From positions 1-64,000 of the forward strand of contig JAGBVR010000008.1 in the NCBI GenBank assembly GCA_017630215.1: a stretch of 64,000 nucleotides of DNA. Reading direction: 5' to 3'. The position numbers and the translations under genes are program-made. This document shows, in pieces, positions 1-64,000 of the stretch. Position 1 is the stretch's first letter; the number at the start of each line of letters is the position of its first letter. Source of the stretch: Bacteroidales bacterium. Its GTDB lineage: Bacteria > Bacteroidota > Bacteroidia > Bacteroidales > UBA932. The notes under the pieces were generated by a model. The model was not told the DNA's origin and searched no databases. It saw nothing but the letters and a program-made list of their open reading frames with translations.

Positions 1-1
1 G

Positions 2-1561
2 GGTCTCATGACCAAGGAAGGTGACTATTATGTAGGTAAGAACGTCCCTCTCGTGACAGCGAAGACTCTTTATGACGGTGCCGACCAGATCGAGTTCAAG
101 ATCGTCGAGACCGGAACATGGGACGGCTACGGTGTAGCAGCAGGTACAGCTGCCGCTTCTGCAAATGCAGAGATTGCAGTCGTTGCAGGTGGTGACAACA
201 TCCCTGTAGTCGCAGCAGAAGGTGCTTATGACGTTTACTTCGACAAGGCAAACGGTAAGGTATGGGTAATGACTCCGGGCTACAAGCCAGGTGAGGAAGT
301 TCCTGGTGGAGAGGAGCCTGCAGACTATGATATCGACGGAAAGCAGTGGCTCTTTACTTGGAATGCACTTGGTGGTGCACCTTGTGTTATTGACTTCGGT
401 GTAACTCAGCCGGGTACAGCTGTCCTTGCTTACGATATGGGAGCTATTGATCCTTCATATGCAGGCATTTACTTCCCATATATGTTCGGTGAATATACTA
501 TTACCAAGACAGATGGTACATCAGGTGTAGTTGCATTGACAGCTGATGGTATGACAATCGAGATCCCTTACTCAAATGCTACAGCGAACTCAGTTCATTT
601 TGCAACAATGGCTCTGCTTGAAGAAGATATTGACTGTACCCTTGCAACTTCACCGGTAGTTGTTTATATGGAGGCGACTCAGGGTCTTGCTGACGGAGAA
701 TATTGGATCATTGCTGACGGTAAGGTGGCAACTCCTCTGACTGGTAACTATGGTTACCTTCAGGTGGTGGATGCAGTGGATGGCAGAAGCACAGCAGCCA
801 ATGCATTCACATTCACTCAGGTCGATGCCGGCCTTTACACTATCCAGGACGCCAACGGTAAGTTCTACTATCAGACAGGCTCATACAACAGCTTCAACGT
901 TGCTGATGAGGATGGAATGACAGATGAATTCCTCTGGGAAGTATATGATACAGGAAACGGTCAGTTCGCTATAATCAACTATGAGGTTGGTAAGTTCGTC
1001 CAATACGACACTCAGTACAATTCATATGGCTCTTATATGGACGAAAGAGGTATTATGCCTACTCTCGTTCTTGCTGAAAATCCTGTAACTGAGCCGGAAC
1101 CTACTCCGGGAGAGGCTCTCGCACATCCGCTTACAAGCAACATCGAGTGGACACTCGGCACAAAGGCTTACAGCGATAAGGCTATAATCAACGGAAATGC
1201 AGATGTATCTGTTCTCAAGCTTGGAACAAGTGAGCTTGCAGGTGACGCGACAGTGGTTATTCCTGCAGGAACGACAAAGGTAGGATTCTACGGTGTGGCT
1301 TGGAAAGGCAAGACCGGTACTTTGACTGCGTCTTCAGATATTGCTGGCGGCAAGTTCTATGAGATGAACTTGGTTTCAAATGCCGGTGCAACCAGTACGG
1401 CTCCATATACAATGACAGTATCTGACGAGACTGATTACTATGAACTCGATGTAGTGGCTCTTCTGGGTTCACCTTGTCCGATGGATCTTCCTGTAACCCT
1501 TTCTACTGTGGAGGGTGCGACCCGCGTCATTATCTTCGGACTTAACTACTATACAGAGTAA
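2..1561 (+). CDS. C-terminal part of a large modular surface/secreted protein (5' end outside window)
   Basis: The frame is open to the left edge and shows no signal peptide or ribosome site near its first ATG (position 8), so the true start lies upstream. About 519 residues are visible. The first ~95 residues, ending near a YDVYFDKANGKVWVM stretch, resemble the beta-sandwich modules of SusE/SusF-like outer-membrane lipoproteins; a Gly/Glu/Pro linker follows. The last ~145 residues form a module (WTLG...KAIINGN...LKLGTS...GDATVVIP.GTTKVGFYGV) that is clearly homologous to the C-terminus of the next gene. Many extracellular Bacteroidales proteins look like this. The exact function is not recognisable. 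A strong terminator follows, so this gene closes its own transcript. Confidence 0.75.
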   Translation, partial: GLMTKEGDYYVGKNVPLVTAKTLYDGADQIEFKIVETGTWDGYGVAAGTAAASANAEIAVVAGGDNIPVVAAEGAYDVYFDKANGKVWVMTPGYKPGEEVPGGEEPADYDIDGKQWLFTWNALGGAPCVIDFGVTQPGTAVLAYDMGAIDPSYAGIYFPYMFGEYTITKTDGTSGVVALTADGMTIEIPYSNATANSVHFATMALLEEDIDCTLATSPVVVYMEATQGLADGEYWIIADGKVATPLTGNYGYLQVVDAVDGRSTAANAFTFTQVDAGLYTIQDANGKFYYQTGSYNSFNVADEDGMTDEFLWEVYDTGNGQFAIINYEVGKFVQYDTQYNSYGSYMDERGIMPTLVLAENPVTEPEPTPGEALAHPLTSNIEWTLGTKAYSDKAIINGNADVSVLKLGTSELAGDATVVIPAGTTKVGFYGVAWKGKTGTLTASSDIAGGKFYEMNLVSNAGATSTAPYTMTVSDETDYYELDVVALLGSPCPMDLPVTLSTVEGATRVIIFGLNYYTE

Positions 1562-1582
1562 TATCTTTATTCGAGAAGAATC

Positions 1583-1616
1583 AAGGGTGGCTCATGATGA
1601 GTCACCCTTTTTTTTG
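1583..1616 (+). terminator. Rho-independent terminator
   Basis: An 11-12 bp stem (AAGGGTGGCTCA / TGAGTCACCCTT, one G.T pair) with a TGA loop is followed by eight T. It lies 21 bp after the stop of the partial surface protein gene. Confidence 0.9.
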
Positions 1617-1625
1617 CTTATATGC

Positions 1626-1657
1626 GTTGTACTATGTGTGAAAAATTACTATTTTTG
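1626..1657 (+). promoter_or_regulatory. Bacteroidota-type promoter of the nuclease/TonB operon
   Basis: GTTG at 1626-1629 is followed after 20 bp by TATTTTTG (1650-1657), matching the Bacteroidota -33/-7 consensus (TTTG, 19-21 bp, TAnnTTTG). It sits about 55 bp before the ATG at 1714, just after the upstream terminator. Confidence 0.65.
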
Positions 1658-1713
1658 TAGGTTCAACTGACTTGAGGTAAGAGATTGAAATATTAATATT
1701 TATACAAGTAACG

Positions 1714-4500
1714 ATGAAACTTAGAAATCTTTTTTGGGGAGCGATAGCTTCTTTGGCTGCTTTTGCAGCTTGTGAGGAACCGGAGCAGAATCTGGGTGTT
1801 CCTGACATTTCTCTCAGCGTGACTGAAATGACATTTGACCAGAAAGGTGGCGACCAGGAACTTGCCGTTAAAGCTACACGTGACTGGAAGGTCGAGACAG
1901 ATGCCGACTGGGTGGTGGTTTCTCCGGAATCTGGTGCAGCTTCTGCTGAAGCATACAAGGTGACTGTGACGACTTTGGAGAATGCCGGACTGGATCGTGA
2001 GGCAAGCCTCAAGTTCACCATCGGTATGAAGAGCAAGTATCTGACTGTATACCAGGATGGTCCTGGCGGATCTGCTGAGGCCCTCATTGTGTATTACAAT
2101 GACTTCGATAAGGAGGAGGCGACCAAGACTTATGGCTCAAGTGGTGGCAGCTGGCCATACCTCGATCAGTTCGAGGGCTGGAAGAATGCTACCGGAACAG
2201 GTGCGGCTAATGTCTCATACTCGTTCAAGGGTATGTCTGCACGTGCCAACTCTACATCTGACAGCAACTATTCTGACTATGCCGGCTCTGGTAAGAACAA
2301 TATGTTCTTTGGCTCGGCAGCTTACTTCTCTACAAACAACATCGCTCTCGGCGGTGCAAAGGATTTCACACTTACATTCGGTACAGAGAAGTATTCTCAG
2401 GACAACGGCAGCGTATTCACTAACTCTGAGTACAAGATATTCCTCAGCAAGGACGGCTCCAAGTGGGTGGAACTCACTGACTATACATTTGCGGGAGGTA
2501 CCACTGAGGGCCGCTGGAATATTGCGACAGCGAACTTCTCAGTGCCCGAAGGAACAGAGAATCTCTCTATCTGCATGCAGGTTACAGTGGCAAGTTCATA
2601 CCGTATGGATGATATGAAGCTTGTTATTTCTGAAGGTGGTGCTGCGGTGGATTTCTCTAAGGCTGTCGAGATGGACTTTGCAGCCGGTAACACAGGTGGC
2701 AACCCTGGTGGCGGCTCATCTGACGCTACTGCTATCTACAGCAACAATTATGACAGGTCGGCGGCTGCACAGGGTTCTAATGGCTGGCCGTTCCTCGACC
2801 AGTCTGACGCTTGGAAGAATGCCGCAGGAACAGGTGCCGCCAATGTTACATACAATTCGAAGAATGTAACTGTAAGAAACAACTCCAATTCAAATGGTTC
2901 TTATTCAGACTATGAGGGATCTGGTCTGAACAATATCTTCTTCGGTAAGGACTTCCCATATTTCTCAACAAACAATATCGCCCTTAACGGAGCGACTGAC
3001 CTTACTCTCACTTTCGGTACTGAGAAGTATTCTCAGGAACACGGAAGCATATTCACTAACAGCGAGTATCACATCTGGCTCAGTGCTGACGGAAACAAGT
3101 GGGTGGAGCTTACAGACTATGCTTTCGCAGGTACTGCTTCCGGAAGATGGAATGTGGCTACTGCAAACTTCACAGTTCCTGCAGGAACAGCAAACCTTTC
3201 AATCTGTATGCAGGTGGATGTGGCAAGCTCATATCGTCTGGATGACTTCAAGCTCGTAGCTTCTGCAACAGCCGGTACTGCAATTGACTTCTCTCAGGCA
3301 GTGGAGAAGGATTTCACTGCAGGTGGAACACAGGGTGGCGGTGAAGAACCGACTCCTCCTTCAGGCGGTTCTTCGACAACTATTGCAGAGATTCTCGCTA
3401 CTTCGGGAACCCTCGCATCAGGAACAAGCATTGAGGCTGTAGTAATCTCTAACAGAGCTCTCAACAATCTTACTTCGAAGAAGGGACTTTATGTTCAGGA
3501 TGCTACAGGCGGACTTCAGTTCTATCTTGCTGCAAATCACGAATTCAATTTCGGTGACAAAGTTCAGATAGACCTTTCAGGTGCAAGTGTAGGTGAATAC
3601 AACGGAGCTGTACAGATCAGCGGTCTTCCTTTGGAAAACATTTCGCTTGTATCTACCGGAAACACTGTTACTCCAAAGACTGTTTCAGTAGCGGATTTCC
3701 TTGCAAATAAGTATGAGGGACAGTATGTGGCAATCGAGGGTGTGCAGGTTGCGGATGCCGATCTCGACAGGACTTTTGTTGAAAACGACTCTCATACAAG
3801 CATCAATGTGGTGACTGCAGACGGACAGACTTTTGCAATCTTCTCCTCTAAGTATGCTTCATATGGTTCGGCAAAGGTGCCTCAGGGGTCTGGTACCATC
3901 AAGGGTATCTCATCTATCAGCAAGGGTGCGATGCAGGTAATCTTCGCTCAGGATTCGGACTATGCAGGACTTACCGGAACCCGTTTCGACGGAACCACTC
4001 CTCCAAGTGGTGGCGACCAGGGTGGTGATCAGGGAGGCGACGATCCTGTGACTCCACCTTCAGGTGATGGTCAGTATGATTCTGAACTTACCTGGACTCT
4101 TGGTGCCAATGCATACGATGTGACATCCCAGACTCCACAGAAGGCGATTGTCAACGGAGTAATGGTAGAGAATCTTCTTAAACTCGGAAAGTCTTCGGCT
4201 GGTGGAGATGCTACAGTATCCATTCCATCCGGAACCACAAAGATCGGATTCTACGCTGTTGGTTGGAACAAAAGCAATGGTACAGTATTGACTTGCGTGG
4301 CTGGAAGCTCAACCGAAAATCTTACTTTGGCTGCGAATACAGGTGCTGTTGGCAATCCTGATCCAACATACGAAATCACAGTAACAGATTCGGATTATTT
4401 TACAGTCACCATACCTTCAGGAACTCAAAGTGTTGTTCTGAAGACTACCGGTAAGGAGAACTGTCGTGCTGTCATTTTCGGACTTAAGGCTGTTAAATAA
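1714..4500 (+). CDS. Modular surface lipoprotein: BACON, duplicated ~200-residue domain, OB-fold (DUF5689-like), shared C-terminal module
   Basis: A lipoprotein signal peptide ends in AFAAC. Seen in order: a BACON-like domain at about residues 28-117; two tandem copies of a ~200-residue jellyroll-like domain (about 122-330 and 338-540), each with the block TLTFGTEKYSQ and ending in SSYR.DD.KLV; an OB-fold/DUF5689-like domain (about 553-760, motif GLYVQDATGGLQFY); a Gly/Asp/Pro linker; and a C-terminal module (786-928) shared with the upstream gene. BACON and such sandwich domains usually bind extracellular ligands. It starts a run of five co-directional genes containing two secreted nucleases and a TonB receptor, so a surface nucleic-acid-binding role is plausible but inferred. 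Confidence 0.8.
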   Translation: MKLRNLFWGAIASLAAFAACEEPEQNLGVPDISLSVTEMTFDQKGGDQELAVKATRDWKVETDADWVVVSPESGAASAEAYKVTVTTLENAGLDREASLKFTIGMKSKYLTVYQDGPGGSAEALIVYYNDFDKEEATKTYGSSGGSWPYLDQFEGWKNATGTGAANVSYSFKGMSARANSTSDSNYSDYAGSGKNNMFFGSAAYFSTNNIALGGAKDFTLTFGTEKYSQDNGSVFTNSEYKIFLSKDGSKWVELTDYTFAGGTTEGRWNIATANFSVPEGTENLSICMQVTVASSYRMDDMKLVISEGGAAVDFSKAVEMDFAAGNTGGNPGGGSSDATAIYSNNYDRSAAAQGSNGWPFLDQSDAWKNAAGTGAANVTYNSKNVTVRNNSNSNGSYSDYEGSGLNNIFFGKDFPYFSTNNIALNGATDLTLTFGTEKYSQEHGSIFTNSEYHIWLSADGNKWVELTDYAFAGTASGRWNVATANFTVPAGTANLSICMQVDVASSYRLDDFKLVASATAGTAIDFSQAVEKDFTAGGTQGGGEEPTPPSGGSSTTIAEILATSGTLASGTSIEAVVISNRALNNLTSKKGLYVQDATGGLQFYLAANHEFNFGDKVQIDLSGASVGEYNGAVQISGLPLENISLVSTGNTVTPKTVSVADFLANKYEGQYVAIEGVQVADADLDRTFVENDSHTSINVVTADGQTFAIFSSKYASYGSAKVPQGSGTIKGISSISKGAMQVIFAQDSDYAGLTGTRFDGTTPPSGGDQGGDQGGDDPVTPPSGDGQYDSELTWTLGANAYDVTSQTPQKAIVNGVMVENLLKLGKSSAGGDATVSIPSGTTKIGFYAVGWNKSNGTVLTCVAGSSTENLTLAANTGAVGNPDPTYEITVTDSDYFTVTIPSGTQSVVLKTTGKENCRAVIFGLKAVK

Positions 4501-4505
4501 GCAGG

Positions 4506-5687
4506 ATGAAGGTATTCGATTATATATCCAGGGCTGCAGTGGTCGTGATGATCTTCTGCGCCCTTTTTATGGTTTCGTGTAAGAGACCGTCAGCGGATCC
4601 TTCCGCTCTTGAGGTGTCTGTAAAGACCCCTGTCGTGGATTCCGGAAAAGGACAGATGTTCGTGAATGTAAAATGCAGCGGACATTGGACCCTGGCACTT
4701 ACTGATGCCATGGATGGAAAGGATGTGGATTGGGCAAGTCTCAGCGTTACATCAGGCAATGATGATAAAAGCAATGTAGTACTCTCTTATCAGGTGAACG
4801 CCTCAGAGCAGAGCCGAAAGCTCAATATTGTACTTGGCGACGGTCTTCATTGGGTGGCTTGCTCCGTGGAGCAGATGGGGTCGGGAAAGCAGCCAGAGCC
4901 GGAACCTGATCCCGTGCCTGAAACTGAACTTTCAAAGACCGGCTGGCTGGAACTTCCTGCTATGGATAATCCCGATCTGGGATATTATACCCATAGCTTC
5001 GAGATGGGTGGCAGAAGATACCGAAACTACTCTTTCGGATGGAGTCAGGAAGATCGTGTGGCTCTTTGGGTAGCTTATCCGTTATGCAGATTGTATACAA
5101 ACGGAAGTGTCGGCAGGACCAATGAATGGGCGCTTGATCCGCTTCTTGGAGAGGACTCTGCAGCGCCGTTCGGAGGTTATGCTGGCAGTTATGCGCGAGG
5201 CCATCAGCTTCCGTCTGCCGACCGTCAGTGCTGCTACGAGGCTAATGCTCAGACATTCTACGGAACCAATATGACTCCGCAGCTCAATGCTCACAATGAG
5301 AAAATCTGGGCAGACTTGGAGGCTAAGGTAAGAGGTTATGCCAATACATCTGATACGACTTATGTAGTCACTGGAGTCATTGTTAGCCCATCCAGCAAGA
5401 AGGAAAAGGACTCTTACGGCAATAGCGTGACAGTCCCTGACGCCTATTTCAAGGCTGTGCTCAAATATAGCAAGTCATCGACTCTCGGGGCATGGAATGC
5501 AGCGGCTTTCTATCTTGAACATAAGGCTTATTCCGGTAATGTCACTAAAGAACATTCAATGTCGGTCGATGAACTGGAAGAACTTACAGGAATCGATTTC
5601 TTTGTCAATCTTCCAGTAAAGATCGGAGAAGACCAGGCTGCAAAACTCGAGGCGGCGGATCCCGCTCAGTCTTCTGTATGGTGGTAA
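4506..5687 (+). CDS. Secreted lipoprotein DNA/RNA non-specific endonuclease (NUC1 family)
   Basis: The signal peptide has lipobox MVSC. Residues ~35-130 form a BACON-like sandwich, then a Pro/Glu linker, then a beta-beta-alpha-Me nuclease domain (about 150-390). The hallmark reads YARGHQLPSADR with the catalytic His at residue 233; the metal-site region NMTPQLNAHN follows at 255-263, then W..LE. In the classical family the motif is DRGH, so the Asp is Ala here. The enzyme should cleave DNA and RNA at the cell surface. The gene lies 5 bp after the previous one and 17 bp before the EEP gene, pointing to one transcript for extracellular nucleic-acid digestion. Confidence 0.85.
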   Translation: MKVFDYISRAAVVVMIFCALFMVSCKRPSADPSALEVSVKTPVVDSGKGQMFVNVKCSGHWTLALTDAMDGKDVDWASLSVTSGNDDKSNVVLSYQVNASEQSRKLNIVLGDGLHWVACSVEQMGSGKQPEPEPDPVPETELSKTGWLELPAMDNPDLGYYTHSFEMGGRRYRNYSFGWSQEDRVALWVAYPLCRLYTNGSVGRTNEWALDPLLGEDSAAPFGGYAGSYARGHQLPSADRQCCYEANAQTFYGTNMTPQLNAHNEKIWADLEAKVRGYANTSDTTYVVTGVIVSPSSKKEKDSYGNSVTVPDAYFKAVLKYSKSSTLGAWNAAAFYLEHKAYSGNVTKEHSMSVDELEELTGIDFFVNLPVKIGEDQAAKLEAADPAQSSVWW

Positions 5688-5704
5688 AAGACAATATGTT
5701 GCAG

Positions 5705-6781
5705 ATGAAAAAAATATCGCTAATTTTTGCGGCATTAGTGCTTTTCTGCATTTGTGCCCAGGCCCAGAAGGCCGAAAAGAACTATGTCATCGGATTCTAC
5801 AATCTCGAGAATCTCTTTGACACCTACAATGATCCGGCAAAGAATGATGAGGAATTTCTTCCGGATGGCAAGAATAAATGGACAGAGGCCAAGTATCAGA
5901 AGAAACTTCAGAATATGGCCAAGGTCATCAAGTCGATGAAAGAAGAGAACGGAGCATGGCATGCCCTGCTCGGAGTTTCCGAGATCGAGAATCGTCTTGT
6001 TCTGGAGGATCTCGTGATGGAACCTCAGATAGCTGAAGCTAACTATCAGATCGTGCATTATGACGGTCCGGACAGACGTGGTGTGGACGTGGCTCTTCTT
6101 TATAATCCTAAGGTCTTTACATTTCTTGACAGCGAATCGATTCCGTTTACTTTCGAAGGCAGTTCCATTGACTGGATCCAGTCTAAGGAGGAAAGGGATT
6201 ATTTCAGAACCCGTGACATCCTGATGGTTCACGGAACCATTGACGGGGAGCATTTCGCCATCTATGTGGCCCACCTTCCTTCACGCGCTGGTGGCAAGAA
6301 GGGTGGCAATCAGCTACGTGACCGCGGAGGCGAGATCATGTACGAGCATTCGATGAAGATGCAGGAGAAATATCCGGGCATCAAGATCGTATGCATGGGT
6401 GATATGAACGACAATCCTACCGATCCTTCAATGGCTCAGTATCTCCATGGAAAAGAGCATAAGGATGAGGTGACAGATGCAGATTTCTTCTCGCCTTTCA
6501 CTTCAATGCTCAAGGCCGGATTCGGCTCCCTTGCATATCAGGGCGTATGGAGCATATATGACCTCCTTCTGGTCAATAATGCCCTTGCAAACCCTCAGGA
6601 GGGCACTTTCGGTATCCGCCAGCTCCACAAGAAGGGCTATTACGGAAGAGTGTACAGTGCCAAGTTCCTGACCAATCAGCAGGGACAGTACAAGGGTACT
6701 CCGTTCAGAACATTCTCGAACGGTGCGTTTATCGGAGGTTACAGTGACCATTATCCGACTTACATTGTAATTACTAAATAG
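5705..6781 (+). CDS. Secreted endonuclease/exonuclease/phosphatase (EEP, DNase I-like) family protein
   Basis: 358 residues with a cleavable signal peptide (MKKISLIFAALVLFCICAQA). The ATG at 5705 is preferred over 5678 because only it starts a normal signal peptide and it avoids overlap with the nuclease gene. EEP signatures are complete: NLENLFDT, GVSEIENR (metal Glu), DRRGVDVALLYN, HLPSRAGG, GDMNDNPTD and the terminal SDHYP. The family hydrolyses phosphodiester or phosphomonoester bonds. Export and its place between a non-specific nuclease and a TonB receptor suggest it degrades extracellular DNA/RNA or oligonucleotides, though phospholipid or inositol phosphates cannot be excluded. Confidence 0.85.
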   Translation: MKKISLIFAALVLFCICAQAQKAEKNYVIGFYNLENLFDTYNDPAKNDEEFLPDGKNKWTEAKYQKKLQNMAKVIKSMKEENGAWHALLGVSEIENRLVLEDLVMEPQIAEANYQIVHYDGPDRRGVDVALLYNPKVFTFLDSESIPFTFEGSSIDWIQSKEERDYFRTRDILMVHGTIDGEHFAIYVAHLPSRAGGKKGGNQLRDRGGEIMYEHSMKMQEKYPGIKIVCMGDMNDNPTDPSMAQYLHGKEHKDEVTDADFFSPFTSMLKAGFGSLAYQGVWSIYDLLLVNNALANPQEGTFGIRQLHKKGYYGRVYSAKFLTNQQGQYKGTPFRTFSNGAFIGGYSDHYPTYIVITK

Positions 6782-6784
6782 TAA

Positions 6785-6866
6785 GGAGATTCTCACGTCG
6801 TCACTGGCGTGACTCCTCAGAATGACAAAGTCACTTTGTCATCCTGAACGAAGTGAAGGATCTGTA
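6785..6866. repeat. Interspersed repeat with a 10-bp perfect hairpin
   Basis: The 98-bp gap before the TonB receptor gene holds ATGACAAAGT, a 1-nt loop, then ACTTTGTCAT (6822-6842), directly followed by TCCTGAACGAAGTGAAGG. It looks like an intergenic repeat family; a second variant with TGTCATTTCGACTGAGC lies before galE. It separates the EEP and receptor genes and could fold in the mRNA. Confidence 0.5.
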
Positions 6867-6879
6867 TAATAAAATTCAA

Positions 6880-9843
6880 ATGATAAAGAAAGTACTATTA
6901 TTCATTACAGCAGTGCTTTGCTCCGCGTCTCTTTTCGCTCAGGTGAGTGATTTCGGAGGCGTAAAGGGTACGGTGGTGAACCGTGCAGGAAGAGCACCGA
7001 TTGCTGGTGCGGCGCTGGCTCTCTCCCAGAATGGCGAGACAGTCGCTCTGACAGCTTCAGATGATGAGGGAAAGTTCCTCATAGAGAACCTCCCGAACGG
7101 CATCTACGATATGACTATCAAGGCTCCTGGTTTCCTGGATGCCACTGTAAACGTGACCATCGAGGGTTATGTAAAGGACCTTATCTTCGTGGGTATGGTC
7201 ATAGAGCAGGTTGTGGCAGAAGTCGATGATTCTAATTTTGCGGAGTTCGACATGGATGACTCGGGCTTTGAAGACTCACCGTCTATCCTGTTTGATTCCA
7301 ACGACCCGTTCACCAACATCGCAAGCTTCGGTTTCAGCAACATCCGTTTCAAGAACAGGGGTTATACTTCTGAGTCTCAGGATGTTTACCTAAGTGGCAT
7401 CAGACTGAACGATGCTATCACAGGCTATTCTCCATTCTCTCTCTGGAGCGGTCTTAACGAAGCTATGAGAAGCAAGGAGACCACTGTCGGAAACGAAGTG
7501 TCTGATTATGGATTCGGCGGATACAATGGTGTGACCAATATCCATGCAATGCCTTCGAATGTCCGTACCGGCTGGCGTTTCAGCGCACTCACAAACAGTG
7601 CCCTCTACCGTCTCCGTCTTATGGCTACCTATGCATCTGGCGAACTGGACAATGGATGGTCATATGCATTCAATGTGTCTGCGCGTTTAGGAGGAAATGA
7701 CTGGGTGAAAGGTGTTTACTACCGCAACTTCGCATATTATGCAGGTGTGGAAAAGAAATTCGGCGACATCCACAGAATCGGTCTCGTGACTTTCGCGGCT
7801 CCGGGACAGCGTGGTGCGCAGAATGCTTCTACGCAGGAGGTCTACGACATGATGGGTGACAACATGTACAACAGCAACTGGGGTTACCAGAACGGAAAGG
7901 TGCGTAATGCTCGTGTCCGCAAGACATTTGAGCCTGTTACCATTCTCAAGTATACAGTTACTCCTGCAGACAATCTCGAAGCATCGGCTACATTGCTCTG
8001 GAGGACTGGTAAGAACGGATATACTGCGATGGACTGGTATGATGCTCCGGATCCACGTCCTGACTATTACCGCAACCTTCCAAGCTATTATTGGATGGAT
8101 GACCCGGACTATGGCCGCCAGAATGGTGAAAAGGCAGCTTGGGCACAGTATGCCTGGGAAGAGAACATTCCGGAGTATGCTCATCTGAACTGGGACAGAC
8201 TTTACAATGTAAACTGGAACAATATCGATGCAAGCGGAGATGCCCGTTCAAAATATGTTCTCGAAGAGCGTCGCGTGGACCAGAATGATATCAATCTCGG
8301 AGCAAATGTGAAGTGGAATGCATCCAAGGCATTCACCCTCACCGGAGGTATCAATTATAAGTGGAACCGTACTGAGTACTATAAGAAACTTGATGATCTT
8401 CTCGGAGGTGATTATTATGTGAATATCGACCAGTTTGCTGAGCGTGACTTCGCATCCAACCAGGCAATGGTACAGAACGATCTCGACTACTATCTTGCGA
8501 ATGGTGCAGCTCAGGTACTCCGTCAGGGCGATAAGTATGGCTATGACTACTATGCCAATGTCCGCAAGGCTGACATCTGGGCCAATGGATCTTTCTCCCT
8601 CGGAGGATTCAAGGCTAATCTCGCCCTTCAGGCCGGCTATGAGAAATTCTGGAGAGAAGGTCTCGTGAGAAAGGGTCTCTTCCCTGGTCTGAATGAAGAT
8701 GGATCTGAGTTTATGGTGGATGGCAAGAGCCTCACATCATATGAGACCGTAAACGGAGAACGTGTCGCCATCACTTCAAAGGGCAAGTCTGCTGTTTCTG
8801 ACTTCTTTACATATTCTGCAAAGCTTGGTCTCCAGTACCATTTCACAGGCGGTCATAGGATCTATGCCAATGCGGCATATTTCAATGATGCACCTACATT
8901 TGCACAGTCTTTCATCTCGCCTCGTACCAGGAACTCACTTGTTCCTAATCTCGAGACAATGAAGACTACTTCTGCTGACATTAACTATCAATATAGCAGC
9001 AATGGCTACAATGTACGTGTGACCGGATTCTGGACCACCATAAAGGATCAGACTGATATGATGAGCTTCTACGATGATTCGCAGAACTCATTTACCAACT
9101 TTGCTATGAGCGGTATCGATCAGCGTCATATGGGTGTCGAACTCGGATTCAAGGTGCCTCTTATTGTACAGGGACTATCTCTCGAGGGAGCTCTCAGCTG
9201 GGGCGAATACATCTACACTTCCACTCCGCGTATGACTCAGACTGTGGATAACAGTGCAGAAGTAGTTCATGACAATGCGCCTGTACCATATTGGGCAAGC
9301 CATCCTGTCTATAAGAAATACACTGATGAGTTTGGAGTCGTGGCATATGAGACAGATGTGGACGGAAACTATATTGTCGAGAAGAATCAGAAGCACTATG
9401 TGCCTTCTACTCCTCAGCTGGCAGCTGATCTAGGCTTGAATTACCGTACAAACTCGTATTGGTTCTTCGAGCTTCACGGTCAGTACTTTGCCAACTCATA
9501 CCTTGATATGAATCCGGGATACAGAACAGATCTTGCTGTGAATGGTCCTGACGGGGTATTCACACCTGTAGAGGTCGAATATATGGCAGCCCAGGAGAAG
9601 TTCAAGCCTGTATTCCTGCTTAATGCAAGCATCGGAAAGTCGTGGTATATCGACCGTAAGTACAATTTCGGATTCTCTATGAATATCCAGAACATCACCA
9701 ACAACAAGTGGGTGAAGACCGGAGGATACGAGCAGACCCGCCTTATCGACAGCGAGAGTGCAGAGAGATTCTACCGTTTCGACTCTAAGTACTTCTATAT
9801 GCAGGGACTTAACTATATGTTGAACCTCTATTTCAGATTCTAG
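6880..9843 (+). CDS. TonB-dependent outer-membrane receptor with carboxypeptidase-regulatory-like N-domain
   Basis: 987 residues from the ATG at 6880, which starts a good signal peptide ending LFAQ; the upstream GTG at 6853 lies in repeat DNA. Residues ~25-105 are a CarboxypepD_reg-like beta-sandwich (GVKGTVVNRAG...GKFLIENLPNGIYDMTIKAPGF). A short acidic stretch follows, then a plug-like segment and a long beta-barrel ending in aromatic F (YFRF), as expected for the BAM signal. The plug is weakly conserved and no classical SusD gene follows; instead a DUF5689 lipoprotein lies 6 bp downstream. The gene should import a product made by the two upstream secreted hydrolases, probably oligonucleotides, nucleosides or phosphate-containing fragments (inference). 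Confidence 0.85.
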   Translation: MIKKVLLFITAVLCSASLFAQVSDFGGVKGTVVNRAGRAPIAGAALALSQNGETVALTASDDEGKFLIENLPNGIYDMTIKAPGFLDATVNVTIEGYVKDLIFVGMVIEQVVAEVDDSNFAEFDMDDSGFEDSPSILFDSNDPFTNIASFGFSNIRFKNRGYTSESQDVYLSGIRLNDAITGYSPFSLWSGLNEAMRSKETTVGNEVSDYGFGGYNGVTNIHAMPSNVRTGWRFSALTNSALYRLRLMATYASGELDNGWSYAFNVSARLGGNDWVKGVYYRNFAYYAGVEKKFGDIHRIGLVTFAAPGQRGAQNASTQEVYDMMGDNMYNSNWGYQNGKVRNARVRKTFEPVTILKYTVTPADNLEASATLLWRTGKNGYTAMDWYDAPDPRPDYYRNLPSYYWMDDPDYGRQNGEKAAWAQYAWEENIPEYAHLNWDRLYNVNWNNIDASGDARSKYVLEERRVDQNDINLGANVKWNASKAFTLTGGINYKWNRTEYYKKLDDLLGGDYYVNIDQFAERDFASNQAMVQNDLDYYLANGAAQVLRQGDKYGYDYYANVRKADIWANGSFSLGGFKANLALQAGYEKFWREGLVRKGLFPGLNEDGSEFMVDGKSLTSYETVNGERVAITSKGKSAVSDFFTYSAKLGLQYHFTGGHRIYANAAYFNDAPTFAQSFISPRTRNSLVPNLETMKTTSADINYQYSSNGYNVRVTGFWTTIKDQTDMMSFYDDSQNSFTNFAMSGIDQRHMGVELGFKVPLIVQGLSLEGALSWGEYIYTSTPRMTQTVDNSAEVVHDNAPVPYWASHPVYKKYTDEFGVVAYETDVDGNYIVEKNQKHYVPSTPQLAADLGLNYRTNSYWFFELHGQYFANSYLDMNPGYRTDLAVNGPDGVFTPVEVEYMAAQEKFKPVFLLNASIGKSWYIDRKYNFGFSMNIQNITNNKWVKTGGYEQTRLIDSESAERFYRFDSKYFYMQGLNYMLNLYFRF

Positions 9844-9849
9844 TCCATC

Positions 9850-10923
9850 ATGAAAAGAATATATACGATAATATTGACGGCAGTGGTTCTCTTTGCGGGA
9901 TGCGAGGAGTTCCAGCCGGTATTCACCGGCAAGTACCCTGATCCGCAGGATCAGCTTATCTACACTGATGCCGATTTCGGAAAGCTTACTCCGATCGCTG
10001 ATGTAAAGCAGATGTATAAGGACAATGGCAACAAGCCGTACGACATCACAAAGCATTGTGTGATAAAGGGACAGGTGATCACTTCAGACCAGACTGGAAA
10101 CATCTACAAGAGCTTCTACATCCAGGATGAGACCGGTGGTATTGAGATCAAGATCGGCAAAAATGCTCTATATAACGATTACAAGCTCGGTCAGTGGATT
10201 TATGTTGACTGCACAGATCTTACTGTAGGAAGCTATGAAGGCATGCTCCAGATCGGATATAAGGATGAAACAGGAGAATATGAGACAGCTTATCTCGAAC
10301 ACTCAGCCATCATTGACCAGCACGTTTTCAAGGGTGCGATGGCGGATGAAAAGGAGCTGATAAAGCCAGTGACAATTGCCGGCAACCAGATATATGAGGA
10401 AAAGTATCTCGGAACGCTCGTGACCATCGAAGGCTGCAAGTATAGTAATATGATCTTCCTTATCGGCTATATCGATCCGAACATCGTTAAAGAGTCAGAC
10501 AAGAAGTCAAACTGGAACCGTTTCTTCCTTGATGAAGAGGATCAGACAAACTGGGGCATAACATCATGGGCGATGTCTGAGAGTCTTTTCAAGCAGCATG
10601 TGGACAATGGTGACTTCGATTCAGCAGTCATGAATGACGGTGTGACAGTAGGTGAGCGCAAGCATCTGATAAAGCCTCAGCCATACACTATGAACCAGTT
10701 CTTCGAAATGCCTGGCCTTTCCGGAATCAAGAAGTATCTCCAGGTGCGTTCAAGCGGTTATGCGAGATGGTCTGACGTGAACATTCCGGAGCCAGTCCTC
10801 AATGGTCAGGAAACAGTGACGTTCACAGGCGTGCTTACAAAGTTCGAGACTGACATGCAGTTCACCCTCATCGATCTTGGCGGCGTAAAGAAGGCGGACG
10901 GCACTCCTTGGTACAATTTATAA
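9850..10923 (+). CDS. DUF5689-type lipoprotein (OB-fold-like), partner of the TonB receptor
   Basis: Lipoprotein signal peptide with lipobox LFAGC. The segment DITKHCVIKGQVITSDQTGN followed by YIQDETGGIEIKIG is the OB-fold-like beginning of DUF5689 proteins, and a second such segment occurs near residues 170-220. It follows the TonB receptor by 6 bp and precedes a terminator, so it is the last gene of the operon. By position it replaces SusD as surface lipoprotein. OB folds often bind nucleic acid, which fits the two nucleases upstream, but binding is not shown. Confidence 0.8.
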   Translation: MKRIYTIILTAVVLFAGCEEFQPVFTGKYPDPQDQLIYTDADFGKLTPIADVKQMYKDNGNKPYDITKHCVIKGQVITSDQTGNIYKSFYIQDETGGIEIKIGKNALYNDYKLGQWIYVDCTDLTVGSYEGMLQIGYKDETGEYETAYLEHSAIIDQHVFKGAMADEKELIKPVTIAGNQIYEEKYLGTLVTIEGCKYSNMIFLIGYIDPNIVKESDKKSNWNRFFLDEEDQTNWGITSWAMSESLFKQHVDNGDFDSAVMNDGVTVGERKHLIKPQPYTMNQFFEMPGLSGIKKYLQVRSSGYARWSDVNIPEPVLNGQETVTFTGVLTKFETDMQFTLIDLGGVKKADGTPWYNL

Positions 10924-10928
10924 ACGTC

Positions 10929-10954
10929 ATCCCCGGTTCGTCCGGGGATCTTTT
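10929..10954 (+). terminator. Rho-independent terminator closing the nuclease/TonB operon
   Basis: ATCCCCGG / CCGGGGAT stem with a TTCGT loop (10929-10949) followed by CTTTT. It lies 5 bp after the DUF5689 stop and 18 bp before the next ATG. Confidence 0.8.
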
Positions 10955-10966
10955 AAATAATCAGCA

Positions 10967-12973
10967 ATGAAGAAATTATTTTTTACATTAACAGCAGTTA
11001 TGGCAGCAGTATCCTGCACCACAAAGAATCCGTTCCTTGCAGAGTGGAACACTCCATACGGCATTCCTGACTTCTCTCAGATTCAGGAGAGTCATTATAT
11101 TCCGGCAATTGAGGCCGGAATCGCACAGCAACAGAGCGAGATCGAGGCTATCATCGCCAATACCGAGGCTCCTACATTTGCAAATGTAGTCGAGGCTTAC
11201 GAGAAGTCAGGGGCCATCCTTGACCGCGTTTCATTGGTTCTTTTCAATGTATCAGAGTCTGACGCGACCGAATCTCTCCAGAAGATTGTAGAGCAGGCGC
11301 TTCCGCTGATCTCGGTTCACAGCGACAATATCTTCATGAATCCGGGTTTCTTCCAGAAGGTGGATGTCCTCTATAAGGATATTGACAATCTCGGACTGAA
11401 CCAGGAGCAGAGAATGACCCTTAAGAAACTTCACAATGCCTTTGTCATGAATGGTATCGCCCTTGGGGAGGCTGAGCAGGCACGTATGCGTGAAATCAAT
11501 ATGGAGCTTTCTTCACTGTCCAATACCTTCGGAAACAATCTCCTTGCAGAGAACAATGCATTCGCTCAGGAGTTCGGTGTCTCTATTTCCGAGTACGGTG
11601 GAGCAATGGCTTCAACAGAAGACCGCGCTCTTCGCGAAAAGATGTTCAAGGCATATGCTTCTCGAGGAAACAATGGCAATGAGTTTGATAATAAGGGTCT
11701 GATGGTCAAGATGATGGCTCTTCGTATAGAGAAGGCCAATCTTCTTGGATATGATAATCCTGCACAGATGATTCTTGCAGATAAGATGGCCGGAAATCCT
11801 GAGACAGTTGATACATTCCTTGCAAGCATCATGGCTCCTGCTGTAGCTAAGGCAAAGGAGGAAATTGCAGATATGCAGGTGTTCATGGATGAGGATATCA
11901 AGGCAGGTCTTCTCCCTGCCGGCAGCAAGATCGAACCATGGGACTGGGCATATTATACAGAAAAGGTGCGTAAGGCTAAATACGCTCTCGACGAAGAGCA
12001 GACAAAGCCTTATTTCCAGATGGAGAACGTACGCCAGGGTGTATTCGACCTTACTACAAAGCTTTGGGGACTTCAGTATGAGAAGCTTGAGGATATTCCT
12101 GTATATCACGAGGACGTCGAGGGATTCAAGGTGACAGATGCTGACGGTTCTCTCATCGGAATCATTCTTACAGACTATTTCCCGCGCAGCACCAAGAGAG
12201 GTGGAGCTTGGATGACCAATTTCGTGAATCAGGAGATCATTGACGGTGTCGAGGTGCGTCCGGTAATAGTGAACGTAGGTAACTTCGCGAAGCCGACTGC
12301 AGACAAGCCTTCTCTTCTTTCTCTTGATAATGTGGAGACTCTTTTCCACGAGTTCGGTCATGCCCTCCACGGCCTTCTTACACAGTGTACTTATAAGAGC
12401 GTCAGCGGAACATCGGTTGCACGCGACTTTGTGGAGCTCCCTTCTCAGATTATGGAGAACTGGGCTTTCCAGAAAGAGGTTCTCGCTGACTATGCACGTC
12501 ACTACCAGACAGGTGAAGTTATTCCTGACTCACTCGTAGCGAAGATCGAGGCCGCGGCCAATTTCAACCAGGGATTCATGACCACAGAGCTTGCGGCGGC
12601 CGCTGTTCTGGATATGAAGTGGCACGAGCTTACATCTGCAGAGGGTCTTGACCCAATGGCATTTGAGGCTCAGGCCTGCGCTGAGATGGGTCTTATAGAT
12701 GAAATCATCCCACGCTACAGAAGCACATATTTTGCACATATCTTCAGCGGTGGATATAGTGCCGGCTACTACAGCTACCTCTGGGCTGAGGTCCTCGACA
12801 AGGATGCATTCGAGCTCTTCATACAGAAGGGTATCTTTGACAATGAGACAGCAATGTCATTCCGTCGCAATGTACTCGAGATGGGAGGAAGTGATGAGCC
12901 GATGGATCTCTACCGCCGCTTCCGTGGCGCTGATCCTGACGCCGGAGCCCTCCTCCGCGGACGCGGACTCTAG
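10967..12973 (+). CDS. dcp: M3 family zinc metallopeptidase lipoprotein (peptidyl-dipeptidase Dcp-like)
   Basis: 668 residues, the usual length for Dcp/oligopeptidase A. The zinc site HEFGH starts at His461 (HEFGHALHGL) and the downstream Glu region reads DFVELPSQIMENW. The N-terminus has lipobox AAVSC, so this copy is a lipoprotein that should act in the periplasm or at the membrane, unlike cytoplasmic E. coli Dcp. It removes C-terminal dipeptides from oligopeptides. The gene stands alone between two strong terminators. Confidence 0.9.
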   Translation: MKKLFFTLTAVMAAVSCTTKNPFLAEWNTPYGIPDFSQIQESHYIPAIEAGIAQQQSEIEAIIANTEAPTFANVVEAYEKSGAILDRVSLVLFNVSESDATESLQKIVEQALPLISVHSDNIFMNPGFFQKVDVLYKDIDNLGLNQEQRMTLKKLHNAFVMNGIALGEAEQARMREINMELSSLSNTFGNNLLAENNAFAQEFGVSISEYGGAMASTEDRALREKMFKAYASRGNNGNEFDNKGLMVKMMALRIEKANLLGYDNPAQMILADKMAGNPETVDTFLASIMAPAVAKAKEEIADMQVFMDEDIKAGLLPAGSKIEPWDWAYYTEKVRKAKYALDEEQTKPYFQMENVRQGVFDLTTKLWGLQYEKLEDIPVYHEDVEGFKVTDADGSLIGIILTDYFPRSTKRGGAWMTNFVNQEIIDGVEVRPVIVNVGNFAKPTADKPSLLSLDNVETLFHEFGHALHGLLTQCTYKSVSGTSVARDFVELPSQIMENWAFQKEVLADYARHYQTGEVIPDSLVAKIEAAANFNQGFMTTELAAAAVLDMKWHELTSAEGLDPMAFEAQACAEMGLIDEIIPRYRSTYFAHIFSGGYSAGYYSYLWAEVLDKDAFELFIQKGIFDNETAMSFRRNVLEMGGSDEPMDLYRRFRGADPDAGALLRGRGL

Positions 12974-13018
12974 TCATAATCAGTAGTTTACGTTCGCCCC
13001 AGCTTGGCTGGGAAACTC

Positions 13019-13063
13019 AATAGAAGCCCCGTCGCTGATATTTGCAGCGACGGGGCTTCTATT
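13019..13063. terminator. Strong hairpin terminator
   Basis: Perfect 19-bp inverted repeat (13019-13037 and 13045-13063) with a 7-nt loop; the arm core is GAAGCCCCGTCGCTG. It lies 46 bp after the M3 peptidase stop. The downstream U-run is weak. Confidence 0.75.
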
Positions 13064-13151
13064 GTGCCGATACTAAAGTATTCTTCATGTCATCTCTTGG
13101 CAATCAACTACCTTAGTGACATGTTAAACTATTTTAAAAAACAAGGATGTC

Positions 13152-13967
13152 ATGGACTATTTAAAAATTGAGGACGGTATTCTTCTTAGTTGCGACAAAG
13201 ATGTCGAGGGGGTTCTCGTCATCCCGGATCATGTACGCACAATTGACTCATGTGCATTTGAGTCGTGTACGAAATTAAGAGTAGTGGTTATGCCGGATTT
13301 TCTTTTGGGAATCAAGGAATGTGCATTCAGTGAGTGTACATCTCTGGAGTCGGTCGTGTTCGGTAGCGAATTGGGATATATTGGTGATTATGCCTTTTCC
13401 GAGTGCACCAGCTTGAAGCATATTTATATTCCTGCAACTGTGTGGTGTATTGGAGAGTGGGTGTTTGGTAAATGTGATTCCCTTGAAAGTATTGTTGTTG
13501 ATTCTCGAAATCCCGTATACGATTCGCGTGAAGGATGCAACGCTATCATAGATACCTTCTATGATACCCTCGTGATGGGCTGCAAGACTTCGGTGATCCC
13601 ATCTACGGTAAAACGCATTGGTGAGTGTGCTTTTGAGGGCTGCAGAACTTTGAGCTCGATTGAGATTCCTTCCCATGTTACTAAAATAGGTGCCGGCGCT
13701 TTCCAGGAAACAGGACTTAAAACGATCACTATCCCATCTTCTGTGAACTATATCGGTAAGCAAGTGCTTGATTATTGTCCTGATCTTGAGTCTATAACAG
13801 TTGATCCGAAGAATACAGTATACGATTCAAGAGAGGCTTGCAACGCCATTATAGAGACTGCCAGTGATATCGCAATAGCTACGTGTCGCAGTACTGATCT
13901 CCCGGATGGCATTCAGGTCTTCAAGGGGCTGTTAGAAAAATTAGTGGAGGAGCGACGGGGTAAATAG
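13152..13967 (+). CDS. Leucine-rich-repeat protein (LRR_5, BspA-like), no signal peptide
   Basis: 271 residues made of repeats of the LRR_5 type (IP..V..IG..AF..C..L..I.IP). Two copies of the linker NPVYDSREGCNAII / NTVYDSREACNAII (about residues 118 and 217) are typical of this family. There is no signal peptide or surface anchor, so unlike classical BspA adhesins it is predicted cytoplasmic. Role unknown; LRR_5 proteins mediate protein-protein contacts. It is transcribed towards the next gene, whose stop is 10 bp away. Confidence 0.8.
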   Translation: MDYLKIEDGILLSCDKDVEGVLVIPDHVRTIDSCAFESCTKLRVVVMPDFLLGIKECAFSECTSLESVVFGSELGYIGDYAFSECTSLKHIYIPATVWCIGEWVFGKCDSLESIVVDSRNPVYDSREGCNAIIDTFYDTLVMGCKTSVIPSTVKRIGECAFEGCRTLSSIEIPSHVTKIGAGAFQETGLKTITIPSSVNYIGKQVLDYCPDLESITVDPKNTVYDSREACNAIIETASDIAIATCRSTDLPDGIQVFKGLLEKLVEERRGK

Positions 13968-13976
13968 AGGAGATAT

Positions 13977-14558
13977 TTATAGATCCGACATTTTCCCGGC
14001 AATCAGTCCATAAGTCTCCGGCTTGATCTTGTAAGTAATATTGGCCTTGTAAACAGCCTGCTGAGCTTCGGCGAAGCGGGCTGCTGCTATATTTTGCAGG
14101 TCGAATGTCTTGGCCACATAATTACCTATTCTGTGCGATTCAAGTTTGAATCCTGCCCTTTCACGAAGTTCCTTAAGAGCTCTGCGGCGGGCAAATACGC
14201 CTGAATTCTGCCATATTTCGAATACTTCCTTGGCAAATTCGTGAAGAGATGCTGCGGCTGCCGCTTCAAATCGGGCCTCATTGCAGGCTTCTTCCAATGG
14301 CTTGAGCCTTTCTGCGGCCTCCTCCTTAAGTGCGGAAGAATCAAAAGATATTGACAATGTGGCAGCGTTCTCTTCGTATACAGAACGGAATCTGTCAGCT
14401 GATTCCTTCATACTTTCCGGGATCGGAGCTCCGTCATAAAGCTCTATCAGACATTGCAGAAGGTCGTAGGCTCTTTCCTGCGCATCCAGGTTATACCTGC
14501 CCTCTGCCGCTATGTCCAGCATATCTTCTATGCACTGCAATATATCTTTTTCCATCAC
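13977..14558 (-). CDS. Helical protein of unknown function (193 aa)
   Basis: Not recognised. The protein is soluble, rich in Ala/Glu and predicted almost entirely alpha-helical, with a central coiled-coil-like stretch (ALKEEAAERLKPLEEACNEA). It has no signal peptide or membrane segment. It is convergent with the LRR gene and has no operon partner. Confidence 0.6.
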   Translation of the reverse strand: MMEKDILQCIEDMLDIAAEGRYNLDAQERAYDLLQCLIELYDGAPIPESMKESADRFRSVYEENAATLSISFDSSALKEEAAERLKPLEEACNEARFEAAAAASLHEFAKEVFEIWQNSGVFARRRALKELRERAGFKLESHRIGNYVAKTFDLQNIAAARFAEAQQAVYKANITYKIKPETYGLIAGKMSDL

Positions 14559-14649
14559 GAAGTCTTTTCTGCAAATTTAAATAATTTTACGAAATGCCTT
14601 GCATGATTTTAATGTGTGTTGTAAGTCACTGTGCTTTAATGATTTATAA

Positions 14650-14683
14650 GAACTACCTGCTGTCGCGTGGCAGCAGGTAGTTC
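14650..14683 (-). terminator. Hairpin terminator of the small ORF
   Basis: GAACTACCTGCTG and CAGCAGGTAGTTC (13 bp, perfect) enclose an 8-nt loop, 36 bp past the stop of the 56-residue minus-strand ORF. Confidence 0.65.
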
Positions 14684-14718
14684 GGGTAAATCAAACACAT
14701 TCAGGCACTTAGGCATAA

Positions 14719-14889
14719 TCAGTCGGTAACCTTGTCGATTACCCATGCAACAGCCAGAAGTGTTCCGGCTCCGATCGCTATAGGACCGAGGTAAGGACCG
14801 ATAACGATAAGTCCGTCTTTGATCAGTTTGCGCCCAGCTGGCGAAGTGAGGAATTTACATCCTGCCGCTACAAATTTTGATGGTACCAT
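14719..14889 (-). CDS. Small hydrophobic peptide, 56 aa
   Basis: An ATG-TGA frame read directly from the sequence. The product begins MVPSKFVAAGCKFL, continues with a basic stretch (GRKLIKDG), then a hydrophobic Gly/Ile/Leu segment (about residues 28-50) and ends WVIDKVTD. It looks like a single-pass membrane or amphipathic peptide. The otherwise unexplained 420-bp gap and the hairpin downstream support it being a real gene. No family recognised; type I toxin-like and simple membrane-peptide roles are both only guesses. Confidence 0.55.
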   Translation of the reverse strand: MVPSKFVAAGCKFLTSPAGRKLIKDGLIVIGPYLGPIAIGAGTLLAVAWVIDKVTD

Positions 14890-14967
14890 AATTACTGCAT
14901 TTTAAGTGAAAACTATATTTAAGAGAATACACTATTTGCGATTCTATCACTATGCCACAATTTTCAT

Positions 14968-14975
14968 TAAATTTG
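14968..14975 (+). promoter_or_regulatory. Candidate -7 box close to the epimerase start
   Basis: TAAATTTG fits TAnnTTTG but ends only 4 bp before the ATG at 14980. If used, the mRNA would be leaderless or nearly so. Confidence 0.4.
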
Positions 14976-14979
14976 CGAT

Positions 14980-16125
14980 ATGAAACGCAGGGATTTTCTA
15001 AAGACAGCAGCCCTCGTAGGAGCGGCGGGACTAGGAAACGGCATCGTCAGCGGATGCTCTTCCGAAAATAAAAGATTCAATTTCAACCGTCTCGGTCAAG
15101 GCGACAGACTTCGTCTAAGCTTTGAGCCTTACGAGCTCCAGCTAAGACACACCTTCACTGTATCATCGTATTCACGCAAAACCACTCCGGGAGTACAGGT
15201 GCGCATTGATTATGATGGGTTTACCGGATATGGAGAAGCCTCTATGCCACCATATCTGGGACAGAGCGTCGAGACCGTGACAAATTTTCTCTCAAAGGTG
15301 GATCTGAACCAGTTCCGCGATCCGCTCCAGCTGGACAATATCCTTTCATATATTGATTCTCTTTCGCCGGGAGACGGAGCTGCGAAAGCAGCAGTCGATA
15401 TAGCTCTGCACGACCTAGTCGGAAAACTTATCGGTCTGCCGTGGTGGAGAATCTGGGGGCTGGATGCCTCCAAAACACCGGATACCACATTTACCATCGG
15501 TATTGATACTCCTGATGTTGTACGCGAAAAGACCCGCGAATGTGCCGGCAGGTTCAATATTTTGAAAGTCAAGGTGGGACTGGATAATGACAAGGAGATG
15601 ATCCGGACAATACGCGAAATTACCGATCTGCCATTGGCCGTAGATGCAAACCAGGGGTGGAAGGACAGACAGGAGGCTCTTGATGAGATTTTCTGGCTTT
15701 ACGAAAACGGAGTGGTGATGGTCGAGCAGCCTATGGCAAAGGAAAGGATGGATGACAATGCATGGATTACAGAAAGAAGCCCGATTCCGGTGTTTGCAGA
15801 TGAATCCATACAGAGATTGGCCGATATCCCTTCTGTCAAAGGAGCATATCACGGCATCAATATCAAGCTGATGAAATGCACCGGAATGCGCGAGGCCTGG
15901 AAGATGGTCAATTATGCGCGTGCTGAAGGAATGAAGGTCATGGTGGGCTGTATGACCGAGACATCTTGCGCTGTATCTGCAGCGGCGCAGCTTTCTCCTG
16001 CAGTTGATTTTGCAGATCTGGATGGTAATCTGCTCATTACCAACGACCTGTTCAAAGGCATGGAAGTCGTTGATGGAAAGATAACATTGTCCGACCTCCC
16101 CGGAATCGGACTCATTAAACTATAA
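14980..16125 (+). CDS. Dipeptide epimerase (enolase superfamily), Tat-exported lipoprotein
   Basis: 381 residues. The N-terminus MKRRDFLKTAALVGAAG is a twin-arginine signal, with a Cys at the end (IVSGC), so the enzyme is probably a Tat-exported lipoprotein. Enolase-superfamily residues are present: LKVKVG (Lys base), VDANQGW and VEQP (metal ligands), FADES, and IKLMKCTG (second Lys). This pattern is that of L-Ala-D/L-Glu epimerases acting on murein-derived or other dipeptides. A GH43 gene follows after 6 bp. Exact substrate cannot be read from the sequence. Confidence 0.85.
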   Translation: MKRRDFLKTAALVGAAGLGNGIVSGCSSENKRFNFNRLGQGDRLRLSFEPYELQLRHTFTVSSYSRKTTPGVQVRIDYDGFTGYGEASMPPYLGQSVETVTNFLSKVDLNQFRDPLQLDNILSYIDSLSPGDGAAKAAVDIALHDLVGKLIGLPWWRIWGLDASKTPDTTFTIGIDTPDVVREKTRECAGRFNILKVKVGLDNDKEMIRTIREITDLPLAVDANQGWKDRQEALDEIFWLYENGVVMVEQPMAKERMDDNAWITERSPIPVFADESIQRLADIPSVKGAYHGINIKLMKCTGMREAWKMVNYARAEGMKVMVGCMTETSCAVSAAAQLSPAVDFADLDGNLLITNDLFKGMEVVDGKITLSDLPGIGLIKL

Positions 16126-16131
16126 CCGATT

Positions 16132-17454
16132 ATGAAAACCAGAATTCTGATCTCATTGTTCCTGCTCGCAGGCAGCCTGGCCCTTAATGCCCAGGACCCT
16201 ATCATTCAGACCAAATACACAGCAGATCCTGCTCCTATGGTCTATAAGGACACCGTCTTTCTCTACACCACTCACGATGAGGATGACGCCGATGGCTTCA
16301 AGATGCTTGACTGGCTGCTGTATACTTCGACAGATATGGTGAACTGGACTGATCATGGAGTAGTGGCCACTTTGAAGGATTTTGCTTGGAACCCTCGCGT
16401 GAACGGTGCATGGGCCCTGGAAGTTATTGAGCGTAACGGAAAATTCTACATGTATTGTCCTATTCATGGAAACGGTATCGGAGTCCTGGTGGCTGACACA
16501 CCGTACGGTCCGTTTGAGGATCCGATTGAGAAGCCTCTTGTATGGCAGAAGGAACATTGGAATGACATTGATCCTACTGTATTCATTGATGACGACGGCC
16601 AGGCATATATGTATTGGGGAAATCCTGACGTATATTATGTGAAGCTGAACGAGGATATGATCTCCACTTCGGGTGAAATAGTGAAGCTTCCTAAGCAGCT
16701 TCATTATCAGGAAGGACCTTGGTGTTACAAGAGAAACGGCAGATATTACATGGCTTTTGCCTCGACATGCTGCCCGGAGGGTATCGGGTATGCGATGAGT
16801 GACAGTCCTATAGGACCTTGGACTACAATGGGTTATATCATGGAACCAACTCATCGTTCGAGAGGAAATCACCCGGGTATCATTGACTTCAAGGGTAAAT
16901 CTTATGTGTTCGGATTGAATTATGATCTTCTTCGTATCGATACTCCTCAGCACCACGAGCGTCGCTCGGTATCGGTCGCTGAAATGAAGTACAATGAGGA
17001 TGGAACCATACAGACAGTACCGTATTGGAAAGATACCGTTCTGGAGCAGGTGGGCACATTCGACCCTTATCAGAGGGTTGAGGCCGAGACAATGGCCTGG
17101 GGATACGGCCTCAAGACCGCTGTCAGCAAGAAGCACGGCATCTATCTGACCAATATCAATGATGGTGAGACCCTGACGCTTCGTGGAGTGGATTTCGGAA
17201 AGAGGGGAGCTAAGAAGTTCACTGCTGAACTGGCTTCAGTCGAAGGAGGATGTAGCATTGAGATACGCCTGGACAGCCAGCAGGGGACTGTGGTTGGTAA
17301 GCTGGATATCCCATCCACGGGAGGGCCGAAAGAGTTTCGTGAACTCTCCTGCCCAGTCAAAGGGGCAAAAGGAGTTCACGATCTCGTATTTGTTTTCAGA
17401 GGAAAGACAGAAACCAATCTGATGAATTGGAATCGATGGGAATTTGATTTTTGA
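16132..17454 (+). CDS. Glycoside hydrolase family 43 with C-terminal CBM6-like domain
   Basis: 440 residues, signal peptide ending ALNAQ. The five-bladed propeller residues are visible: ADPAPM (general-base Asp), NDIDPTVF (pKa-modulating Asp) and YQEGPW (acid Glu). Residues ~310-440 form a beta-sandwich starting QRVEAETMAWG, typical of CBM6. The family contains xylosidases and arabinofuranosidases, so it should act on plant hemicellulose or similar glycans. Its pairing with the epimerase is unusual. The last 59 bp overlap, in antisense, the end of the next gene. Confidence 0.85.
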   Translation: MKTRILISLFLLAGSLALNAQDPIIQTKYTADPAPMVYKDTVFLYTTHDEDDADGFKMLDWLLYTSTDMVNWTDHGVVATLKDFAWNPRVNGAWALEVIERNGKFYMYCPIHGNGIGVLVADTPYGPFEDPIEKPLVWQKEHWNDIDPTVFIDDDGQAYMYWGNPDVYYVKLNEDMISTSGEIVKLPKQLHYQEGPWCYKRNGRYYMAFASTCCPEGIGYAMSDSPIGPWTTMGYIMEPTHRSRGNHPGIIDFKGKSYVFGLNYDLLRIDTPQHHERRSVSVAEMKYNEDGTIQTVPYWKDTVLEQVGTFDPYQRVEAETMAWGYGLKTAVSKKHGIYLTNINDGETLTLRGVDFGKRGAKKFTAELASVEGGCSIEIRLDSQQGTVVGKLDIPSTGGPKEFRELSCPVKGAKGVHDLVFVFRGKTETNLMNWNRWEFDF

Positions 17455-18148
17455 TCTCACAACTGGCGCTTGTGTCTGTTCTGGAGAAATCTATAAAGCC
17501 ACGACTGTTGATGTCAAAGCAATTCGCATCCTTATCAGATGTAAGCAGATATTGGGGACTGTTCAGGAGAAAATAATCCTTCATTTCAGACAATGTGTCT
17601 TCGTCGTTGTCGGATGGAGCGTCCAGATTTCTTTCGATTAATTCCGGAATCCTGCTCATAGAGCTGATCTGAAACCATGGGCGTGTACTGAGATCTGGCT
17701 TCCTGCTGTAGTCCAGTAACTCAAAATCGTCGGGAAATAGTACCACAGTCTTGATATAGTCCACCCCATGTTCGAAGATCGTATTCCTTAGAATGTTACG
17801 TTTATATCTTAGTTGTAAAAACGGGGTCTCCTTCTTTTTCCCTGACGGAATAACCTGTCCGTTATCGTCCACCCAGTGCCTGTTTGTGATTATCACCTGC
17901 GAACAGTTGATCGGCTTGAATTCGAAGAGGATGACTTCTTTTCCCACGACGAGGATTGCGTCCCAATCAATGAATTTGCCTAATCGGTAATTGCCGATCA
18001 AAAGCACATCATGAGCATCTTCAGAAGAAAACATACTTTCGATTGATGCTCTGAATCTCAGCCACATACCTAGCTTGTGTGTGGGGAATTGATTGTAGAA
18101 TATTGTTACCATAGTAGTGAATTTTATTTTTTGCGAATCTACTGCCAT
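17396..18148 (-). CDS. NERD-like (PD-(D/E)XK-fold) protein
   Basis: 250 residues from the ATG at 18148, chosen because AAGGAGAG lies just upstream; an upstream in-frame ATG at 18202 lacks this. Residues ~50-100 read KFIDWDAILVVGKEVILFEF followed by K, the D...E-x-K arrangement of NERD/restriction-like nucleases. The rest is not recognised. NERD proteins often carry a helicase or kinase after the nuclease domain; none is present, and the 3' end runs 59 bp into the GH43 gene, so the gene may be truncated. The divergent neighbour is the TM2 gene. Confidence 0.65.
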   Translation of the reverse strand: MAVDSQKIKFTTMVTIFYNQFPTHKLGMWLRFRASIESMFSSEDAHDVLLIGNYRLGKFIDWDAILVVGKEVILFEFKPINCSQVIITNRHWVDDNGQVIPSGKKKETPFLQLRYKRNILRNTIFEHGVDYIKTVVLFPDDFELLDYSRKPDLSTRPWFQISSMSRIPELIERNLDAPSDNDEDTLSEMKDYFLLNSPQYLLTSDKDANCFDINSRGFIDFSRTDTSASCEIKNQIPIDSNSSDWFLSFL

Positions 18149-18211
18149 GAACTCTCCTTTCCGCATTTGAACTATAGTATTGTACCTATTGTGTATTGGC
18201 ATAAGATTTCA

Positions 18212-18219
18212 TAAATTTG
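18212..18219 (+). promoter_or_regulatory. -7 box for the TM2/dispanin operon
   Basis: TAAATTTG matches TAnnTTTG, 26 bp before the ATG at 18246. Confidence 0.5.
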
Positions 18220-18245
18220 CCCAAACGACTTAAAATTATTTGATT

Positions 18246-18710
18246 ATGACTGTTTATTGTAAGAAATGCGGTGCGGCATTGGAGGAAGGAGCCAATTTCT
18301 GCATGAAATGCGGAACAAAAGCAGTATCCTCAGCAGAAGAGCAGGCTCCGGTCGTAACTCCGGATAGTAAAAGAGAAGACAGGGTGCGATTCTGGCTTAC
18401 TGCCAATGCAAGCAAACTCCCCGAAAGTCAGCTGCACACTTTGAGGGAAAGACTTATGAATCTGTCAGATGCGGAGTTCGATAGAATTTCCTATGTCAAT
18501 CTCACAGATCCGACACTGATGCTTATCATTTCGATTTTCTTCGGATCATTGGGAATTGACAGGTTTGCTCTCGGAGATGTCGGTCTTGGAATAGGAAAGC
18601 TCTTGACCTGCGGTGGTCTATATATATGGTGGATTGTGGATCTTTTCAATATAATGGATGCCACCAAGGAGAAGAATATGCAGAAACTTAACAGTGCTCT
18701 TTATATCTGA
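18246..18710 (+). CDS. Zinc-ribbon TM2-domain membrane protein
   Basis: 154 residues. The N-terminal zinc ribbon has two Cys pairs ([19 protein letters not shown]). Residues ~95-150 are a TM2 domain: two membrane helices with the [20 protein letters not shown] turn and a following WW/DLF segment. The start at 18246 is preferred over 18240 because it directly opens the ribbon. TM2 proteins are small inner-membrane proteins of unclear role. The stop overlaps the next ATG (TGATG), showing translational coupling. Confidence 0.85.
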
Positions 18711-18970
18711 TGGAAAACAATTACCCTTGTCCAGAGACACATCTTACGAAGGCGATTCTGATCACCATCTTCTGCTGCCTTCCGTTCGGAATAGCATCGA
18801 TCATTCATGCCAGTCGAGTGACTTCGTCATATGTGCTTGGAAATTACGACTATGCTCTGGAACAAAGCCGGAAAGCAGATAAATGGGCTAATATAGGCCT
18901 GATCGTGGGTATCGTATATTATCTGATATACATGGGAATAGTACTCGCTGCAGTTATATCGGAGCTTTGA
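18710..18970 (+). CDS. CD225/dispanin-like small membrane protein
   Basis: 86 residues with two hydrophobic helices. The first segment is followed by the family pattern IIHASRV and a soluble loop with YALEQSRKADKWANIG leading into the second helix, as in bacterial CD225/dispanins. Coupled to the TM2 gene by a 1-nt overlap. Likely an inner-membrane protein; function unknown. Confidence 0.8.
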   Translation: MENNYPCPETHLTKAILITIFCCLPFGIASIIHASRVTSSYVLGNYDYALEQSRKADKWANIGLIVGIVYYLIYMGIVLAAVISEL

Positions 18971-18971
18971 T

Positions 18972-19358
18972 TTGAGCAGAATAAAAAGAATCATATTTAT
19001 ACTGTCAATGATAATTGGCGGGGTCGCAGCAATCGTGATATACGGATCGTTCGACCCCGCCAGATATGCTTTTTTCCCAAAATGTCCATTCCTGATGCTC
19101 ACCGGAGGGCTACGCTGTCCCGGCTGTGGCTCACAAAGAGCAATCCATGCCTTGCTGCATCTGAACATTAAGGATGCCTTTCTTTATAATCCCATGGTAG
19201 TGCTCAGCATTCCATTTCTGGTCCTGCTTGCAGCTGCTACCATCATGAAAGATACTCACCCTGGTTTCTATAACAAAATGAACAGCAGCCTGTTGGTCAG
19301 ACTGCTGCTCGTCTTTATAATTTTCTGGTGGATATTCCGGAATATTGCGGGAATATGA
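18972..19358 (+). CDS. DUF2752 membrane protein
   Basis: 128 residues from a TTG at 18972, 1 bp after the previous stop. It has the DUF2752 core CPFLMLTGGLRCPGCGSQRA followed by H and the YNP motif, and three membrane segments. TTG is chosen because no ATG lies closer than codon 13. It completes a three-gene membrane operon with TM2 and dispanin; the recurring company suggests a shared but unknown role. Confidence 0.8.
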   Translation: MSRIKRIIFILSMIIGGVAAIVIYGSFDPARYAFFPKCPFLMLTGGLRCPGCGSQRAIHALLHLNIKDAFLYNPMVVLSIPFLVLLAAATIMKDTHPGFYNKMNSSLLVRLLLVFIIFWWIFRNIAGI

Positions 19359-19383
19359 TCGTGTTTTTTTTATGCCTTGTTGA

Positions 19384-20256
19384 CTATCGGGGTTTAATGT
19401 GATGTGTAGTTTCTGGTATGTGTATGCATTCCATAGAATTTGCGATGGCATATCCTTCCTGATATAATGCAGTAAGTTTAGCGATGTCTTTTTCCATTCT
19501 GCTGACCTCTACCGGTCTGGCTGGACGTATTACAAGAATCTTTCCCTCGTCTTCCAGCTTTTCTATCAGGTCTATTGTTCTGTTATAGACTGCATTGCGG
19601 CTGCGGAGCGCATCCTGAAGGTGCGGATATCTCCTGTATGCTATCTTTGCCAGCGGCATTCTGCTGTCTGGCTTTCTATAGCCTTTGTTGCGCGTCAGGA
19701 CCACGACAAGTTTATCGAATCCTTGGTTCATGGCATATTCTACAGGGATGGAATCCGCGATGCCTCCGTCCAGCATCGGCACCCCGTCGATATATGTTAT
19801 CGGCGAAACGAACGGAAGGCTGCTTGATGCACGGACGATGTCCATAACCCTTGCGGAGGAAGACTTTTCCTCGAAGTATTCTGCCTTGCCAGTAAGACAA
19901 TTGGTTGTGACCATGACAAATCTATCCGGATTCTTGAAATATGTATCGTAATCATACGGAATGATTTTTTCCGGAAAATCCTCGAACAGCAGTTTAAAAT
20001 CCATTATGCATTTCTGCGTAAGCAGATACTTCAATCCCACATAATGGTACTTCTCCATCAGGTCAATATTGCTTGCCTTTGCCCTTCCGCGCTGTCCGGA
20101 CATGTATGAAAGTCCGTTGCAAGCTCCTGCACTGACTCCAACACTGAAAGGAAATCGGATGCCACGGTCCATAAAGCAGTCAAGTACTCCGCAGGTGAAC
20201 ACACCGCGAAGTCCTCCGCCTTCCAGGACCAATGCTGTATTACTGTCGATAGTCAT
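19384..20256 (-). CDS. Patatin-like phospholipase
   Basis: 290 residues, the usual length for the YjjU/RssA-like group. Motifs: LEGGGLRG (oxyanion hole), GVSAGA (nucleophile Ser in GxSxG) and LDGG (catalytic Asp). No signal peptide, so an intracellular lipid acyl hydrolase is expected. It is followed on the same strand, 89 bp away, by an acyltransferase gene reading in the same direction, hinting at lipid turnover. Confidence 0.9.
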   Translation of the reverse strand: MTIDSNTALVLEGGGLRGVFTCGVLDCFMDRGIRFPFSVGVSAGACNGLSYMSGQRGRAKASNIDLMEKYHYVGLKYLLTQKCIMDFKLLFEDFPEKIIPYDYDTYFKNPDRFVMVTTNCLTGKAEYFEEKSSSARVMDIVRASSSLPFVSPITYIDGVPMLDGGIADSIPVEYAMNQGFDKLVVVLTRNKGYRKPDSRMPLAKIAYRRYPHLQDALRSRNAVYNRTIDLIEKLEDEGKILVIRPARPVEVSRMEKDIAKLTALYQEGYAIANSMECIHIPETTHHIKPR

Positions 20257-20345
20257 ATGGGCAAAGATAGGGAAAATACTCGTGTTTCAAATTCATTCCA
20301 GGAATCGGACGGGTTTTCTTTAATTCCTCCGAACTGTTTTCCTTT

Positions 20346-21161
20346 TCAGTATTGGTTATAAACCTTATTCCTTAAATACTCCCTTAACTCATCTATATCT
20401 TCATACTTCTGCAATTGCTCTGGAGGAATGACTTCTCCTAGTGCGATCCGTGTGACCTTTTCACCTTTATTGAACACCTCAGCCGGAAGTCTCAGCAGTC
20501 TGACTCTCCAATCCACCAGTCCCAGAAAATAATAGAAGTTCGAGTTCCTGTCAAGAAAATGAACAGGTACGACCGGTACGTTCATTTTCTTTATCAGTCT
20601 TATCACCGGTTCCTGCCATTCTCTGTCCCGGATGCATTTATCTTTCATACTAAGGTCGGATACAGCTCCTGATGGGAACAGTCCCAAGGCTCCTCCGCTT
20701 CTTATATGTGCGAGAGACTCCTTGATTCCTTGAATACTCTCCTTTGCTGGTCCGGTTCGTTCGGTTCCCGTAGGTGTTACACATATGAAATTATCTTTCA
20801 TGGTTTCGATCCTGCCTAGAAACTTGTTTACCATCACCTTGAAGTCTGGTCTTATATGTCCAAAAAGATCCACCAGCATCACACCGTCAATATGTCCGTA
20901 CGGATGGTTGCTGATGGTAACGAACGGGCCATCCGGCAAATGTTTGAGAACGTCCTTGTTTAATACCTCATATTCCACCCCGATATCCTTAAGGACAGCG
21001 CTGGCAAAGTCCGGTCCCGTGACAGATGAATTATGGTCGTAGAGGTCGTTGACCTTATCAATGGACAGCATCCTCATAAGCCCTCTGCATAAGGCATTTC
21101 CGCACTTTCCACGAAACAAAGCAGATGTCTGTTCCAGTTCATTCAATGTAATAAGTGGCAT
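20346..21161 (-). CDS. Lysophospholipid/ornithine-lipid-type acyltransferase (PlsC-like)
   Basis: 271 residues. The HX4D motif is NHPYGHIDG, followed by the substrate-binding block LFPSGAVSD and a basic C-terminus. It resembles acyltransferases of the hemolysin-like/OlsA group that acylate lyso-lipids. Encoded upstream of the patatin gene on the same strand, so deacylation and reacylation may be coupled. Confidence 0.8.
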   Translation of the reverse strand: MPLITLNELEQTSALFRGKCGNALCRGLMRMLSIDKVNDLYDHNSSVTGPDFASAVLKDIGVEYEVLNKDVLKHLPDGPFVTISNHPYGHIDGVMLVDLFGHIRPDFKVMVNKFLGRIETMKDNFICVTPTGTERTGPAKESIQGIKESLAHIRSGGALGLFPSGAVSDLSMKDKCIRDREWQEPVIRLIKKMNVPVVPVHFLDRNSNFYYFLGLVDWRVRLLRLPAEVFNKGEKVTRIALGEVIPPEQLQKYEDIDELREYLRNKVYNQY

Positions 21162-21299
21162 GGCTGATTGTCATTACGAGTTCATGTAATCGGTTGGACT
21201 CATTCCTGTATCTGCCTTTGGGCATGCAAATGTTGATCCAGTAAAGGTTTACCTGACCTTTTGCCAATCGTACCTTATGCTTGCTTTGTGCCCTCTCAG

Positions 21300-21383
21300 C
21301 TTCCAGAAAAAAGGGCCTGTTCTTGGAAGTTATGTGTAAAATGGTACCAACTTCCAGAAAAAGGGGCTTGTTCTTGGAAGTTA
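21300..21383. repeat. Two 33-bp imperfect palindromes in direct orientation
   Basis: 21300-21332 and 21351-21383 match at 31 of 33 positions and each begins CTTCCAGAAAAA and ends GTTCTTGGAAGTTA, so each can fold (CTTCCA-GAA / TTC-T-TGGAAG). They lie in a gap of about 310 bp without a supported gene, just outside the left end of the integrative element. Confidence 0.7.
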
Positions 21384-21449
21384 AGTTAAGCCGGTCAACA
21401 TTGTCCAGCTCCCTTCGGGGCGGCCTGATGCCTATAAACGAAAAAAACA

Positions 21450-21470
21450 CAGCGATTTGCTGTGCTTTCT
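21450..21470. terminator. Hairpin next to the left attachment site
   Basis: CACAGC, a 5-nt loop and GCTGTG, flanked by A-rich and T-rich sides. On the minus strand it would lie directly downstream of the original tRNA-Met gene and probably was its terminator before insertion. Confidence 0.5.
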
Positions 21471-21471
21471 T

Positions 21472-21515
21472 GTAGCGGGACGCAGGATTGAACTGCGGAC
21501 CTCATGATTATGAAT
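21472..21515. repeat. attL: Left attachment site (partial tRNA-Met copy)
   Basis: 44 bp identical to 41375-41418; contains the complement of tRNA-Met from the anticodon loop to the 3' end, then diverges (AAAAAACAG). Confidence 0.9.
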
Positions 21516-21628
21516 AAAAAACAGGGGAATTTGTGAAAATTCACGAAAATATAAATCGCAGGTAGTCAATTAGTTAATACTTTTATGAAAACTGTGAAAA
21601 CCCCTGAAAATGCTTAAATAAAAAGTTT

Positions 21629-21650
21629 GGTGTTCACGAGGTGTTCACGG
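21629..21650. repeat. Arm-type integrase site, left
   Basis: Two tandem GGTGTTCACG-like boxes. The same pair occurs at 41306-41327 (one base different within a 25-bp block) and, less conserved, at 41163-41185. A single box CGGTGTTCACC lies at 21725-21735 inside the integrase gene. Confidence 0.75.
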
Positions 21651-21685
21651 ATTTTTAAGAAAAATCGCTATCTTAGCGCTGTAAA

Positions 21686-23128
21686 ATGGCGATTATGAAG
21701 AACGTTTCTGAAGAAAATAAAATTCGGTGTTCACCGTTGGCCCTGAAACAGACCAAAGTTGGCAATTGTTTCATCAGTCTTACCCTTGACACAAGGCGAG
21801 AGTGTGATGGTAAACCTATGCCTGCAGCCATCAGATTCACTATAGATAGAGACAGATATTATCTAAGGCTTCCCGATAAATTTACCAGGGAGCAGTATGA
21901 AGAGATATGTAAGGCAACTGGTAAGGGAAGAGTCGCTGCGAGTCAGGCTGACAAGGAACGTCCGTATGAAATAAAGATGAGGCTTCTTGCAGATTTTGAA
22001 GATTATCTGCAACAGCTTGTCACCCTGAGTAAGACAACCAAGCTTACTATTCCAGCGATCAAGACGATGATCACCGGCAAGAGCAGTACAGATAGTTTCT
22101 TGAATATATGGGAGACTGTTGCGAATCAGAAGTCGATAGGAACGTGTGCTAATTATCTGGCTGCAAGAAATTCGTTCATCAAATATATAGGCAATCGCCC
22201 CGGATTTAATATCTCTACTGAGGACCTAAAAGAATGGGAGAGGCTTCTGCTCAAAGACGGCATATCCAAGACTACTGTCGGAATGTACTTCAGAACCTTC
22301 AGGGTAATTTGGAATGTATGTGAGAAGAAGGGATTCGTGACCCGTGCCACATATCCGTTTGGAAAGGGTGATGACAAGGTTACTATTTCAAGGGGAGCGA
22401 CTCGAAAGTCATTCTACCTTACAGTCGAACAGATGACTGAACTGTATAATTGTTTCCTCGAGAAGCGTTATCCGGAGGAGTGGGATGTAGATTGGAAAGA
22501 GAATACTCATTATTCATTAGGCCTCTTCCTTGTCCAATATCTTGGCAACGGCTTCAACTTGGCCGATGCTGCACATCTGACATATAACGACCATTATTTC
22601 CAAAGCGGAAAGAAGTCATTCCAGTTCGTCCGCCAAAAGACAGAAGACAGGAGTGACAATGAGGTGGTAATTCCTATCATTCCTCCGTTGCAGACCATTC
22701 TTGATCAGATTGCTGCCCCTCCTATCAAGGGGTCTTTGGTGTTTCCAGGTATATATGGTGATGCTATGACTCCGATCGACAGGAGGAAACGCGTCGCTAT
22801 GGAAAACCAGAACATCAAGAAACGTGTCCGCCGTCTTGTCAAGAGTATGGGCTGGGAAGTCCAGCCAAGCTGCACCTGGTGCCGTCATTCTTTTGCCACG
22901 AACCTTACTCATGCCGGAGTTCCTCATAACTATATATCCGAGAGTATGGGCCACTCTGTAGACAGCAATATCACTAACCGCTATATAGATGCCTTTCCTC
23001 TTGCACAGCAGATGGAGTTTAATTCAAGGCTTCTGAAGTTGAATGATGATACAGATATTCTGGAGGAACTTAAAGGCCTTACTCCAGAGCAACTGAAGGT
23101 CTTGATTGCATTGGCGAAGAATGCTTAA
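21686..23128 (+). CDS. int: Tyrosine recombinase (integrase) of the Bacteroidota type
   Basis: 480 residues; the ATG at 21686 is used, 21695 is an alternative. N-terminal arm-binding part, SAM-like core (about 110-230), catalytic domain (about 245-450). The nucleophile is Tyr433 in TNRYIDAF; Arg400-His401 lie in TWCRHSF and His423 in MGHS. The first catalytic Arg position is Asn291 (NGFNLAD), and the first His of HxxR is Thr397. Loss of Arg I is known in IntDOT-like Bacteroides recombinases. It sits beside the left end and its arm sites and should excise/integrate the element at tRNA-Met. Confidence 0.9.
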   Translation: MAIMKNVSEENKIRCSPLALKQTKVGNCFISLTLDTRRECDGKPMPAAIRFTIDRDRYYLRLPDKFTREQYEEICKATGKGRVAASQADKERPYEIKMRLLADFEDYLQQLVTLSKTTKLTIPAIKTMITGKSSTDSFLNIWETVANQKSIGTCANYLAARNSFIKYIGNRPGFNISTEDLKEWERLLLKDGISKTTVGMYFRTFRVIWNVCEKKGFVTRATYPFGKGDDKVTISRGATRKSFYLTVEQMTELYNCFLEKRYPEEWDVDWKENTHYSLGLFLVQYLGNGFNLADAAHLTYNDHYFQSGKKSFQFVRQKTEDRSDNEVVIPIIPPLQTILDQIAAPPIKGSLVFPGIYGDAMTPIDRRKRVAMENQNIKKRVRRLVKSMGWEVQPSCTWCRHSFATNLTHAGVPHNYISESMGHSVDSNITNRYIDAFPLAQQMEFNSRLLKLNDDTDILEELKGLTPEQLKVLIALAKNA

Positions 23129-23154
23129 TTGCGACACGCTGTATTCTTAATAGG

Positions 23155-23213
23155 GCGATACTCAGCCAAAATCGATGTGTTTGATGCGATTTTGGCTGAG
23201 TATCGCATGTTTT
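23155..23213 (+). terminator. Terminator after the integrase gene
   Basis: Perfect 20-bp inverted repeat (23155-23174 / 23187-23206; arm GCGATACTCAGCCAAAATCG) with a 12-nt loop, followed by ATGTTTTTC. It isolates integrase transcription from the ATPase gene. Confidence 0.8.
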
Positions 23214-23226
23214 TCGTAAAAATCAC

Positions 23227-23234
23227 TATCTTTG
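23227..23234 (+). promoter_or_regulatory. -7 box of the ATPase gene
   Basis: TATCTTTG fits TAnnTTTG, 16 bp before the ATG at 23251. Confidence 0.45.
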
Positions 23235-23250
23235 AAGAAAAATTAAGACC

Positions 23251-24675
23251 ATGAGAGACAGTATCGTAGGACGTAAGATGGAAAAAGCGGAGTTGGAAAA
23301 GATTTTCAATTCTGCAAAGGCGGAATTTCTGGCAGTTTGCGGTAGACGTAGAGTCGGAAAGACCTTTCTTATCAAAGAATATTTTGAGAAAGAGTTGGTT
23401 TTTTCCGTGTCTGGTCTAGCAAAGGCTAATACGCAAAAGCAGATAAAGAATTTTTATTCTACTCTGAAACTCTATGATTCGTCTTTGACAGAAAAGCCAA
23501 ACGATTGGCTGGATGCCTTCAACCTCTTGATTAAATACCTGACCTCTCTTTCGCAAGAGAGGAAAGTGATCCTTTTGGATGAGCTTCCATGGATGGATAC
23601 CCCAAAGTCTGGGTTTATATCTGCGTTGGAACATTTCTGGAACGGCTGGGCGTCTTCTCGTCGTGATATTGTTCTGATAGTGTGCGGATCTGCAACCTCA
23701 TGGATGATGGACAACCTGATCAATAATCATGGTGGACTTCATAATAGATTGACACGACAGATGTTCCTTGAGCCGTTTACTTTGAATGAAACGGAACAGA
23801 TGCTGGAATCTTTAGGATTCAATCTCTCTCGCTATGAGATTGCTGAGTATTATATGATACTTGGAGGAATTCCTTATTACATGACATTGTTGAATCCAGA
23901 TGAAAGTGTTGCACAGAATATAGATAGACTGATTTTCAAACGTAATGGTGAACTGAAGAATGAGTTTGATAATCTTTATGCTGCTCTCTTCAGAAATTCG
24001 GAAAGCTATATAAAAGTAGCGTCCATCTTAAATTCAAAACGTTCTGGACTTACCAGAAATGAGATAAAGGAAGAAGCGAAGCTGCCTTCTGGAGGCACTC
24101 TCACAAAGATCCTGAAGAATATGGAGTCCTGTGGTTTCATACGCAAATTCAACTGCCTCAGTTTGGGAAAGACGCAGACTCTTTATCAGCTTGTGGATTT
24201 CTTCTCCCTTTTCTATTTCAGATTCATACAGCACGAAACCGGAAACAAGACAAATTATTGGAGTGCAATACAAGGCACGCAGAAGTTCTATGCTTGGGCG
24301 GGACTTGCGTTTGAAAATGTGGCCTTATATCATATCAGTCAGATAAAGCAGGCATTGGGAATCAGCGGGATAGATTCGGAAGAATATACTTGGCGTAAAG
24401 ACTCGAATGAGACAGACGGTGCTCAGATTGACCTACTCATTGATAGAAAGGATAATACTATAAACCTTTGTGAGATGAAGTTCTGCGAAAGTGTATATGA
24501 ACTTAAGGCAGACGAGGAGATGAAGCTTAGAAATAGAATAAGTGCCCTTAGGTCATCTTTGAAGAAAAAGACTAAATCAATCCAGCTTACTATGATTACT
24601 TCTTTTGGCGTTGCCAAAGGTAAGCATTCCGGTATTGTTCAAAGCCAGGTGGCATTGGATGACTTATTTGCTTAA
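23251..24675 (+). CDS. Archaeal-type ATPase with C-terminal PD-(D/E)XK-like domain (DUF234 group)
   Basis: 474 residues. Walker A is GRRRVGKT and Walker B VILLDELPW (STAND/MNS-type P-loop); sensor-like ...VCGSATSWM. A winged-helix part follows (about 250-320). The last ~100 residues contain GAQIDLLIDR...LCEMKF, the D...E-x-K pattern of the nuclease-like DUF234 domain. The family is common in Bacteroidota and on mobile elements, with no established role; a defence or toxin-like function has been considered. It stands alone after the integrase terminator. Confidence 0.8.
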   Translation: MRDSIVGRKMEKAELEKIFNSAKAEFLAVCGRRRVGKTFLIKEYFEKELVFSVSGLAKANTQKQIKNFYSTLKLYDSSLTEKPNDWLDAFNLLIKYLTSLSQERKVILLDELPWMDTPKSGFISALEHFWNGWASSRRDIVLIVCGSATSWMMDNLINNHGGLHNRLTRQMFLEPFTLNETEQMLESLGFNLSRYEIAEYYMILGGIPYYMTLLNPDESVAQNIDRLIFKRNGELKNEFDNLYAALFRNSESYIKVASILNSKRSGLTRNEIKEEAKLPSGGTLTKILKNMESCGFIRKFNCLSLGKTQTLYQLVDFFSLFYFRFIQHETGNKTNYWSAIQGTQKFYAWAGLAFENVALYHISQIKQALGISGIDSEEYTWRKDSNETDGAQIDLLIDRKDNTINLCEMKFCESVYELKADEEMKLRNRISALRSSLKKKTKSIQLTMITSFGVAKGKHSGIVQSQVALDDLFA

Positions 24676-24726
24676 TTCAATGATTCAGAGATAAAGTGAC
24701 TTTAATGTTTAGGACTTGTTGGAATT

Positions 24727-24816
24727 TTGTCCCAAGTCTATCGTATTGTAAATCAGTGGGATAACGGTAGTTTGTCCCAAGTCTTGTCCCAAGTCCGGAA
24801 CAAGTTGTCCCAAGTC
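24727..24816. repeat. Iteron-like array, four copies of TTGTCCCAAGTC
   Basis: Exact 12-bp direct repeats at 24727-24738, 24772-24783, 24784-24795 and 24805-24816, followed by A/T-rich DNA. The whole 286-bp gap (24676-24961) has no supported gene. Its position just before DNA-binding and replication-like genes suggests an initiator-binding origin. Confidence 0.65.
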
Positions 24817-24961
24817 TGAAATTTCATAAGTTTTCAGACTGAAAATTCGTAAACTCGGCAAAATACTCGTAAAATTTTGCGCTTCGGAAACAACCTGTTT
24901 AATTTGCCATGTCAGTTCTCGGATTGACATGGCTTTTATTATGTAAAACACGTTGAAATCT

Positions 24962-25270
24962 ATGGTTATGGGAAGAAATGAATGTGGAAGCAATGCGATG
25001 GTGACAGTGCAGATGACAGTAGAGGAATACCTTGAAATGAAGTCGAGGCAGGAAACGAAGGAGGTGACGACGAAACAGAAGAACCTGGTCTATGGCCTCG
25101 AAGGAATAAAGACCCTCTTCGGCTGCAGCACGACCACGGCGTGGAGAATCAAGAACAGCGAATGGATCCGTCCGGCAATCAGTCAGGTAGGTCGCAAGAT
25201 CGTGGTCGATGCAGACCTGGCATTGGAACTGGCGAACGAGAACACACAGCGTGTAACTTACAGGAAATAG
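24962..25270 (+). CDS. Helix-turn-helix DNA-binding protein (DUF3853-like)
   Basis: 102 residues from the ATG at 24962 (24968 is also possible). The C-terminal half (GLEGIKTLFGCSTTTAWRIK...GRKIVVDADLALELA) is the excisionase-like HTH of DUF3853 proteins, which are usual on Bacteroidetes mobile elements. It probably binds element DNA, as an excision factor or as helper of replication. It is followed by the replication-like gene after 4 bp. Confidence 0.75.
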   Translation: MVMGRNECGSNAMVTVQMTVEEYLEMKSRQETKEVTTKQKNLVYGLEGIKTLFGCSTTTAWRIKNSEWIRPAISQVGRKIVVDADLALELANENTQRVTYRK

Positions 25271-25274
25271 GGCA

Positions 25275-25874
25275 ATGGCAAGAATCAGGACAATCAAGCC
25301 GGAGTTCTGGGAAGATGAGAAACTGGCAAAACTTCCGGTACATGCCCGTCTTCTTTTCATCGGCACGTGGAACTTCGCAGACGACAACGGTGCCTTGCTG
25401 GCGAATCCCGTTCTGATGAAATCCCACATATTTCCATACGAAGATATTGGAATCTCCACAATCTCCGAATGGATTGATATGCTTGTGGAAAACGGGATGC
25501 TCATACGGACAACCTATAATGGCAAGGACTACCTTGTAATCCGGAAGTTCCTTATTCATCAGAAGATCAACCGCAAATCGATCCGCATTAACATCCCTCT
25601 GCCGGTGGTACTTAAAGTGATCGACGAATATAACAAGACTCACGGAGTACTCATTGAGCCATCATTGCAGGAAAGGGAACAGGGAATAGGAAAAAGGAAC
25701 GATGGAACAGGAATGGAGGAAGATATGAAAGAGGAATCGGCCCCCGTCGGGAGACCGATTCATCGTCGTCGCACAAGGAAAGGCTGTGCAATATCGGAGG
25801 TCCTGCAGGAAATCGCCGCCAGTGCCTCCGTTCAGCAAGGAGATGAAAAGGAAAACCTTCAGTCCTTCGAATGA
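25275..25874 (+). CDS. Phage-type replisome-organiser-like protein
   Basis: 199 residues. The N-terminal ~110 residues (MARIRTIKPEFWEDEKLAKL, then LLFIGTWNFADDNG, FLIHQKINR) match the winged-helix N-domain widespread at the start of phage replication proteins. The C-terminal part is charged and low in complexity. It probably recognises the origin or recruits the helicase. Its stop overlaps the next ATG (ATGA). The presence of such a protein supports a phage-satellite-like or replicating phase of the element. Confidence 0.75.
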   Translation: MARIRTIKPEFWEDEKLAKLPVHARLLFIGTWNFADDNGALLANPVLMKSHIFPYEDIGISTISEWIDMLVENGMLIRTTYNGKDYLVIRKFLIHQKINRKSIRINIPLPVVLKVIDEYNKTHGVLIEPSLQEREQGIGKRNDGTGMEEDMKEESAPVGRPIHRRRTRKGCAISEVLQEIAASASVQQGDEKENLQSFE

Positions 25875-26257
25875 AAAAAGAGCAGATACTTCAGATTCTT
25901 ATCTCCGAACCACCGTTAGTCACATTGGCTGACGCCGGAAAATGTCTCGCGAAGCTCGTGACGGAAGTCTATATCGTGAGCGGGGTCCATCGTACCTTGA
26001 CCAAAGAAGCATTTGCGGAAGAAATCACATTCGCAACGGATTACCTTCTGAATGCCATCAGATCAGAGCCACGTTACAGACAGCTGCGTTCCTCTGAACT
26101 CCTTTTCTGCATCTCTGAAGGCCTGAAAGGTCGTTTGTGCGACGATCTCGGATACCCCACCACCAAGACCATCCTCCGCTGGATAGAAGCCTATTCTGTC
26201 CATGAAACTCGCATCCTAGCCCTGAACGAATTCTGGCGGATAGGGAAACGACGGTAA
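25871..26257 (+). CDS. Unknown small protein coupled to the replication gene (128 aa)
   Basis: Not recognised. The product is soluble and mostly helical, with a conserved-looking core RYRQLRSSELLFCISEGLKG and GYPTTKTILRWIEAY. The start overlaps the previous stop by 4 nt, so the two are translationally coupled and probably act together, for example as replication accessory or helicase-loader-like factor (inference). Confidence 0.65.
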   Translation: MKKEQILQILISEPPLVTLADAGKCLAKLVTEVYIVSGVHRTLTKEAFAEEITFATDYLLNAIRSEPRYRQLRSSELLFCISEGLKGRLCDDLGYPTTKTILRWIEAYSVHETRILALNEFWRIGKRR

Positions 26258-26272
26258 ACTGATGATTCAGAC

Positions 26273-26566
26273 TCACTCACAGAACTTCTCGACAAATTCC
26301 TTCGCCTCCGGATACTTCTTGTAATACACCCTCATCATCTCCTGAATCGTGTCGGTAATCCCAGGGCTTGCCTTCGGATGACTTTTGATCCTCCAGACGC
26401 TGAGCGCCTTCAACTCAAGATGAAGTTCTCCGGACACCCCAAGGGTCCTTCTTTTCATCTTCTCCTGTTTCTCCTTTGAAACATTCTTTACCGGGATCTC
26501 TCCCTCACTGTTCACCGCCGAATCCTTTCTCTTCAACGATGCTCGAAAATCCTCTAACTGTCCCAT
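26273..26566 (-). CDS. Small RHH-like DNA-binding protein
   Basis: 97 residues; basic N-terminal half, then a short strand and helices (RRTLGVSGELHLELKALSVW ... ITDTIQEMMRVYYKKYP), the layout of ribbon-helix-helix proteins such as CopG/ParB-type or DUF3408 mobilisation proteins. It is divergent from the following defence block, and its upstream side is a ~200-bp TG-rich repeat tract that could be its operator or a partition site. Confidence 0.55.
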   Translation of the reverse strand: MGQLEDFRASLKRKDSAVNSEGEIPVKNVSKEKQEKMKRRTLGVSGELHLELKALSVWRIKSHPKASPGITDTIQEMMRVYYKKYPEAKEFVEKFCE

Positions 26567-26770
26567 GTGTAAATGTGTTTTTGTGTTAATATGTAAATAT
26601 ACGAATGCACTGATGTGCGTGTGTGTCTATGTGTTAATGTATTTGTGTTCGTGTGTCTTAATGTATCTGTGTGCGTATGTGTTAATGTGCGTGACTATGC
26701 ATGTGCTGATGTGTGAATACGTCAATCTGTCAATGTTCTATTGTGTTTGTGCGCCAGTATATTAGTGTGT
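26567..26770. repeat. TG-rich degenerate repeat tract
   Basis: Low-complexity DNA repeating TGTG/ATGT, with the decamer GTGTTAATGT at 26631-26640 and 26679-26688 and near copies at 26583 and 26653. It begins directly at the start codon side of the RHH-like gene. ORFs through it only encode Val/Cys/Tyr runs. Confidence 0.7.
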
Positions 26771-27042
26771 TCAACAAAGTTATCCAAGGCACTTCCTCCC
26801 TCCAAATTTTACCGCTTTTTCGGCCGAAAGCGCTCCGGAATCACGTCATTTTTCAAGAGTTCAAAACAGATTTTCCAGCCGCGGTTTCATCTGAGCGTTA
26901 GTCCAGATTGCAAGATGTGTGTACGTGTCACGAACACGGGCCAGTTTGTTGTGCTTGTTCTGTAATCTGGCACATCTGTAGAATATATTTGTCAATGATA
27001 AAAAAGACATTGTCTTATGATATAATATTCGAAGCCAATCAT
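26771..27042. other. Non-coding control region with a 12-bp palindrome
   Basis: No supported gene. TTTCGGCCGAAA is a perfect palindrome at 26818-26829 within GCTTTTTCGGCCGAAAGC. With the TG-rich tract it forms ~485 bp of non-coding DNA; an origin, oriT or partition function is possible but nothing specific was recognised. Confidence 0.35.
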
Positions 27043-27050
27043 TATATTTG
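27043..27050 (+). promoter_or_regulatory. -7 box of the defence-like operon
   Basis: TATATTTG matches TAnnTTTG. It ends 28 bp before ATG 27079 but only 1 bp before ATG 27052, favouring 27079 as start of the regulator. Confidence 0.6.
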
Positions 27051-27078
27051 CATGAGATACCAATTAAATGTTAAATCC

Positions 27079-27279
27079 ATGCAAGATTTAAATAGATTGA
27101 AAGTTGTTCTGGTAGAGCAGAAGAAAACTGGCAAATGGCTGGCAGCACAATTGGATAAAGACCCATCAACAGTCTCTAAATGGTGTTCTAATAAGATACA
27201 GCCCTCTTTAGAGATGTTGATTAAGATAGCAGAAGTATTAAATGTGGATGCTAGAGAATTAATAGTCACAACAAAATAG
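27079..27279 (+). CDS. Small XRE-family HTH regulator
   Basis: 66 residues, a stand-alone helix-turn-helix: NRLKVVLVEQKKTGKWLAAQ, then KDPSTVSKWCSNKIQPSLEM and LNVDARELIV. This short regulator type commonly precedes restriction-modification operons in Bacteroidota. The ATG at 27079 is chosen because a -7 box ends at 27050. One base separates its stop from the helicase ATG, so it heads the operon and likely represses it. Confidence 0.85.
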   Translation: MQDLNRLKVVLVEQKKTGKWLAAQLDKDPSTVSKWCSNKIQPSLEMLIKIAEVLNVDARELIVTTK

Positions 27280-27280
27280 T

Positions 27281-30200
27281 ATGGGGACTAATTTTTTTAC
27301 AAATGAAAAAGAAAACACTCTTTTAGAAAAAATTGAAGGGGTGTTCAAATATAAGAAAGTGCATTTCTTTGATGCATTGGTAGGCTATTTTAGGGCGTCT
27401 GGCTATTTTCGGATTCGAAAATTTATTCAGGATACTCCTAAGATTCGCTTCTTGGTGGGTATTAATGTCGATAAACTCACATATCAGGCAAATCAGCAAG
27501 GTCTTTTATTTAACCCTAATGCAGAACAGTCTCAGGAAGAGTTTTTCAATGAAGTGAAAAAAAATATTCAGGAGGCTAAATATGATAAGGAGGTGGAAGA
27601 CGGAATGTATCAATTCATTGAAGATATTGTGTCTGGTAAGATATCAATGAGGATACATCCAAAACAGAATATTCATGCTAAAATATACATATTCAGAGAG
27701 GAAGAGTATCATCCTCATGGTTATGGTTCTGTGATAACTGGCTCAAGTAATTTGACTGAGGCTGGTCTTGAAAAGAACTTTGAATTCAATGTTGAACTTA
27801 GGTATGATGATGATATCAAATATGCAACAGAAACCTTCGAGAGATTATGGGAAGAATCAGTGGAGATTGATTTATCTCATGTCGAGAAACTGAAGAAAGA
27901 TTCTTATTTGAGTACAGATTTTACGCCATATGAGATTTATTTAAAGTTTCTGTTAGAGTATTTCGGCAAGAGTATAGACTTTGATCCGAACTCTGTGTCG
28001 GATTTGCCTAAAGGTTATATGAAGTTGTCATATCAGGTTGATGCTGTAAATGACGGTTATGCAAAAATGATGAAGCATAATGGTTTTTTTCTGTCTGATG
28101 TAGTAGGACTTGGAAAGACCATTGTGTCTGCTTTAATTGCAAAGAAATTTTTCTTTTCGAATGGTTTTCCTACTCATAGATCTCATACATTAGTTATTGT
28201 TCCACCGGCTATGAAAACTAGTTGGGAGGACACGTTGGATGAGTTTAAATTGGATAATGTAACAATTATCACTAATGGAAGCCTTCACAAAATAAAGAAT
28301 CCGGAGCGGTATGATTTGATAATAGTTGATGAGGCCCATAAATTCAGAAGCGATACAGCTTCTATGTACAATGAACTTCAGAAACTGTGTAAAACCAAGG
28401 CGGTTCATAATGATGGAAGTGTGCATGATAAAAAGGTAATTCTTGTGTCAGCAACACCGTTGAATAATCGTCCGGAAGATATAGCAAATCTTGTCTATTT
28501 GTTTCAGGATTCAAAGGAAAGTACCCTGGAAGAGGGAAACTTGCAGAGATTCTTCCGAGAACATATCGACAGGTATCGTAAATTGAAGAAAGAACAAGAT
28601 ATGGAAATTGTCTCGAAAGAGATAAAGTCCATTTATGAAAAGATTCGTATTAAGGTTGTCGAGCCTCTTACAGTAAGAAGAACTCGTACAGATCTGAAAG
28701 AGAATGAGGCTTATAAAAAGGATCTTGATAATCAGGGAGTAACATTTCCAGATGTAAAGCCGCCACATAAAATATACTATCAGTTAGATCCTAATCTGGA
28801 GCACTTGTATGATAAGACTATACAGTATTTGAGTGATAGTGCTGAAGGACTGAAATATTACAGATATCAGGCTATAAAGTATTTGAAGGAAGAGAAGAAA
28901 AGTAAATATAAGAAGGCCGATATGATATCTATTCAATTGGCTGGCATTATGAAGACTCTTCTTGTCAAGAGAATAGATAGTAGCTTTTATGCGTTTAAGC
29001 AGTCTCTGATTCGTTATTACAATGCAAATAGAGTTATGCTGGAGATGTTTAAGAATGGTACAATATACATTGCTCCCAATCTTAAAGTAAATGAATATAT
29101 GATCGAGGATCGTGAAGATGAGCTTATAAAATTGATAGAGGATGCTCGCTATTCTGATCCAACCATTGAGATATGTACTCCGGATGACTTTGTCGAAGGT
29201 TTCGCTGATGGTATTTTGCATGACGACAAGATATTGAGCGATTTGGTTGCAATGTGGGAAGAGATAGATTATGATCCTAAGTTGGAGGTATTCATAAAAA
29301 GAATGGGCAGTGAACTATTCGATAAGTCTATCAACAATGAAGGAAAGTTGTTGGTGTTTTCAGAAAGTAAAGAGACTACCCAATATCTGATGACTTCTTT
29401 GAAAGAGCGTGGATACTCAAGGATACTGATGGTAACAAGTGATAACCGCAACGATGTCATGTCGGTGTTAAAGGAAAACTTTGATGCAAAATATTCAGGT
29501 CCAAGGAAAAACGATTATGACATAGTTATCTCTACAGAAGTATTGGCCGAGGGTGTTAATCTGCATCGTGCAAATGTTATAGTGAATTATGATACACCTT
29601 GGAACTCGACAAGATTGATGCAACGAATCGGGCGTGTCAATAGAATCGGTAGTGTAGCGAAGGAAGTCCATGTTTTCAATTTCTTCCCGACTTCGAAGGT
29701 TAATGATGATATTGAGTTGGAGAAGAAGGCGAAAATGAAACTTTTTGCTTTCCATGCTGCCCTTGGTGAAGATAGTCAGATATACTCGGCAGATGAGAAT
29801 CCGGAGACCTTTGGCCTTTTTGATAAGGATATTGATGAGGACAGGGATGAAAAGTTAAGATACTTGATGTGGCTCAGGAAACTCAAACATGATAACCCAG
29901 AATTGATAAAAAGAATATCTAAACTTCCAATGCGTGCAAGGGTCGGAAGAAAGAGTAAGTTGTTTAAAAATGGCACGATTACCTTTATTCGAAATAAGAG
30001 GCGGGACGCCTTTACATTTGTGCGAGAGGATGGAAGTTCAGAAGAGTTGACTTTTATTGAGGCGGTCAAAGTGTTTGAGGCCAGGATGGACGAGAGGTCG
30101 TTGCCTTTGCACGAAAAACACCATAATCAGGTGTCTTTGGCTTTGTCGATTTTTACTGATATGGAGGAGCAATCAAAGATTCTCCATAGAAAAGCGAATA

Positions 30201-30532
30201 CGGCTCAGGGACCAAACGAGAAAAAGGCGATAGCATACTTGGATGGATTTATGTCAATATCAAATATCTCTGAATATGAGGAAGATATGATAGTTAAGGC
30301 GAAAAGAGCAATTTCCTCTGGAAAGTTCCAACAGTTACAAAGAGATATTAATAAGTTGAAAACGTCAACGAAAAAGACGCCGCTACGGCCAGTTATTCTC
30401 TTAGAAAAACTGATGGAAATATTGACACAATATCCGTTGGAACATGTAACATTCAATGAAAGAGAAGTAATAGTGCCGGTAAAGAAAAAGGACTGCCCAG
30501 AAATAATAATATCAGAAAGTTTTATTTGCTAA
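27281..30532 (+). CDS. PLD-nuclease / SNF2-type helicase fusion (defence-like)
   Basis: 1083 residues. N-terminal phospholipase D-like nuclease domain (about 1-200) with a single HxK site, IHAKIYIF (His ~132) and the block GSSNLTEAGL. Then an SF2/SNF2 helicase: Walker A VVGLGKT (~274), DEAH box IVDEAHKF (~350), motif III LVSATPLNN, motifs V-VI STEVLAEGVNL and LMQRIGRVNRIG (~780). The C-terminal ~200 residues are not recognised. Such proteins translocate on DNA and cleave it in restriction-like systems. It is followed after 10 bp by a DNA methylase gene, so this is probably the motor/nuclease subunit of an R-M-like complex. Confidence 0.85.
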   Translation: MGTNFFTNEKENTLLEKIEGVFKYKKVHFFDALVGYFRASGYFRIRKFIQDTPKIRFLVGINVDKLTYQANQQGLLFNPNAEQSQEEFFNEVKKNIQEAKYDKEVEDGMYQFIEDIVSGKISMRIHPKQNIHAKIYIFREEEYHPHGYGSVITGSSNLTEAGLEKNFEFNVELRYDDDIKYATETFERLWEESVEIDLSHVEKLKKDSYLSTDFTPYEIYLKFLLEYFGKSIDFDPNSVSDLPKGYMKLSYQVDAVNDGYAKMMKHNGFFLSDVVGLGKTIVSALIAKKFFFSNGFPTHRSHTLVIVPPAMKTSWEDTLDEFKLDNVTIITNGSLHKIKNPERYDLIIVDEAHKFRSDTASMYNELQKLCKTKAVHNDGSVHDKKVILVSATPLNNRPEDIANLVYLFQDSKESTLEEGNLQRFFREHIDRYRKLKKEQDMEIVSKEIKSIYEKIRIKVVEPLTVRRTRTDLKENEAYKKDLDNQGVTFPDVKPPHKIYYQLDPNLEHLYDKTIQYLSDSAEGLKYYRYQAIKYLKEEKKSKYKKADMISIQLAGIMKTLLVKRIDSSFYAFKQSLIRYYNANRVMLEMFKNGTIYIAPNLKVNEYMIEDREDELIKLIEDARYSDPTIEICTPDDFVEGFADGILHDDKILSDLVAMWEEIDYDPKLEVFIKRMGSELFDKSINNEGKLLVFSESKETTQYLMTSLKERGYSRILMVTSDNRNDVMSVLKENFDAKYSGPRKNDYDIVISTEVLAEGVNLHRANVIVNYDTPWNSTRLMQRIGRVNRIGSVAKEVHVFNFFPTSKVNDDIELEKKAKMKLFAFHAALGEDSQIYSADENPETFGLFDKDIDEDRDEKLRYLMWLRKLKHDNPELIKRISKLPMRARVGRKSKLFKNGTITFIRNKRRDAFTFVREDGSSEELTFIEAVKVFEARMDERSLPLHEKHHNQVSLALSIFTDMEEQSKILHRKANTAQGPNEKKAIAYLDGFMSISNISEYEEDMIVKAKRAISSGKFQQLQRDINKLKTSTKKTPLRPVILLEKLMEILTQYPLEHVTFNEREVIVPVKKKDCPEIIISESFIC

Positions 30533-30542
30533 AAACTGAATT

Positions 30543-33500
30543 ATGAATTTGCAAGAATTGAAGAAGAAACTATCCTTGCCTTTTGATCTAAATACTTGGA
30601 AGGGGATACTATCGGAATTGTTTTCAAATGTTGTATACTATACTAGTGAAGCCTCTGTAGACGCTAACCTGATTAAACGGGGTGGACAAATTGGTGAAAT
30701 TAAACTGGATGATGGTCACTCATTAGCGGTATTCGACTTTGAAGTAGCTGATAAGATAGATATTTCTCGTAATAGAAAGGGCTTGCGTGATATTGCTGCC
30801 AGATATGTGGATCAGGAGCGTAATCATGGTGCATGGGTCTTTTATCATTCACATTCAAAAAGTGATTATCGTTTGACTTATGTTTCAAAGCAAACATATT
30901 TCTCAAATGATGGGGAGTTAATTGTTAATGAAACTGCTCCAAAGCGCTACACGTTTTTGCTTGGACCTAATGAACCTTGTACAACAGCGGCATATAGACT
31001 GAATGAGTTGCAAGAGTATAAGGATGGTAGCCTTGAATTGAATCATATAACTGCTGCTTTCTCAGTTGAAAGACTCAACAAAGAATTCTTTAAAGAGTAT
31101 AAGCAGCAATATGGTATCTTTCTTTCAGAATTGGGCGAGGATAAAAAAGAGAATAGAGATTATGTGAAGAAGTTACTGGGGCGTCTTGTTTTTATTCAGT
31201 TCTTGCAAAAGAAAGGTTGGATGGGAGTACCAATAACTTCACAGGGATGGAAAGATGGTGATAAGAATTATTTTCTCAATCTTGTAGAGCGTTATCAGGG
31301 GAATGATCGCTTGTTAAGTGATGTGTTGGAATACCTTTTCTTTGACACGTTAAACCGAAGACGTGAAAACGATCTTGCAGATGAAAGATTAGGATCAGGT
31401 ATAAAGATACCATATCTTAATGGTGGTTTATTTGATAAAGATAGTGTCGATAAATTGGATGTTGACTTCCCTTATGTGTTATTCAAGGGGTTGGCAGACT
31501 TTTTTTCAAAATATAACTTCACCATAGATGAAAATGATCCAGATGATAGTGAAGTTGGTATTGATCCAGAAATGTTAGGACATATTTTTGAAAATCTTTT
31601 GGAGGATAATAAGGATAAAGGTGCCTTTTATACACCAAAGGAAATCGTTCAATATATGTGTGAAAATAGCATTGGGCAGTATTTGAAGACTCATTTGGGA
31701 GATTCATTTGAACCTAGTATTTATAAACTCTTGAGAGCCAAATTTGTTGATGAAATAGTTAAAGACAATGCAAAACAAATATATGAATTATTGTGCAAGG
31801 TAAGAGTATGTGACCCTGCCATTGGTTCTGGAGCGTTCCCGATGGGAATATTAAATGTTCTGTTTCAAACAAGGCAATTGCTGTATCCATATGCTAAATA
31901 TAAAGAGAGTTTTTCATTGGCTGGGATAAAACGCGATATCATCCAAAATAACATATTCGGAGTTGATATTGAACAGGGAGCAGTAGATATAGCACGATTG
32001 AGATTTTGGCTTGCACTAGTTGTTGACGAAGAGGTGCCGCAGCCATTGCCAAATCTGGACTATAAGATTATGTGTGGTAATTCGCAGTTGTGCCGCTATG
32101 CTTTAAAAACCCCAATATCTGAAGTTTTTAAGGAATATAATAAGGTTGGTCGTGCAGAGGCTCGGAGGAGAAAGACGGAGTGGGAAGATTTTACATTGGA
32201 GTCATATAAGCAACTAGTAACAGATTATTTGGAAGCTCATGACAATAAATCTGCTTTACGAGAGAAAATAGATGAGATTAAGAGGTGTTTTAAAGTGACA
32301 TTGGCTAATGGAGATATTTTTGAGTTGCAGAAAGCTGAAGCAGAAGTCGAGGATTATGAATTTGTTACAATATTTGGCCATAGTCGAAAAGACGACGATC
32401 CTACAGGGTATGAAAAGGCTAAGCAGAACTTGCAGAAGCAGAGAGAAAAGGTATCTGAGATATTGAATAATCAATTCTATAAAGATTCCTTTGAGTGGCG
32501 TTTTGAGTATCCCCAGTTGTTGGATAGCAAGGGTGATTTTATCGGTTTTGATATCATTATTGCAAATCCTCCTTATCTGAAAGAAGGAAGAATATCCAAA
32601 ACTTTTTTTGAACCATATAAGTCTTCTCCATATTATAAGGGGAAGATGGATATATGGTATCTGTTTGCTTGTAATGGTTTAGATTTACTTAATAAAGATG
32701 GCATACTATGTTTTATTGCCACAAACAACTGGGTGACGAGTTTTGGTGCTAGCAAGTTGAGGGATAAAGTGATGAAGGAGACTCGTATCTGTAATCTTGT
32801 GGACTTTGGTGCAGTTATGATGTTTGAGAGTGCTAGTATTCAGACGATGATAATGATGTTCCAAAAAGATAGCATTTCTGATGACTATAGTTTTGATTAT
32901 CGTCGTTTGAATATGTTTAAGGCTACGGAAAAAGAAGCTATTGCTGCCCTATATAATTATGAGAATCTTTTGGGACTTGAGACATTTAGACCAATAGTAA
33001 GACGTAGTAGTTATGAAGGTAAAAATTTCACATTTAGTCGTAATGGTGCAGTATTAGATGCCATTGCGCAAAATCCTTCTGTGATATATCTTAGAGCTGA
33101 CGAGGTCGCTCAAGGAATAGTGTTTCCTCAAGATTTCTTAAATGCCAAAAATCAGCGTTTATTAGGAGATGGTTATATTGCAGGTGAGGGGGTTTTTGTG
33201 TTGACTAATGGTGACCTAGTGAGACTTGAATTGGACTCAACTGAGATGGAAATAATGCGCCCTTATTATACTACCGAGCAGATATCTAGATATTATTCGA
33301 ATAAGCAGAATGACTTATGGGTAATCTATACAGGGTCAGATTTTAAGAGTCCTGAACGGATGAGAGATTACCCGAGACTAAAAAAACATATAGATAGATT
33401 CTTGTCTATTTTGACTTCAGATAATAGACCATATGGACTACATCGTGCTCGCGAAGAGAGATTCTTTTCAAGACCGAAAGTCGTTGCACTACGAAAGAGT

Positions 33501-34052
33501 GTGGAACGTCCTGCTTTTGCTTATTGTGATTTTGATTGCTATTTGTCACAGACTTTTAATATGATTCAAACCTCTAGGGTTGATATGAGATATTTGACAG
33601 GCTTACTTAATTCAAAACTGGCAGCCTATTGGTTTAAATCTAAAGGAAAAATGCAAGGTGCAAATTATCAGTTAGACAAAGAACCTTTACAACAGTTTCC
33701 GATTGCCGTACCATCCAATGATACCCAAGATATAATAGCAAAATTGGTGGATATGATTATTTTGCTTAATACAACGGATAGGCGTGCCAGCGAACTTGTC
33801 CAGAACTCTTATATTTCATCTGAGATAGAACGACTCATAGATGGTTGCATATACGAGATATATCTTCCTGAAGAAATGGCAGGATTATCCATAACTACCA
33901 TATTGCGCAATTACATAAAGCCCAAAGATACTATTTGTATTAATGACATTTGGGAGTTGTATATGAAGATTGATTCAACTGGAATTATTGAATCATTAAA
34001 TTCATTATCACTTTCAGATTCAGAAGCATTAAGAACTATAATCTTGTCTTAG
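30543..34052 (+). CDS. Eco57I-like adenine DNA methyltransferase with extra N-terminal domain
   Basis: 1169 residues. SAM motif I is CDPAIGSGAF (~423) and catalytic motif IV is ANPPYLKEG (~675), the N6-adenine amino-MTase pattern with a ~250-residue insertion between them. The C-terminal part resembles a target-recognition domain (RYLTGLLNSKLAAYWFK). The N-terminal ~200 residues contain IGEIKLDDG...VFDFEV, possibly a degenerate PD-(D/E)XK nuclease, as in type IIG/ISP enzymes. It is expected to mark host DNA and provide target specificity to the helicase encoded upstream. Confidence 0.85.
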   Translation: MNLQELKKKLSLPFDLNTWKGILSELFSNVVYYTSEASVDANLIKRGGQIGEIKLDDGHSLAVFDFEVADKIDISRNRKGLRDIAARYVDQERNHGAWVFYHSHSKSDYRLTYVSKQTYFSNDGELIVNETAPKRYTFLLGPNEPCTTAAYRLNELQEYKDGSLELNHITAAFSVERLNKEFFKEYKQQYGIFLSELGEDKKENRDYVKKLLGRLVFIQFLQKKGWMGVPITSQGWKDGDKNYFLNLVERYQGNDRLLSDVLEYLFFDTLNRRRENDLADERLGSGIKIPYLNGGLFDKDSVDKLDVDFPYVLFKGLADFFSKYNFTIDENDPDDSEVGIDPEMLGHIFENLLEDNKDKGAFYTPKEIVQYMCENSIGQYLKTHLGDSFEPSIYKLLRAKFVDEIVKDNAKQIYELLCKVRVCDPAIGSGAFPMGILNVLFQTRQLLYPYAKYKESFSLAGIKRDIIQNNIFGVDIEQGAVDIARLRFWLALVVDEEVPQPLPNLDYKIMCGNSQLCRYALKTPISEVFKEYNKVGRAEARRRKTEWEDFTLESYKQLVTDYLEAHDNKSALREKIDEIKRCFKVTLANGDIFELQKAEAEVEDYEFVTIFGHSRKDDDPTGYEKAKQNLQKQREKVSEILNNQFYKDSFEWRFEYPQLLDSKGDFIGFDIIIANPPYLKEGRISKTFFEPYKSSPYYKGKMDIWYLFACNGLDLLNKDGILCFIATNNWVTSFGASKLRDKVMKETRICNLVDFGAVMMFESASIQTMIMMFQKDSISDDYSFDYRRLNMFKATEKEAIAALYNYENLLGLETFRPIVRRSSYEGKNFTFSRNGAVLDAIAQNPSVIYLRADEVAQGIVFPQDFLNAKNQRLLGDGYIAGEGVFVLTNGDLVRLELDSTEMEIMRPYYTTEQISRYYSNKQNDLWVIYTGSDFKSPERMRDYPRLKKHIDRFLSILTSDNRPYGLHRAREERFFSRPKVVALRKSVERPAFAYCDFDCYLSQTFNMIQTSRVDMRYLTGLLNSKLAAYWFKSKGKMQGANYQLDKEPLQQFPIAVPSNDTQDIIAKLVDMIILLNTTDRRASELVQNSYISSEIERLIDGCIYEIYLPEEMAGLSITTILRNYIKPKDTICINDIWELYMKIDSTGIIESLNSLSLSDSEALRTIILS

Positions 34053-34054
34053 CT

Positions 34055-35935
34055 ATGGCCACAATAACCCAGATAGAAATAGATGGATTCAAAGCATTTC
34101 CTAAAAACTTTAAATTGGATTTAAGGACGGGAAAGAATCTCCTCTTATACGGTGAAAATGGTAGTGGAAAATCCTCGTTGTATTATGCTCTACACGCATT
34201 ATTACAAAGTGTTTTTAAAGAAGATAAGGGGCAAAAGTACTTGACTCCAGGAAGGACTGTTGGAGAGAATTTTGTCCCAGAACCAGAAAATCTGATTCAT
34301 ACCTCGAGATTTGAAGATGCAAAAAATAATATTAATACACCCTTTGTTAAAATTACATTTGAAGATGGTAAGATATGGAGACTGGATCAAGGGGGACTAT
34401 CTTCTGAGAATGGCGGTGATGAGAGTGAAATTAGAATACTAAATAAAGACTCTGCATTTATCAATCATTCATATATATCCCGTTTTCATTCAGCGAGAAA
34501 TTCTGAAGAGATTAATTTGTGGAGTGTCTTTTATAAAGATATTCTTCCCTTTCATTTGCCCGTAGGACAAACACAATTTTTGGCCGATTTCTATGACGAG
34601 ATCGTTGTTGAATGTAATGGTGCTAATAAAAGGAATAAGGCACTTCAAAGAAAAATAACTCAGTTTAACACCTTACTGAGTGCTTTAATTAATAGAGTTA
34701 ATGCTAGGGTTAGTATTATATATAATGAGAACTTTCGAAATGAGGGAGATAATAATCTTGAAATAAAGCTAACTTATTTTGGTGATGATGATCAAGAAAA
34801 TATATTAAAAGAACATTTCCATCTGTACTATGGCAATCTTAGAGATAACAAAATAGCGGGACGAGTTAAGTTGTATCCCCCTAGAATAGGGGTTGAAATT
34901 AAAGATGGTGGTGTTTTAATTCATAAGCCTCAATCGCATTTTAATGAGGCGAAATTAACTGCTATTGCATTATCTGTTCGCTTTGCTTGTATGGCAACTG
35001 TCGGGGTGCAATCAGGCTCTTTCCTCGCTCTAGATGATATGCTTATTAGCCTTGATATGAGTAATCGACTAAAAGTTATTAGATTTTTGCTAGATAAAAT
35101 GGCCTCGATGTATAAGATATATATGTTTACTCATGATAGGCTTTTCTATCATACTTTTAAAAGAACTATAGAGACCCAATACGATAAGTCTAAATGGGTG
35201 TTTGGCGCTCTGTATATGAATGATTTAAATACTCCTATTGAACCTGAATTTTTATATGAGAGTACTACAAGAATTGATCTGGCAAGAGAAGCATATGCAC
35301 GCCATGATTATTTTCGTTGTGGCACTTTATTAAGGCAAGAGTTGGAACGAATTCTTAGCGAACTTCTACCTGAATCGTATAGGATAAAAGAAGATCCTGT
35401 GACAAAGGCAACAATTAGTAAAAATTTAGACGAGCAGATATGTTCGCTCGAAGAGTTTTGTAGATGTGAACAAATAGACTTTGAGCCGTTTCTGTATTTA
35501 AAATTATATAAAGATTTGTTTATGAATACAACGGCGCATAATGATATTACATCACCCTTTTATCGCCAAGAAGTGAAATCATCCTTACGCGCAATTGAGA
35601 CTTTATCTCAAATTACTCGTTGTAGAGTAGTTCGGTGTAAAAAAGATCTTTCTTTTCAAATAAAATTAACAGATGGTAAGATAAGCACGATAAGAGTTAG
35701 AATGAGAGAACCATTGCGCTTGCTTGAATATAATGGAGATTGTAGAATATCATACTATAGTAAATGTGAAATACTTAAGGTGGTGAGCAGTGAGGGTGAT
35801 GAAATTATAATGCAAGGTTATAATTCATTGTATAAGGCATACGATGATATGTGTGTTAAGTTTGGAGTACCTCCTGCTTTCAACTTGTTAGATTTATTAT
35901 CGGACAGAGAAGGCCCCTTAAAAGGCCGAATATAA
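34055..35935 (+). CDS. SMC/ABC-type AAA ATPase of the defence-like operon
   Basis: 626 residues. Walker A GENGSGKSS (~33), signature-like block LTAIALSVRFA (~303), Walker B LALDDMLISLD (~323) and H-loop FTHD (~358) define an ABC/SMC-like ATPase with a short coiled-coil insert. Residues ~395-520 are a helical domain with RQELERILSEL and NTTAHND, which may be HEPN-like; the last 100 residues are beta-rich and unknown. The gene starts 2 bp after the methylase stop and is followed by an HNH gene, an order that recalls ATPase + HNH pairs such as Septu. Confidence 0.8.
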   Translation: MATITQIEIDGFKAFPKNFKLDLRTGKNLLLYGENGSGKSSLYYALHALLQSVFKEDKGQKYLTPGRTVGENFVPEPENLIHTSRFEDAKNNINTPFVKITFEDGKIWRLDQGGLSSENGGDESEIRILNKDSAFINHSYISRFHSARNSEEINLWSVFYKDILPFHLPVGQTQFLADFYDEIVVECNGANKRNKALQRKITQFNTLLSALINRVNARVSIIYNENFRNEGDNNLEIKLTYFGDDDQENILKEHFHLYYGNLRDNKIAGRVKLYPPRIGVEIKDGGVLIHKPQSHFNEAKLTAIALSVRFACMATVGVQSGSFLALDDMLISLDMSNRLKVIRFLLDKMASMYKIYMFTHDRLFYHTFKRTIETQYDKSKWVFGALYMNDLNTPIEPEFLYESTTRIDLAREAYARHDYFRCGTLLRQELERILSELLPESYRIKEDPVTKATISKNLDEQICSLEEFCRCEQIDFEPFLYLKLYKDLFMNTTAHNDITSPFYRQEVKSSLRAIETLSQITRCRVVRCKKDLSFQIKLTDGKISTIRVRMREPLRLLEYNGDCRISYYSKCEILKVVSSEGDEIIMQGYNSLYKAYDDMCVKFGVPPAFNLLDLLSDREGPLKGRI

Positions 35936-35946
35936 CAGACCTTCCA

Positions 35947-36843
35947 ATGCATAAATGTATTTTTTGTCACAAAGATGTTTCGATTTCAAAGAGTGTTGAA
36001 CATATCATTCCTGAATCGTTAGGTAACAAGTCTCATGTATTGCCTAAAGGATATGTATGTGATGAGTGTAATAATTACTTTGCAAGGAAAGTAGAAAAAG
36101 AATTATTGGCTATGCCATATTTCATATCAATGAGGTCGAGAAATAACATATTATCGAAAAAAGGTAAGTATGTCAAGAATAAGTTTTTATTTCCAAGTAT
36201 TTTACAAGAGACAGATGGGATTATTGAATTTTCGGAAGATGCAATAGACATATTCTTAGAGAGTCCTGAGGTTTTTGATGCTATAAATAATAAGAAATGC
36301 AATACAATGCTTTCCTTGTATTTACCGGAGCCGGAATATCCGAGTAGAATTGTTTCACGATTCTTAGCTAAATGTGCCTATGAATTTTTTCTCTATCAAA
36401 TGCCGAGAGAGATGTATGATGAATGTGTGGACGAGTTTATGCAAGATACATCACCCAATAAGTCATTAGAGAACATAAGAAAATACGCACGATATGGCGA
36501 AGGTGAGTTTTGGGAATATAGTCAACGACGTATTTTTTCAGAAGGAACATTATGGGTTAATGAAGACTCTTTTGTACCATTTGAAAGACTTCATCAAATG
36601 AAATTGTTTGTAAGAGAAACTTCTCATGAAGGTGATGATAAGATTTACGCAGAAGTATACTATATATTGGAAATGAACGGTGTGGAGTATTCAATTTGCC
36701 TATCAGATACGGATATTTCAGAGTATGATAAATGGGTAGAAGAACATCCTGGACAATCCCCATTAGATGATAATAAAGAGAAACAACTACCTTTCGGAAT
36801 ATATGATGTTAATCCTTTGTTGATTAGAAAAGATACAATATAA
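35947..36843 (+). CDS. HNH endonuclease (HNH_5-like)
   Basis: 298 residues. The N-terminal zinc-bound HNH module is complete: CIFC (4-7), EHIIPESLGN with the catalytic His at ~20, CDECNN and FARKVE. The remaining ~230 residues are not recognised. It lies 11 bp after the ATPase gene and is the last gene of the five-gene run. It is the likely nucleic-acid-cutting effector controlled by the ATPase. Confidence 0.8.
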   Translation: MHKCIFCHKDVSISKSVEHIIPESLGNKSHVLPKGYVCDECNNYFARKVEKELLAMPYFISMRSRNNILSKKGKYVKNKFLFPSILQETDGIIEFSEDAIDIFLESPEVFDAINNKKCNTMLSLYLPEPEYPSRIVSRFLAKCAYEFFLYQMPREMYDECVDEFMQDTSPNKSLENIRKYARYGEGEFWEYSQRRIFSEGTLWVNEDSFVPFERLHQMKLFVRETSHEGDDKIYAEVYYILEMNGVEYSICLSDTDISEYDKWVEEHPGQSPLDDNKEKQLPFGIYDVNPLLIRKDTI

Positions 36844-37001
36844 TTGCAATACGAATATTAATAATCGAATTAATAAAGTTACTCAACGTTGCGATGGGGT
36901 GTCTATCTATAATACCCTTCCAACTAATGCGTCAACTTGGGGGCGACACAAACAAAAGTTTTTGAAACAACTATAAGTAATAATTATAGAATATATATGT
37001 T

Positions 37002-37640
37002 ATGTCTAGGTTAAGCGATCTCTATAAAGCAATGGAAACATTGCGAAAAGAAGGCCTTTCTTTGAATGAGGATCTGGAGAAACAGGTTAGTGAATTGGAA
37101 GAGAATATAATCAAGAAAGAGATTCTTCCGATTGTTACTGAAACTATTGCGCCTGCTTTAAAGCAAGTGCAGCGCGAACTTGTTCTTGTAGTAGATTATG
37201 TGCCAGGGATGCCTATAAGTGTCCATCTTTCTCGTAAAAGAAATTTTGCTGCTGGGATTTCAGATGCTAAGGAAATCTTGCCGGATCCTCAAGTGGAACA
37301 TAGAGAAATCGGCAGTATTGGGCCGAAGAGAAAGGCTGCTCCAGCGACTCGTTTGAGAATTGTATTTTCAGACGGACAGATAATTCAAGAGGATTTGGCC
37401 GCAGAAACCTTTCGTCAATTTGTGATGAAAGTCGGTCCTGAAAAAGTTCGTGCTCTAGGTATGAAGCAGAATAGGGTACCGTTAGTGTCGAATACTTTAG
37501 ATAAGAAGTATCAGAGTTCGCAGAAATCTGTCGGCGGTGGATGGTACCTGATTACATGCAGCAATACTCAAACGAAAAAAAGAGATATAGAGCGTATTGC
37601 AAAGGCTTTGGGAATACAACTTCGGGTTGAGATAATATAG
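37002..37640 (+). CDS. Unknown protein next to the GNAT-PIN gene (212 aa)
   Basis: Not recognised. Residues 1-65 form a coiled coil (RKEGLSLNEDLEKQVSELEE). The C-terminal ~100 residues begin LRIVFSDGQIIQEDLAAETF and end with a GGGWYLITCSNTQTKKRDIE segment, which looks like a conserved DNA- or protein-binding module of mobile-element proteins. It starts a second gene block after a 158-bp gap and lies 7 bp before the GNAT-PIN gene, so the two are probably co-transcribed. Confidence 0.65.
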   Translation: MSRLSDLYKAMETLRKEGLSLNEDLEKQVSELEENIIKKEILPIVTETIAPALKQVQRELVLVVDYVPGMPISVHLSRKRNFAAGISDAKEILPDPQVEHREIGSIGPKRKAAPATRLRIVFSDGQIIQEDLAAETFRQFVMKVGPEKVRALGMKQNRVPLVSNTLDKKYQSSQKSVGGGWYLITCSNTQTKKRDIERIAKALGIQLRVEII

Positions 37641-37647
37641 GTAAATA

Positions 37648-39696
37648 ATGATAGAAACATCACATATAGATTTTAAAAGTCAATTTTATCCCAAGGTTAT
37701 GGCTTTGGGACGAAAGTATGCTTCGTCTTTGGGCTTTATGCCGGAAGGGGGATTCGAAGACCATGTGAGGAAACAAGGTGTTATTGTTGCTCATGAGGGA
37801 GATTCGTTATGTGGATATGTGATGTATAGAGAAGTCCCTCGTCATTCTAGAATAAGTATTGTACATTTATGTGTAGATGATGCGTTTCGTGGCCAGAAGG
37901 TATCTAAACTTCTGTTGGATTCGTTGCGCCAAGAGTATGAGACTTCATACAGCTTTAATGGAATTTCTTTGAACTGCCGAGATGACTATGAATATGCAAC
38001 CAGGATTTGGCAGAGATACGGATTTACACCGAGAAATAAAATACGTAGTCGTAGTCAAGAAGAACATTATTTGACATTCTGGTGGTATAGCTTTAATAAG
38101 CCAGATCTGTTCTCGCAGATAGTTGCGGATTCAACGAAGATAAAAGCTTTGTTGGATGCAAATGTTATAATGAAGCTTCGAGATGCAGGGGATGTTAAAT
38201 TCCTTCCAGCAGAAGACCCTACTTGCTTGTTGGCAGACTGGTTAGTTGATGAGACGGAATTCTACTATGCTTCCGAGATGTTCAATGAAATCAGTAGAGA
38301 TACAGATAATCAAAGAGTAAAGAGAACAAAGGGATTCTTGAATAGTTTTCAAGAGGCGAGTCATAACATAGAGGAAAGGAAGTCTGTTTCTATTTCATTA
38401 TCACAGATAATGACCGGAATTACCGAGAATGATATTTCTGACAGAGAACAGGTTGCAACTTGTATAGTTTCTGATATAAAATATTTTCTAACCTTTGACG
38501 AAGGTATTCTTGAACATAGAGACTCTATTGAGCAGGAATACAATGTGAAGATCATGACTCCGCAAGAGTTTACCATAACTTTGGATCAGATTCTTCATGA
38601 GGACTCATATTCTCCTAGACAGATTTCTGGTGCAGTGTCTCATACTATATCAAAACTGTCACCAGGTGAGGTAAAAACCTGTGCGGAACTATTTTGGTAT
38701 AATAGATCTCAAGAAAAGAAAAAAGATTTCATCAATGCCTTCTATCAGATATTAAATGAAAATCAATGTGTTGTTGAGAGCATTAAGAAAGATGATGAGT
38801 ATGTTGCTTTGTATGCAACGAAAAGAGATGGTGAGGTCGTTTCTATTCCATTGCTACGACTTGTTGAGTCTCAGAATGAAATAACTATCCTTATGGGATT
38901 GATGTCTCAACTTATAAATCAGGCGATTGAGTCAAGAGCAACCAAGATTATAATTGAAGAAGTGAGTTTGCGAGAGAAGCATAGAGAAGTTTTATACAGG
39001 TTTGGTTTTCTTAATCGTGAAGGAAAACTTCAGAAATTGATCCTTCGAGGAAATGTTACTAAGGCTCAACTTTCGCAATATTGTCTGGATAATAATGTGC
39101 AAATTGATGTTCCAGATCTGAACAATGATATAAGATTGTTTGAATTTGAACGCTTTTTATTCCCATTAAAGATATCTGATCTTAATATACCATGTTATGT
39201 GATTCCAATCAAACCTAAGTGGGCTCAGGAATTGTTTGATACCAAAGAAGCAGGTTCAATGTTATTTGGCGTTGACATAACGCGTTTGTGGAATGTTGAG
39301 AATGTGTATTACAGAAGTGCAAGAACGTTGACGGAAGTAGTGCCAGCAAGGATTCTTTGGTATGTTAGTGCAGATAAACACTATAGTCGCAATAAGGGTG
39401 TTGTTGCCACGTCTTATCTAGAGGAAGTGATTACTGGATTACCAAAGGATTTGTTTAGAAAGTTCAAACACTATGGGATATACAAATGGGAAGATATATA
39501 TAAATTATGCGGTGCTGATATAAATAAACCTATTCGTGCAATAAGGTTTGGTCACACGGAGGTTTTTAATAGTATTGTGCCATATAAAGATTTGCAGAAA
39601 ATCATGGGAAAGAAAAACACTTTCCAAAGTCCGGTAGAGGTCTCAGAAGAAGTGTTTAATGAGATATATAAACTGAAAGATGTCAAAAGATTATAA
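37648..39696 (+). CDS. Multidomain GNAT - PIN - PUA-like protein
   Basis: 682 residues. 1-150: GNAT acetyltransferase fold (VHLCVDDAFRGQKVSKLLLD, motif A with Ser in place of the usual Gly/Ala). About 165-315: PIN-like RNase (LLDANVIMKLR; EMFNEISRD; FLTFDEGILEHRD) with the expected acidic residues. About 420-480: a second GNAT-like end (EVLYRFGF). The last ~130 residues (RILWYVSADKHYSRNKGVVA...GHTEVF) resemble an ASCH/EVE PUA-like domain. The next gene encodes an ASCH protein overlapping by 17 bp. Together they may modify or cleave RNA, possibly tRNA; function is inferred. Confidence 0.75.
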   Translation: MIETSHIDFKSQFYPKVMALGRKYASSLGFMPEGGFEDHVRKQGVIVAHEGDSLCGYVMYREVPRHSRISIVHLCVDDAFRGQKVSKLLLDSLRQEYETSYSFNGISLNCRDDYEYATRIWQRYGFTPRNKIRSRSQEEHYLTFWWYSFNKPDLFSQIVADSTKIKALLDANVIMKLRDAGDVKFLPAEDPTCLLADWLVDETEFYYASEMFNEISRDTDNQRVKRTKGFLNSFQEASHNIEERKSVSISLSQIMTGITENDISDREQVATCIVSDIKYFLTFDEGILEHRDSIEQEYNVKIMTPQEFTITLDQILHEDSYSPRQISGAVSHTISKLSPGEVKTCAELFWYNRSQEKKKDFINAFYQILNENQCVVESIKKDDEYVALYATKRDGEVVSIPLLRLVESQNEITILMGLMSQLINQAIESRATKIIIEEVSLREKHREVLYRFGFLNREGKLQKLILRGNVTKAQLSQYCLDNNVQIDVPDLNNDIRLFEFERFLFPLKISDLNIPCYVIPIKPKWAQELFDTKEAGSMLFGVDITRLWNVENVYYRSARTLTEVVPARILWYVSADKHYSRNKGVVATSYLEEVITGLPKDLFRKFKHYGIYKWEDIYKLCGADINKPIRAIRFGHTEVFNSIVPYKDLQKIMGKKNTFQSPVEVSEEVFNEIYKLKDVKRL

Positions 39697-40138
39697 ATAC
39701 TTATTTGTTTCAATAAAACCCGAATTCACTGAGAAGATACTTTCTAAAGAAAAATCTATTGAACTTAGAAAGGTTCGCCCTCATGTGGTATCAGGAGATT
39801 ACGTGATTATTTATGCTTCAGCCCCTGTTATGGGGGTCGTCGGGATTGCACGCGTTAAACATATTATTGAAATGACACCTTCAGAATTGTGGGAGAAGTA
39901 TTCGACAAGACTTGGGATTGATAAACAAAGATTTGATGATTATTATAACGGTTTATCTAGGGCAATAGGAATAGAATTAGATTCAGTTCGCCCCCTGTCT
40001 TCTCCAATATCCTTAACTGAGCTGAGAGGTGTTGATCCATCTTTTCATCCCCCTCAGATATATCGATATGTTACGAGTGAGCAGATATGTTCGGTGTTAT
40101 CACGGTATTTTCAGACCTTGAAGGATGTCAATAGGTAG
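39680..40138 (+). CDS. ASCH (PUA-like) domain protein
   Basis: 152 residues. ASCH features: KPEFTEKILSKEKSIELRKV at the start, then GDYVIIYASAPVMGVVGIAR, and the closing SFHPPQIYRYV. ASCH domains bind RNA or nucleotides. The ATG lies 17 bp inside the end of the GNAT-PIN gene, so translation is coupled. It may supply RNA recognition for, or counteract, its larger partner. Confidence 0.8.
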   Translation: MSKDYKYLFVSIKPEFTEKILSKEKSIELRKVRPHVVSGDYVIIYASAPVMGVVGIARVKHIIEMTPSELWEKYSTRLGIDKQRFDDYYNGLSRAIGIELDSVRPLSSPISLTELRGVDPSFHPPQIYRYVTSEQICSVLSRYFQTLKDVNR

Positions 40139-40158
40139 ATTAAAGTGGTGTTAAATAT

Positions 40159-41139
40159 ATGGAACAAAACAAAATTATACTGTATCAAGACGACAACGAG
40201 ATCACTCGTGTTGCAGTTAGATTTGCGGATGAAGATTTGTGGCTGACACAGAATCAGTTGGCGGAGATTTATTGCACAAGTCGTGAGAATATCACGATGC
40301 ATATAAAGAATATATATGCAGATGAAGAGCTGTTGTTGGATTCAACTAGTAAGGATTTCTTACTAGTTCGTGAAGAGGGCTCTCGTCAGGTAAAACGTAA
40401 CGTCGCTCACTACAACCTTGACATGATTATCGCCCTCGGTTATCGTGTCCAGTCGCAGGTGGCTGTGCGTTTCCGCAGGTGGGCGACGCAGAGGCTTCAT
40501 GAGTATATCCAGAAGGGCTTTGCAATGGATGATGAGAGGCTGAAGCAAGGCGGTAACAGGTATTTCCGTGAGCTTTTGCAGCGTATCAGGGATATCCGTA
40601 GCAGTGAACGTAACTTCTATCAGCAGGTGACGGATATATATGCTACTGCTGTGGATTATGATCCTCGTAGTGATATGACGAAGACATTCTTTGCGACTGT
40701 GCAGAATAAATTGCATTATGCAGTGCATGAGAATACGGCTGCGGAGGTTATATATAATCGTGTGGATAATGAGAAACCGTTCGTTGGTATGACTAACTTC
40801 AAGGGTAACTATGTTACTAAGGACGATGTGAAGATTGCCAAGAATTATCTTTCAGAGTTGGAGTTACAGCGACTCAATCTTCTTGTGTCCGGATTCTTGG
40901 ACTTTGCGGAGTTCCAGGCCTTGGAGATGAATCCGATGACGATGAAGGATTGGATTGAGGCTCTGGATGGTCAGATAGTAGCTCACAAGAGAAAGGTCCT
41001 GATTGGAAAAGGAACAGTGTCGCATAAGCAGGCCATCGAAAAAGCTGAGCAGGAGTTTGAAATATATCGCCAGCGCGAGATGGAAATGTTGGAAAGCGAC
41101 TTCGATAGAGAGATAAAGAAACTCAAAGAAAAGAACTGA
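40159..41139 (+). CDS. RhuM family protein
   Basis: 326 residues. The N-terminal ~110 residues (FADEDLWLTQNQLAEIYCTS, RNVAHYNLDMIIALGYRVQS) are the RhuM/Bro-like module; the C-terminal part is helical, ending in a basic coiled coil. RhuM proteins are frequent cargo of mobile elements and pathogenicity islands, beside toxin or restriction genes, with unknown biochemistry. It is the last gene before the right end of the element. Confidence 0.85.
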   Translation: MEQNKIILYQDDNEITRVAVRFADEDLWLTQNQLAEIYCTSRENITMHIKNIYADEELLLDSTSKDFLLVREEGSRQVKRNVAHYNLDMIIALGYRVQSQVAVRFRRWATQRLHEYIQKGFAMDDERLKQGGNRYFRELLQRIRDIRSSERNFYQQVTDIYATAVDYDPRSDMTKTFFATVQNKLHYAVHENTAAEVIYNRVDNEKPFVGMTNFKGNYVTKDDVKIAKNYLSELELQRLNLLVSGFLDFAEFQALEMNPMTMKDWIEALDGQIVAHKRKVLIGKGTVSHKQAIEKAEQEFEIYRQREMEMLESDFDREIKKLKEKN

Positions 41140-41162
41140 TTTGAAGCCAAAATTTAGGGTTC

Positions 41163-41327
41163 GGTGTTCACGCCTGTGTTCACGGACCCTAAAATCGTTT
41201 AAAAATAGGGTGTCGCTGGCAATGCGGATTTGTGCGTGTTATGGACTCGGGAACTTGAGGGGGAACTTGTGGAAATAATGAAAATTAAATGCAATTAAAA
41301 GATTTGGTGTTCACGCGGTGTTCACGG
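41163..41327. repeat. Arm-type integrase sites, right (two pairs)
   Basis: 41163-41185 and 41306-41327 each hold two GTGTTCACG boxes 3-4 bp apart, the same boxes as at 21629-21650. The rest of the 235-bp gap after RhuM shows no gene. Confidence 0.75.
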
Positions 41328-41337
41328 GCAAGAAAAA

Positions 41338-41364
41338 AGCACTCACGAAAATTTCGTAAGTGCT
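41338..41364 (-). terminator. Terminator of tRNA-Met (element-borne)
   Basis: AGCACTCACGAAA and TTTCGTAAGTGCT form a near-perfect 13-bp stem 11 bp downstream of the tRNA 3' end on the minus strand, with T-rich DNA after it. The element thus replaces the original tRNA terminator. Confidence 0.65.
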
Positions 41365-41374
41365 TGATTTTCAA

Positions 41375-41418
41375 GTAGCGGGACGCAGGATTGAACTGCG
41401 GACCTCATGATTATGAAT
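41375..41418. repeat. attR: Right attachment site (within tRNA-Met)
   Basis: Second copy of the 44-bp repeat, here forming the 3' half of the intact tRNA gene. Confidence 0.9.
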
Positions 41419-41449
41419 CATGCGCTCTAACCAGCTGAGCTATCCCGCC
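41376..41449 (-). tRNA. tRNA-Met (CAT)
   Basis: Complete cloverleaf, 74 nt without CCA: acceptor GGCGGGA/TCCCGCT (one G.U), D-arm AGCTCAGCTGGTTAGAGC, anticodon stem CATGA/TCATG with loop TTCATAA (anticodon CAT), T-arm with GTTCAATC. The internal D-loop and stem fit elongator tRNA-Met; an Ile2-type (k2C) tRNA with the same CAT cannot be fully excluded. It is the insertion target of the element. Confidence 0.9.
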
Positions 41450-41471
41450 GTGACCGTTAGTCAAAATGTAG

Positions 41472-41542
41472 TTGAGATAGAAGGACTCGAACCCTCACTG
41501 ACAGAGCCAGAATCTGTAGTGCTACCATTACACCATATCTCA
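41472..41542 (-). tRNA. tRNA-Gln (CTG)
   Basis: Cloverleaf, 71 nt: acceptor TGAGATA/TATCTCA, D-loop with GGTGTAATGGTAGCAC, anticodon stem ACAGA/TCTGT with loop TTCTGGC (anticodon CTG), T-loop TTCGAGT. It lies 22 bp upstream of tRNA-Met on the same strand and shares its promoter. Confidence 0.9.
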
Positions 41543-41572
41543 ATTTGGCTTCCCTTTTTTAATTTGGGATTG

Positions 41573-41603
41573 CAAAGGTAGGAATGTTTTGTTAAAATGC
41601 AAA
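41573..41603 (-). promoter_or_regulatory. Promoter of the tRNA-Gln/tRNA-Met operon
   Basis: On the minus strand TTTG (41600-41603) and TACCTTTG (41573-41580) are separated by 19 bp, a full Bacteroidota consensus, 30 bp before tRNA-Gln. Confidence 0.75.
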
Positions 41604-41752
41604 ACTTTTTGCAATAAATTGCATGATTTTCTTTCAAATACTTCTCACGGCGGTAATTTTTCGCTGCTGTCATGAGAAGTAATAGGCTTTTTTAGCCTTC
41701 ACATGCGTCTGGTGTCTCATGACGGTCGCCCTGAAATACCCTTATGGGACCG

Positions 41753-42361
41753 CTATAATCTGTCGATGTAAAGCACTCCCTCCAGATGGTCGATTTCATG
41801 CTGGAATATGACGGCGGTAAATCCGCTGACCGTGTCGCGGGTCATCGGGATGTCATCACAGTTTTGGCAGATCGATGATAGATCTGCATATTCGATCACG
41901 ATCTGCTGACTCCTGAGTACATTTCCCCTTCTGTCCGGTACTGAGAGACAGCCTTCAGGTCCGTAAGCCAGCGAGTCAGACATCCATACGATCCTTACAT
42001 TGGCATATACTTCGAACGGCTCTCCCTCCTTGTCGAACCGTTGTACTGCCACGATTCTGCGGTTCAGACCGACCTGCGGGCCTGCGATTCCGACACCGTC
42101 CTGAGATGGGTGGGTTACGGTCGATATCATCCGAAGCCCCAGCTTCTTGAATTCATCTGAAATCAGTTCACCGGAAGAAAAGTCGCGGCTGGCTGCACGC
42201 AGAACAGCGTGGTCCAGGCTGTCCTCGACCGTCAGGACACGCATGATGCTGTCCGTCCCGTTCAGCAGTTCCAGTTCCCCGGATGAAAATCCTCCGGTCT
42301 TCGATCTGCCGCAGGCCAATGCGGCCATCATAGCCATTCCTATCAAGATAATTCTTCTCAT
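41753..42361 (-). CDS. def: Peptide deformylase homologue with lipoprotein signal
   Basis: 202 residues. All three deformylase motifs are intact: GVGIAGPQVG, EGCLSVP (metal Cys) and QHEIDHLEG (HExxH). Unusually, the protein begins with a lipoprotein signal peptide, MRRIILIGMAMMAALAC, with Cys17 in the lipobox position, so it is predicted to be membrane-anchored outside the cytoplasm, where formyl-Met substrates are not expected. A normal cytoplasmic deformylase probably exists elsewhere. Its start overlaps the ispF stop by one base. Confidence 0.85.
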   Translation of the reverse strand: MRRIILIGMAMMAALACGRSKTGGFSSGELELLNGTDSIMRVLTVEDSLDHAVLRAASRDFSSGELISDEFKKLGLRMISTVTHPSQDGVGIAGPQVGLNRRIVAVQRFDKEGEPFEVYANVRIVWMSDSLAYGPEGCLSVPDRRGNVLRSQQIVIEYADLSSICQNCDDIPMTRDTVSGFTAVIFQHEIDHLEGVLYIDRL

Positions 42362-42855
42362 CAGTCAAACAGTCCCTCTTCGCGTCCAAGCAGCGCCACT
42401 GCATATACCTCGCAACCCTCGCTGCGGCCTACAAATCCCAGTTTCTCAGTAGTGGTCGCCTTTACAGAAACGCGAGCCGGAGATATTTCCATAATCTCCG
42501 CCATACACTCACGCATAGGCACAATATAAGGTGCCAGCTTCGGTCTCTGCATTGCGATCGTGATATCCACATTCACTACGTACCAGCCCTCATTTTCAAT
42601 GAGTTCCATTACGCGGGCCAATAATATCTTACTGTCGATGCCTTTGAACTCGTCCGATGTGTCAGGAAAATGTTTCCCGATATCTCCCAGGGCCAATGCA
42701 CCCAGCAGGGCGTCACATAGGGCGTGAATGGCCACATCTCCGTCTGAATGAGCGATGCATCCGATCGGACTTTCCACCTGCACGCCTCCAAGCCACAATG
42801 GTAGTCCTTCCGCCAGGGCGTGAACATCATATCCGTTACCGATTCTTATGTCCAT
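42361..42855 (-). CDS. ispF: 2-C-methyl-D-erythritol 2,4-cyclodiphosphate synthase
   Basis: 164 residues, the standard length. Active-site features: GYDVHAL (zinc Asp and His), AHSDGDVAIHAL (second zinc His), and the C-terminal substrate segment VKATTTEKLGFVGR. It forms the cyclodiphosphate in the MEP isoprenoid pathway. Co-transcribed with the lipoprotein deformylase gene by overlap. Confidence 0.95.
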   Translation of the reverse strand: MDIRIGNGYDVHALAEGLPLWLGGVQVESPIGCIAHSDGDVAIHALCDALLGALALGDIGKHFPDTSDEFKGIDSKILLARVMELIENEGWYVVNVDITIAMQRPKLAPYIVPMRECMAEIMEISPARVSVKATTTEKLGFVGRSEGCEVYAVALLGREEGLFD

Positions 42856-43229
42856 AAATCAAATAATTTTTACAAATATATAAGAAACAGTTTAAATACA
42901 GGAATGATATTCAAATTTACATCTTGAAAGGTCAGTCCCTTCGCTGAATGACAAACCTTGGAACTCAGATGGTGCTGAAATTGAAGTTCTGATCACGATT
43001 TGCGTGTTCGAAGGTAGATGGCGAAGTATCTTGGAACACAATTAGCTACAGTACGTACCCAGAGTAAAGGATCAATGTGTTCCAAGGTTTGGTGTAAAGT
43101 ATAAGCCTCATCTGCAGGAAGTTCTTTTTCATTTAATGATTGGGAATTGGTTTGAAAATGATACTGGCAGTTCGAACCTTCAAAAACATTTCAGTTGATA
43201 AAAATTAAATACTTTCTAAAAAAATCCTT
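42856..43229. other. Intergenic region without a recognised feature
   Basis: Divergent spacer between ispF and the mutL cluster. No gene, clear hairpin or repeat was seen. Confidence 0.4.
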
Positions 43230-43237
43230 AAATTTGC
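43230..43237 (+). promoter_or_regulatory. -7 box of the mutL cluster
   Basis: TAAATTTG, 72 bp before the ATG at 43310; no convincing -33 element. Confidence 0.4.
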
Positions 43238-43309
43238 TGATTACACCGGAGCAAAATCTATGAAATCTCCCGTGTGTTGGGAATATAAAAAACAAAGACG
43301 AACTATATT

Positions 43310-43615
43310 ATGGGATTCAGTTTCAACTTTTTCGGAACGCAGGAAGTGCGCAAGTTCAATTACAGACCTCGTTTCTACGATCCGGAAGCAGAGGAAAGAA
43401 GAAAGAAATACGGAGACTTCACCAAGCCTAAGGAGGAAAAATATGTGCCCGGCAATATAGTAAAGGGTAGTTTTCGTGATGGAAATTACCAGAGGAAGCA
43501 AGAGGTGAGTAGGAACCAGAAGACAATCGGAGCGGTGTCAATGATATTGCTCTTTACTGTGGTTTACCTGATTTATAAGTATTTTCCTCTGCTCGTTGAT
43601 TCCCTGACAAAATAG
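43310..43615 (+). CDS. Small conserved protein upstream of mutL
   Basis: 101 residues: a basic/acidic soluble N-terminus (FNYRPRFYDPEAEERRKKYG) and one C-terminal membrane helix (SMILLFTVVYLIYKYF). Similar short proteins are commonly annotated just before mutL in Bacteroidales. Function unknown; likely an inner-membrane protein with the N-terminus in the cytoplasm. Eleven bp separate it from mutL. Confidence 0.75.
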   Translation: MGFSFNFFGTQEVRKFNYRPRFYDPEAEERRKKYGDFTKPKEEKYVPGNIVKGSFRDGNYQRKQEVSRNQKTIGAVSMILLFTVVYLIYKYFPLLVDSLTK

Positions 43616-43626
43616 AGCACAAGAGA

Positions 43627-45540
43627 ATGGATATAAGGATATTACCAAGCAATATAGCCAATATGATTGCCGCGGGAGAGGTCGTTCAGAGACCTGCGTC
43701 CGTGGTCAAGGAACTTATAGAGAATGCTGTGGATGCGGGGGCTGACCAGGTGACAGTGGTCATTCAGGATGCTGGAAGGACCCTCATACAGGTCATTGAC
43801 AATGGATGCGGAATGTCTCCGGATCAGGCTGTGCTCTGTTTCGAACGCCACGCTACATCGAAGCTCCACACTGCGGAAGATCTCAGCAATATATTGACTT
43901 TCGGATTTCGTGGCGAAGCCCTTGCTTCAATAGCGGCAGTCGCTGAAGTCACCCTGAAGACACGGCGTGAAGAAGATGAGATCGGCTGTCAGGTGGATTT
44001 TGCTGACTCGCAGCATGTTGCGACCAATGAAATCGCCACCGCAAGAGGAGCCAATTTCAGCGTGCGCAACCTTTTCTACAATGTTCCGGCAAGACGCAAG
44101 TTCCTCAAGTCGGACAATGTTGAGTTCAAGCATATCGTTACAGAATTCATCAGGGTGGCTCTTACTCGCCCGGATATCGGATTCACATTAACCCATAACG
44201 GCAAGGATGTCTATGTTCTTCGCCCTGCCAAATCGTTGAAATTCAGGATTCAAGATGTGTTGGGATCCAATATTGCCAGTGAAATCGTGGATATATGCGC
44301 TGAGACAAAAGTCGTTGAGATTCATGGCTTTACAGGTCGTCCCGATGCCGCCAGAAAAGGTCTTGGCAATCAATATTTCTTCGTGAACGGACGATATTTC
44401 CGTAGTCCGTATCTGCACAAGGCGGTAATGAAGGCCTATGAAGGACTCATCCCTGAAGGATATACCCCTTCATATATCATATATCTGGATATCGATCCTC
44501 GTGCGATAGATGTGAACATTCATCCGACCAAGACGGAGATTAAGTTCGAGGATGACAGCGTGGTGTTCCAGATTCTTTACGCCTGCATAAGAGAGGTTCT
44601 TGGAAGGAATTCTTTTAGTGACAGCATAGATTTCGACCGTGAAGGTGTTCCGGATATTCCGGCTTTCGGAAAGAATTTCGACGAGTTCCGTCCGGTCAGC
44701 GAGCCGCAGACCGGTACTGACGCATCATACAATCCTTTCGACAATGACGGCTTTCCGTCAGATGTTTCACATTTTGACAATGCTGTGGTCTATGGCGGAG
44801 GTCAGAGTGCGGCGGCTCCAAGACAGGCCGACATATTCGGTGCCAATAACTGGGGTAAGTCTGGACAGGATTTTGATAAAAATGTCTGGCAGTCATCTGG
44901 ATATGGTGCGAATGCCGGTGCTTTCCTCGAGAAGCGTGATGACTACGGAAAGCTTTTTGAAGACAAGATTTCTCCAAGTAAATCAGTACTCGTACTGCAA
45001 GGGAAATATATTGTCACGACAGGACGCTCTGGTCTGATGGTAATTAATATTCACAGGGCTATGGAGCGCATTCTTTATGATCGCTTCCTCAACGCAATGT
45101 CCAGGAACGATCATGTCACGCAGACCGCTCTTTTTCCGGTAAGCGTTCAGGTCGGAGTGGAAAACATGTGCCTTATCAGTGAACACTCTCAGATGCTCAC
45201 TGACCTTGGTTTTGATATAGCTCCTTTCGGAACAGATACCATAGTGGTGAACGGAGTGCCTGAGGGATATAGCGCCGAGGCTGGAAAGGTACAGACAATG
45301 GTAGGCGATCTGCTGCTTATCCTTGCAGAGGACCACAGTGCCCTTCCTGAAATGATGGCTGCCAATATGGCATCGCGTTTCGCGAGGTTGGGAGCATTTA
45401 GCGCTGATCCGGTCACAAATCCGATGGAGGCACAGAGATTGATTGAACAACTTTTTGCCTGCGAAAACCCAGAGTACACAAGTGCAGGCCGCAGGGTGAT
45501 GTCCCTTCTCCCTGTCGATGAGATTGACAAAAAATTCTAA
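43627..45540 (+). CDS. mutL: DNA mismatch repair protein MutL
   Basis: 637 residues. GHKL ATPase: VVKELIENAVDAGA, DNGCGM, ATSKL, GFRGEALASI. The transducer domain ends near residue 330, then a ~130-residue Gly/Ser/Asn linker and the dimerisation domain. The usual C-terminal DQHA(x)2E(x)4E endonuclease motif reads NIHRAMERILYD (residues 474-485): Asp and Gln are changed and the last acid is Asp. MutL couples MutS recognition to strand cleavage. It heads the genes for rhomboid, EEP protein and TsaC. Confidence 0.95.
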   Translation: MDIRILPSNIANMIAAGEVVQRPASVVKELIENAVDAGADQVTVVIQDAGRTLIQVIDNGCGMSPDQAVLCFERHATSKLHTAEDLSNILTFGFRGEALASIAAVAEVTLKTRREEDEIGCQVDFADSQHVATNEIATARGANFSVRNLFYNVPARRKFLKSDNVEFKHIVTEFIRVALTRPDIGFTLTHNGKDVYVLRPAKSLKFRIQDVLGSNIASEIVDICAETKVVEIHGFTGRPDAARKGLGNQYFFVNGRYFRSPYLHKAVMKAYEGLIPEGYTPSYIIYLDIDPRAIDVNIHPTKTEIKFEDDSVVFQILYACIREVLGRNSFSDSIDFDREGVPDIPAFGKNFDEFRPVSEPQTGTDASYNPFDNDGFPSDVSHFDNAVVYGGGQSAAAPRQADIFGANNWGKSGQDFDKNVWQSSGYGANAGAFLEKRDDYGKLFEDKISPSKSVLVLQGKYIVTTGRSGLMVINIHRAMERILYDRFLNAMSRNDHVTQTALFPVSVQVGVENMCLISEHSQMLTDLGFDIAPFGTDTIVVNGVPEGYSAEAGKVQTMVGDLLLILAEDHSALPEMMAANMASRFARLGAFSADPVTNPMEAQRLIEQLFACENPEYTSAGRRVMSLLPVDEIDKKF

Positions 45541-45541
45541 A

Positions 45542-46240
45542 ATGAGTTATTATACATATGAAAATCGTGGCGGTTTCATGTCCAATGTACCTGCTGCCGT
45601 CAAGAACCTCATCATTATCAATGCATTGGTAATGATCATGACAGCGTTGAACGAAAACTTTATGTACGAAAAGTTCGCGCTATTCTATCCTACATCACCG
45701 TTTTTCCATTGGTGGCAGCCTCTCACACACATGTTCATGCATGGTGGCTTCTGGCACCTGTTCTTCAATATGTATACTCTCTGGATCTTCGGAAGCCAGC
45801 TTGAAAGAGTCTGGGGGGCGAAGAAATTCCTGCTTTTCTATTTTGTTACAGGCCTTGGTGCTGCACTTGTCCATACCGGAGTGGAATGGCTACAGATGCA
45901 GAATTGGCTTGCTGAGGCGGCTGAGGGATCGTATGCTGCGCAGCTGTCTATACATAGATTGAAGATGACTCCTACAGTCGGAGCTTCGGGTGCCATCTAT
46001 GGTGTACTGATGGGATATGCAATGCTTTATCCGGACGCAGTAATGGCTCTGGTTTTCCCTCCTGTAGCAATGAAAGCCAAATGGTTCGTGCTGATATTCG
46101 GAGCGATCGAACTTCTTACCGGAGTGACGGAGACGGGTGGCAATATTGCACATTTTGCACATCTTGGAGGACTTATCTTCGGCTACCTTCTTATGATGTA
46201 TTGGAGAAAGACTCATACCCTATACAATAGGATGGACTGA
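45542..46240 (+). CDS. Rhomboid family intramembrane serine protease
   Basis: 232 residues from the ATG at 45542, directly after the mutL stop. Catalytic features: HLFFNMYTLW (oxyanion Asn), GASGAIYG (nucleophile Ser) and FAHLGGLIFGY (catalytic His). Six or so membrane helices. It cleaves membrane protein segments; substrates unknown. Its last base overlaps the start of the EEP gene. Confidence 0.9.
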   Translation: MSYYTYENRGGFMSNVPAAVKNLIIINALVMIMTALNENFMYEKFALFYPTSPFFHWWQPLTHMFMHGGFWHLFFNMYTLWIFGSQLERVWGAKKFLLFYFVTGLGAALVHTGVEWLQMQNWLAEAAEGSYAAQLSIHRLKMTPTVGASGAIYGVLMGYAMLYPDAVMALVFPPVAMKAKWFVLIFGAIELLTGVTETGGNIAHFAHLGGLIFGYLLMMYWRKTHTLYNRMD

Positions 46241-47325
46241 TGGCAAAGAAAAAGTACAGGATATTCGGCATCACATCCCGCTTTCTGATGCTGATAGTGG
46301 CTGCGCTTCTGGCGTTGTCCTACCTGTCGATTGTCATCAACCCCGCTAAACTCTGGCCGGTATCTCTTTCGGGCATTTTCTACGTCCCGCTGATGACGGT
46401 CAATCTGCTCCTCCTTCTGTGGGCGTTCAAGCGCAGGTCCAAGTCCTTCATTATCCCTCTTCTTGCACTTCTGCCGTCTTTTTTCTTCATCGGACGATAT
46501 GTGCAGCTTGGTTCTGAAGATCATGAAACTCAGCCTGTCAGTGGAGAAGTAATCAAGATTCTGAACTGGAATGTAGGCCGCTTTGCCCTTCATGGCAGTG
46601 ATGCCGGCATTGATTCCAAGGCTCAATGTATGGACTCAGTCTTTAATTTCATCCGCCAGCATGATCCCGACATAATATGCCTCCAGGAGTTCTCCATCGC
46701 CAATGTTGAAAAGGTAAAGGAGTACTTGAAGCGTCGTTTCAAAGATTATACTGCTGAATATTATCTTTTCCCTGAAGCGGGCTATTCATTCGGCAACCTT
46801 ACCCTCAGCCGCCTTCCCGTGGAAGGAAAGGGCAGGATAAGATTTGCAGAAAGTGCCAATCTTGCCATATATACCGACCACATTGCGGGGGAGCGGCATT
46901 TCCGCGTATATAACTGTCACTTTGAGAGTTACAATATATCCATGACAGGATTGATAAAGGGGCTTGCAATGCGTGACAGCACTCTGATGGCCCAGACCGG
47001 CACCAAGGTAAAGAGGTCGATCACCCGTCGCCCGAAACAGGTGGACCAGGTATTTGAAGATATTGAAAACTGCCCTGTGGACGCCTTCGTCTGTGGTGAT
47101 TTCAATGATAATCCGATGTCCTATACATATTATCGAATGACCCGTGACCGCAAGGATGCCTTTGTGGAGGCCGGAAAAGGTTTCGGAGCGACATATTCAT
47201 TGTTGTGGCCGATGCTACGAATCGATTATGTGCTTTTCCCGGAAGACGGCAGAGCTATTAATTATCATATCCCGCGGGTCCCTTATTCAGACCATTATCC
47301 GGTTATAACAGAAATTGAAATATAA
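46240..47325 (+). CDS. Membrane-anchored EEP family hydrolase
   Basis: 361 residues. Two to three N-terminal membrane segments (to about residue 90), then an EEP domain outside the membrane: LNWNVGRF, ICLQEFS (metal Glu), CGDFNDNP and SDHYPVI. Such proteins are next to rhomboid genes in many Bacteroidales. The substrate (phospholipid, nucleic acid or other phosphoester) cannot be deduced. Overlaps the rhomboid stop by one base. Confidence 0.85.
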   Translation: MAKKKYRIFGITSRFLMLIVAALLALSYLSIVINPAKLWPVSLSGIFYVPLMTVNLLLLLWAFKRRSKSFIIPLLALLPSFFFIGRYVQLGSEDHETQPVSGEVIKILNWNVGRFALHGSDAGIDSKAQCMDSVFNFIRQHDPDIICLQEFSIANVEKVKEYLKRRFKDYTAEYYLFPEAGYSFGNLTLSRLPVEGKGRIRFAESANLAIYTDHIAGERHFRVYNCHFESYNISMTGLIKGLAMRDSTLMAQTGTKVKRSITRRPKQVDQVFEDIENCPVDAFVCGDFNDNPMSYTYYRMTRDRKDAFVEAGKGFGATYSLLWPMLRIDYVLFPEDGRAINYHIPRVPYSDHYPVITEIEI

Positions 47326-47326
47326 T

Positions 47327-47926
47327 ATGAACGAAGCTATTCAGAAAGCCCTCGAAGTCCTCCGCAGCGGAGGAATCATCCTTTACCCTACCGATACAGT
47401 CTGGGGAATAGGCTGTGATGCTACTGACCCTGAGGCAGTTGCAAAGATATATGCTATCAAGAAAAGGGAGGATAGCAAGTCGCTCGTCCTTCTGGCAGGT
47501 GATATGGATATGATATGCCGTTATGTGAAGGAAGTTCCAGAAATGGCTGTCCAGCTTGTTGAGGTCAATGACAAGCCGATGACAATCATCTATCCGGACG
47601 CTATAGCAGGGGAGAAGGGCAATATGAAGGCTGACCGTCGTGCTCTTGCATTCAATACCGTAGCTGAAGATGGTACGGTGGGCATCCGCATTCCGGTGAT
47701 GGATTTCTGCCAGCAGCTCGTCACAAAGCTCGGACGTCCGCTGGTCTCCACTTCTGCCAATATCTCAGGAGAAGCTACTCCGAAGAAGTTCGCTGAAATC
47801 TCAGAGTCAATCCGCTCAGCTGTGGATCATATCGTGGACCCTTCGCTTGAACGTGGTGCTACAGGACAGTCCTCATCTATCATAAAGGTCGGACTCGACT
47901 ACTCGATCGAAATCATCAGAAAATAG
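47327..47926 (+). CDS. tsaC: Threonylcarbamoyl-AMP synthase (Sua5/YrdC)
   Basis: 199 residues from the ATG at 47327, 1 bp after the previous stop. YrdC features: GGIILYPTDTVWGIGCD, KKREDSKSLVLL and STSANISGE. It makes threonylcarbamoyl-AMP from Thr, bicarbonate and ATP for t6A modification of tRNA. Without the Sua5 C-terminal domain, it is of the short TsaC type. Last gene of the mutL cluster. Confidence 0.92.
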   Translation: MNEAIQKALEVLRSGGIILYPTDTVWGIGCDATDPEAVAKIYAIKKREDSKSLVLLAGDMDMICRYVKEVPEMAVQLVEVNDKPMTIIYPDAIAGEKGNMKADRRALAFNTVAEDGTVGIRIPVMDFCQQLVTKLGRPLVSTSANISGEATPKKFAEISESIRSAVDHIVDPSLERGATGQSSSIIKVGLDYSIEIIRK

Positions 47927-47953
47927 TAAGGAGACTCTATCAGTTTGTCCTTC

Positions 47954-48012
47954 AATGTTTTACTCATCCTACGTGCTCCCCGAAGTACGGCACGTAGGAT
48001 GAGTAAAACATT
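47954..48012. terminator. Bidirectional terminator between tsaC and rsmE
   Basis: Perfect 23-bp inverted repeat (47954-47976 / 47990-48012) around a 13-nt loop; arm core GTTTTACTCATCCTACGTGC. A/T-rich outer ends give a U-run in both directions. Confidence 0.85.
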
Positions 48013-48036
48013 AGTAGATAAGGTTTTAGGAGTTTT

Positions 48037-48762
48037 CTATATATATCGGAAATAAGCAGCGGAGGCTGCGGTCAAGGCAGCAGTCTCGGTACGCAGACGT
48101 GAAGCCCCCAGATGGACCGGAATGAATCCGTGCTCAAGTGCCAGCTCAGCCTCAGCCTTGGAGAAATCACCCTCAGGGCCGATCATGATTATAATCTCCC
48201 TGTCGTCATTCTCCTCCAACACTTCCTTGATACTTCTCCTCGGAACCCTTTCATCATCAAAGCAATAGGCAATCAGTTTCATTGCGTCCTCAGGAGCACC
48301 CGTTATAAACTCCCTGACAGAAACAGGCTCGTTGACCTTAGGAACAGAAGCTTTCAGAGACTGCTTTGCCGCACTTACCAGCACCTTCTCTACGCGGGCA
48401 GTCTTCAGTACCTTTCTTTCCGAATGTTCACCGATGACGGGAGAAAGTTCATCGAAACCGATCTCGCAAGCCTTCTCCACGAACCACTCATATCTGTCAT
48501 TGTTCTTTGTCGGACATACAGCCAGATGAAGTCTGTAAGGATGACCTCCCCAGTTCTCCTGGCTTGAAAGTATAGCAGCTTCCACAGCCTTGTGGCTGTC
48601 AGAAATGATACGGCATCGATAGAGAGTACCACATCCGTCTATCACTGAAATCTCATCTCCAGCCCTGTGTCTGAGCACCTTGATACAATGTCCCGACTCA
48701 TCTTGATCCAGCCTGCAAGTGCTTCCGTCGATATCTTTTGAATAGAAAAGTTCCATTTTCAT
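48037..48762 (-). CDS. rsmE: 16S rRNA (uracil-1498-N3)-methyltransferase
   Basis: 241 residues. N-terminal PUA-like part (FYSKDIDGS, HCIKVLRHRAGD) and C-terminal SPOUT knot: IIIMIGPEGDFSKAEAELA and HLGASRLRTETA. The start at 48762 (or 48756) is chosen because a -7 box lies at 48778-48785; the longer frame would begin inside the promoter. It methylates U1498 in 16S rRNA. Confidence 0.93.
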   Translation of the reverse strand: MKMELFYSKDIDGSTCRLDQDESGHCIKVLRHRAGDEISVIDGCGTLYRCRIISDSHKAVEAAILSSQENWGGHPYRLHLAVCPTKNNDRYEWFVEKACEIGFDELSPVIGEHSERKVLKTARVEKVLVSAAKQSLKASVPKVNEPVSVREFITGAPEDAMKLIAYCFDDERVPRRSIKEVLEENDDREIIIMIGPEGDFSKAEAELALEHGFIPVHLGASRLRTETAALTAASAAYFRYI

Positions 48763-48777
48763 GTAAATCTGATCGTA

Positions 48778-48785
48778 CAAATATA
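48778..48785 (-). promoter_or_regulatory. -7 box of rsmE
   Basis: TATATTTG on the minus strand, 15 bp before the chosen ATG. Confidence 0.6.
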
Positions 48786-48976
48786 AGAAACTTCTCCGAA
48801 ATTGTCTATCCTTCGCCTTTGTCCGATGTCAAGGTGGTACGAAATAGCCTGTCTCTCAGGCGGTTATGTAAAATGCGTGCTGTACATGTACGGCACTCAT
48901 CCTTGGTAAGTTGTTGATAACCAGGGGTGTGAGCATGATCTGCAAGTCATGATAATGTGAATTTTCTGATTTTTCC

Positions 48977-48984
48977 TATATTTG
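48977..48984 (+). promoter_or_regulatory. -7 box of the metallophosphoesterase gene
   Basis: TATATTTG, 22 bp before the ATG at 49007. Confidence 0.6.
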
Positions 48985-49006
48985 CAATATACCAATCGAA
49001 ACAAAA

Positions 49007-49498
49007 ATGTACATAGGACTGATATCGGACACACACGGAGTATTTGATGCTCGGTTCAAGGAATTTCTCGCGCCCGTCGATCAGATCTGGCACGCTGGGG
49101 ATTTTGGCGGGGGAATGGATCTTGCTGAAGAGATTGCCCGTTTCAAGCCATTGACAGGAGTGGCGGGCAATTGTGACAATCATGATCTCCGCTTCATTCA
49201 CCCGCTCCATCGTTTCTTCGAGTGTGAGGGTATGAAGATTCTGATGACCCATATAGGCGGCTATCCTGGAAGATATGATGCCCGCGCATTGAAACTGATC
49301 AATGAATACCGGCCGGATATCTTTGTCTGCGGGCATTCTCATATATTGAAGGTCGTGCGTGATCCTAAAAGAAACATGTTGGTAATCAATCCCGGAGCAG
49401 CTGGAATACAAGGCTTTCATATTGTAAGGACAGCCCTCAGGTTTCATATTGATAACGGTAACATCCATGATATGGAGGTTTTTGAACTGGACCGTTAG
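49007..49498 (+). CDS. YfcE/MJ0936-type metallophosphoesterase
   Basis: 163 residues. All calcineurin-like motifs are present: DTHG, HAGDFGG, GNCDNHD, THIGG and GHSH. Proteins of this size are manganese-dependent phosphodiesterases with unclear natural substrates. It is a single-gene unit with its own -7 box. Confidence 0.9.
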   Translation: MYIGLISDTHGVFDARFKEFLAPVDQIWHAGDFGGGMDLAEEIARFKPLTGVAGNCDNHDLRFIHPLHRFFECEGMKILMTHIGGYPGRYDARALKLINEYRPDIFVCGHSHILKVVRDPKRNMLVINPGAAGIQGFHIVRTALRFHIDNGNIHDMEVFELDR

Positions 49499-49588
49499 GA
49501 CTACGATGGTCTGTAAATTTGTAAGTTTCAAATCTAAATATTATATTTGTCAGCTACAGATATGTTTAACCAATTAAATTTTAAGAAT

Positions 49589-49963
49589 ATGAAGAATGTA
49601 TTTATGTCATTGGCAGTAGTGGCTGCAATGTTCGCTGCTGCATCTTGCGCTTGCAACAATAATCAGAAGGCTGCAGAGTGCGCAGCTACAGAGTGTTCGG
49701 ACTGTGCTGACTGCGCTGGCTGTGACAAAGCTGCTCAGACATGCGAGGCATCTTGTGATGCTGCTTGCGACAAGGCATGCGATCAGAAGTGCGACAAGGC
49801 TTGCGATAAGAAGTGTGACAAAGCATGCGACCAGAAGTGTGACAAGCACTGCGAAAAGTCTTGCGACAAGGCATGTGACAAAGCTTGCGAGAAAGAATGC
49901 CACAAGGATAAGGCTTGTCACAAGTGTGACAGCACAAATGTTGACTGCAAGAAGGCAGAGTAA
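49589..49963 (+). CDS. Extremely Cys-rich lipoprotein with CxxxC ladder
   Basis: 124 residues from the ATG at 49589, which opens a lipoprotein signal peptide (MKNVFMSLAVVAAMFAAASC). The mature part has 24 Cys in about 105 residues. From about C8 to C21, 14 Cys follow each other with an exact four-residue period (units CDKA, CDQK, CDKK, CEKS), alternating acidic and Lys. A helical or extended metal-binding ladder, for example for Cu, Zn or Cd, is a natural guess, as is disulfide cross-linking; neither is shown. It is a single-gene unit with a strong terminator. Confidence 0.8.
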   Translation: MKNVFMSLAVVAAMFAAASCACNNNQKAAECAATECSDCADCAGCDKAAQTCEASCDAACDKACDQKCDKACDKKCDKACDQKCDKHCEKSCDKACDKACEKECHKDKACHKCDSTNVDCKKAE

Positions 49964-49988
49964 TCGAATAAGACAATTTTTATCGACA

Positions 49989-50023
49989 AAATATTGCTTC
50001 CTCACCGAAGCAATATTTTTTTT
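49989..50023 (+). terminator. Rho-independent terminator of the Cys-rich gene
   Basis: AAATATTGCTTC / GAAGCAATATTT, 6-nt loop, then a run of T to 50023. Confidence 0.9.
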
Positions 50024-50094
50024 CTGCCATGCCATCATCTTGAATTTCTTCAGTCATTCAGAAGAACGGCAGTGACGTTAGAATCTTTTTTAAC

Positions 50095-50102
50095 TATATT
50101 TG
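50095..50102 (+). promoter_or_regulatory. -7 box of radA
   Basis: TATATTTG, 16 bp before the ATG at 50119. Confidence 0.6.
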
Positions 50103-50118
50103 CCCAAAAGAAACCGAT

Positions 50119-51501
50119 ATGGCGACAATAAAGACAAAGACAGTATGGTTCTGCAAGGCATGCGGAAATGAATCTTCTAAGTGGATGGGCAGATGTCCTG
50201 CATGCGGGGAGTGGAATACAATGGTGGAGGAAACGGTGGCCACGGGAAAGAAGGCATCTTCAGTATCTGTCACAGTTCCGGGCTCGGGACATAAGCCGAT
50301 GCCTCTTTCAGATATTGACTCATCGGTGGAGAATCGTATTTCTTTGAATAATGGTGAGGTGGACAGGATTCTAGGAGGAGGAATGGTGGAGGGATCGCTG
50401 GTACTGATCGGTGGTGAACCCGGCATTGGTAAATCTACCCTTTCACTTCAGATACCTCTTCATTGCCCTCATCTGAAAACTCTTTATGTTACCGGTGAGG
50501 AAAGTGCCAGACAGGTGAAGCTCAGGGCGGCGCGCATAGGCGGAGATTATTCCAACTGTCTTATTTACAGTGAGACACTTATGGAGAATATCATTGCCGA
50601 GGCCCGTAAGATAATGCCGGATCTGATGGTAGTCGACTCTGTCCAGACAATGTTTTCCCAGAATGTTGAGTCATCGCCAGGCTCGGTAACTCAGATAAAG
50701 GAAACCACTGCGATGCTTCTTCGTTTTGCCAAGGAAACAGGAGTTCCGGTGATTCTGATCGGACATATTACCAAGGAGGGCAGCATAGCAGGTCCGAAGA
50801 TTTTGGAACATATTGTCGATGTGGTACTTCAGTTTGAAGGAGACAATCGTGGTACATACAGACTTTTGCGGAGCATCAAGAACCGTTTCGGATCCACTTC
50901 CGAACTTGCCGTGTTCGAGATGACCGGCAAAGGGCTCAGAGAAGTAAGCAATCCTTCAGAGATGCTGATTCCGATGCATGAAGAGGGCTTGAGCGGAGTC
51001 GCAGTAAGTGCAATGCTGGATGGAACAAGGCCGTTCCTTATTGAAGTTCAGTCACTTGTAAGTTCGGCGGCTTACGGAACTCCTCAGAGAAGTGCTACCG
51101 GGTTCGATGTGAGAAGATTGAACATGCTCTTGGCCGTATTGGAAAAAAGGGCTGGATTCAAACTTGGAGTGAAGGATGTCTTTCTTAATATGGCGGGAGG
51201 TCTCAAGGTCAGTGATCCAGCCTGCGATCTTGCGGTGATTTCCGCTGTTCTTTCATCCAATTTCGACTTTGCCATCCCTGCAGATGTGTGCTTTGCCGGA
51301 GAAGTTGGCCTCAGTGGTGAAATCCGTCCTGTCGCACAGACTGACAGGCGGATAATTGAAGCGGCCCGTCTTGGATTCAAGCGTATTTTCGTCTCATCAT
51401 TCAGCAGCCTTGAGGGCCTGTCTGAGCAGGGAATCAAAGGTATCGAAGTCGTGAAAGTGTCAGATGTCCCTTCGCTTTGCAGATCGCTTTTCAAGGCTTA
51501 A
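50119..51501 (+). CDS. radA: DNA repair protein RadA
   Basis: 460 residues. N-terminal zinc finger FCKACGNESSKWMGRCPACG, Walker A GGEPGIGKST, the RadA-specific KNRFGST motif and a C-terminal Lon-like domain (SDPACDLAVISAVLSS). RadA promotes branch migration during homologous recombination. A hairpin follows the gene, so the next lipoprotein gene is probably separate. Confidence 0.95.
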   Translation: MATIKTKTVWFCKACGNESSKWMGRCPACGEWNTMVEETVATGKKASSVSVTVPGSGHKPMPLSDIDSSVENRISLNNGEVDRILGGGMVEGSLVLIGGEPGIGKSTLSLQIPLHCPHLKTLYVTGEESARQVKLRAARIGGDYSNCLIYSETLMENIIAEARKIMPDLMVVDSVQTMFSQNVESSPGSVTQIKETTAMLLRFAKETGVPVILIGHITKEGSIAGPKILEHIVDVVLQFEGDNRGTYRLLRSIKNRFGSTSELAVFEMTGKGLREVSNPSEMLIPMHEEGLSGVAVSAMLDGTRPFLIEVQSLVSSAAYGTPQRSATGFDVRRLNMLLAVLEKRAGFKLGVKDVFLNMAGGLKVSDPACDLAVISAVLSSNFDFAIPADVCFAGEVGLSGEIRPVAQTDRRIIEAARLGFKRIFVSSFSSLEGLSEQGIKGIEVVKVSDVPSLCRSLFKA

Positions 51502-51546
51502 AGTATTGCTATCCTCGGATATTATTGCGTTATTTGCAATACTTTT
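51500..51546 (+). terminator. Hairpin after radA
   Basis: AAAGTATTGC / GCAATACTTT, perfect 10 bp, 26-nt loop, then TTT. Confidence 0.55.
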
Positions 51547-51557
51547 AAGCAATCACT

Positions 51558-54500
51558 ATGAAATCTAATCTATTCCATCGGGTAACGATATCTTCCGTTG
51601 CCCTCATCTTCATTTTTTCTACTCTTTCCTGCGTGCAGGAAAAGTATGAAATTTCGGAAGAAAACCTTAATCTTGAGGTGACAGTGTTCCAGGAAGGCGT
51701 GCAGATTCCTCTTGGAAATACAGAACAATTAAAAATCAAGGATCTCCTTGAAAACTTCGGAACTGATGAATCGGATGACTATCTGGAGTATCTGAAAACT
51801 ATCGGTGCGGATGGAGTTTATGCCCTCGGTATGTCTGAGACATTGGACCTTTCAGAGTCGCTGGAAGAACTGAAAGATATTCAGAATCAGATAAATATCG
51901 AAGGGGTATCCATCAATGAAGACATTTCTTTCAGCCTTGCCAGCGTGGATGTTTCCGACTTCAAGATTCCTGGTCAGGAATACAATATGGACTATGACCT
52001 CGGCAGTATGGTCGGAGACCTTGATGTCCGGGTTCCGGCATTGACTCCCCTTAAGATGGAAGTCAAGGCTGGCCTTGATGAATATGTGCCGGCATTGGAT
52101 GACTTCGAATTCGGTCTGGATAAGGAACCGTTTGAACTCCATATGGAGCTGGGCCAGCTGAGTGGAGCAGATAAGCTTCCGCCTGGTTTCGCGACATTGG
52201 TCGGAGAGGCGGCTTACAAGTCACCGATTGCAATCGATCCAGCGTCAGGAATGGAATATAAGAATCCGTTGACAGGTGCTCCGCTTCTGTCACTTCCTCC
52301 GATGCTCGTGGAGATGGAGACTGAGCCGTACACAATCGAAATGGCAATGGACCTTCCGGAAGGAATTTCTTCGGTTGACAATATTGTCTTGAAGGACGGT
52401 GCGACAATAACAGTCAATATAGCTGTGGAAAATTCTCTCTTCACTGGTGGTCATATACTTCCGCATATTGACTTCGATGTTCATGAAATTTTCCATCTGA
52501 CAGATGCCGAAAATGCCGGACATACTCCATTGACTATGGATCATATTGTCGATGATTTCGATCTCAATGCGACCGGTGCCAATATCAGCAAGTCATATAA
52601 GGTGAAGTCCATTGCTGTCTCAAAAGATGATGTAAAAGACGGGAAACTCCTGATTCATAGAAATATAACTCTCTCGGATGAGACCCGATTGAATTACTCT
52701 GGTCTTACCACCACCCTTGAAAAACTGGTGGAGTCGGCAGGGCATCCTATGCATATCAGCATGTCATTGACTTTCGAGGATTTTGAAATCGATTATGTGG
52801 AACTCACTGTTGATCAGGATGAACCAATGACGGTAGAGGCTGCACAGACTATCCCTCTCGAGATGAATCTGACTCTCCCGCAGGATGTGATCGAGAAGAT
52901 CGGATATGCAAAACTTGCAAAGACTCTCCCTGTGTCAGGACAAAAGAAGGGTAATGTTCATCTGAGTATCTCGACATCCAATATCCGCGAGTACATGCGC
53001 CTTGGTCTGGAAACTCTTGAAATCTCCTTCCCATCGGAACTTGTAGTGGAAGGTGCTTCAAACGGCAAGCTTTCATACAAGGTCGCTGACCTGGCTGACG
53101 GTCTGGACGAGTATATCAATATCACTGAAATCCGACTTCCTGAGCCGAAGAACGGCCAGATTCTCATTGATAAGGAAATCTCAGTGACAGCAAAGGCGAA
53201 TGTTTCTGTCAATGGATCTGTAAATAGCTCGGAACTCGCTGCAGCTGAGGATCTTGTGATAGAGGTGAATGTCGAAAGCGATCTGCAGTTTGATGATTAT
53301 GAGGTAGTAATCAAAGGCTTTGATCACGAGGTCTCTCAGTCATACGCAATCGAGGAAAAGCTCCCGGATGCAATGAGTGATTTCAAGGGTAATATCACAG
53401 TTTATCCTGAAGGTTCACCTGTAATCAGGATATCTATTGAGCGTCCTCAGATCAATATCCCTATAGTAGCAGGAAAGGGTGGAATGAACATCCTCTTCCC
53501 TGAACTTTTGAAATTTGATGCTGAAGATCTTGCTGCATTCGGAAACAGATTTGATGGAGTCCGTACACTGACATTTGCAGAAGGGGAGGAAGTACCTTCT
53601 GAAATTATTCTGGGTATTGACCGTATTGTGGTTTCACCAGTTACCCGCGAGGACGGAATCTATGTAGCCGGAGATTTCGAAGTGAGCGGCAATATCGGTG
53701 TCAAGGCGGGACAGAAGGTCTATAAGGCTGATGTGGATGTGCTTGCCGGTGACAATCCGGATGCGAAGAAGGTCAATATAATTGTGGAAATTCCTGATCT
53801 TGCTCCTAGCAATGTGGCGGTGGATTCATATACTGCGCAGGTCGAGGAGGCGTTCGAATTCGACATTCTTTCCGCCGGTGATGTTCCGGAAATGATTGTG
53901 TCGATTGGCGAGGTGGAACTCAATGATGTATATATTGACTTAGGTATAGATGCTTCTGGTCTTATAGAAAAACTCGGAGGTGCCGCTCTAAGCTTCAATT
54001 TTGATGTAAGTATTCCTGATTTCATCCTTATTGAGGGGGTTCCGACTGTCCAGGACAAGGAGAACAATGCGATTGTAATTTCGTTGACAGCAGAGGCGGA
54101 TGCAGACGGACAGATCAATATCGACAGAATAAAGGTCAAGGGAATAGATCTCTCTGGAGTAGACCTCAGAAAGGATCTCAAGGGTAGGATAGCAGTCTCT
54201 GGTTCTGCTACAATTGCTGATGCAAATATTGATATTGATGATCTTCTCAACAGTGATGAGATTGCTTTGGGATTGACCGGTGGTATTGCGGGAGCTGGTG
54301 AAAACGGTGCTCTTGCTATCTCCAAGGCTTCTGCCCAGGTCGACTACAAGCTGGATCCTGTCAATGAATCAGTGGATCTGAGCTCTGTAAGAGAGGCTCT
54401 GAACATAGAAGGTCTTTCTTATAATCTGGCTTTGAGCCATGTGCACCTGGCTCTTGATCTGAAGACCAATCTCGGTATTTCCGCCGATGCAGATCTTGCG

Positions 54501-55232
54501 ATAACTCCATATTACGAAGGTACTCCTGCCGAGCCTGTCATCTGTCAGCTGGCAATCGATGCTCCTGAAAATGAGGGAGAGATCAAGCATACGAAATATT
54601 GGCTCGGTGCTAAGGCCGAGTGTACGCCAGAGGGATATGAGTTCAAGGAAATTCCTATTTTGGATCTGCTTGAGAATATTCCGGACAGCCTCCAGATAAG
54701 CATTACGGCAGCTACGGATAAGGATGAGGTCTGCGTTCTGGATACTAAGACAGACTATATCCTTGCGGTGGATTATTCATTTGAAATTCCGCTTCAGTTC
54801 GAAGAAGATTTCAACATTGAATTCTCATACACTATTGAAGACCTCCCTGAGGTTATAGGCCAGATTTTCCAGTACGGAAGTCTTGCCCTTACTGGTGAGA
54901 TTGTCAGCGGCCTTCCATTGAACCTTGACATGACTGCCGAGCTTCTCGATCCGACAGGAAAGATTGTTCCTCTTCAGGATGAAGCTGGAAAATTCAGTAT
55001 CAAGGCATGTGAAGGAATCGGCAAACCGTCAACCACTCCTTTGAATCTTCTTTTCGGAAAGAAAAAAGGTACTCCGGAATCTGAAATCTCAGCTGTCAGA
55101 CTTAATTTCAAAGCTAGTGCGGTCAATGTTCCGATCACCGAGGATTCATTCCTTCAGCTCAGTCTTCAGGCACTTGTTCCTGAGGGAGTGACTGTCGATC
55201 TGAATGACCTTATGGGAAACGAAGAAAAATAA
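51558..55232 (+). CDS. Giant beta-rich lipoprotein (1224 aa), partner of a DUF5723 protein
   Basis: Lipoprotein signal peptide with lipobox TLSC. The mature protein is almost entirely beta-strand, with many short repeats of Ile/Val-Asp/Asn pattern and frequent phrases such as DADLAI, VSGSATIADANID and ISLTAEADADGQI; no catalytic motif or known domain was recognised. The N-terminal part is acidic. It has the look of a long surface or periplasmic fibre or scaffold. It is linked to the DUF5723 barrel gene, 12 bp downstream, so the pair may form an export or surface-display unit. Confidence 0.75.
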   Translation: MKSNLFHRVTISSVALIFIFSTLSCVQEKYEISEENLNLEVTVFQEGVQIPLGNTEQLKIKDLLENFGTDESDDYLEYLKTIGADGVYALGMSETLDLSESLEELKDIQNQINIEGVSINEDISFSLASVDVSDFKIPGQEYNMDYDLGSMVGDLDVRVPALTPLKMEVKAGLDEYVPALDDFEFGLDKEPFELHMELGQLSGADKLPPGFATLVGEAAYKSPIAIDPASGMEYKNPLTGAPLLSLPPMLVEMETEPYTIEMAMDLPEGISSVDNIVLKDGATITVNIAVENSLFTGGHILPHIDFDVHEIFHLTDAENAGHTPLTMDHIVDDFDLNATGANISKSYKVKSIAVSKDDVKDGKLLIHRNITLSDETRLNYSGLTTTLEKLVESAGHPMHISMSLTFEDFEIDYVELTVDQDEPMTVEAAQTIPLEMNLTLPQDVIEKIGYAKLAKTLPVSGQKKGNVHLSISTSNIREYMRLGLETLEISFPSELVVEGASNGKLSYKVADLADGLDEYINITEIRLPEPKNGQILIDKEISVTAKANVSVNGSVNSSELAAAEDLVIEVNVESDLQFDDYEVVIKGFDHEVSQSYAIEEKLPDAMSDFKGNITVYPEGSPVIRISIERPQINIPIVAGKGGMNILFPELLKFDAEDLAAFGNRFDGVRTLTFAEGEEVPSEIILGIDRIVVSPVTREDGIYVAGDFEVSGNIGVKAGQKVYKADVDVLAGDNPDAKKVNIIVEIPDLAPSNVAVDSYTAQVEEAFEFDILSAGDVPEMIVSIGEVELNDVYIDLGIDASGLIEKLGGAALSFNFDVSIPDFILIEGVPTVQDKENNAIVISLTAEADADGQINIDRIKVKGIDLSGVDLRKDLKGRIAVSGSATIADANIDIDDLLNSDEIALGLTGGIAGAGENGALAISKASAQVDYKLDPVNESVDLSSVREALNIEGLSYNLALSHVHLALDLKTNLGISADADLAITPYYEGTPAEPVICQLAIDAPENEGEIKHTKYWLGAKAECTPEGYEFKEIPILDLLENIPDSLQISITAATDKDEVCVLDTKTDYILAVDYSFEIPLQFEEDFNIEFSYTIEDLPEVIGQIFQYGSLALTGEIVSGLPLNLDMTAELLDPTGKIVPLQDEAGKFSIKACEGIGKPSTTPLNLLFGKKKGTPESEISAVRLNFKASAVNVPITEDSFLQLSLQALVPEGVTVDLNDLMGNEEK

Positions 55233-55244
55233 GGAGGAAAAACA

Positions 55245-56708
55245 ATGAAAACACATAAACTGATCATAATTGCAGCCGTACTTCTTATGCCCCTTATGGC
55301 TGGAGCACAGGCGCTGAAAGGAAGTTATTTCATTGATAACTCCCTCAATAGAAACAAGATGAACCCCGCTTTCGCTCCGCGGTCGAACTATTTCCAGATG
55401 CCTGCACTGGGTAACCTCTCAGTCGGCGTCATGAGTAATATGGACGTTCCGACCTTCCTTTATCCGATGAACGGGGAGCTTGTGACATTTCTTAACAGTC
55501 AGGTGTCCATGAAGCAGTTCGAGAGTGCCCTTCCGAAGCATCCTCATTTCGATGCCGAGGCATCTGCCAATCTTATCAATTTCGGTTTTTATACCAAACA
55601 GAAGTCTTTCTGGACATTTGACCTGGGAATCAGAACCGGAATGGATACAGACCTTCCTGCCGACCTTTTCCTTTTCCTCAAGAAGGGAACAGGTACATCG
55701 GGACAGAGTTATAATATTGCCAATGTCAATGCGTATGCCACAGCTTCAGTCCAGGCGGCTTTGGGCTACTCTCGTGACATTTTCGAGGGCCTCCGCGTGG
55801 GTGCAAAGGTACGTGTAATCGCTCCAGTAGCTTATGCAGCCATGAATCTTGAAAATGTGCGTCTGACTACTGGCCGTGATAAATGGACTGTGGAGACCGA
55901 GGGATATGTTCACGCAGCCCTTCAGGGATTGGAAGTGAACCAGCCGGAAGGTGAAGTGATGCCGGAAATAGAATTTGATCTTAACCGTATGCTCCAGAAC
56001 AAGGCCCTTGCCGGATTCGGCTTTTCTGTTGACCTTGGCGCTGAATATGTTCTGGATCTTCCCGGAGAACTTTTCGATGGAATTTCAGTTTCAGCTGCCA
56101 TCACAGATCTTGGAACCGTACGTTATAAAAAGGAGGCTGTCCATTCTTACTCTACACAGGGTTCTATTGACTGGGTTGGCTTCCAGAATGTAGGAGTCGA
56201 TGATCTGGAGAATTTAGATGCTGCTATCGATGATTTCGTAGAGAAGGCGGAAGGACTTGTCAATCTTAAGGAAGAAAAGTCTTCCTCTCTGTCTCGTTCT
56301 ACCATGCCTAACGTCTATCTCGGTGTGGAGGTTCCTTTCCTTTATAAGAAGATGAGTGCAGGTCTGCTTTATTCGGGCCGTTTCAGTCACAGCTATTACC
56401 GCAATGAACTTACTGCGTCCCTGAATATCACTCCGACCCGCTGGTTTGCTCTCGGCTTGAACTATTCGTTCCTGAATACAGCCAAGACTATGGGAGCAAT
56501 TCTCGAGCTGACTCCGAAAGCCGGCGTCAATTTCTTCCTTGGATTCGACTATCTTCCACTGGCATATGCTTCGGCTCCGATGATTTCTGAGGAAATTCCT
56601 GATTTCCTTGCCAAGAAGGGCTTTACCGGATGTCCTGTTCCGCTCTCTTGGAGAATGAATCTCCATATGGGACTTTCATTCGCCCTGGGTTCAAAGTACG
56701 GAAGGTAA
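55245..56708 (+). CDS. DUF5723 outer-membrane beta-barrel-like protein
   Basis: 487 residues, signal peptide ending AGAQA. The N-terminal block SYFIDNSLNRNKMNPAFAPR is the DUF5723 signature; alternating strands of an outer-membrane barrel follow. Unusually for Bacteroidota, a perfect Shine-Dalgarno AAGGAGG (55232-55238) lies 7 bp before the ATG. Twelve bp separate it from the giant lipoprotein gene. Function unknown. Confidence 0.85.
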   Translation: MKTHKLIIIAAVLLMPLMAGAQALKGSYFIDNSLNRNKMNPAFAPRSNYFQMPALGNLSVGVMSNMDVPTFLYPMNGELVTFLNSQVSMKQFESALPKHPHFDAEASANLINFGFYTKQKSFWTFDLGIRTGMDTDLPADLFLFLKKGTGTSGQSYNIANVNAYATASVQAALGYSRDIFEGLRVGAKVRVIAPVAYAAMNLENVRLTTGRDKWTVETEGYVHAALQGLEVNQPEGEVMPEIEFDLNRMLQNKALAGFGFSVDLGAEYVLDLPGELFDGISVSAAITDLGTVRYKKEAVHSYSTQGSIDWVGFQNVGVDDLENLDAAIDDFVEKAEGLVNLKEEKSSSLSRSTMPNVYLGVEVPFLYKKMSAGLLYSGRFSHSYYRNELTASLNITPTRWFALGLNYSFLNTAKTMGAILELTPKAGVNFFLGFDYLPLAYASAPMISEEIPDFLAKKGFTGCPVPLSWRMNLHMGLSFALGSKYGR

Positions 56709-56730
56709 TTCGGTGCTGCGTAAATTAAAG

Positions 56731-56778
56731 CAAAACTCGCTCAAAACGGCCGTTTGCAGGTGTTTTGAGCGAGTTTTG
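56731..56778. terminator. Bidirectional terminator
   Basis: CAAAACTCGCTCAAAAC and GTTTTGAGCGAGTTTTG, perfect 17 bp, 14-nt loop, between convergent genes. Confidence 0.85.
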
Positions 56779-56793
56779 TCTATTTGTCGCGCC

Positions 56794-58272
56794 TCAGAAC
56801 TGATGTTCTGCTATGGAAGCCATGATCTTATCCATGAGCTGACGGACTTTCCAAGCCGGCGCCGTGCAGTTGTTTATCATAAGCGAGAATACGATTGTCT
56901 CATCTTTGCTGCCCTCTTTCGGGATGATATACCCGCTGTAGCACCTCACTCCCTCCATCGAGCCGCTCTTGACCTTGATCCTGGATTTTATTTCTTCCGG
57001 ACTGTTCTTCATATTGGCAGAAAGAGTTCCGTTTGAGCCCGGTGACGGCAGGCTGTGCATGTAATCATCGAAGTGTGGTGATGCCGTCATTGCTGTAAGA
57101 AAGCGGCAGAAAAAGTCAGGAGAAATATAATTCTTTCTCGAAAGACCGCTTCCGTCCGCCATCTTGATTCCGTACGAAGTGTCCAGACCAAGCTCCTTCA
57201 GAATGGTGTTCATCGCTACATAGGTTGAGTCGTAGCATGCGCTTCCTGTGAGGCTCTTGCCCAAGGTTTTGACAAGGGTCTCCGCATAGAGATTGTTGCT
57301 CTGGTGATTGGTCTCGAAGATGATGCGCTTCAGGGATGGGGAGAGAGTCGTCCCGAGGATTGTCAGCTCTTCCACTGTAGTTTCATGGATCCCTGTGCAG
57401 AGTCTGAAATCGGCTGCTCCGCCTGTGCTTATGCCTTTGCTTCTGAGGTAGTCGGCAAAATAGTTTGCAAGAGTGTATTCCGGGAATTTGTTTGTGCAGT
57501 CAATGCGTTTTGCCGCCCTGTCTACGGCGAATGTGCCCCTGATTTCAGCTACAGGAGAAAGGTCGCTTGCATACATGTAAAGCTGGTCTCCCGTGCCTGC
57601 TGTTCCTGTGGTACAATTGTACCTGAACTCCATCCATGGTGCTTCTGGGAATGATGGTGCGATATTGACCGGATCGCCTGCTTCTTTTCCGGCACTGGCC
57701 CTGAATGACTGCATGTTTTCGTAGAACATAAGACCGGTGGGACCTGAACCATAATAAGTTCCGATGTCGCTCCACTGCCAGCTTGGGTGCTCTGGCATGC
57801 CGTCGAAATACCTGCCGTCGCCGATGACTTTACCCTCGATCCGCTTGATTCCTGCATCGTGGATGAACTTTTCCCATTGTGCGAAAAGCTGAGCCAAAGG
57901 AGTGGCAATCGAGTCCCTGGAGCCCGTCGTGGGATCCCCGCCGCCGATGATGTAAAGGTTTCCTTTCAATACCCCTTTCTCGATCATGCCATCATGGACT
58001 ATCTTTGTAATGTATTGATGGTCAGGCCCTAATCTGTGCAATGCGGTACCTGTGGAAATCAGTTTCATATTGGATGCCGGCAGAATCATATTGTCTGAGT
58101 CAATTTCTGCCAATGTCCTTCCGTCGCATGTCCTGGCACAGATCCCGATGGTGGCTTCGGACAAGGCCGGATCGTTGAGGACTTTTTCGATGGAATGCTG
58201 GAGCGACTGGGCTCCCAGTGTATGACTGATGATGACTCCTATGAGTATTGTGGCAATTTTATTATATTTCAT
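56794..58272 (-). CDS. dacB: D-alanyl-D-alanine carboxypeptidase/endopeptidase (PBP4 type)
   Basis: 492 residues, signal peptide ending LGAQ. Penicillin-binding motifs: SxxK in PASNMKLIS, SxN in NHQSNNLYAE, and KSG in RIKVKSGSMEGV. The long insert between the first two motifs is typical of class C PBP4/DacB. It trims or cleaves peptidoglycan peptides in the periplasm. A -7 box (TATTTTTG, minus strand, 58292-58299) precedes it. Confidence 0.92.
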   Translation of the reverse strand: MKYNKIATILIGVIISHTLGAQSLQHSIEKVLNDPALSEATIGICARTCDGRTLAEIDSDNMILPASNMKLISTGTALHRLGPDHQYITKIVHDGMIEKGVLKGNLYIIGGGDPTTGSRDSIATPLAQLFAQWEKFIHDAGIKRIEGKVIGDGRYFDGMPEHPSWQWSDIGTYYGSGPTGLMFYENMQSFRASAGKEAGDPVNIAPSFPEAPWMEFRYNCTTGTAGTGDQLYMYASDLSPVAEIRGTFAVDRAAKRIDCTNKFPEYTLANYFADYLRSKGISTGGAADFRLCTGIHETTVEELTILGTTLSPSLKRIIFETNHQSNNLYAETLVKTLGKSLTGSACYDSTYVAMNTILKELGLDTSYGIKMADGSGLSRKNYISPDFFCRFLTAMTASPHFDDYMHSLPSPGSNGTLSANMKNSPEEIKSRIKVKSGSMEGVRCYSGYIIPKEGSKDETIVFSLMINNCTAPAWKVRQLMDKIMASIAEHQF

Positions 58273-58291
58273 ACCGTAGGTGTATTTTCAG

Positions 58292-58299
58292 CAAAAATA
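58292..58299 (-). promoter_or_regulatory. -7 box of dacB
   Basis: TATTTTTG on the minus strand, 20 bp before the dacB ATG. Confidence 0.5.
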
Positions 58300-58361
58300 A
58301 CATAAAAATCTCATCTTTTCTGAAATTGAGAATCGCCAGACTCCGCTGTCTTTAATTAAAC

Positions 58362-58392
58362 TTTCATTATCGATGTGAATTTACTACTTTTG
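58362..58392 (+). promoter_or_regulatory. Candidate galE promoter
   Basis: TTTC, 19 bp, TACTTTTG (58385-58392). It would give a leader of about 270 nt holding the tandem repeats. Confidence 0.5.
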
Positions 58393-58488
58393 CCATACAA
58401 ACCTATGGTATGGAAGACTATGCTGCAAATCCAAGGTTTGCTGAAATGTAAAGGATGATTGCCGGTCATTTTGACTGATAACGACTGG

Positions 58489-58623
58489 CTTGTCATTTCG
58501 ACTGAGCACTGTGGTCTTGTCGTTTCGACTGAGCACTGTGGTCTTGTCGTTTCGACTGAGCACTGTGGTCTTGTCGTTTCGACTGAGCGTTGTGGTCTTG
58601 TCATTTCGACTGAGCACTGCGAA
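58489..58623. repeat. 27-bp tandem repeat, five units
   Basis: Units start at 58489, 58516, 58543, 58570 and 58597; consensus begins CTTGTCGTTTCGACTGAGCA. The last unit runs into GCGAATGGAGAAATCTGCC. It resembles an interspersed repeat that has expanded in place. In frame it would encode nine-residue repeats, but it lies before the galE start. Confidence 0.85.
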
Positions 58624-58668
58624 TGGAGAAATCTGCCAGCAGATCATCCGGAATTAAAAATAAAAACA

Positions 58669-59754
58669 ATGGCAAAGAGAGTCTTGGTTTCCGGCGGTGC
58701 CGGCTATATCGGCAGTCACGTGACTGTCGAACTCATTGCTGCCGGCTACGATGTGGTAGTGGCAGATAATATGTCTAACTGCGACATGACCTGTTTCGAA
58801 GGCGTGAAGAAAATCACCGGCAGGGATGATATCCCATTCGAGATGACAGACTGCTGTGATGCTGTCGCAGTAGAGCGTCTTTTTACTGATTATCAGATAG
58901 ATGCGGTAATTCATTTTGCTGCGTACAAGGCTGTCGGAGAATCTGTTGCAGAGCCGATAATGTACTATCGTAATAATCTCGTTTCCTTCCTGAATATACT
59001 CGAATCGGCTAAGAATCATGGCGGCTGCAACGTGCTCTTCTCTTCATCGGCCACTGTTTATGGAGAGGCAGAAGACCTCCCTGTGACTGAGCAGACTCCG
59101 CGCCTTCCGGCGACATCTCCATACGGCAACACCAAACAGATCTGCGAGGACATTCTCCGCGATGTCGTGAAGGCTACCGCATCCTATGGTGCAGAAGGGG
59201 ACTGTTCTGATGACGCAGCTTCCGGAGCGGCCTGCAGAGGTACGGTCAAGGGTATTGCGCTCAGATATTTCAACCCTATCGGTGCCCATCCATCGGCTCT
59301 GATAGGCGAGCTTCCACGTGGGGTTCCGAACAATCTCGTTCCATTCATTACTCAGACAGCCATCGGCAAGCGCGAGTGCCTCAGTATCTTCGGAAACGAC
59401 TATCCGACCGAAGACGGAACCTGCCTTCGTGACTACATAGATATTGTGGACCTGGCCAAGGCTCATGTGGCTGCCGTGTCCAGAATGGTCGATGGAAAAA
59501 TGAAGGATGGCTATGAGATCTTCAATATCGGTACAGGTCGTCCTGTCTCTGTGTATGAGCTGGTCACAGCATTCGAGAAAGTAAACGGAGTGAAGCTGAA
59601 TTATAGATTCGCACCTCGCCGTCCCGGTGATGTCGTGGCTATCTGGGCTGACACTTCTCTGGCCAACGACGAGCTTGGCTGGAAGGCTACCCGTTCTGTC
59701 GAAGACACCCTTGCCAGTGCATGGGCCTGGGAAAAACATCTTGCTGGAAAATAA
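58669..59754 (+). CDS. galE: UDP-glucose 4-epimerase
   Basis: 361 residues from the ATG at 58669, which opens the Rossmann strand MAKRVLVSGGAGYIGSH; the longer frame from 58459 translates the tandem repeat and is not believed. SDR catalytic residues: SSSATVYG and YGNTK (Tyr-x3-Lys). A ~20-residue Asp/Ala-rich insert (after VKATASYG) makes it slightly longer than E. coli GalE. It interconverts UDP-glucose and UDP-galactose for glycan synthesis. Confidence 0.93.
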   Translation: MAKRVLVSGGAGYIGSHVTVELIAAGYDVVVADNMSNCDMTCFEGVKKITGRDDIPFEMTDCCDAVAVERLFTDYQIDAVIHFAAYKAVGESVAEPIMYYRNNLVSFLNILESAKNHGGCNVLFSSSATVYGEAEDLPVTEQTPRLPATSPYGNTKQICEDILRDVVKATASYGAEGDCSDDAASGAACRGTVKGIALRYFNPIGAHPSALIGELPRGVPNNLVPFITQTAIGKRECLSIFGNDYPTEDGTCLRDYIDIVDLAKAHVAAVSRMVDGKMKDGYEIFNIGTGRPVSVYELVTAFEKVNGVKLNYRFAPRRPGDVVAIWADTSLANDELGWKATRSVEDTLASAWAWEKHLAGK

Positions 59755-59758
59755 TTTT

Positions 59759-59872
59759 CAATACCATTGAGCGTCCGGACTGGCTTCCGTGGCCGTTTTC
59801 CCGCTCAACGTGCCGGAAATCAATACCATTGAGCGGCCGGACTGGTTTCCGTGGCCGTTTTCCCGCTCAGCG
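59759..59872. repeat. Two ~52-bp direct repeats
   Basis: 59759-59810 and 59821-59872, both starting CAATACCATTGAGCG and ending in CCCGCTCA(A/G)CG, period 62 bp. Each can fold by its TTGAGCG and CGCTCA ends. They follow galE directly and may serve as its terminator. Confidence 0.7.
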
Positions 59873-59980
59873 GGTCAGTTGGCCGGATGATGATGCCAAG
59901 ATGGAGGCTGGCTAATTGAAAGAACAGCAAAGTAGACGACGTTAGCCGGGTCCACCCGTGGTGTCTGCTACTCCGACATA

Positions 59981-60030
59981 GAAAGAGGGTGACTAAAAAG
60001 TCAACAGGACTGATTAGTCACCCTCTTTTC
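59981..60030. terminator. Hairpin with GGTGACTAA arms
   Basis: GAAAGAGGGTGACTAA / TTAGTCACCCTCTTTTC, a long stem with one extra T and a 17-nt loop. Confidence 0.7.
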
Positions 60031-60042
60031 TATCCGAGTGAC

Positions 60043-60155
60043 CGTCGGTCCCTGAATCGTTGAATTCAGGCACCGACGGTATCTATATCTGTGCTATTTG
60101 CCATATTTTCTGAAGCGTCGGTACGCAAACATCCCGTTTTAAGTACCGACGCTTA
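60043..60155. repeat. Two further adjacent hairpins
   Basis: ACCGTCGGTCCCTGAAT / ATTCAGGCACCGACGGT (about 60043-60081) and GCGTCGGTAC / GTACCGACGC (about 60117-60155). No gene is supported between 59755 and 60254; this stretch is a cluster of repeats and hairpins. Confidence 0.6.
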
Positions 60156-60254
60156 TTATTTTGCAACCTCCCGCGCTTGATGGGCGACCTGCTTCGATGG
60201 GTCGGAGATTGTCAGATGAATTCACCTGACTTGAGTATGCCAGCAAATCTTGAG

Positions 60255-60527
60255 TCACAGACACATGTTTTTTCGGTATTCACTAGGTGTACACCCGACA
60301 AGTTTCAAGAATGTGGAATTGAAACGGGCAATTGTTGAAAATCCGCTACTCCGAGCTATTTGAGTGATAGGCTCATCGGTTGTGATCAGCATACGCTCTA
60401 CATAATTTATACGTTCTTGCAGCAGAAATTGGTGAAGAGTACACCCATAAGCCTTTTTACAGAGTGTATTTGCATAATCCGGATGTAATCCCAATTATTC
60501 TCCGATTTCTGCGATTTTCAATGGCTT
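60255..60527 (-). pseudogene. Remnant of an AraC-type regulator
   Basis: The C-terminal AraC DNA-binding half is clear (GLHPDYANTLCKKAYGCTLH, ITQIARSSGFSTIARFNSTF, GCTPSEYRK). Upstream, in the same frame, KPLKIAEIGE is followed by a TAA stop (60495-60497) exactly where the family continues into the first HTH helix. No ligand-binding domain is found further upstream, only repeat DNA. The gene is therefore broken by an in-frame stop and truncated. Confidence 0.75.
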
Positions 60528-60719
60528 ACACACGGATGTACCGCGTACGGACGGTAGCCATTGGATTTATGACCGACACTATGGGCAGAATGCACTTTGA
60601 CGTTGCTACTGCGCTTAACAAGTAAAAGATTGCCGGTCAAGCCGGCAATGACGGTATGACTAAGCCGGCAATGACGGTATGACCGAGCCGTCACTGTCGT
60701 CATATCCATATAAATACGC
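60528..60719. repeat. Repeat-rich intergenic DNA
   Basis: Contains GCCGGCAATGACGGTATGAC twice in a row (about 60641-60683) and AAGATTGCCGGTCAAGCCGG; resembles interspersed repeats. No gene supported. Confidence 0.5.
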
Positions 60720-60755
60720 AAGAAGGTGACTAAATCACTTATTAGTCACCTTCTT
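60720..60755 (-). terminator. Terminator of the 90-residue gene
   Basis: AAGAAGGTGACTAA / TTAGTCACCTTCTT, perfect 14 bp, 8-nt loop; same GGTGACTAA core as the hairpin at 59981. Confidence 0.75.
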
Positions 60756-60778
60756 TAACTGTTTGCGTGCGGTAAAGA

Positions 60779-61051
60779 CTACTGCTTTGAAACCACTGCG
60801 CTGAGCTTCTCGCAGAGCTCGTCGAGCTTCTCGAACATCTCCTTTGTGAGAGCGTTGTAGAAAGCCTTCTTGTTTCCCTCAGGGTGGCAAGCACGATGCT
60901 TGAGGTCGTTGTAAAGCTCTACAGCCTCGTCGATTATCTGTGCGATCTCGTCAGAATCCTTGTGTGGGTTAAGCGCAACGAAGAGAGCGCAGTCATCAAT
61001 GAATTCAGCAACGAAATACTCAATGTCTTTCTTGAAAACTCTAAGGTTCAT
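60779..61051 (-). CDS. Small conserved helical protein (90 aa)
   Basis: 90 residues from the ATG at 61051; the longer frame begins before the -7 box (61082-61089) and is unlikely. Sequence starts MNLRVFKKDIEYFVAEFIDD and is all-helical, acidic, ending ELCEKLSAVVSKQ. Small proteins with this start seem common in Bacteroidales and are annotated as hypothetical. Function unknown. Confidence 0.75.
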   Translation of the reverse strand: MNLRVFKKDIEYFVAEFIDDCALFVALNPHKDSDEIAQIIDEAVELYNDLKHRACHPEGNKKAFYNALTKEMFEKLDELCEKLSAVVSKQ

Positions 61052-61081
61052 AGTAAAAAATATTTTTTGGTTATGGTCTTG

Positions 61082-61089
61082 CAAATATA
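61082..61089 (-). promoter_or_regulatory. -7 box of the small helical protein gene
   Basis: TATATTTG on the minus strand, 30 bp before the ATG at 61051. Confidence 0.6.
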
Positions 61090-61322
61090 GCACTTTTCTG
61101 ATTCATACTACTACATCCCAGAAAAAAACTTCTAAGAATCCGGAACCCCAGCCAGTTGAAACCATCACGTGCTCGAAACGCACGAACGCAAGAAGGGTGA
61201 AGATGGCTCAAGCGCATCGAATCCCGAAACGCACGAAAGCAACAGACGAATTCAGAATACTTTGGTCGAAATCCGGAAAATTCCATGCAATATGCGGAAA
61301 TTGAATAATTTTCGCAAAAAAT

Positions 61323-61379
61323 GGGGGGGGGTAAATATTTGATTTAAAATCATAACTAGCTACCTTTGGTAGCTTTTTT
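61323..61379 (+). promoter_or_regulatory. Poly-G tract, promoter and hairpin ahead of the fimbrial operon
   Basis: Nine G (61323-61331), then TTTG (61338-61341), 19 bp, TACCTTTG (61361-61368): a full Bacteroidota promoter. The -7 box lies inside a perfect hairpin AGCTACC-TTT-GGTAGCT (61359-61375) followed by six T, which also looks like a terminator. The two readings compete. The rest of 61094-61322 shows only two copies of CGAAACGCACGAA. Confidence 0.55.
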
Positions 61380-61392
61380 ACCAAACTCAAAT

Positions 61393-62679
61393 TTGAAACG
61401 ATTGATCACAGTCATACTGACGCTGGGAGTCTTCCTGACGTGTGCCCTGTCTATGAAAGCGACAGGACCATATGACTCGTATGCCATGCTTCACGAAAAG
61501 GACTCTGCGATCGTGGAAAACTTTGCCATCTGGTACAAGGTGGATAGCATCGACATCAATCCGAACTATCTCGACAACAGGAGGCAGATGGACCATATCA
61601 TCCACTATCTCGAGACCTCTCCACGCATCGACAGCATCACCATCTACGCTTGGTCTTCACCGGAGGGCCGCTACAGCTGGAACAAATATCTTTCAAGAGA
61701 ACGTGCCAAGGCAGCCAAGAGATTCCTGCTCAAACACTCTCCGGACAGTGCAAAGCTGAACGCCGGAAAAATTCACATCAGTCCGATCGCCGAAAACTGG
61801 CAGGGACTCACCGATCTGGTCGAGGAAAGATACACAAGGGCAGACCGGGAGCTGGTTCTCGACATACTCAATGACAATGAAATCACCGATCAGGCCAGGA
61901 AGACCAGACTCCAAAAACTTGACAGAGGCCGTTCCTGGAGATATCTGATCGATAATTATATGCCGCAGCTCCGTACTGCGACCTGGGTATGCGTATGGGT
62001 GGAAGCTCCGCCGGTTCTCCCGAATCCGGGCATCAGACGTGACACTCTCATCTGCCACCGCGGGACCATTCTCGTTCCACCGCCGACCCCACAGCCTCAG
62101 CCGGTCGTGAAAGAGAAAAAGATGCTCTTCGCCGCCCGCACGAACCTTCTGGTGCCGGCACTCAATGTCGGCCTCGAATTCCCGATAAAGGACAATTGGT
62201 CCCTTGGGATCGACTACTACTACCCTTGGGCCGTTTCCGATAGGAACAAATGGTGTGGCGAGATGCTCGGTCTTTTCGTTGATGCCAAGTACTGGATCCC
62301 GGGTGAGAAATACGAATGGACCAAGGCCCAAAGGCTCCAGGGACACGCTATCGGAGTCTATGCCGGAGCCGGATACTACGACTACCAGAACATCCGTCAC
62401 GGCTATCAAGGCGAATACATCGATACCGGAGTGGACTATACATTCTCGCTCCCGGTGGGTCCAGAGGATAACAAATGGATGAGGATCGAATTCAATATCG
62501 GATTCGGATGGATCAGAACCTGGGCAAGACATTACGCCCCAAGTTACGATTACACCCAGCTCATCAAGGATCCTGGCGTGAAGAACCTTGTCTTCGACTA
62601 TTTCGGACCGACCAGAGCATCCGTATCATTCCTCCTTCCTATCAGTGCCACCTACAAGAAGAAAGGAGGTAACCGATGA
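61393..62679 (+). CDS. DUF3575 protein with OmpA-like N-domain (fimbrial operon)
   Basis: 428 residues from a TTG at 61393, which opens a clean signal peptide (KRLITVILTLGVFLTCALSM); no ATG fits and the frame further upstream lies in the promoter. Residues ~60-130 contain SSPEGRYSWNKYLSRERAKA, the OmpA-like pattern of this Bacteroidales family; a Pro-rich linker follows and residues ~220-428 form a DUF3575 outer-membrane barrel-like domain. First gene of a type V fimbriae-like operon; its end overlaps the next start by 4 bp. Confidence 0.8.
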   Translation: MKRLITVILTLGVFLTCALSMKATGPYDSYAMLHEKDSAIVENFAIWYKVDSIDINPNYLDNRRQMDHIIHYLETSPRIDSITIYAWSSPEGRYSWNKYLSRERAKAAKRFLLKHSPDSAKLNAGKIHISPIAENWQGLTDLVEERYTRADRELVLDILNDNEITDQARKTRLQKLDRGRSWRYLIDNYMPQLRTATWVCVWVEAPPVLPNPGIRRDTLICHRGTILVPPPTPQPQPVVKEKKMLFAARTNLLVPALNVGLEFPIKDNWSLGIDYYYPWAVSDRNKWCGEMLGLFVDAKYWIPGEKYEWTKAQRLQGHAIGVYAGAGYYDYQNIRHGYQGEYIDTGVDYTFSLPVGPEDNKWMRIEFNIGFGWIRTWARHYAPSYDYTQLIKDPGVKNLVFDYFGPTRASVSFLLPISATYKKKGGNR

Positions 62680-63626
62680 GAAGGCTGTATCTGATATTGG
62701 CACTCGTGCTCATCACCTTGATGGCAGGAAGCTGCCGCAGAAGACCGCTGGTGGAGATAGACAACAATGTCCTTCTGAACATCAGCATCGGTACAGACAT
62801 AGTGAACTACGAAGTCCAGACCCCGCCAGAAATGATGCGTGCCATCTTCTTTGACTCTCAGACCGGTGATTTCGTATCCCACTCGTTCCTGCCTCACCAC
62901 GGAGGACATGTCCATCTGATGCCGGGACGCGAATACGACATCCTCGTCTATAACTTCGATACCGAGGCTACCATCATCGACGGTGACTATAACCTGAACT
63001 ATATACTTGCCTATACGAACCTGGTCCCTGAAAACATCAAGTCAAGGCTAAAAGGCCGTGCAGGAAAGGGCGACGATGAAATGATCGTTTACGAGCCCGA
63101 CCATCTTTTCGTCGGCAAGCTGGAAGATGTATATATTCCGATGCGCGGCTATGGCATGCCTGCTTTCGAGATCAATATCCATGCAGAAACGATCGTTCAG
63201 ACTTGGATCGTCGAGATCGACAAGGTTCGCGGAGCGGAATATGTCGGAGCTGTCTCATCAGTGATCTCCGGACTTGCTGACCACAGCCTCATCGGCCGCG
63301 GCGAACAGTCCTACGATGAAGCGACGGTCTTCTTCGAGGCTTCATCCCTCACCAAGGACGGACATTTCTACGCAAAGTTCAATACCTTTGGCCGCAATGC
63401 CCTGGCCGGCCGCAAGCAGGTCCTTTCCCTCGTCCTCACAGACCTCGCCGGAAAGAGTTTCTGCTTCAATATGGACATCACGGAAAAGTTCAATGACAAT
63501 CCTCTCCAGTACATTCTCATAAAGACCGACGATATCGAGATAGAAAAGCCGGAACAGACCGGCGGCGGAGGACTTGCCCCGATAGTGGACGAATGGGGAG
63601 AAATAAACACGGAAATCGTAATTTAA
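62676..63626 (+). CDS. DUF5119 family lipoprotein (FimB/Mfa2-like)
   Basis: 316 residues; signal peptide with lipobox MAGSC. Typical DUF5119 sequence: an initial VEIDNNVLLNISI, a mid FEINIHAETIVQTWIVEI and a C-terminal YILIKTDDIEI. In fimbrial operons this type of lipoprotein anchors or terminates the fimbria. Coupled to the DUF3575 gene by a 4-nt overlap and 20 bp before the fimbrillin gene. Confidence 0.8.
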   Translation: MRRLYLILALVLITLMAGSCRRRPLVEIDNNVLLNISIGTDIVNYEVQTPPEMMRAIFFDSQTGDFVSHSFLPHHGGHVHLMPGREYDILVYNFDTEATIIDGDYNLNYILAYTNLVPENIKSRLKGRAGKGDDEMIVYEPDHLFVGKLEDVYIPMRGYGMPAFEINIHAETIVQTWIVEIDKVRGAEYVGAVSSVISGLADHSLIGRGEQSYDEATVFFEASSLTKDGHFYAKFNTFGRNALAGRKQVLSLVLTDLAGKSFCFNMDITEKFNDNPLQYILIKTDDIEIEKPEQTGGGGLAPIVDEWGEINTEIVI

Positions 63627-63646
63627 AGGAACAATAATAGACAGAA

Positions 63647-64000
63647 ATGAAGAAACTCATCATCATAGCACTCATCATAGGATTTGCCTCGGCTTGTACC
63701 AAGTCGAGCGTTCAGTATGAGCGCCCGGGAGAGATTTCTTTCCGACCTGTCACTGCTATGACCACTAAGGCTGCAGTCACCGGCACAGAGTATCCGAAGG
63801 ATGCGGCTCACAAGTTCAATGTCTGGGCCTGGTGGATCGAGACTTCGGATACCACTCGTAAAGCTTACTACCCTGAATATGCCGAAATGTATCTGAACAA
63901 GCGTACATTCAAGCACGATTCCGGAAACAGCTGGGTGGGAGACGAGGTTCCATACTTCTGGCCGACAAGGGGTTCGCTTGTCTTTGCCGGATATTCTCCT
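63647..64000 (+). CDS. Fimbrillin-family (Mfa1/FimA-like) lipoprotein, 3' end outside window
   Basis: 118 residues to the window edge, no stop. Lipoprotein signal peptide KKLIIIALIIGFASAC, then ISFRPVTAMTTKA, the Bacteroidales fimbrillin start, followed by FNVWAWWIETSD and PYFWPTRGSLVFAGYSP as in the Mfa-like/fimbrillin_A family. Probably the structural or tip subunit of type V fimbriae. Confidence 0.85.
   Translation, partial: MKKLIIIALIIGFASACTKSSVQYERPGEISFRPVTAMTTKAAVTGTEYPKDAAHKFNVWAWWIETSDTTRKAYYPEYAEMYLNKRTFKHDSGNSWVGDEVPYFWPTRGSLVFAGYSP

Follow-up and report, generated by a model that had tools for sequence, protein, structure and literature searches.

We favor, with moderate confidence, the view that the operon described here is a two-layer system against invading DNA, carried on an integrative island and built from a restriction-modification-like core, a PrrC-like ABC-HEPN guard, and an appended HNH-GNAT-ASCH module. 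In the window, the whole 64,000-nucleotide stretch of Bacteroidales DNA that was analyzed, five intact open reading frames lie on the plus strand with intergenic gaps of 1, 10, 2, and 11 bp, and their coordinates bear out the spacings given in an earlier, sequence-only reading. The domain names of that reading also hold (PF01381 for the HTH protein; PF13091, PF00176, and PF00271 for the helicase; PF07669 and PF12950 for the methylase; AAA_23 for the ATPase; HNH_5 for the last gene), with SMC_N just under the cutoff. Its end of the unit at 36843 was set too early: a GNAT gene (37648-39696) and an ASCH gene (39680-40138) come next in all three loci with this arrangement, and the operon order is HTH, PLD-SNF2, methylase, ATPase, HNH, 212-aa gene, GNAT(-PIN), ASCH, and RhuM, longer than first described. 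The features are as follows.

21472..21515, no strand: attL-like direct repeat, 44 bp, matching the 3' part of a tRNA-Met gene; exact repeat of 41375-41418; empty site in relative L137
21686..23128, plus: tyrosine integrase of the island; PF00589 1.7e-9, PF13102 2.2e-8
23251..24675, plus: ATPase, PADLOC defense candidate PDC-S27, island cargo outside the operon; PADLOC 1.4e-198, PF01637
27043..27050, plus: possible Bacteroidetes-type -7 promoter element (TAnnTTTG); pattern match
27079..27279, plus: HTH regulator, XRE/Cro type, 66 aa; PF01381 2.7e-11; homologues ahead of the helicase gene in L037, L038, and L039
27281..30532, plus: PLD (HKD) nuclease-SNF2 helicase fusion, 1083 aa; PF13091, PF00176, PF00271
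30543..34052, plus: N6-adenine DNA methylase, Eco57I type, 1169 aa, its specificity domain TaqI-like; PF07669 1.3e-33, PF12950
34055..35935, plus: ABC (SMC/RecF-like) ATPase, 626 aa, with a putative HEPN-like domain at the C terminus; ABC head aa 2-403; HEPN-like region about aa 400-563; R427, E431, N491, and H495 invariant
35947..36843, plus: HNH_5 endonuclease, accessory; PF14279 1.3e-11
37002..37640, plus: 212-aa protein; no family match (Pfam, PADLOC, NCBIfam); homologues elsewhere in L002, L039, and L091
37648..39696, plus: GNAT protein (PADLOC PDC-M11A), PIN domain probable; PF00583; PDC-M11A 6.9e-18; PIN by eye
39680..40138, plus: ASCH/EVE-like protein (PADLOC PDC-M11B); PDC-M11B 9.2e-33; ASCH slightly under the Pfam cutoff
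40159..41139, plus: RhuM protein (PADLOC PDC-S05); PF13310 1.2e-107; PDC-S05 2.6e-141
41375..41418, no strand: attR-like 44-bp repeat within a tRNA-Met gene (41375-41449, minus strand); exact copy of 21472-21515

The HTH protein, its start taken as the ATG at 27079 (the mechanical ORF begins further upstream, with a TTG at 26908), is likely the operon regulator. The TAnnTTTG at 27043, which we take to be the Bacteroidetes-type -7 promoter consensus, is 1 of 10 such plus-strand matches within 26201-41700. A gap of 158 bp separates the HNH gene from the 212-aa gene, which is probably inserted cargo, and the GNAT and ASCH genes overlap by 17 bp. Relatives of the 212-aa protein were seen in L002 (12194-12835), in L039 (20613-21269, directly after a TIR protein), and in L091. 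For the PIN domain of the GNAT protein there was no Pfam match, the Pfam hit covering the GNAT part only.

The segment of the window from 21472 to 41418 is a complete integrative island of about 19.9 kb in a tRNA-Met gene. Its G+C content is 38.6% in 21686-41139 versus 47.1% in the remaining window, and a genome of the same genus (G614, locus L137) has the empty site, where 73 bp of left flank (21399-21471) abut an intact tRNA-Met gene, with tRNA-Gln, deformylase, and ygbB genes beyond it. The 44-bp tRNA-Met repeats, the integrase, the lower G+C content, and the empty site therefore make the system island cargo, and this cargo also includes the PADLOC candidates PDC-S27, PDC-M11A/B, and PDC-S05. 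The host genome (G000) is 57.8% complete in 50 contigs, with Prevotella as its closest named matches. Elsewhere in the same genome (G000:C6:25968-28181, L048) lies a separate AAA_13 (RloC-type) protein with RRIYE and NEGSH motifs.

The five-gene order first proposed as a unit is confirmed, and it is not chance. Two Prevotella loci share the run from PLD-SNF2 through methylase and ATPase to HNH; each carries inserts, and of the two an HTH gene ahead was noted for L037. In both, again with inserts, the order continues through GNAT and ASCH. Identities in Prevotella sp. oral taxon 299 (L037) are 62% for the HTH protein, 72% for PLD-SNF2, 60% for the methylase, and 44% for the ATPase, one gene (AlbA_2) being inserted after the helicase; HNH (49%), GNAT (41%), and ASCH (54%) follow. 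Prevotella sp. RGIG3222 (L002) has a partial PLD-SNF2 of 36% identity (67-1827, truncated by the contig end), an inserted gene, a methylase of 56%, and an ATPase of 59%, followed by HNH (51%), GNAT (46%), and ASCH (59%). With only 36% identity, versus 56 to 59% for methylase and ATPase, this helicase therefore seems to have been exchanged.

The widespread core of these loci is the pair of PLD-SNF2 and methylase. Searches at an E value of ≤1e-40 found PLD-SNF2 in 34 of 296 phylum genomes and 20 of 299 family genomes, the host being in both counts. Of 55 helicase places, 51 were read (G482, G020, G239, and G104:C350, with frames of 381 to 605 aa, were left out), and a methylase comes after the helicase in 45 of these 51 loci; among the six without one by profile, L075, L085, and L086 stop no more than 600 bp from the helicase, and L082, L102, and L103 do not. 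H132 and K134 of the helicase are each kept in 50/51 homologues and K279, D350, E351, and R785 in 51/51, and the methylase residues N675-P676-P677 occur in all 40 aligned methylases with letters there (of 45). Intact catalytic motifs in a methylase adjoining a nuclease-helicase, a feature of ATP-dependent restriction-modification, are thus present. No position before 182 in the methylase N terminus, which was checked for a nuclease motif, is conserved at 95%. Judged by sequence, the two proteins would act as a restriction-modification pair, in which the adenine methylase would read its target through the TaqI-like domain and mark host DNA, and PLD-SNF2 would translocate on unmarked DNA and cut at its HKD site. 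The earlier description of a composite restriction-like defense operon is supported.

The ABC ATPase is an exchangeable third gene. Among the 37 loci classed as complete (L063 being included although its methylase reaches the contig end), it follows the pair in 8, two of them broken, and the pair stands without it in 29; in L060 and L061 the third position holds KAP NTPases matching PifA. In 7/7 genomes with a strong match, counting matches with E values of <1e-19 only, the ATPase lies directly behind the methylase, and among weaker matches whose surroundings were read a methylase is present in L033 and L034 and not in L036. The search of 299 family genomes gave 7 with a match, the host included; apart from G012, these matches were short and partial. 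The window protein has an ABC head at aa 2-403 and the Arg-x3-Glu ... His triad that is a feature of PrrC/RloC. In alignments that leave out the fragments L033, L034, L036, and L074, the motif R-x3-E ... N-x3-H (R427, E431, N491, H495) is invariant in 17/17 distinct sequences. The E-H spacing is longer than published for PrrC/RloC; in L055 it is 59 by alignment. In a low-confidence model, the region of about aa 400-563 resembles HEPN ribonucleases in fold. A fold search with a better model had ABC heads among the matches listed and therefore neither supports nor excludes HEPN. When the C-terminal half was compared as a profile with the PDB, Rad50 and weak NEQ131 matches came up and no HEPN protein by name. 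AAA_13 (PF13166) gave no match to the window ATPase at E values up to 0.1, and its match to the relative L044 (1.2e-4) was under the cutoff. Overlooked at first reading, the HEPN-like C-terminal domain is the likelier second effector of the operon: the ABC ATPase has the look of a suicide enzyme that cuts RNA and may act if the DNA-cutting defense fails.

One alternative would keep the restriction-modification pair and nothing more, with the ABC-HEPN protein as a regulator or a sensor of RNA or DNA whose HEPN-like domain is inactive. The 29 loci without the ATPase fit this reading, as does the missing arginine of the canonical Rx4-6H motif, and HEPN domains lacking the canonical motif have been proposed to bind RNA (PMC3710099). 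However, R, E, N, and H do not vary even among sequences that are only about 21 to 22% identical, a constancy beyond the needs of a binding fold, and we regard an inactive domain as unlikely, if worth some weight. Somewhat less credence goes to the effector proposed by the sequence-only reading, in which methylation-guided restriction is joined to a Septu-like unit whose ABC ATPase activates the neighboring HNH protein to degrade DNA. In the window 11 bp separate the ATPase gene from HNH, and the two are adjacent in L002 and L037; a retron-IA complex with an HNH nuclease (9n69) is among the fold matches of the ATPase head, and PMC12839542 describes dyads of OLD-ABC and HNH close to BREX loci. 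Against this, HNH genes of this kind occur in only 3 of 62 loci, the ATPase profile in more; L027-L036 and L043-L044 have no HNH match. The best PtuA model reaches 28.8 bits over aa 2-64 only, the P-loop segment, and the HNH protein, for which PtuB gave no match, has no PADLOC family at 0.01 or 0.001. The likeness to Septu is thus that an ATPase adjoins an HNH gene; the difference is that the PtuA match is weak and the HNH protein unmatched and not conserved with the ATPase. A Septu-like effector is, on this evidence, improbable.

The distribution of the HNH gene bears on the same question. Among 62 loci scanned, only the window, L002, and L037 gave HNH, GNAT, and ASCH genes of the operon's kind, and HNH homologues in Rhizobium WSM4643 (34% identity) and Azospirillum thermophilum (26%) adjoin PDC-M11A/B pairs (E values of about 1e-118 and 1e-30), on two alphaproteobacterial plasmids that had no hit in the search for this ATPase. 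This distribution makes GNAT/ASCH a likelier partner of HNH than the ATPase. HNH, GNAT(-PIN), and ASCH seem to form a single accessory module added to the operon, one that may also exist independently, and RhuM looks like another. A further alternative would make the operon an addiction module that stabilizes the mobile island and is not an antiphage defense, the ABC-HEPN RNase being a toxin silenced by methylase and helicase. The system does sit on a tRNA-Met island, and in L029 and L046 it adjoins genes for phage heads and packaging, but a large energy-dependent helicase-nuclease would be a costly antitoxin and the neighbors are further defense candidates (PDC-S27, PDC-M11, PDC-S05), which makes addiction quite improbable.

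In Rhizobium (L104, 7998-11666) and Azospirillum (L106, 8001-11615) the HNH gene faces the GNAT-ASCH pair, the ASCH protein of which carries an HTH part, and no PDC-M11A/B pair was found with an Agrobacterium HNH homologue. In the viral contig L047 the ABC ATPase is followed by a GNAT gene (1787-3829, 28% identity), with no ASCH noted there. GNAT(-PIN) is paired with ASCH in G323 (L109, 8237-10759), has ASCH/EVE neighbors amid restriction genes in Calothrix (L107, 7983-10637), and adjoins an EVE gene in Nostoc (L108, 450-3074). Terms for PDC-M11 are absent from the main text of PMC10250203.

The restriction-linked guard that we favor for the ABC-HEPN protein takes its logic from PrrC. According to PMC3710099, PrrC is kept inactive by its restriction-modification system until a phage anti-restriction peptide sets it free, and PrrC-like, restriction-modification, and RhuM genes share one locus. 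The operon resembles PrrC/RloC (PMC2610378, PMC3710099) in its ABC ATPase with a putative C-terminal HEPN-like domain, its R-x3-E ... H motif, its restriction-modification-like coupling, and its nearby RhuM gene. It differs in that the linked system is PLD-SNF2 with an Eco57I methylase, not hsdMSR, and the ATPase has a RecF/SMC-like head, no AAA_13 match, and a longer E-H spacing. By motif, fold model, and analogy, the predicted ribonuclease would be restrained by the layer-1 complex, or silenced along with it, until that layer is blocked or DNA ends accumulate, and its HEPN domain would then cleave RNA, most likely tRNA as in PrrC/RloC, stopping translation.

As the sequence-only reading supposed, no described type accounts for the operon: the nine proteins form no complete described system among the PADLOC and NCBIfam matches listed. 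SNF2 helicase, PLD, and N6-methylase domains are common to DISARM and the operon. In the operon, however, PLD is fused to SNF2 and the DrmA model matches a helicase segment only (63.8 bits). The DISARM parts suggested earlier fell away, the DrmD-type SNF2 helicase model NF038317 reaching 142.5 bits versus a cutoff of 610 and neither DrmB nor DrmC appearing among the PADLOC matches listed for the nine proteins. SauUSI is of the PLD type and is not known to have a methylase. This enzyme cuts methylated targets, and it is absent among the best 60 of 74 PDB matches of the helicase. With SauUSI and CglI/NgoAVII the operon shares a PLD-type nuclease (PF09565 RE_NgoFVII above the cutoff) with an SF2 helicase, and the nuclease-helicase principle is already known from both; CglI/NgoAVII are three-gene systems with a methylase (PMC4267653). 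The nuclease and helicase of CglI/NgoAVII are separate proteins, whereas those of the operon are fused, of the SNF2 type, and accompanied by an Eco57I-type adenine methylase. Hma is a trio of helicase, methylase, and ATPase like that of the operon (PMC8565338), and type-2 BR, among the DUF499-centered BREX-related systems, has an HKD-helicase fusion (PMC12839542). The operon's ATPase differs in being ABC-HEPN-like, DUF499 and DUF3780 had no Pfam hit (E values up to 0.1) among the nine proteins, and NF042964 scored 133 bits versus a cutoff of 1100.

More tentatively, and with rather less than even confidence, we propose that in bacteria and phages PLD-SNF2/adenine-methylase systems have, as their own exchangeable guard, a dedicated and undescribed ABC-HEPN ribonuclease family, stacked here with HNH-GNAT(-PIN)-ASCH to give up to four nucleases (PLD, HEPN, HNH, PIN) in one operon. 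As far as the literature searched extends, the pairing of the ABC-HEPN family with PLD-SNF2/methylase and the stacked form are new, with the proviso that a 2020 ABC-ATPase survey may mention them. That survey, which we take to be a work cited by PMC12839542, reportedly covers ABC-ATPase conflict systems. The literature search found no paper on the PLD/SNF2/methylase/HEPN combination or on phase-variable versions, and none as the source of PADLOC model C3a139 ("HKD+Snf2," match 8e-47). If the proposal is true, the PrrC principle of an RNA-cutting guard bound to a DNA restriction enzyme reaches beyond type I systems, and the guard is a cartridge on a widespread PLD-SNF2/methylase family whose slot PifA-like KAP NTPases can also occupy. 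The guard hypothesis would then be directly testable by point mutants in one operon.

The three-gene core adjoins phage genes in L029 (716-17268; terminase and major head protein) and in L046 (834-16974; terminase and endolysin), and phages or prophages therefore carry it. Inverted methylase copies lie nearby in 8 of the 37 complete loci. ABC-HEPN, likewise in 8/37, is found together with them in 0/37, about 1.7 being expected, and we do not claim mutual exclusion. Inverted extra copies were seen at L038, L066, L069, L087, L091, L096, L098, L099, and L101; a recombinase adjoins L069 and L087 (by eye), and that of Prevotella nigrescens L038 is annotated as Mpi type. At PLD-SNF2/methylase loci with such copies, phase-variable DNA specificity is probable.
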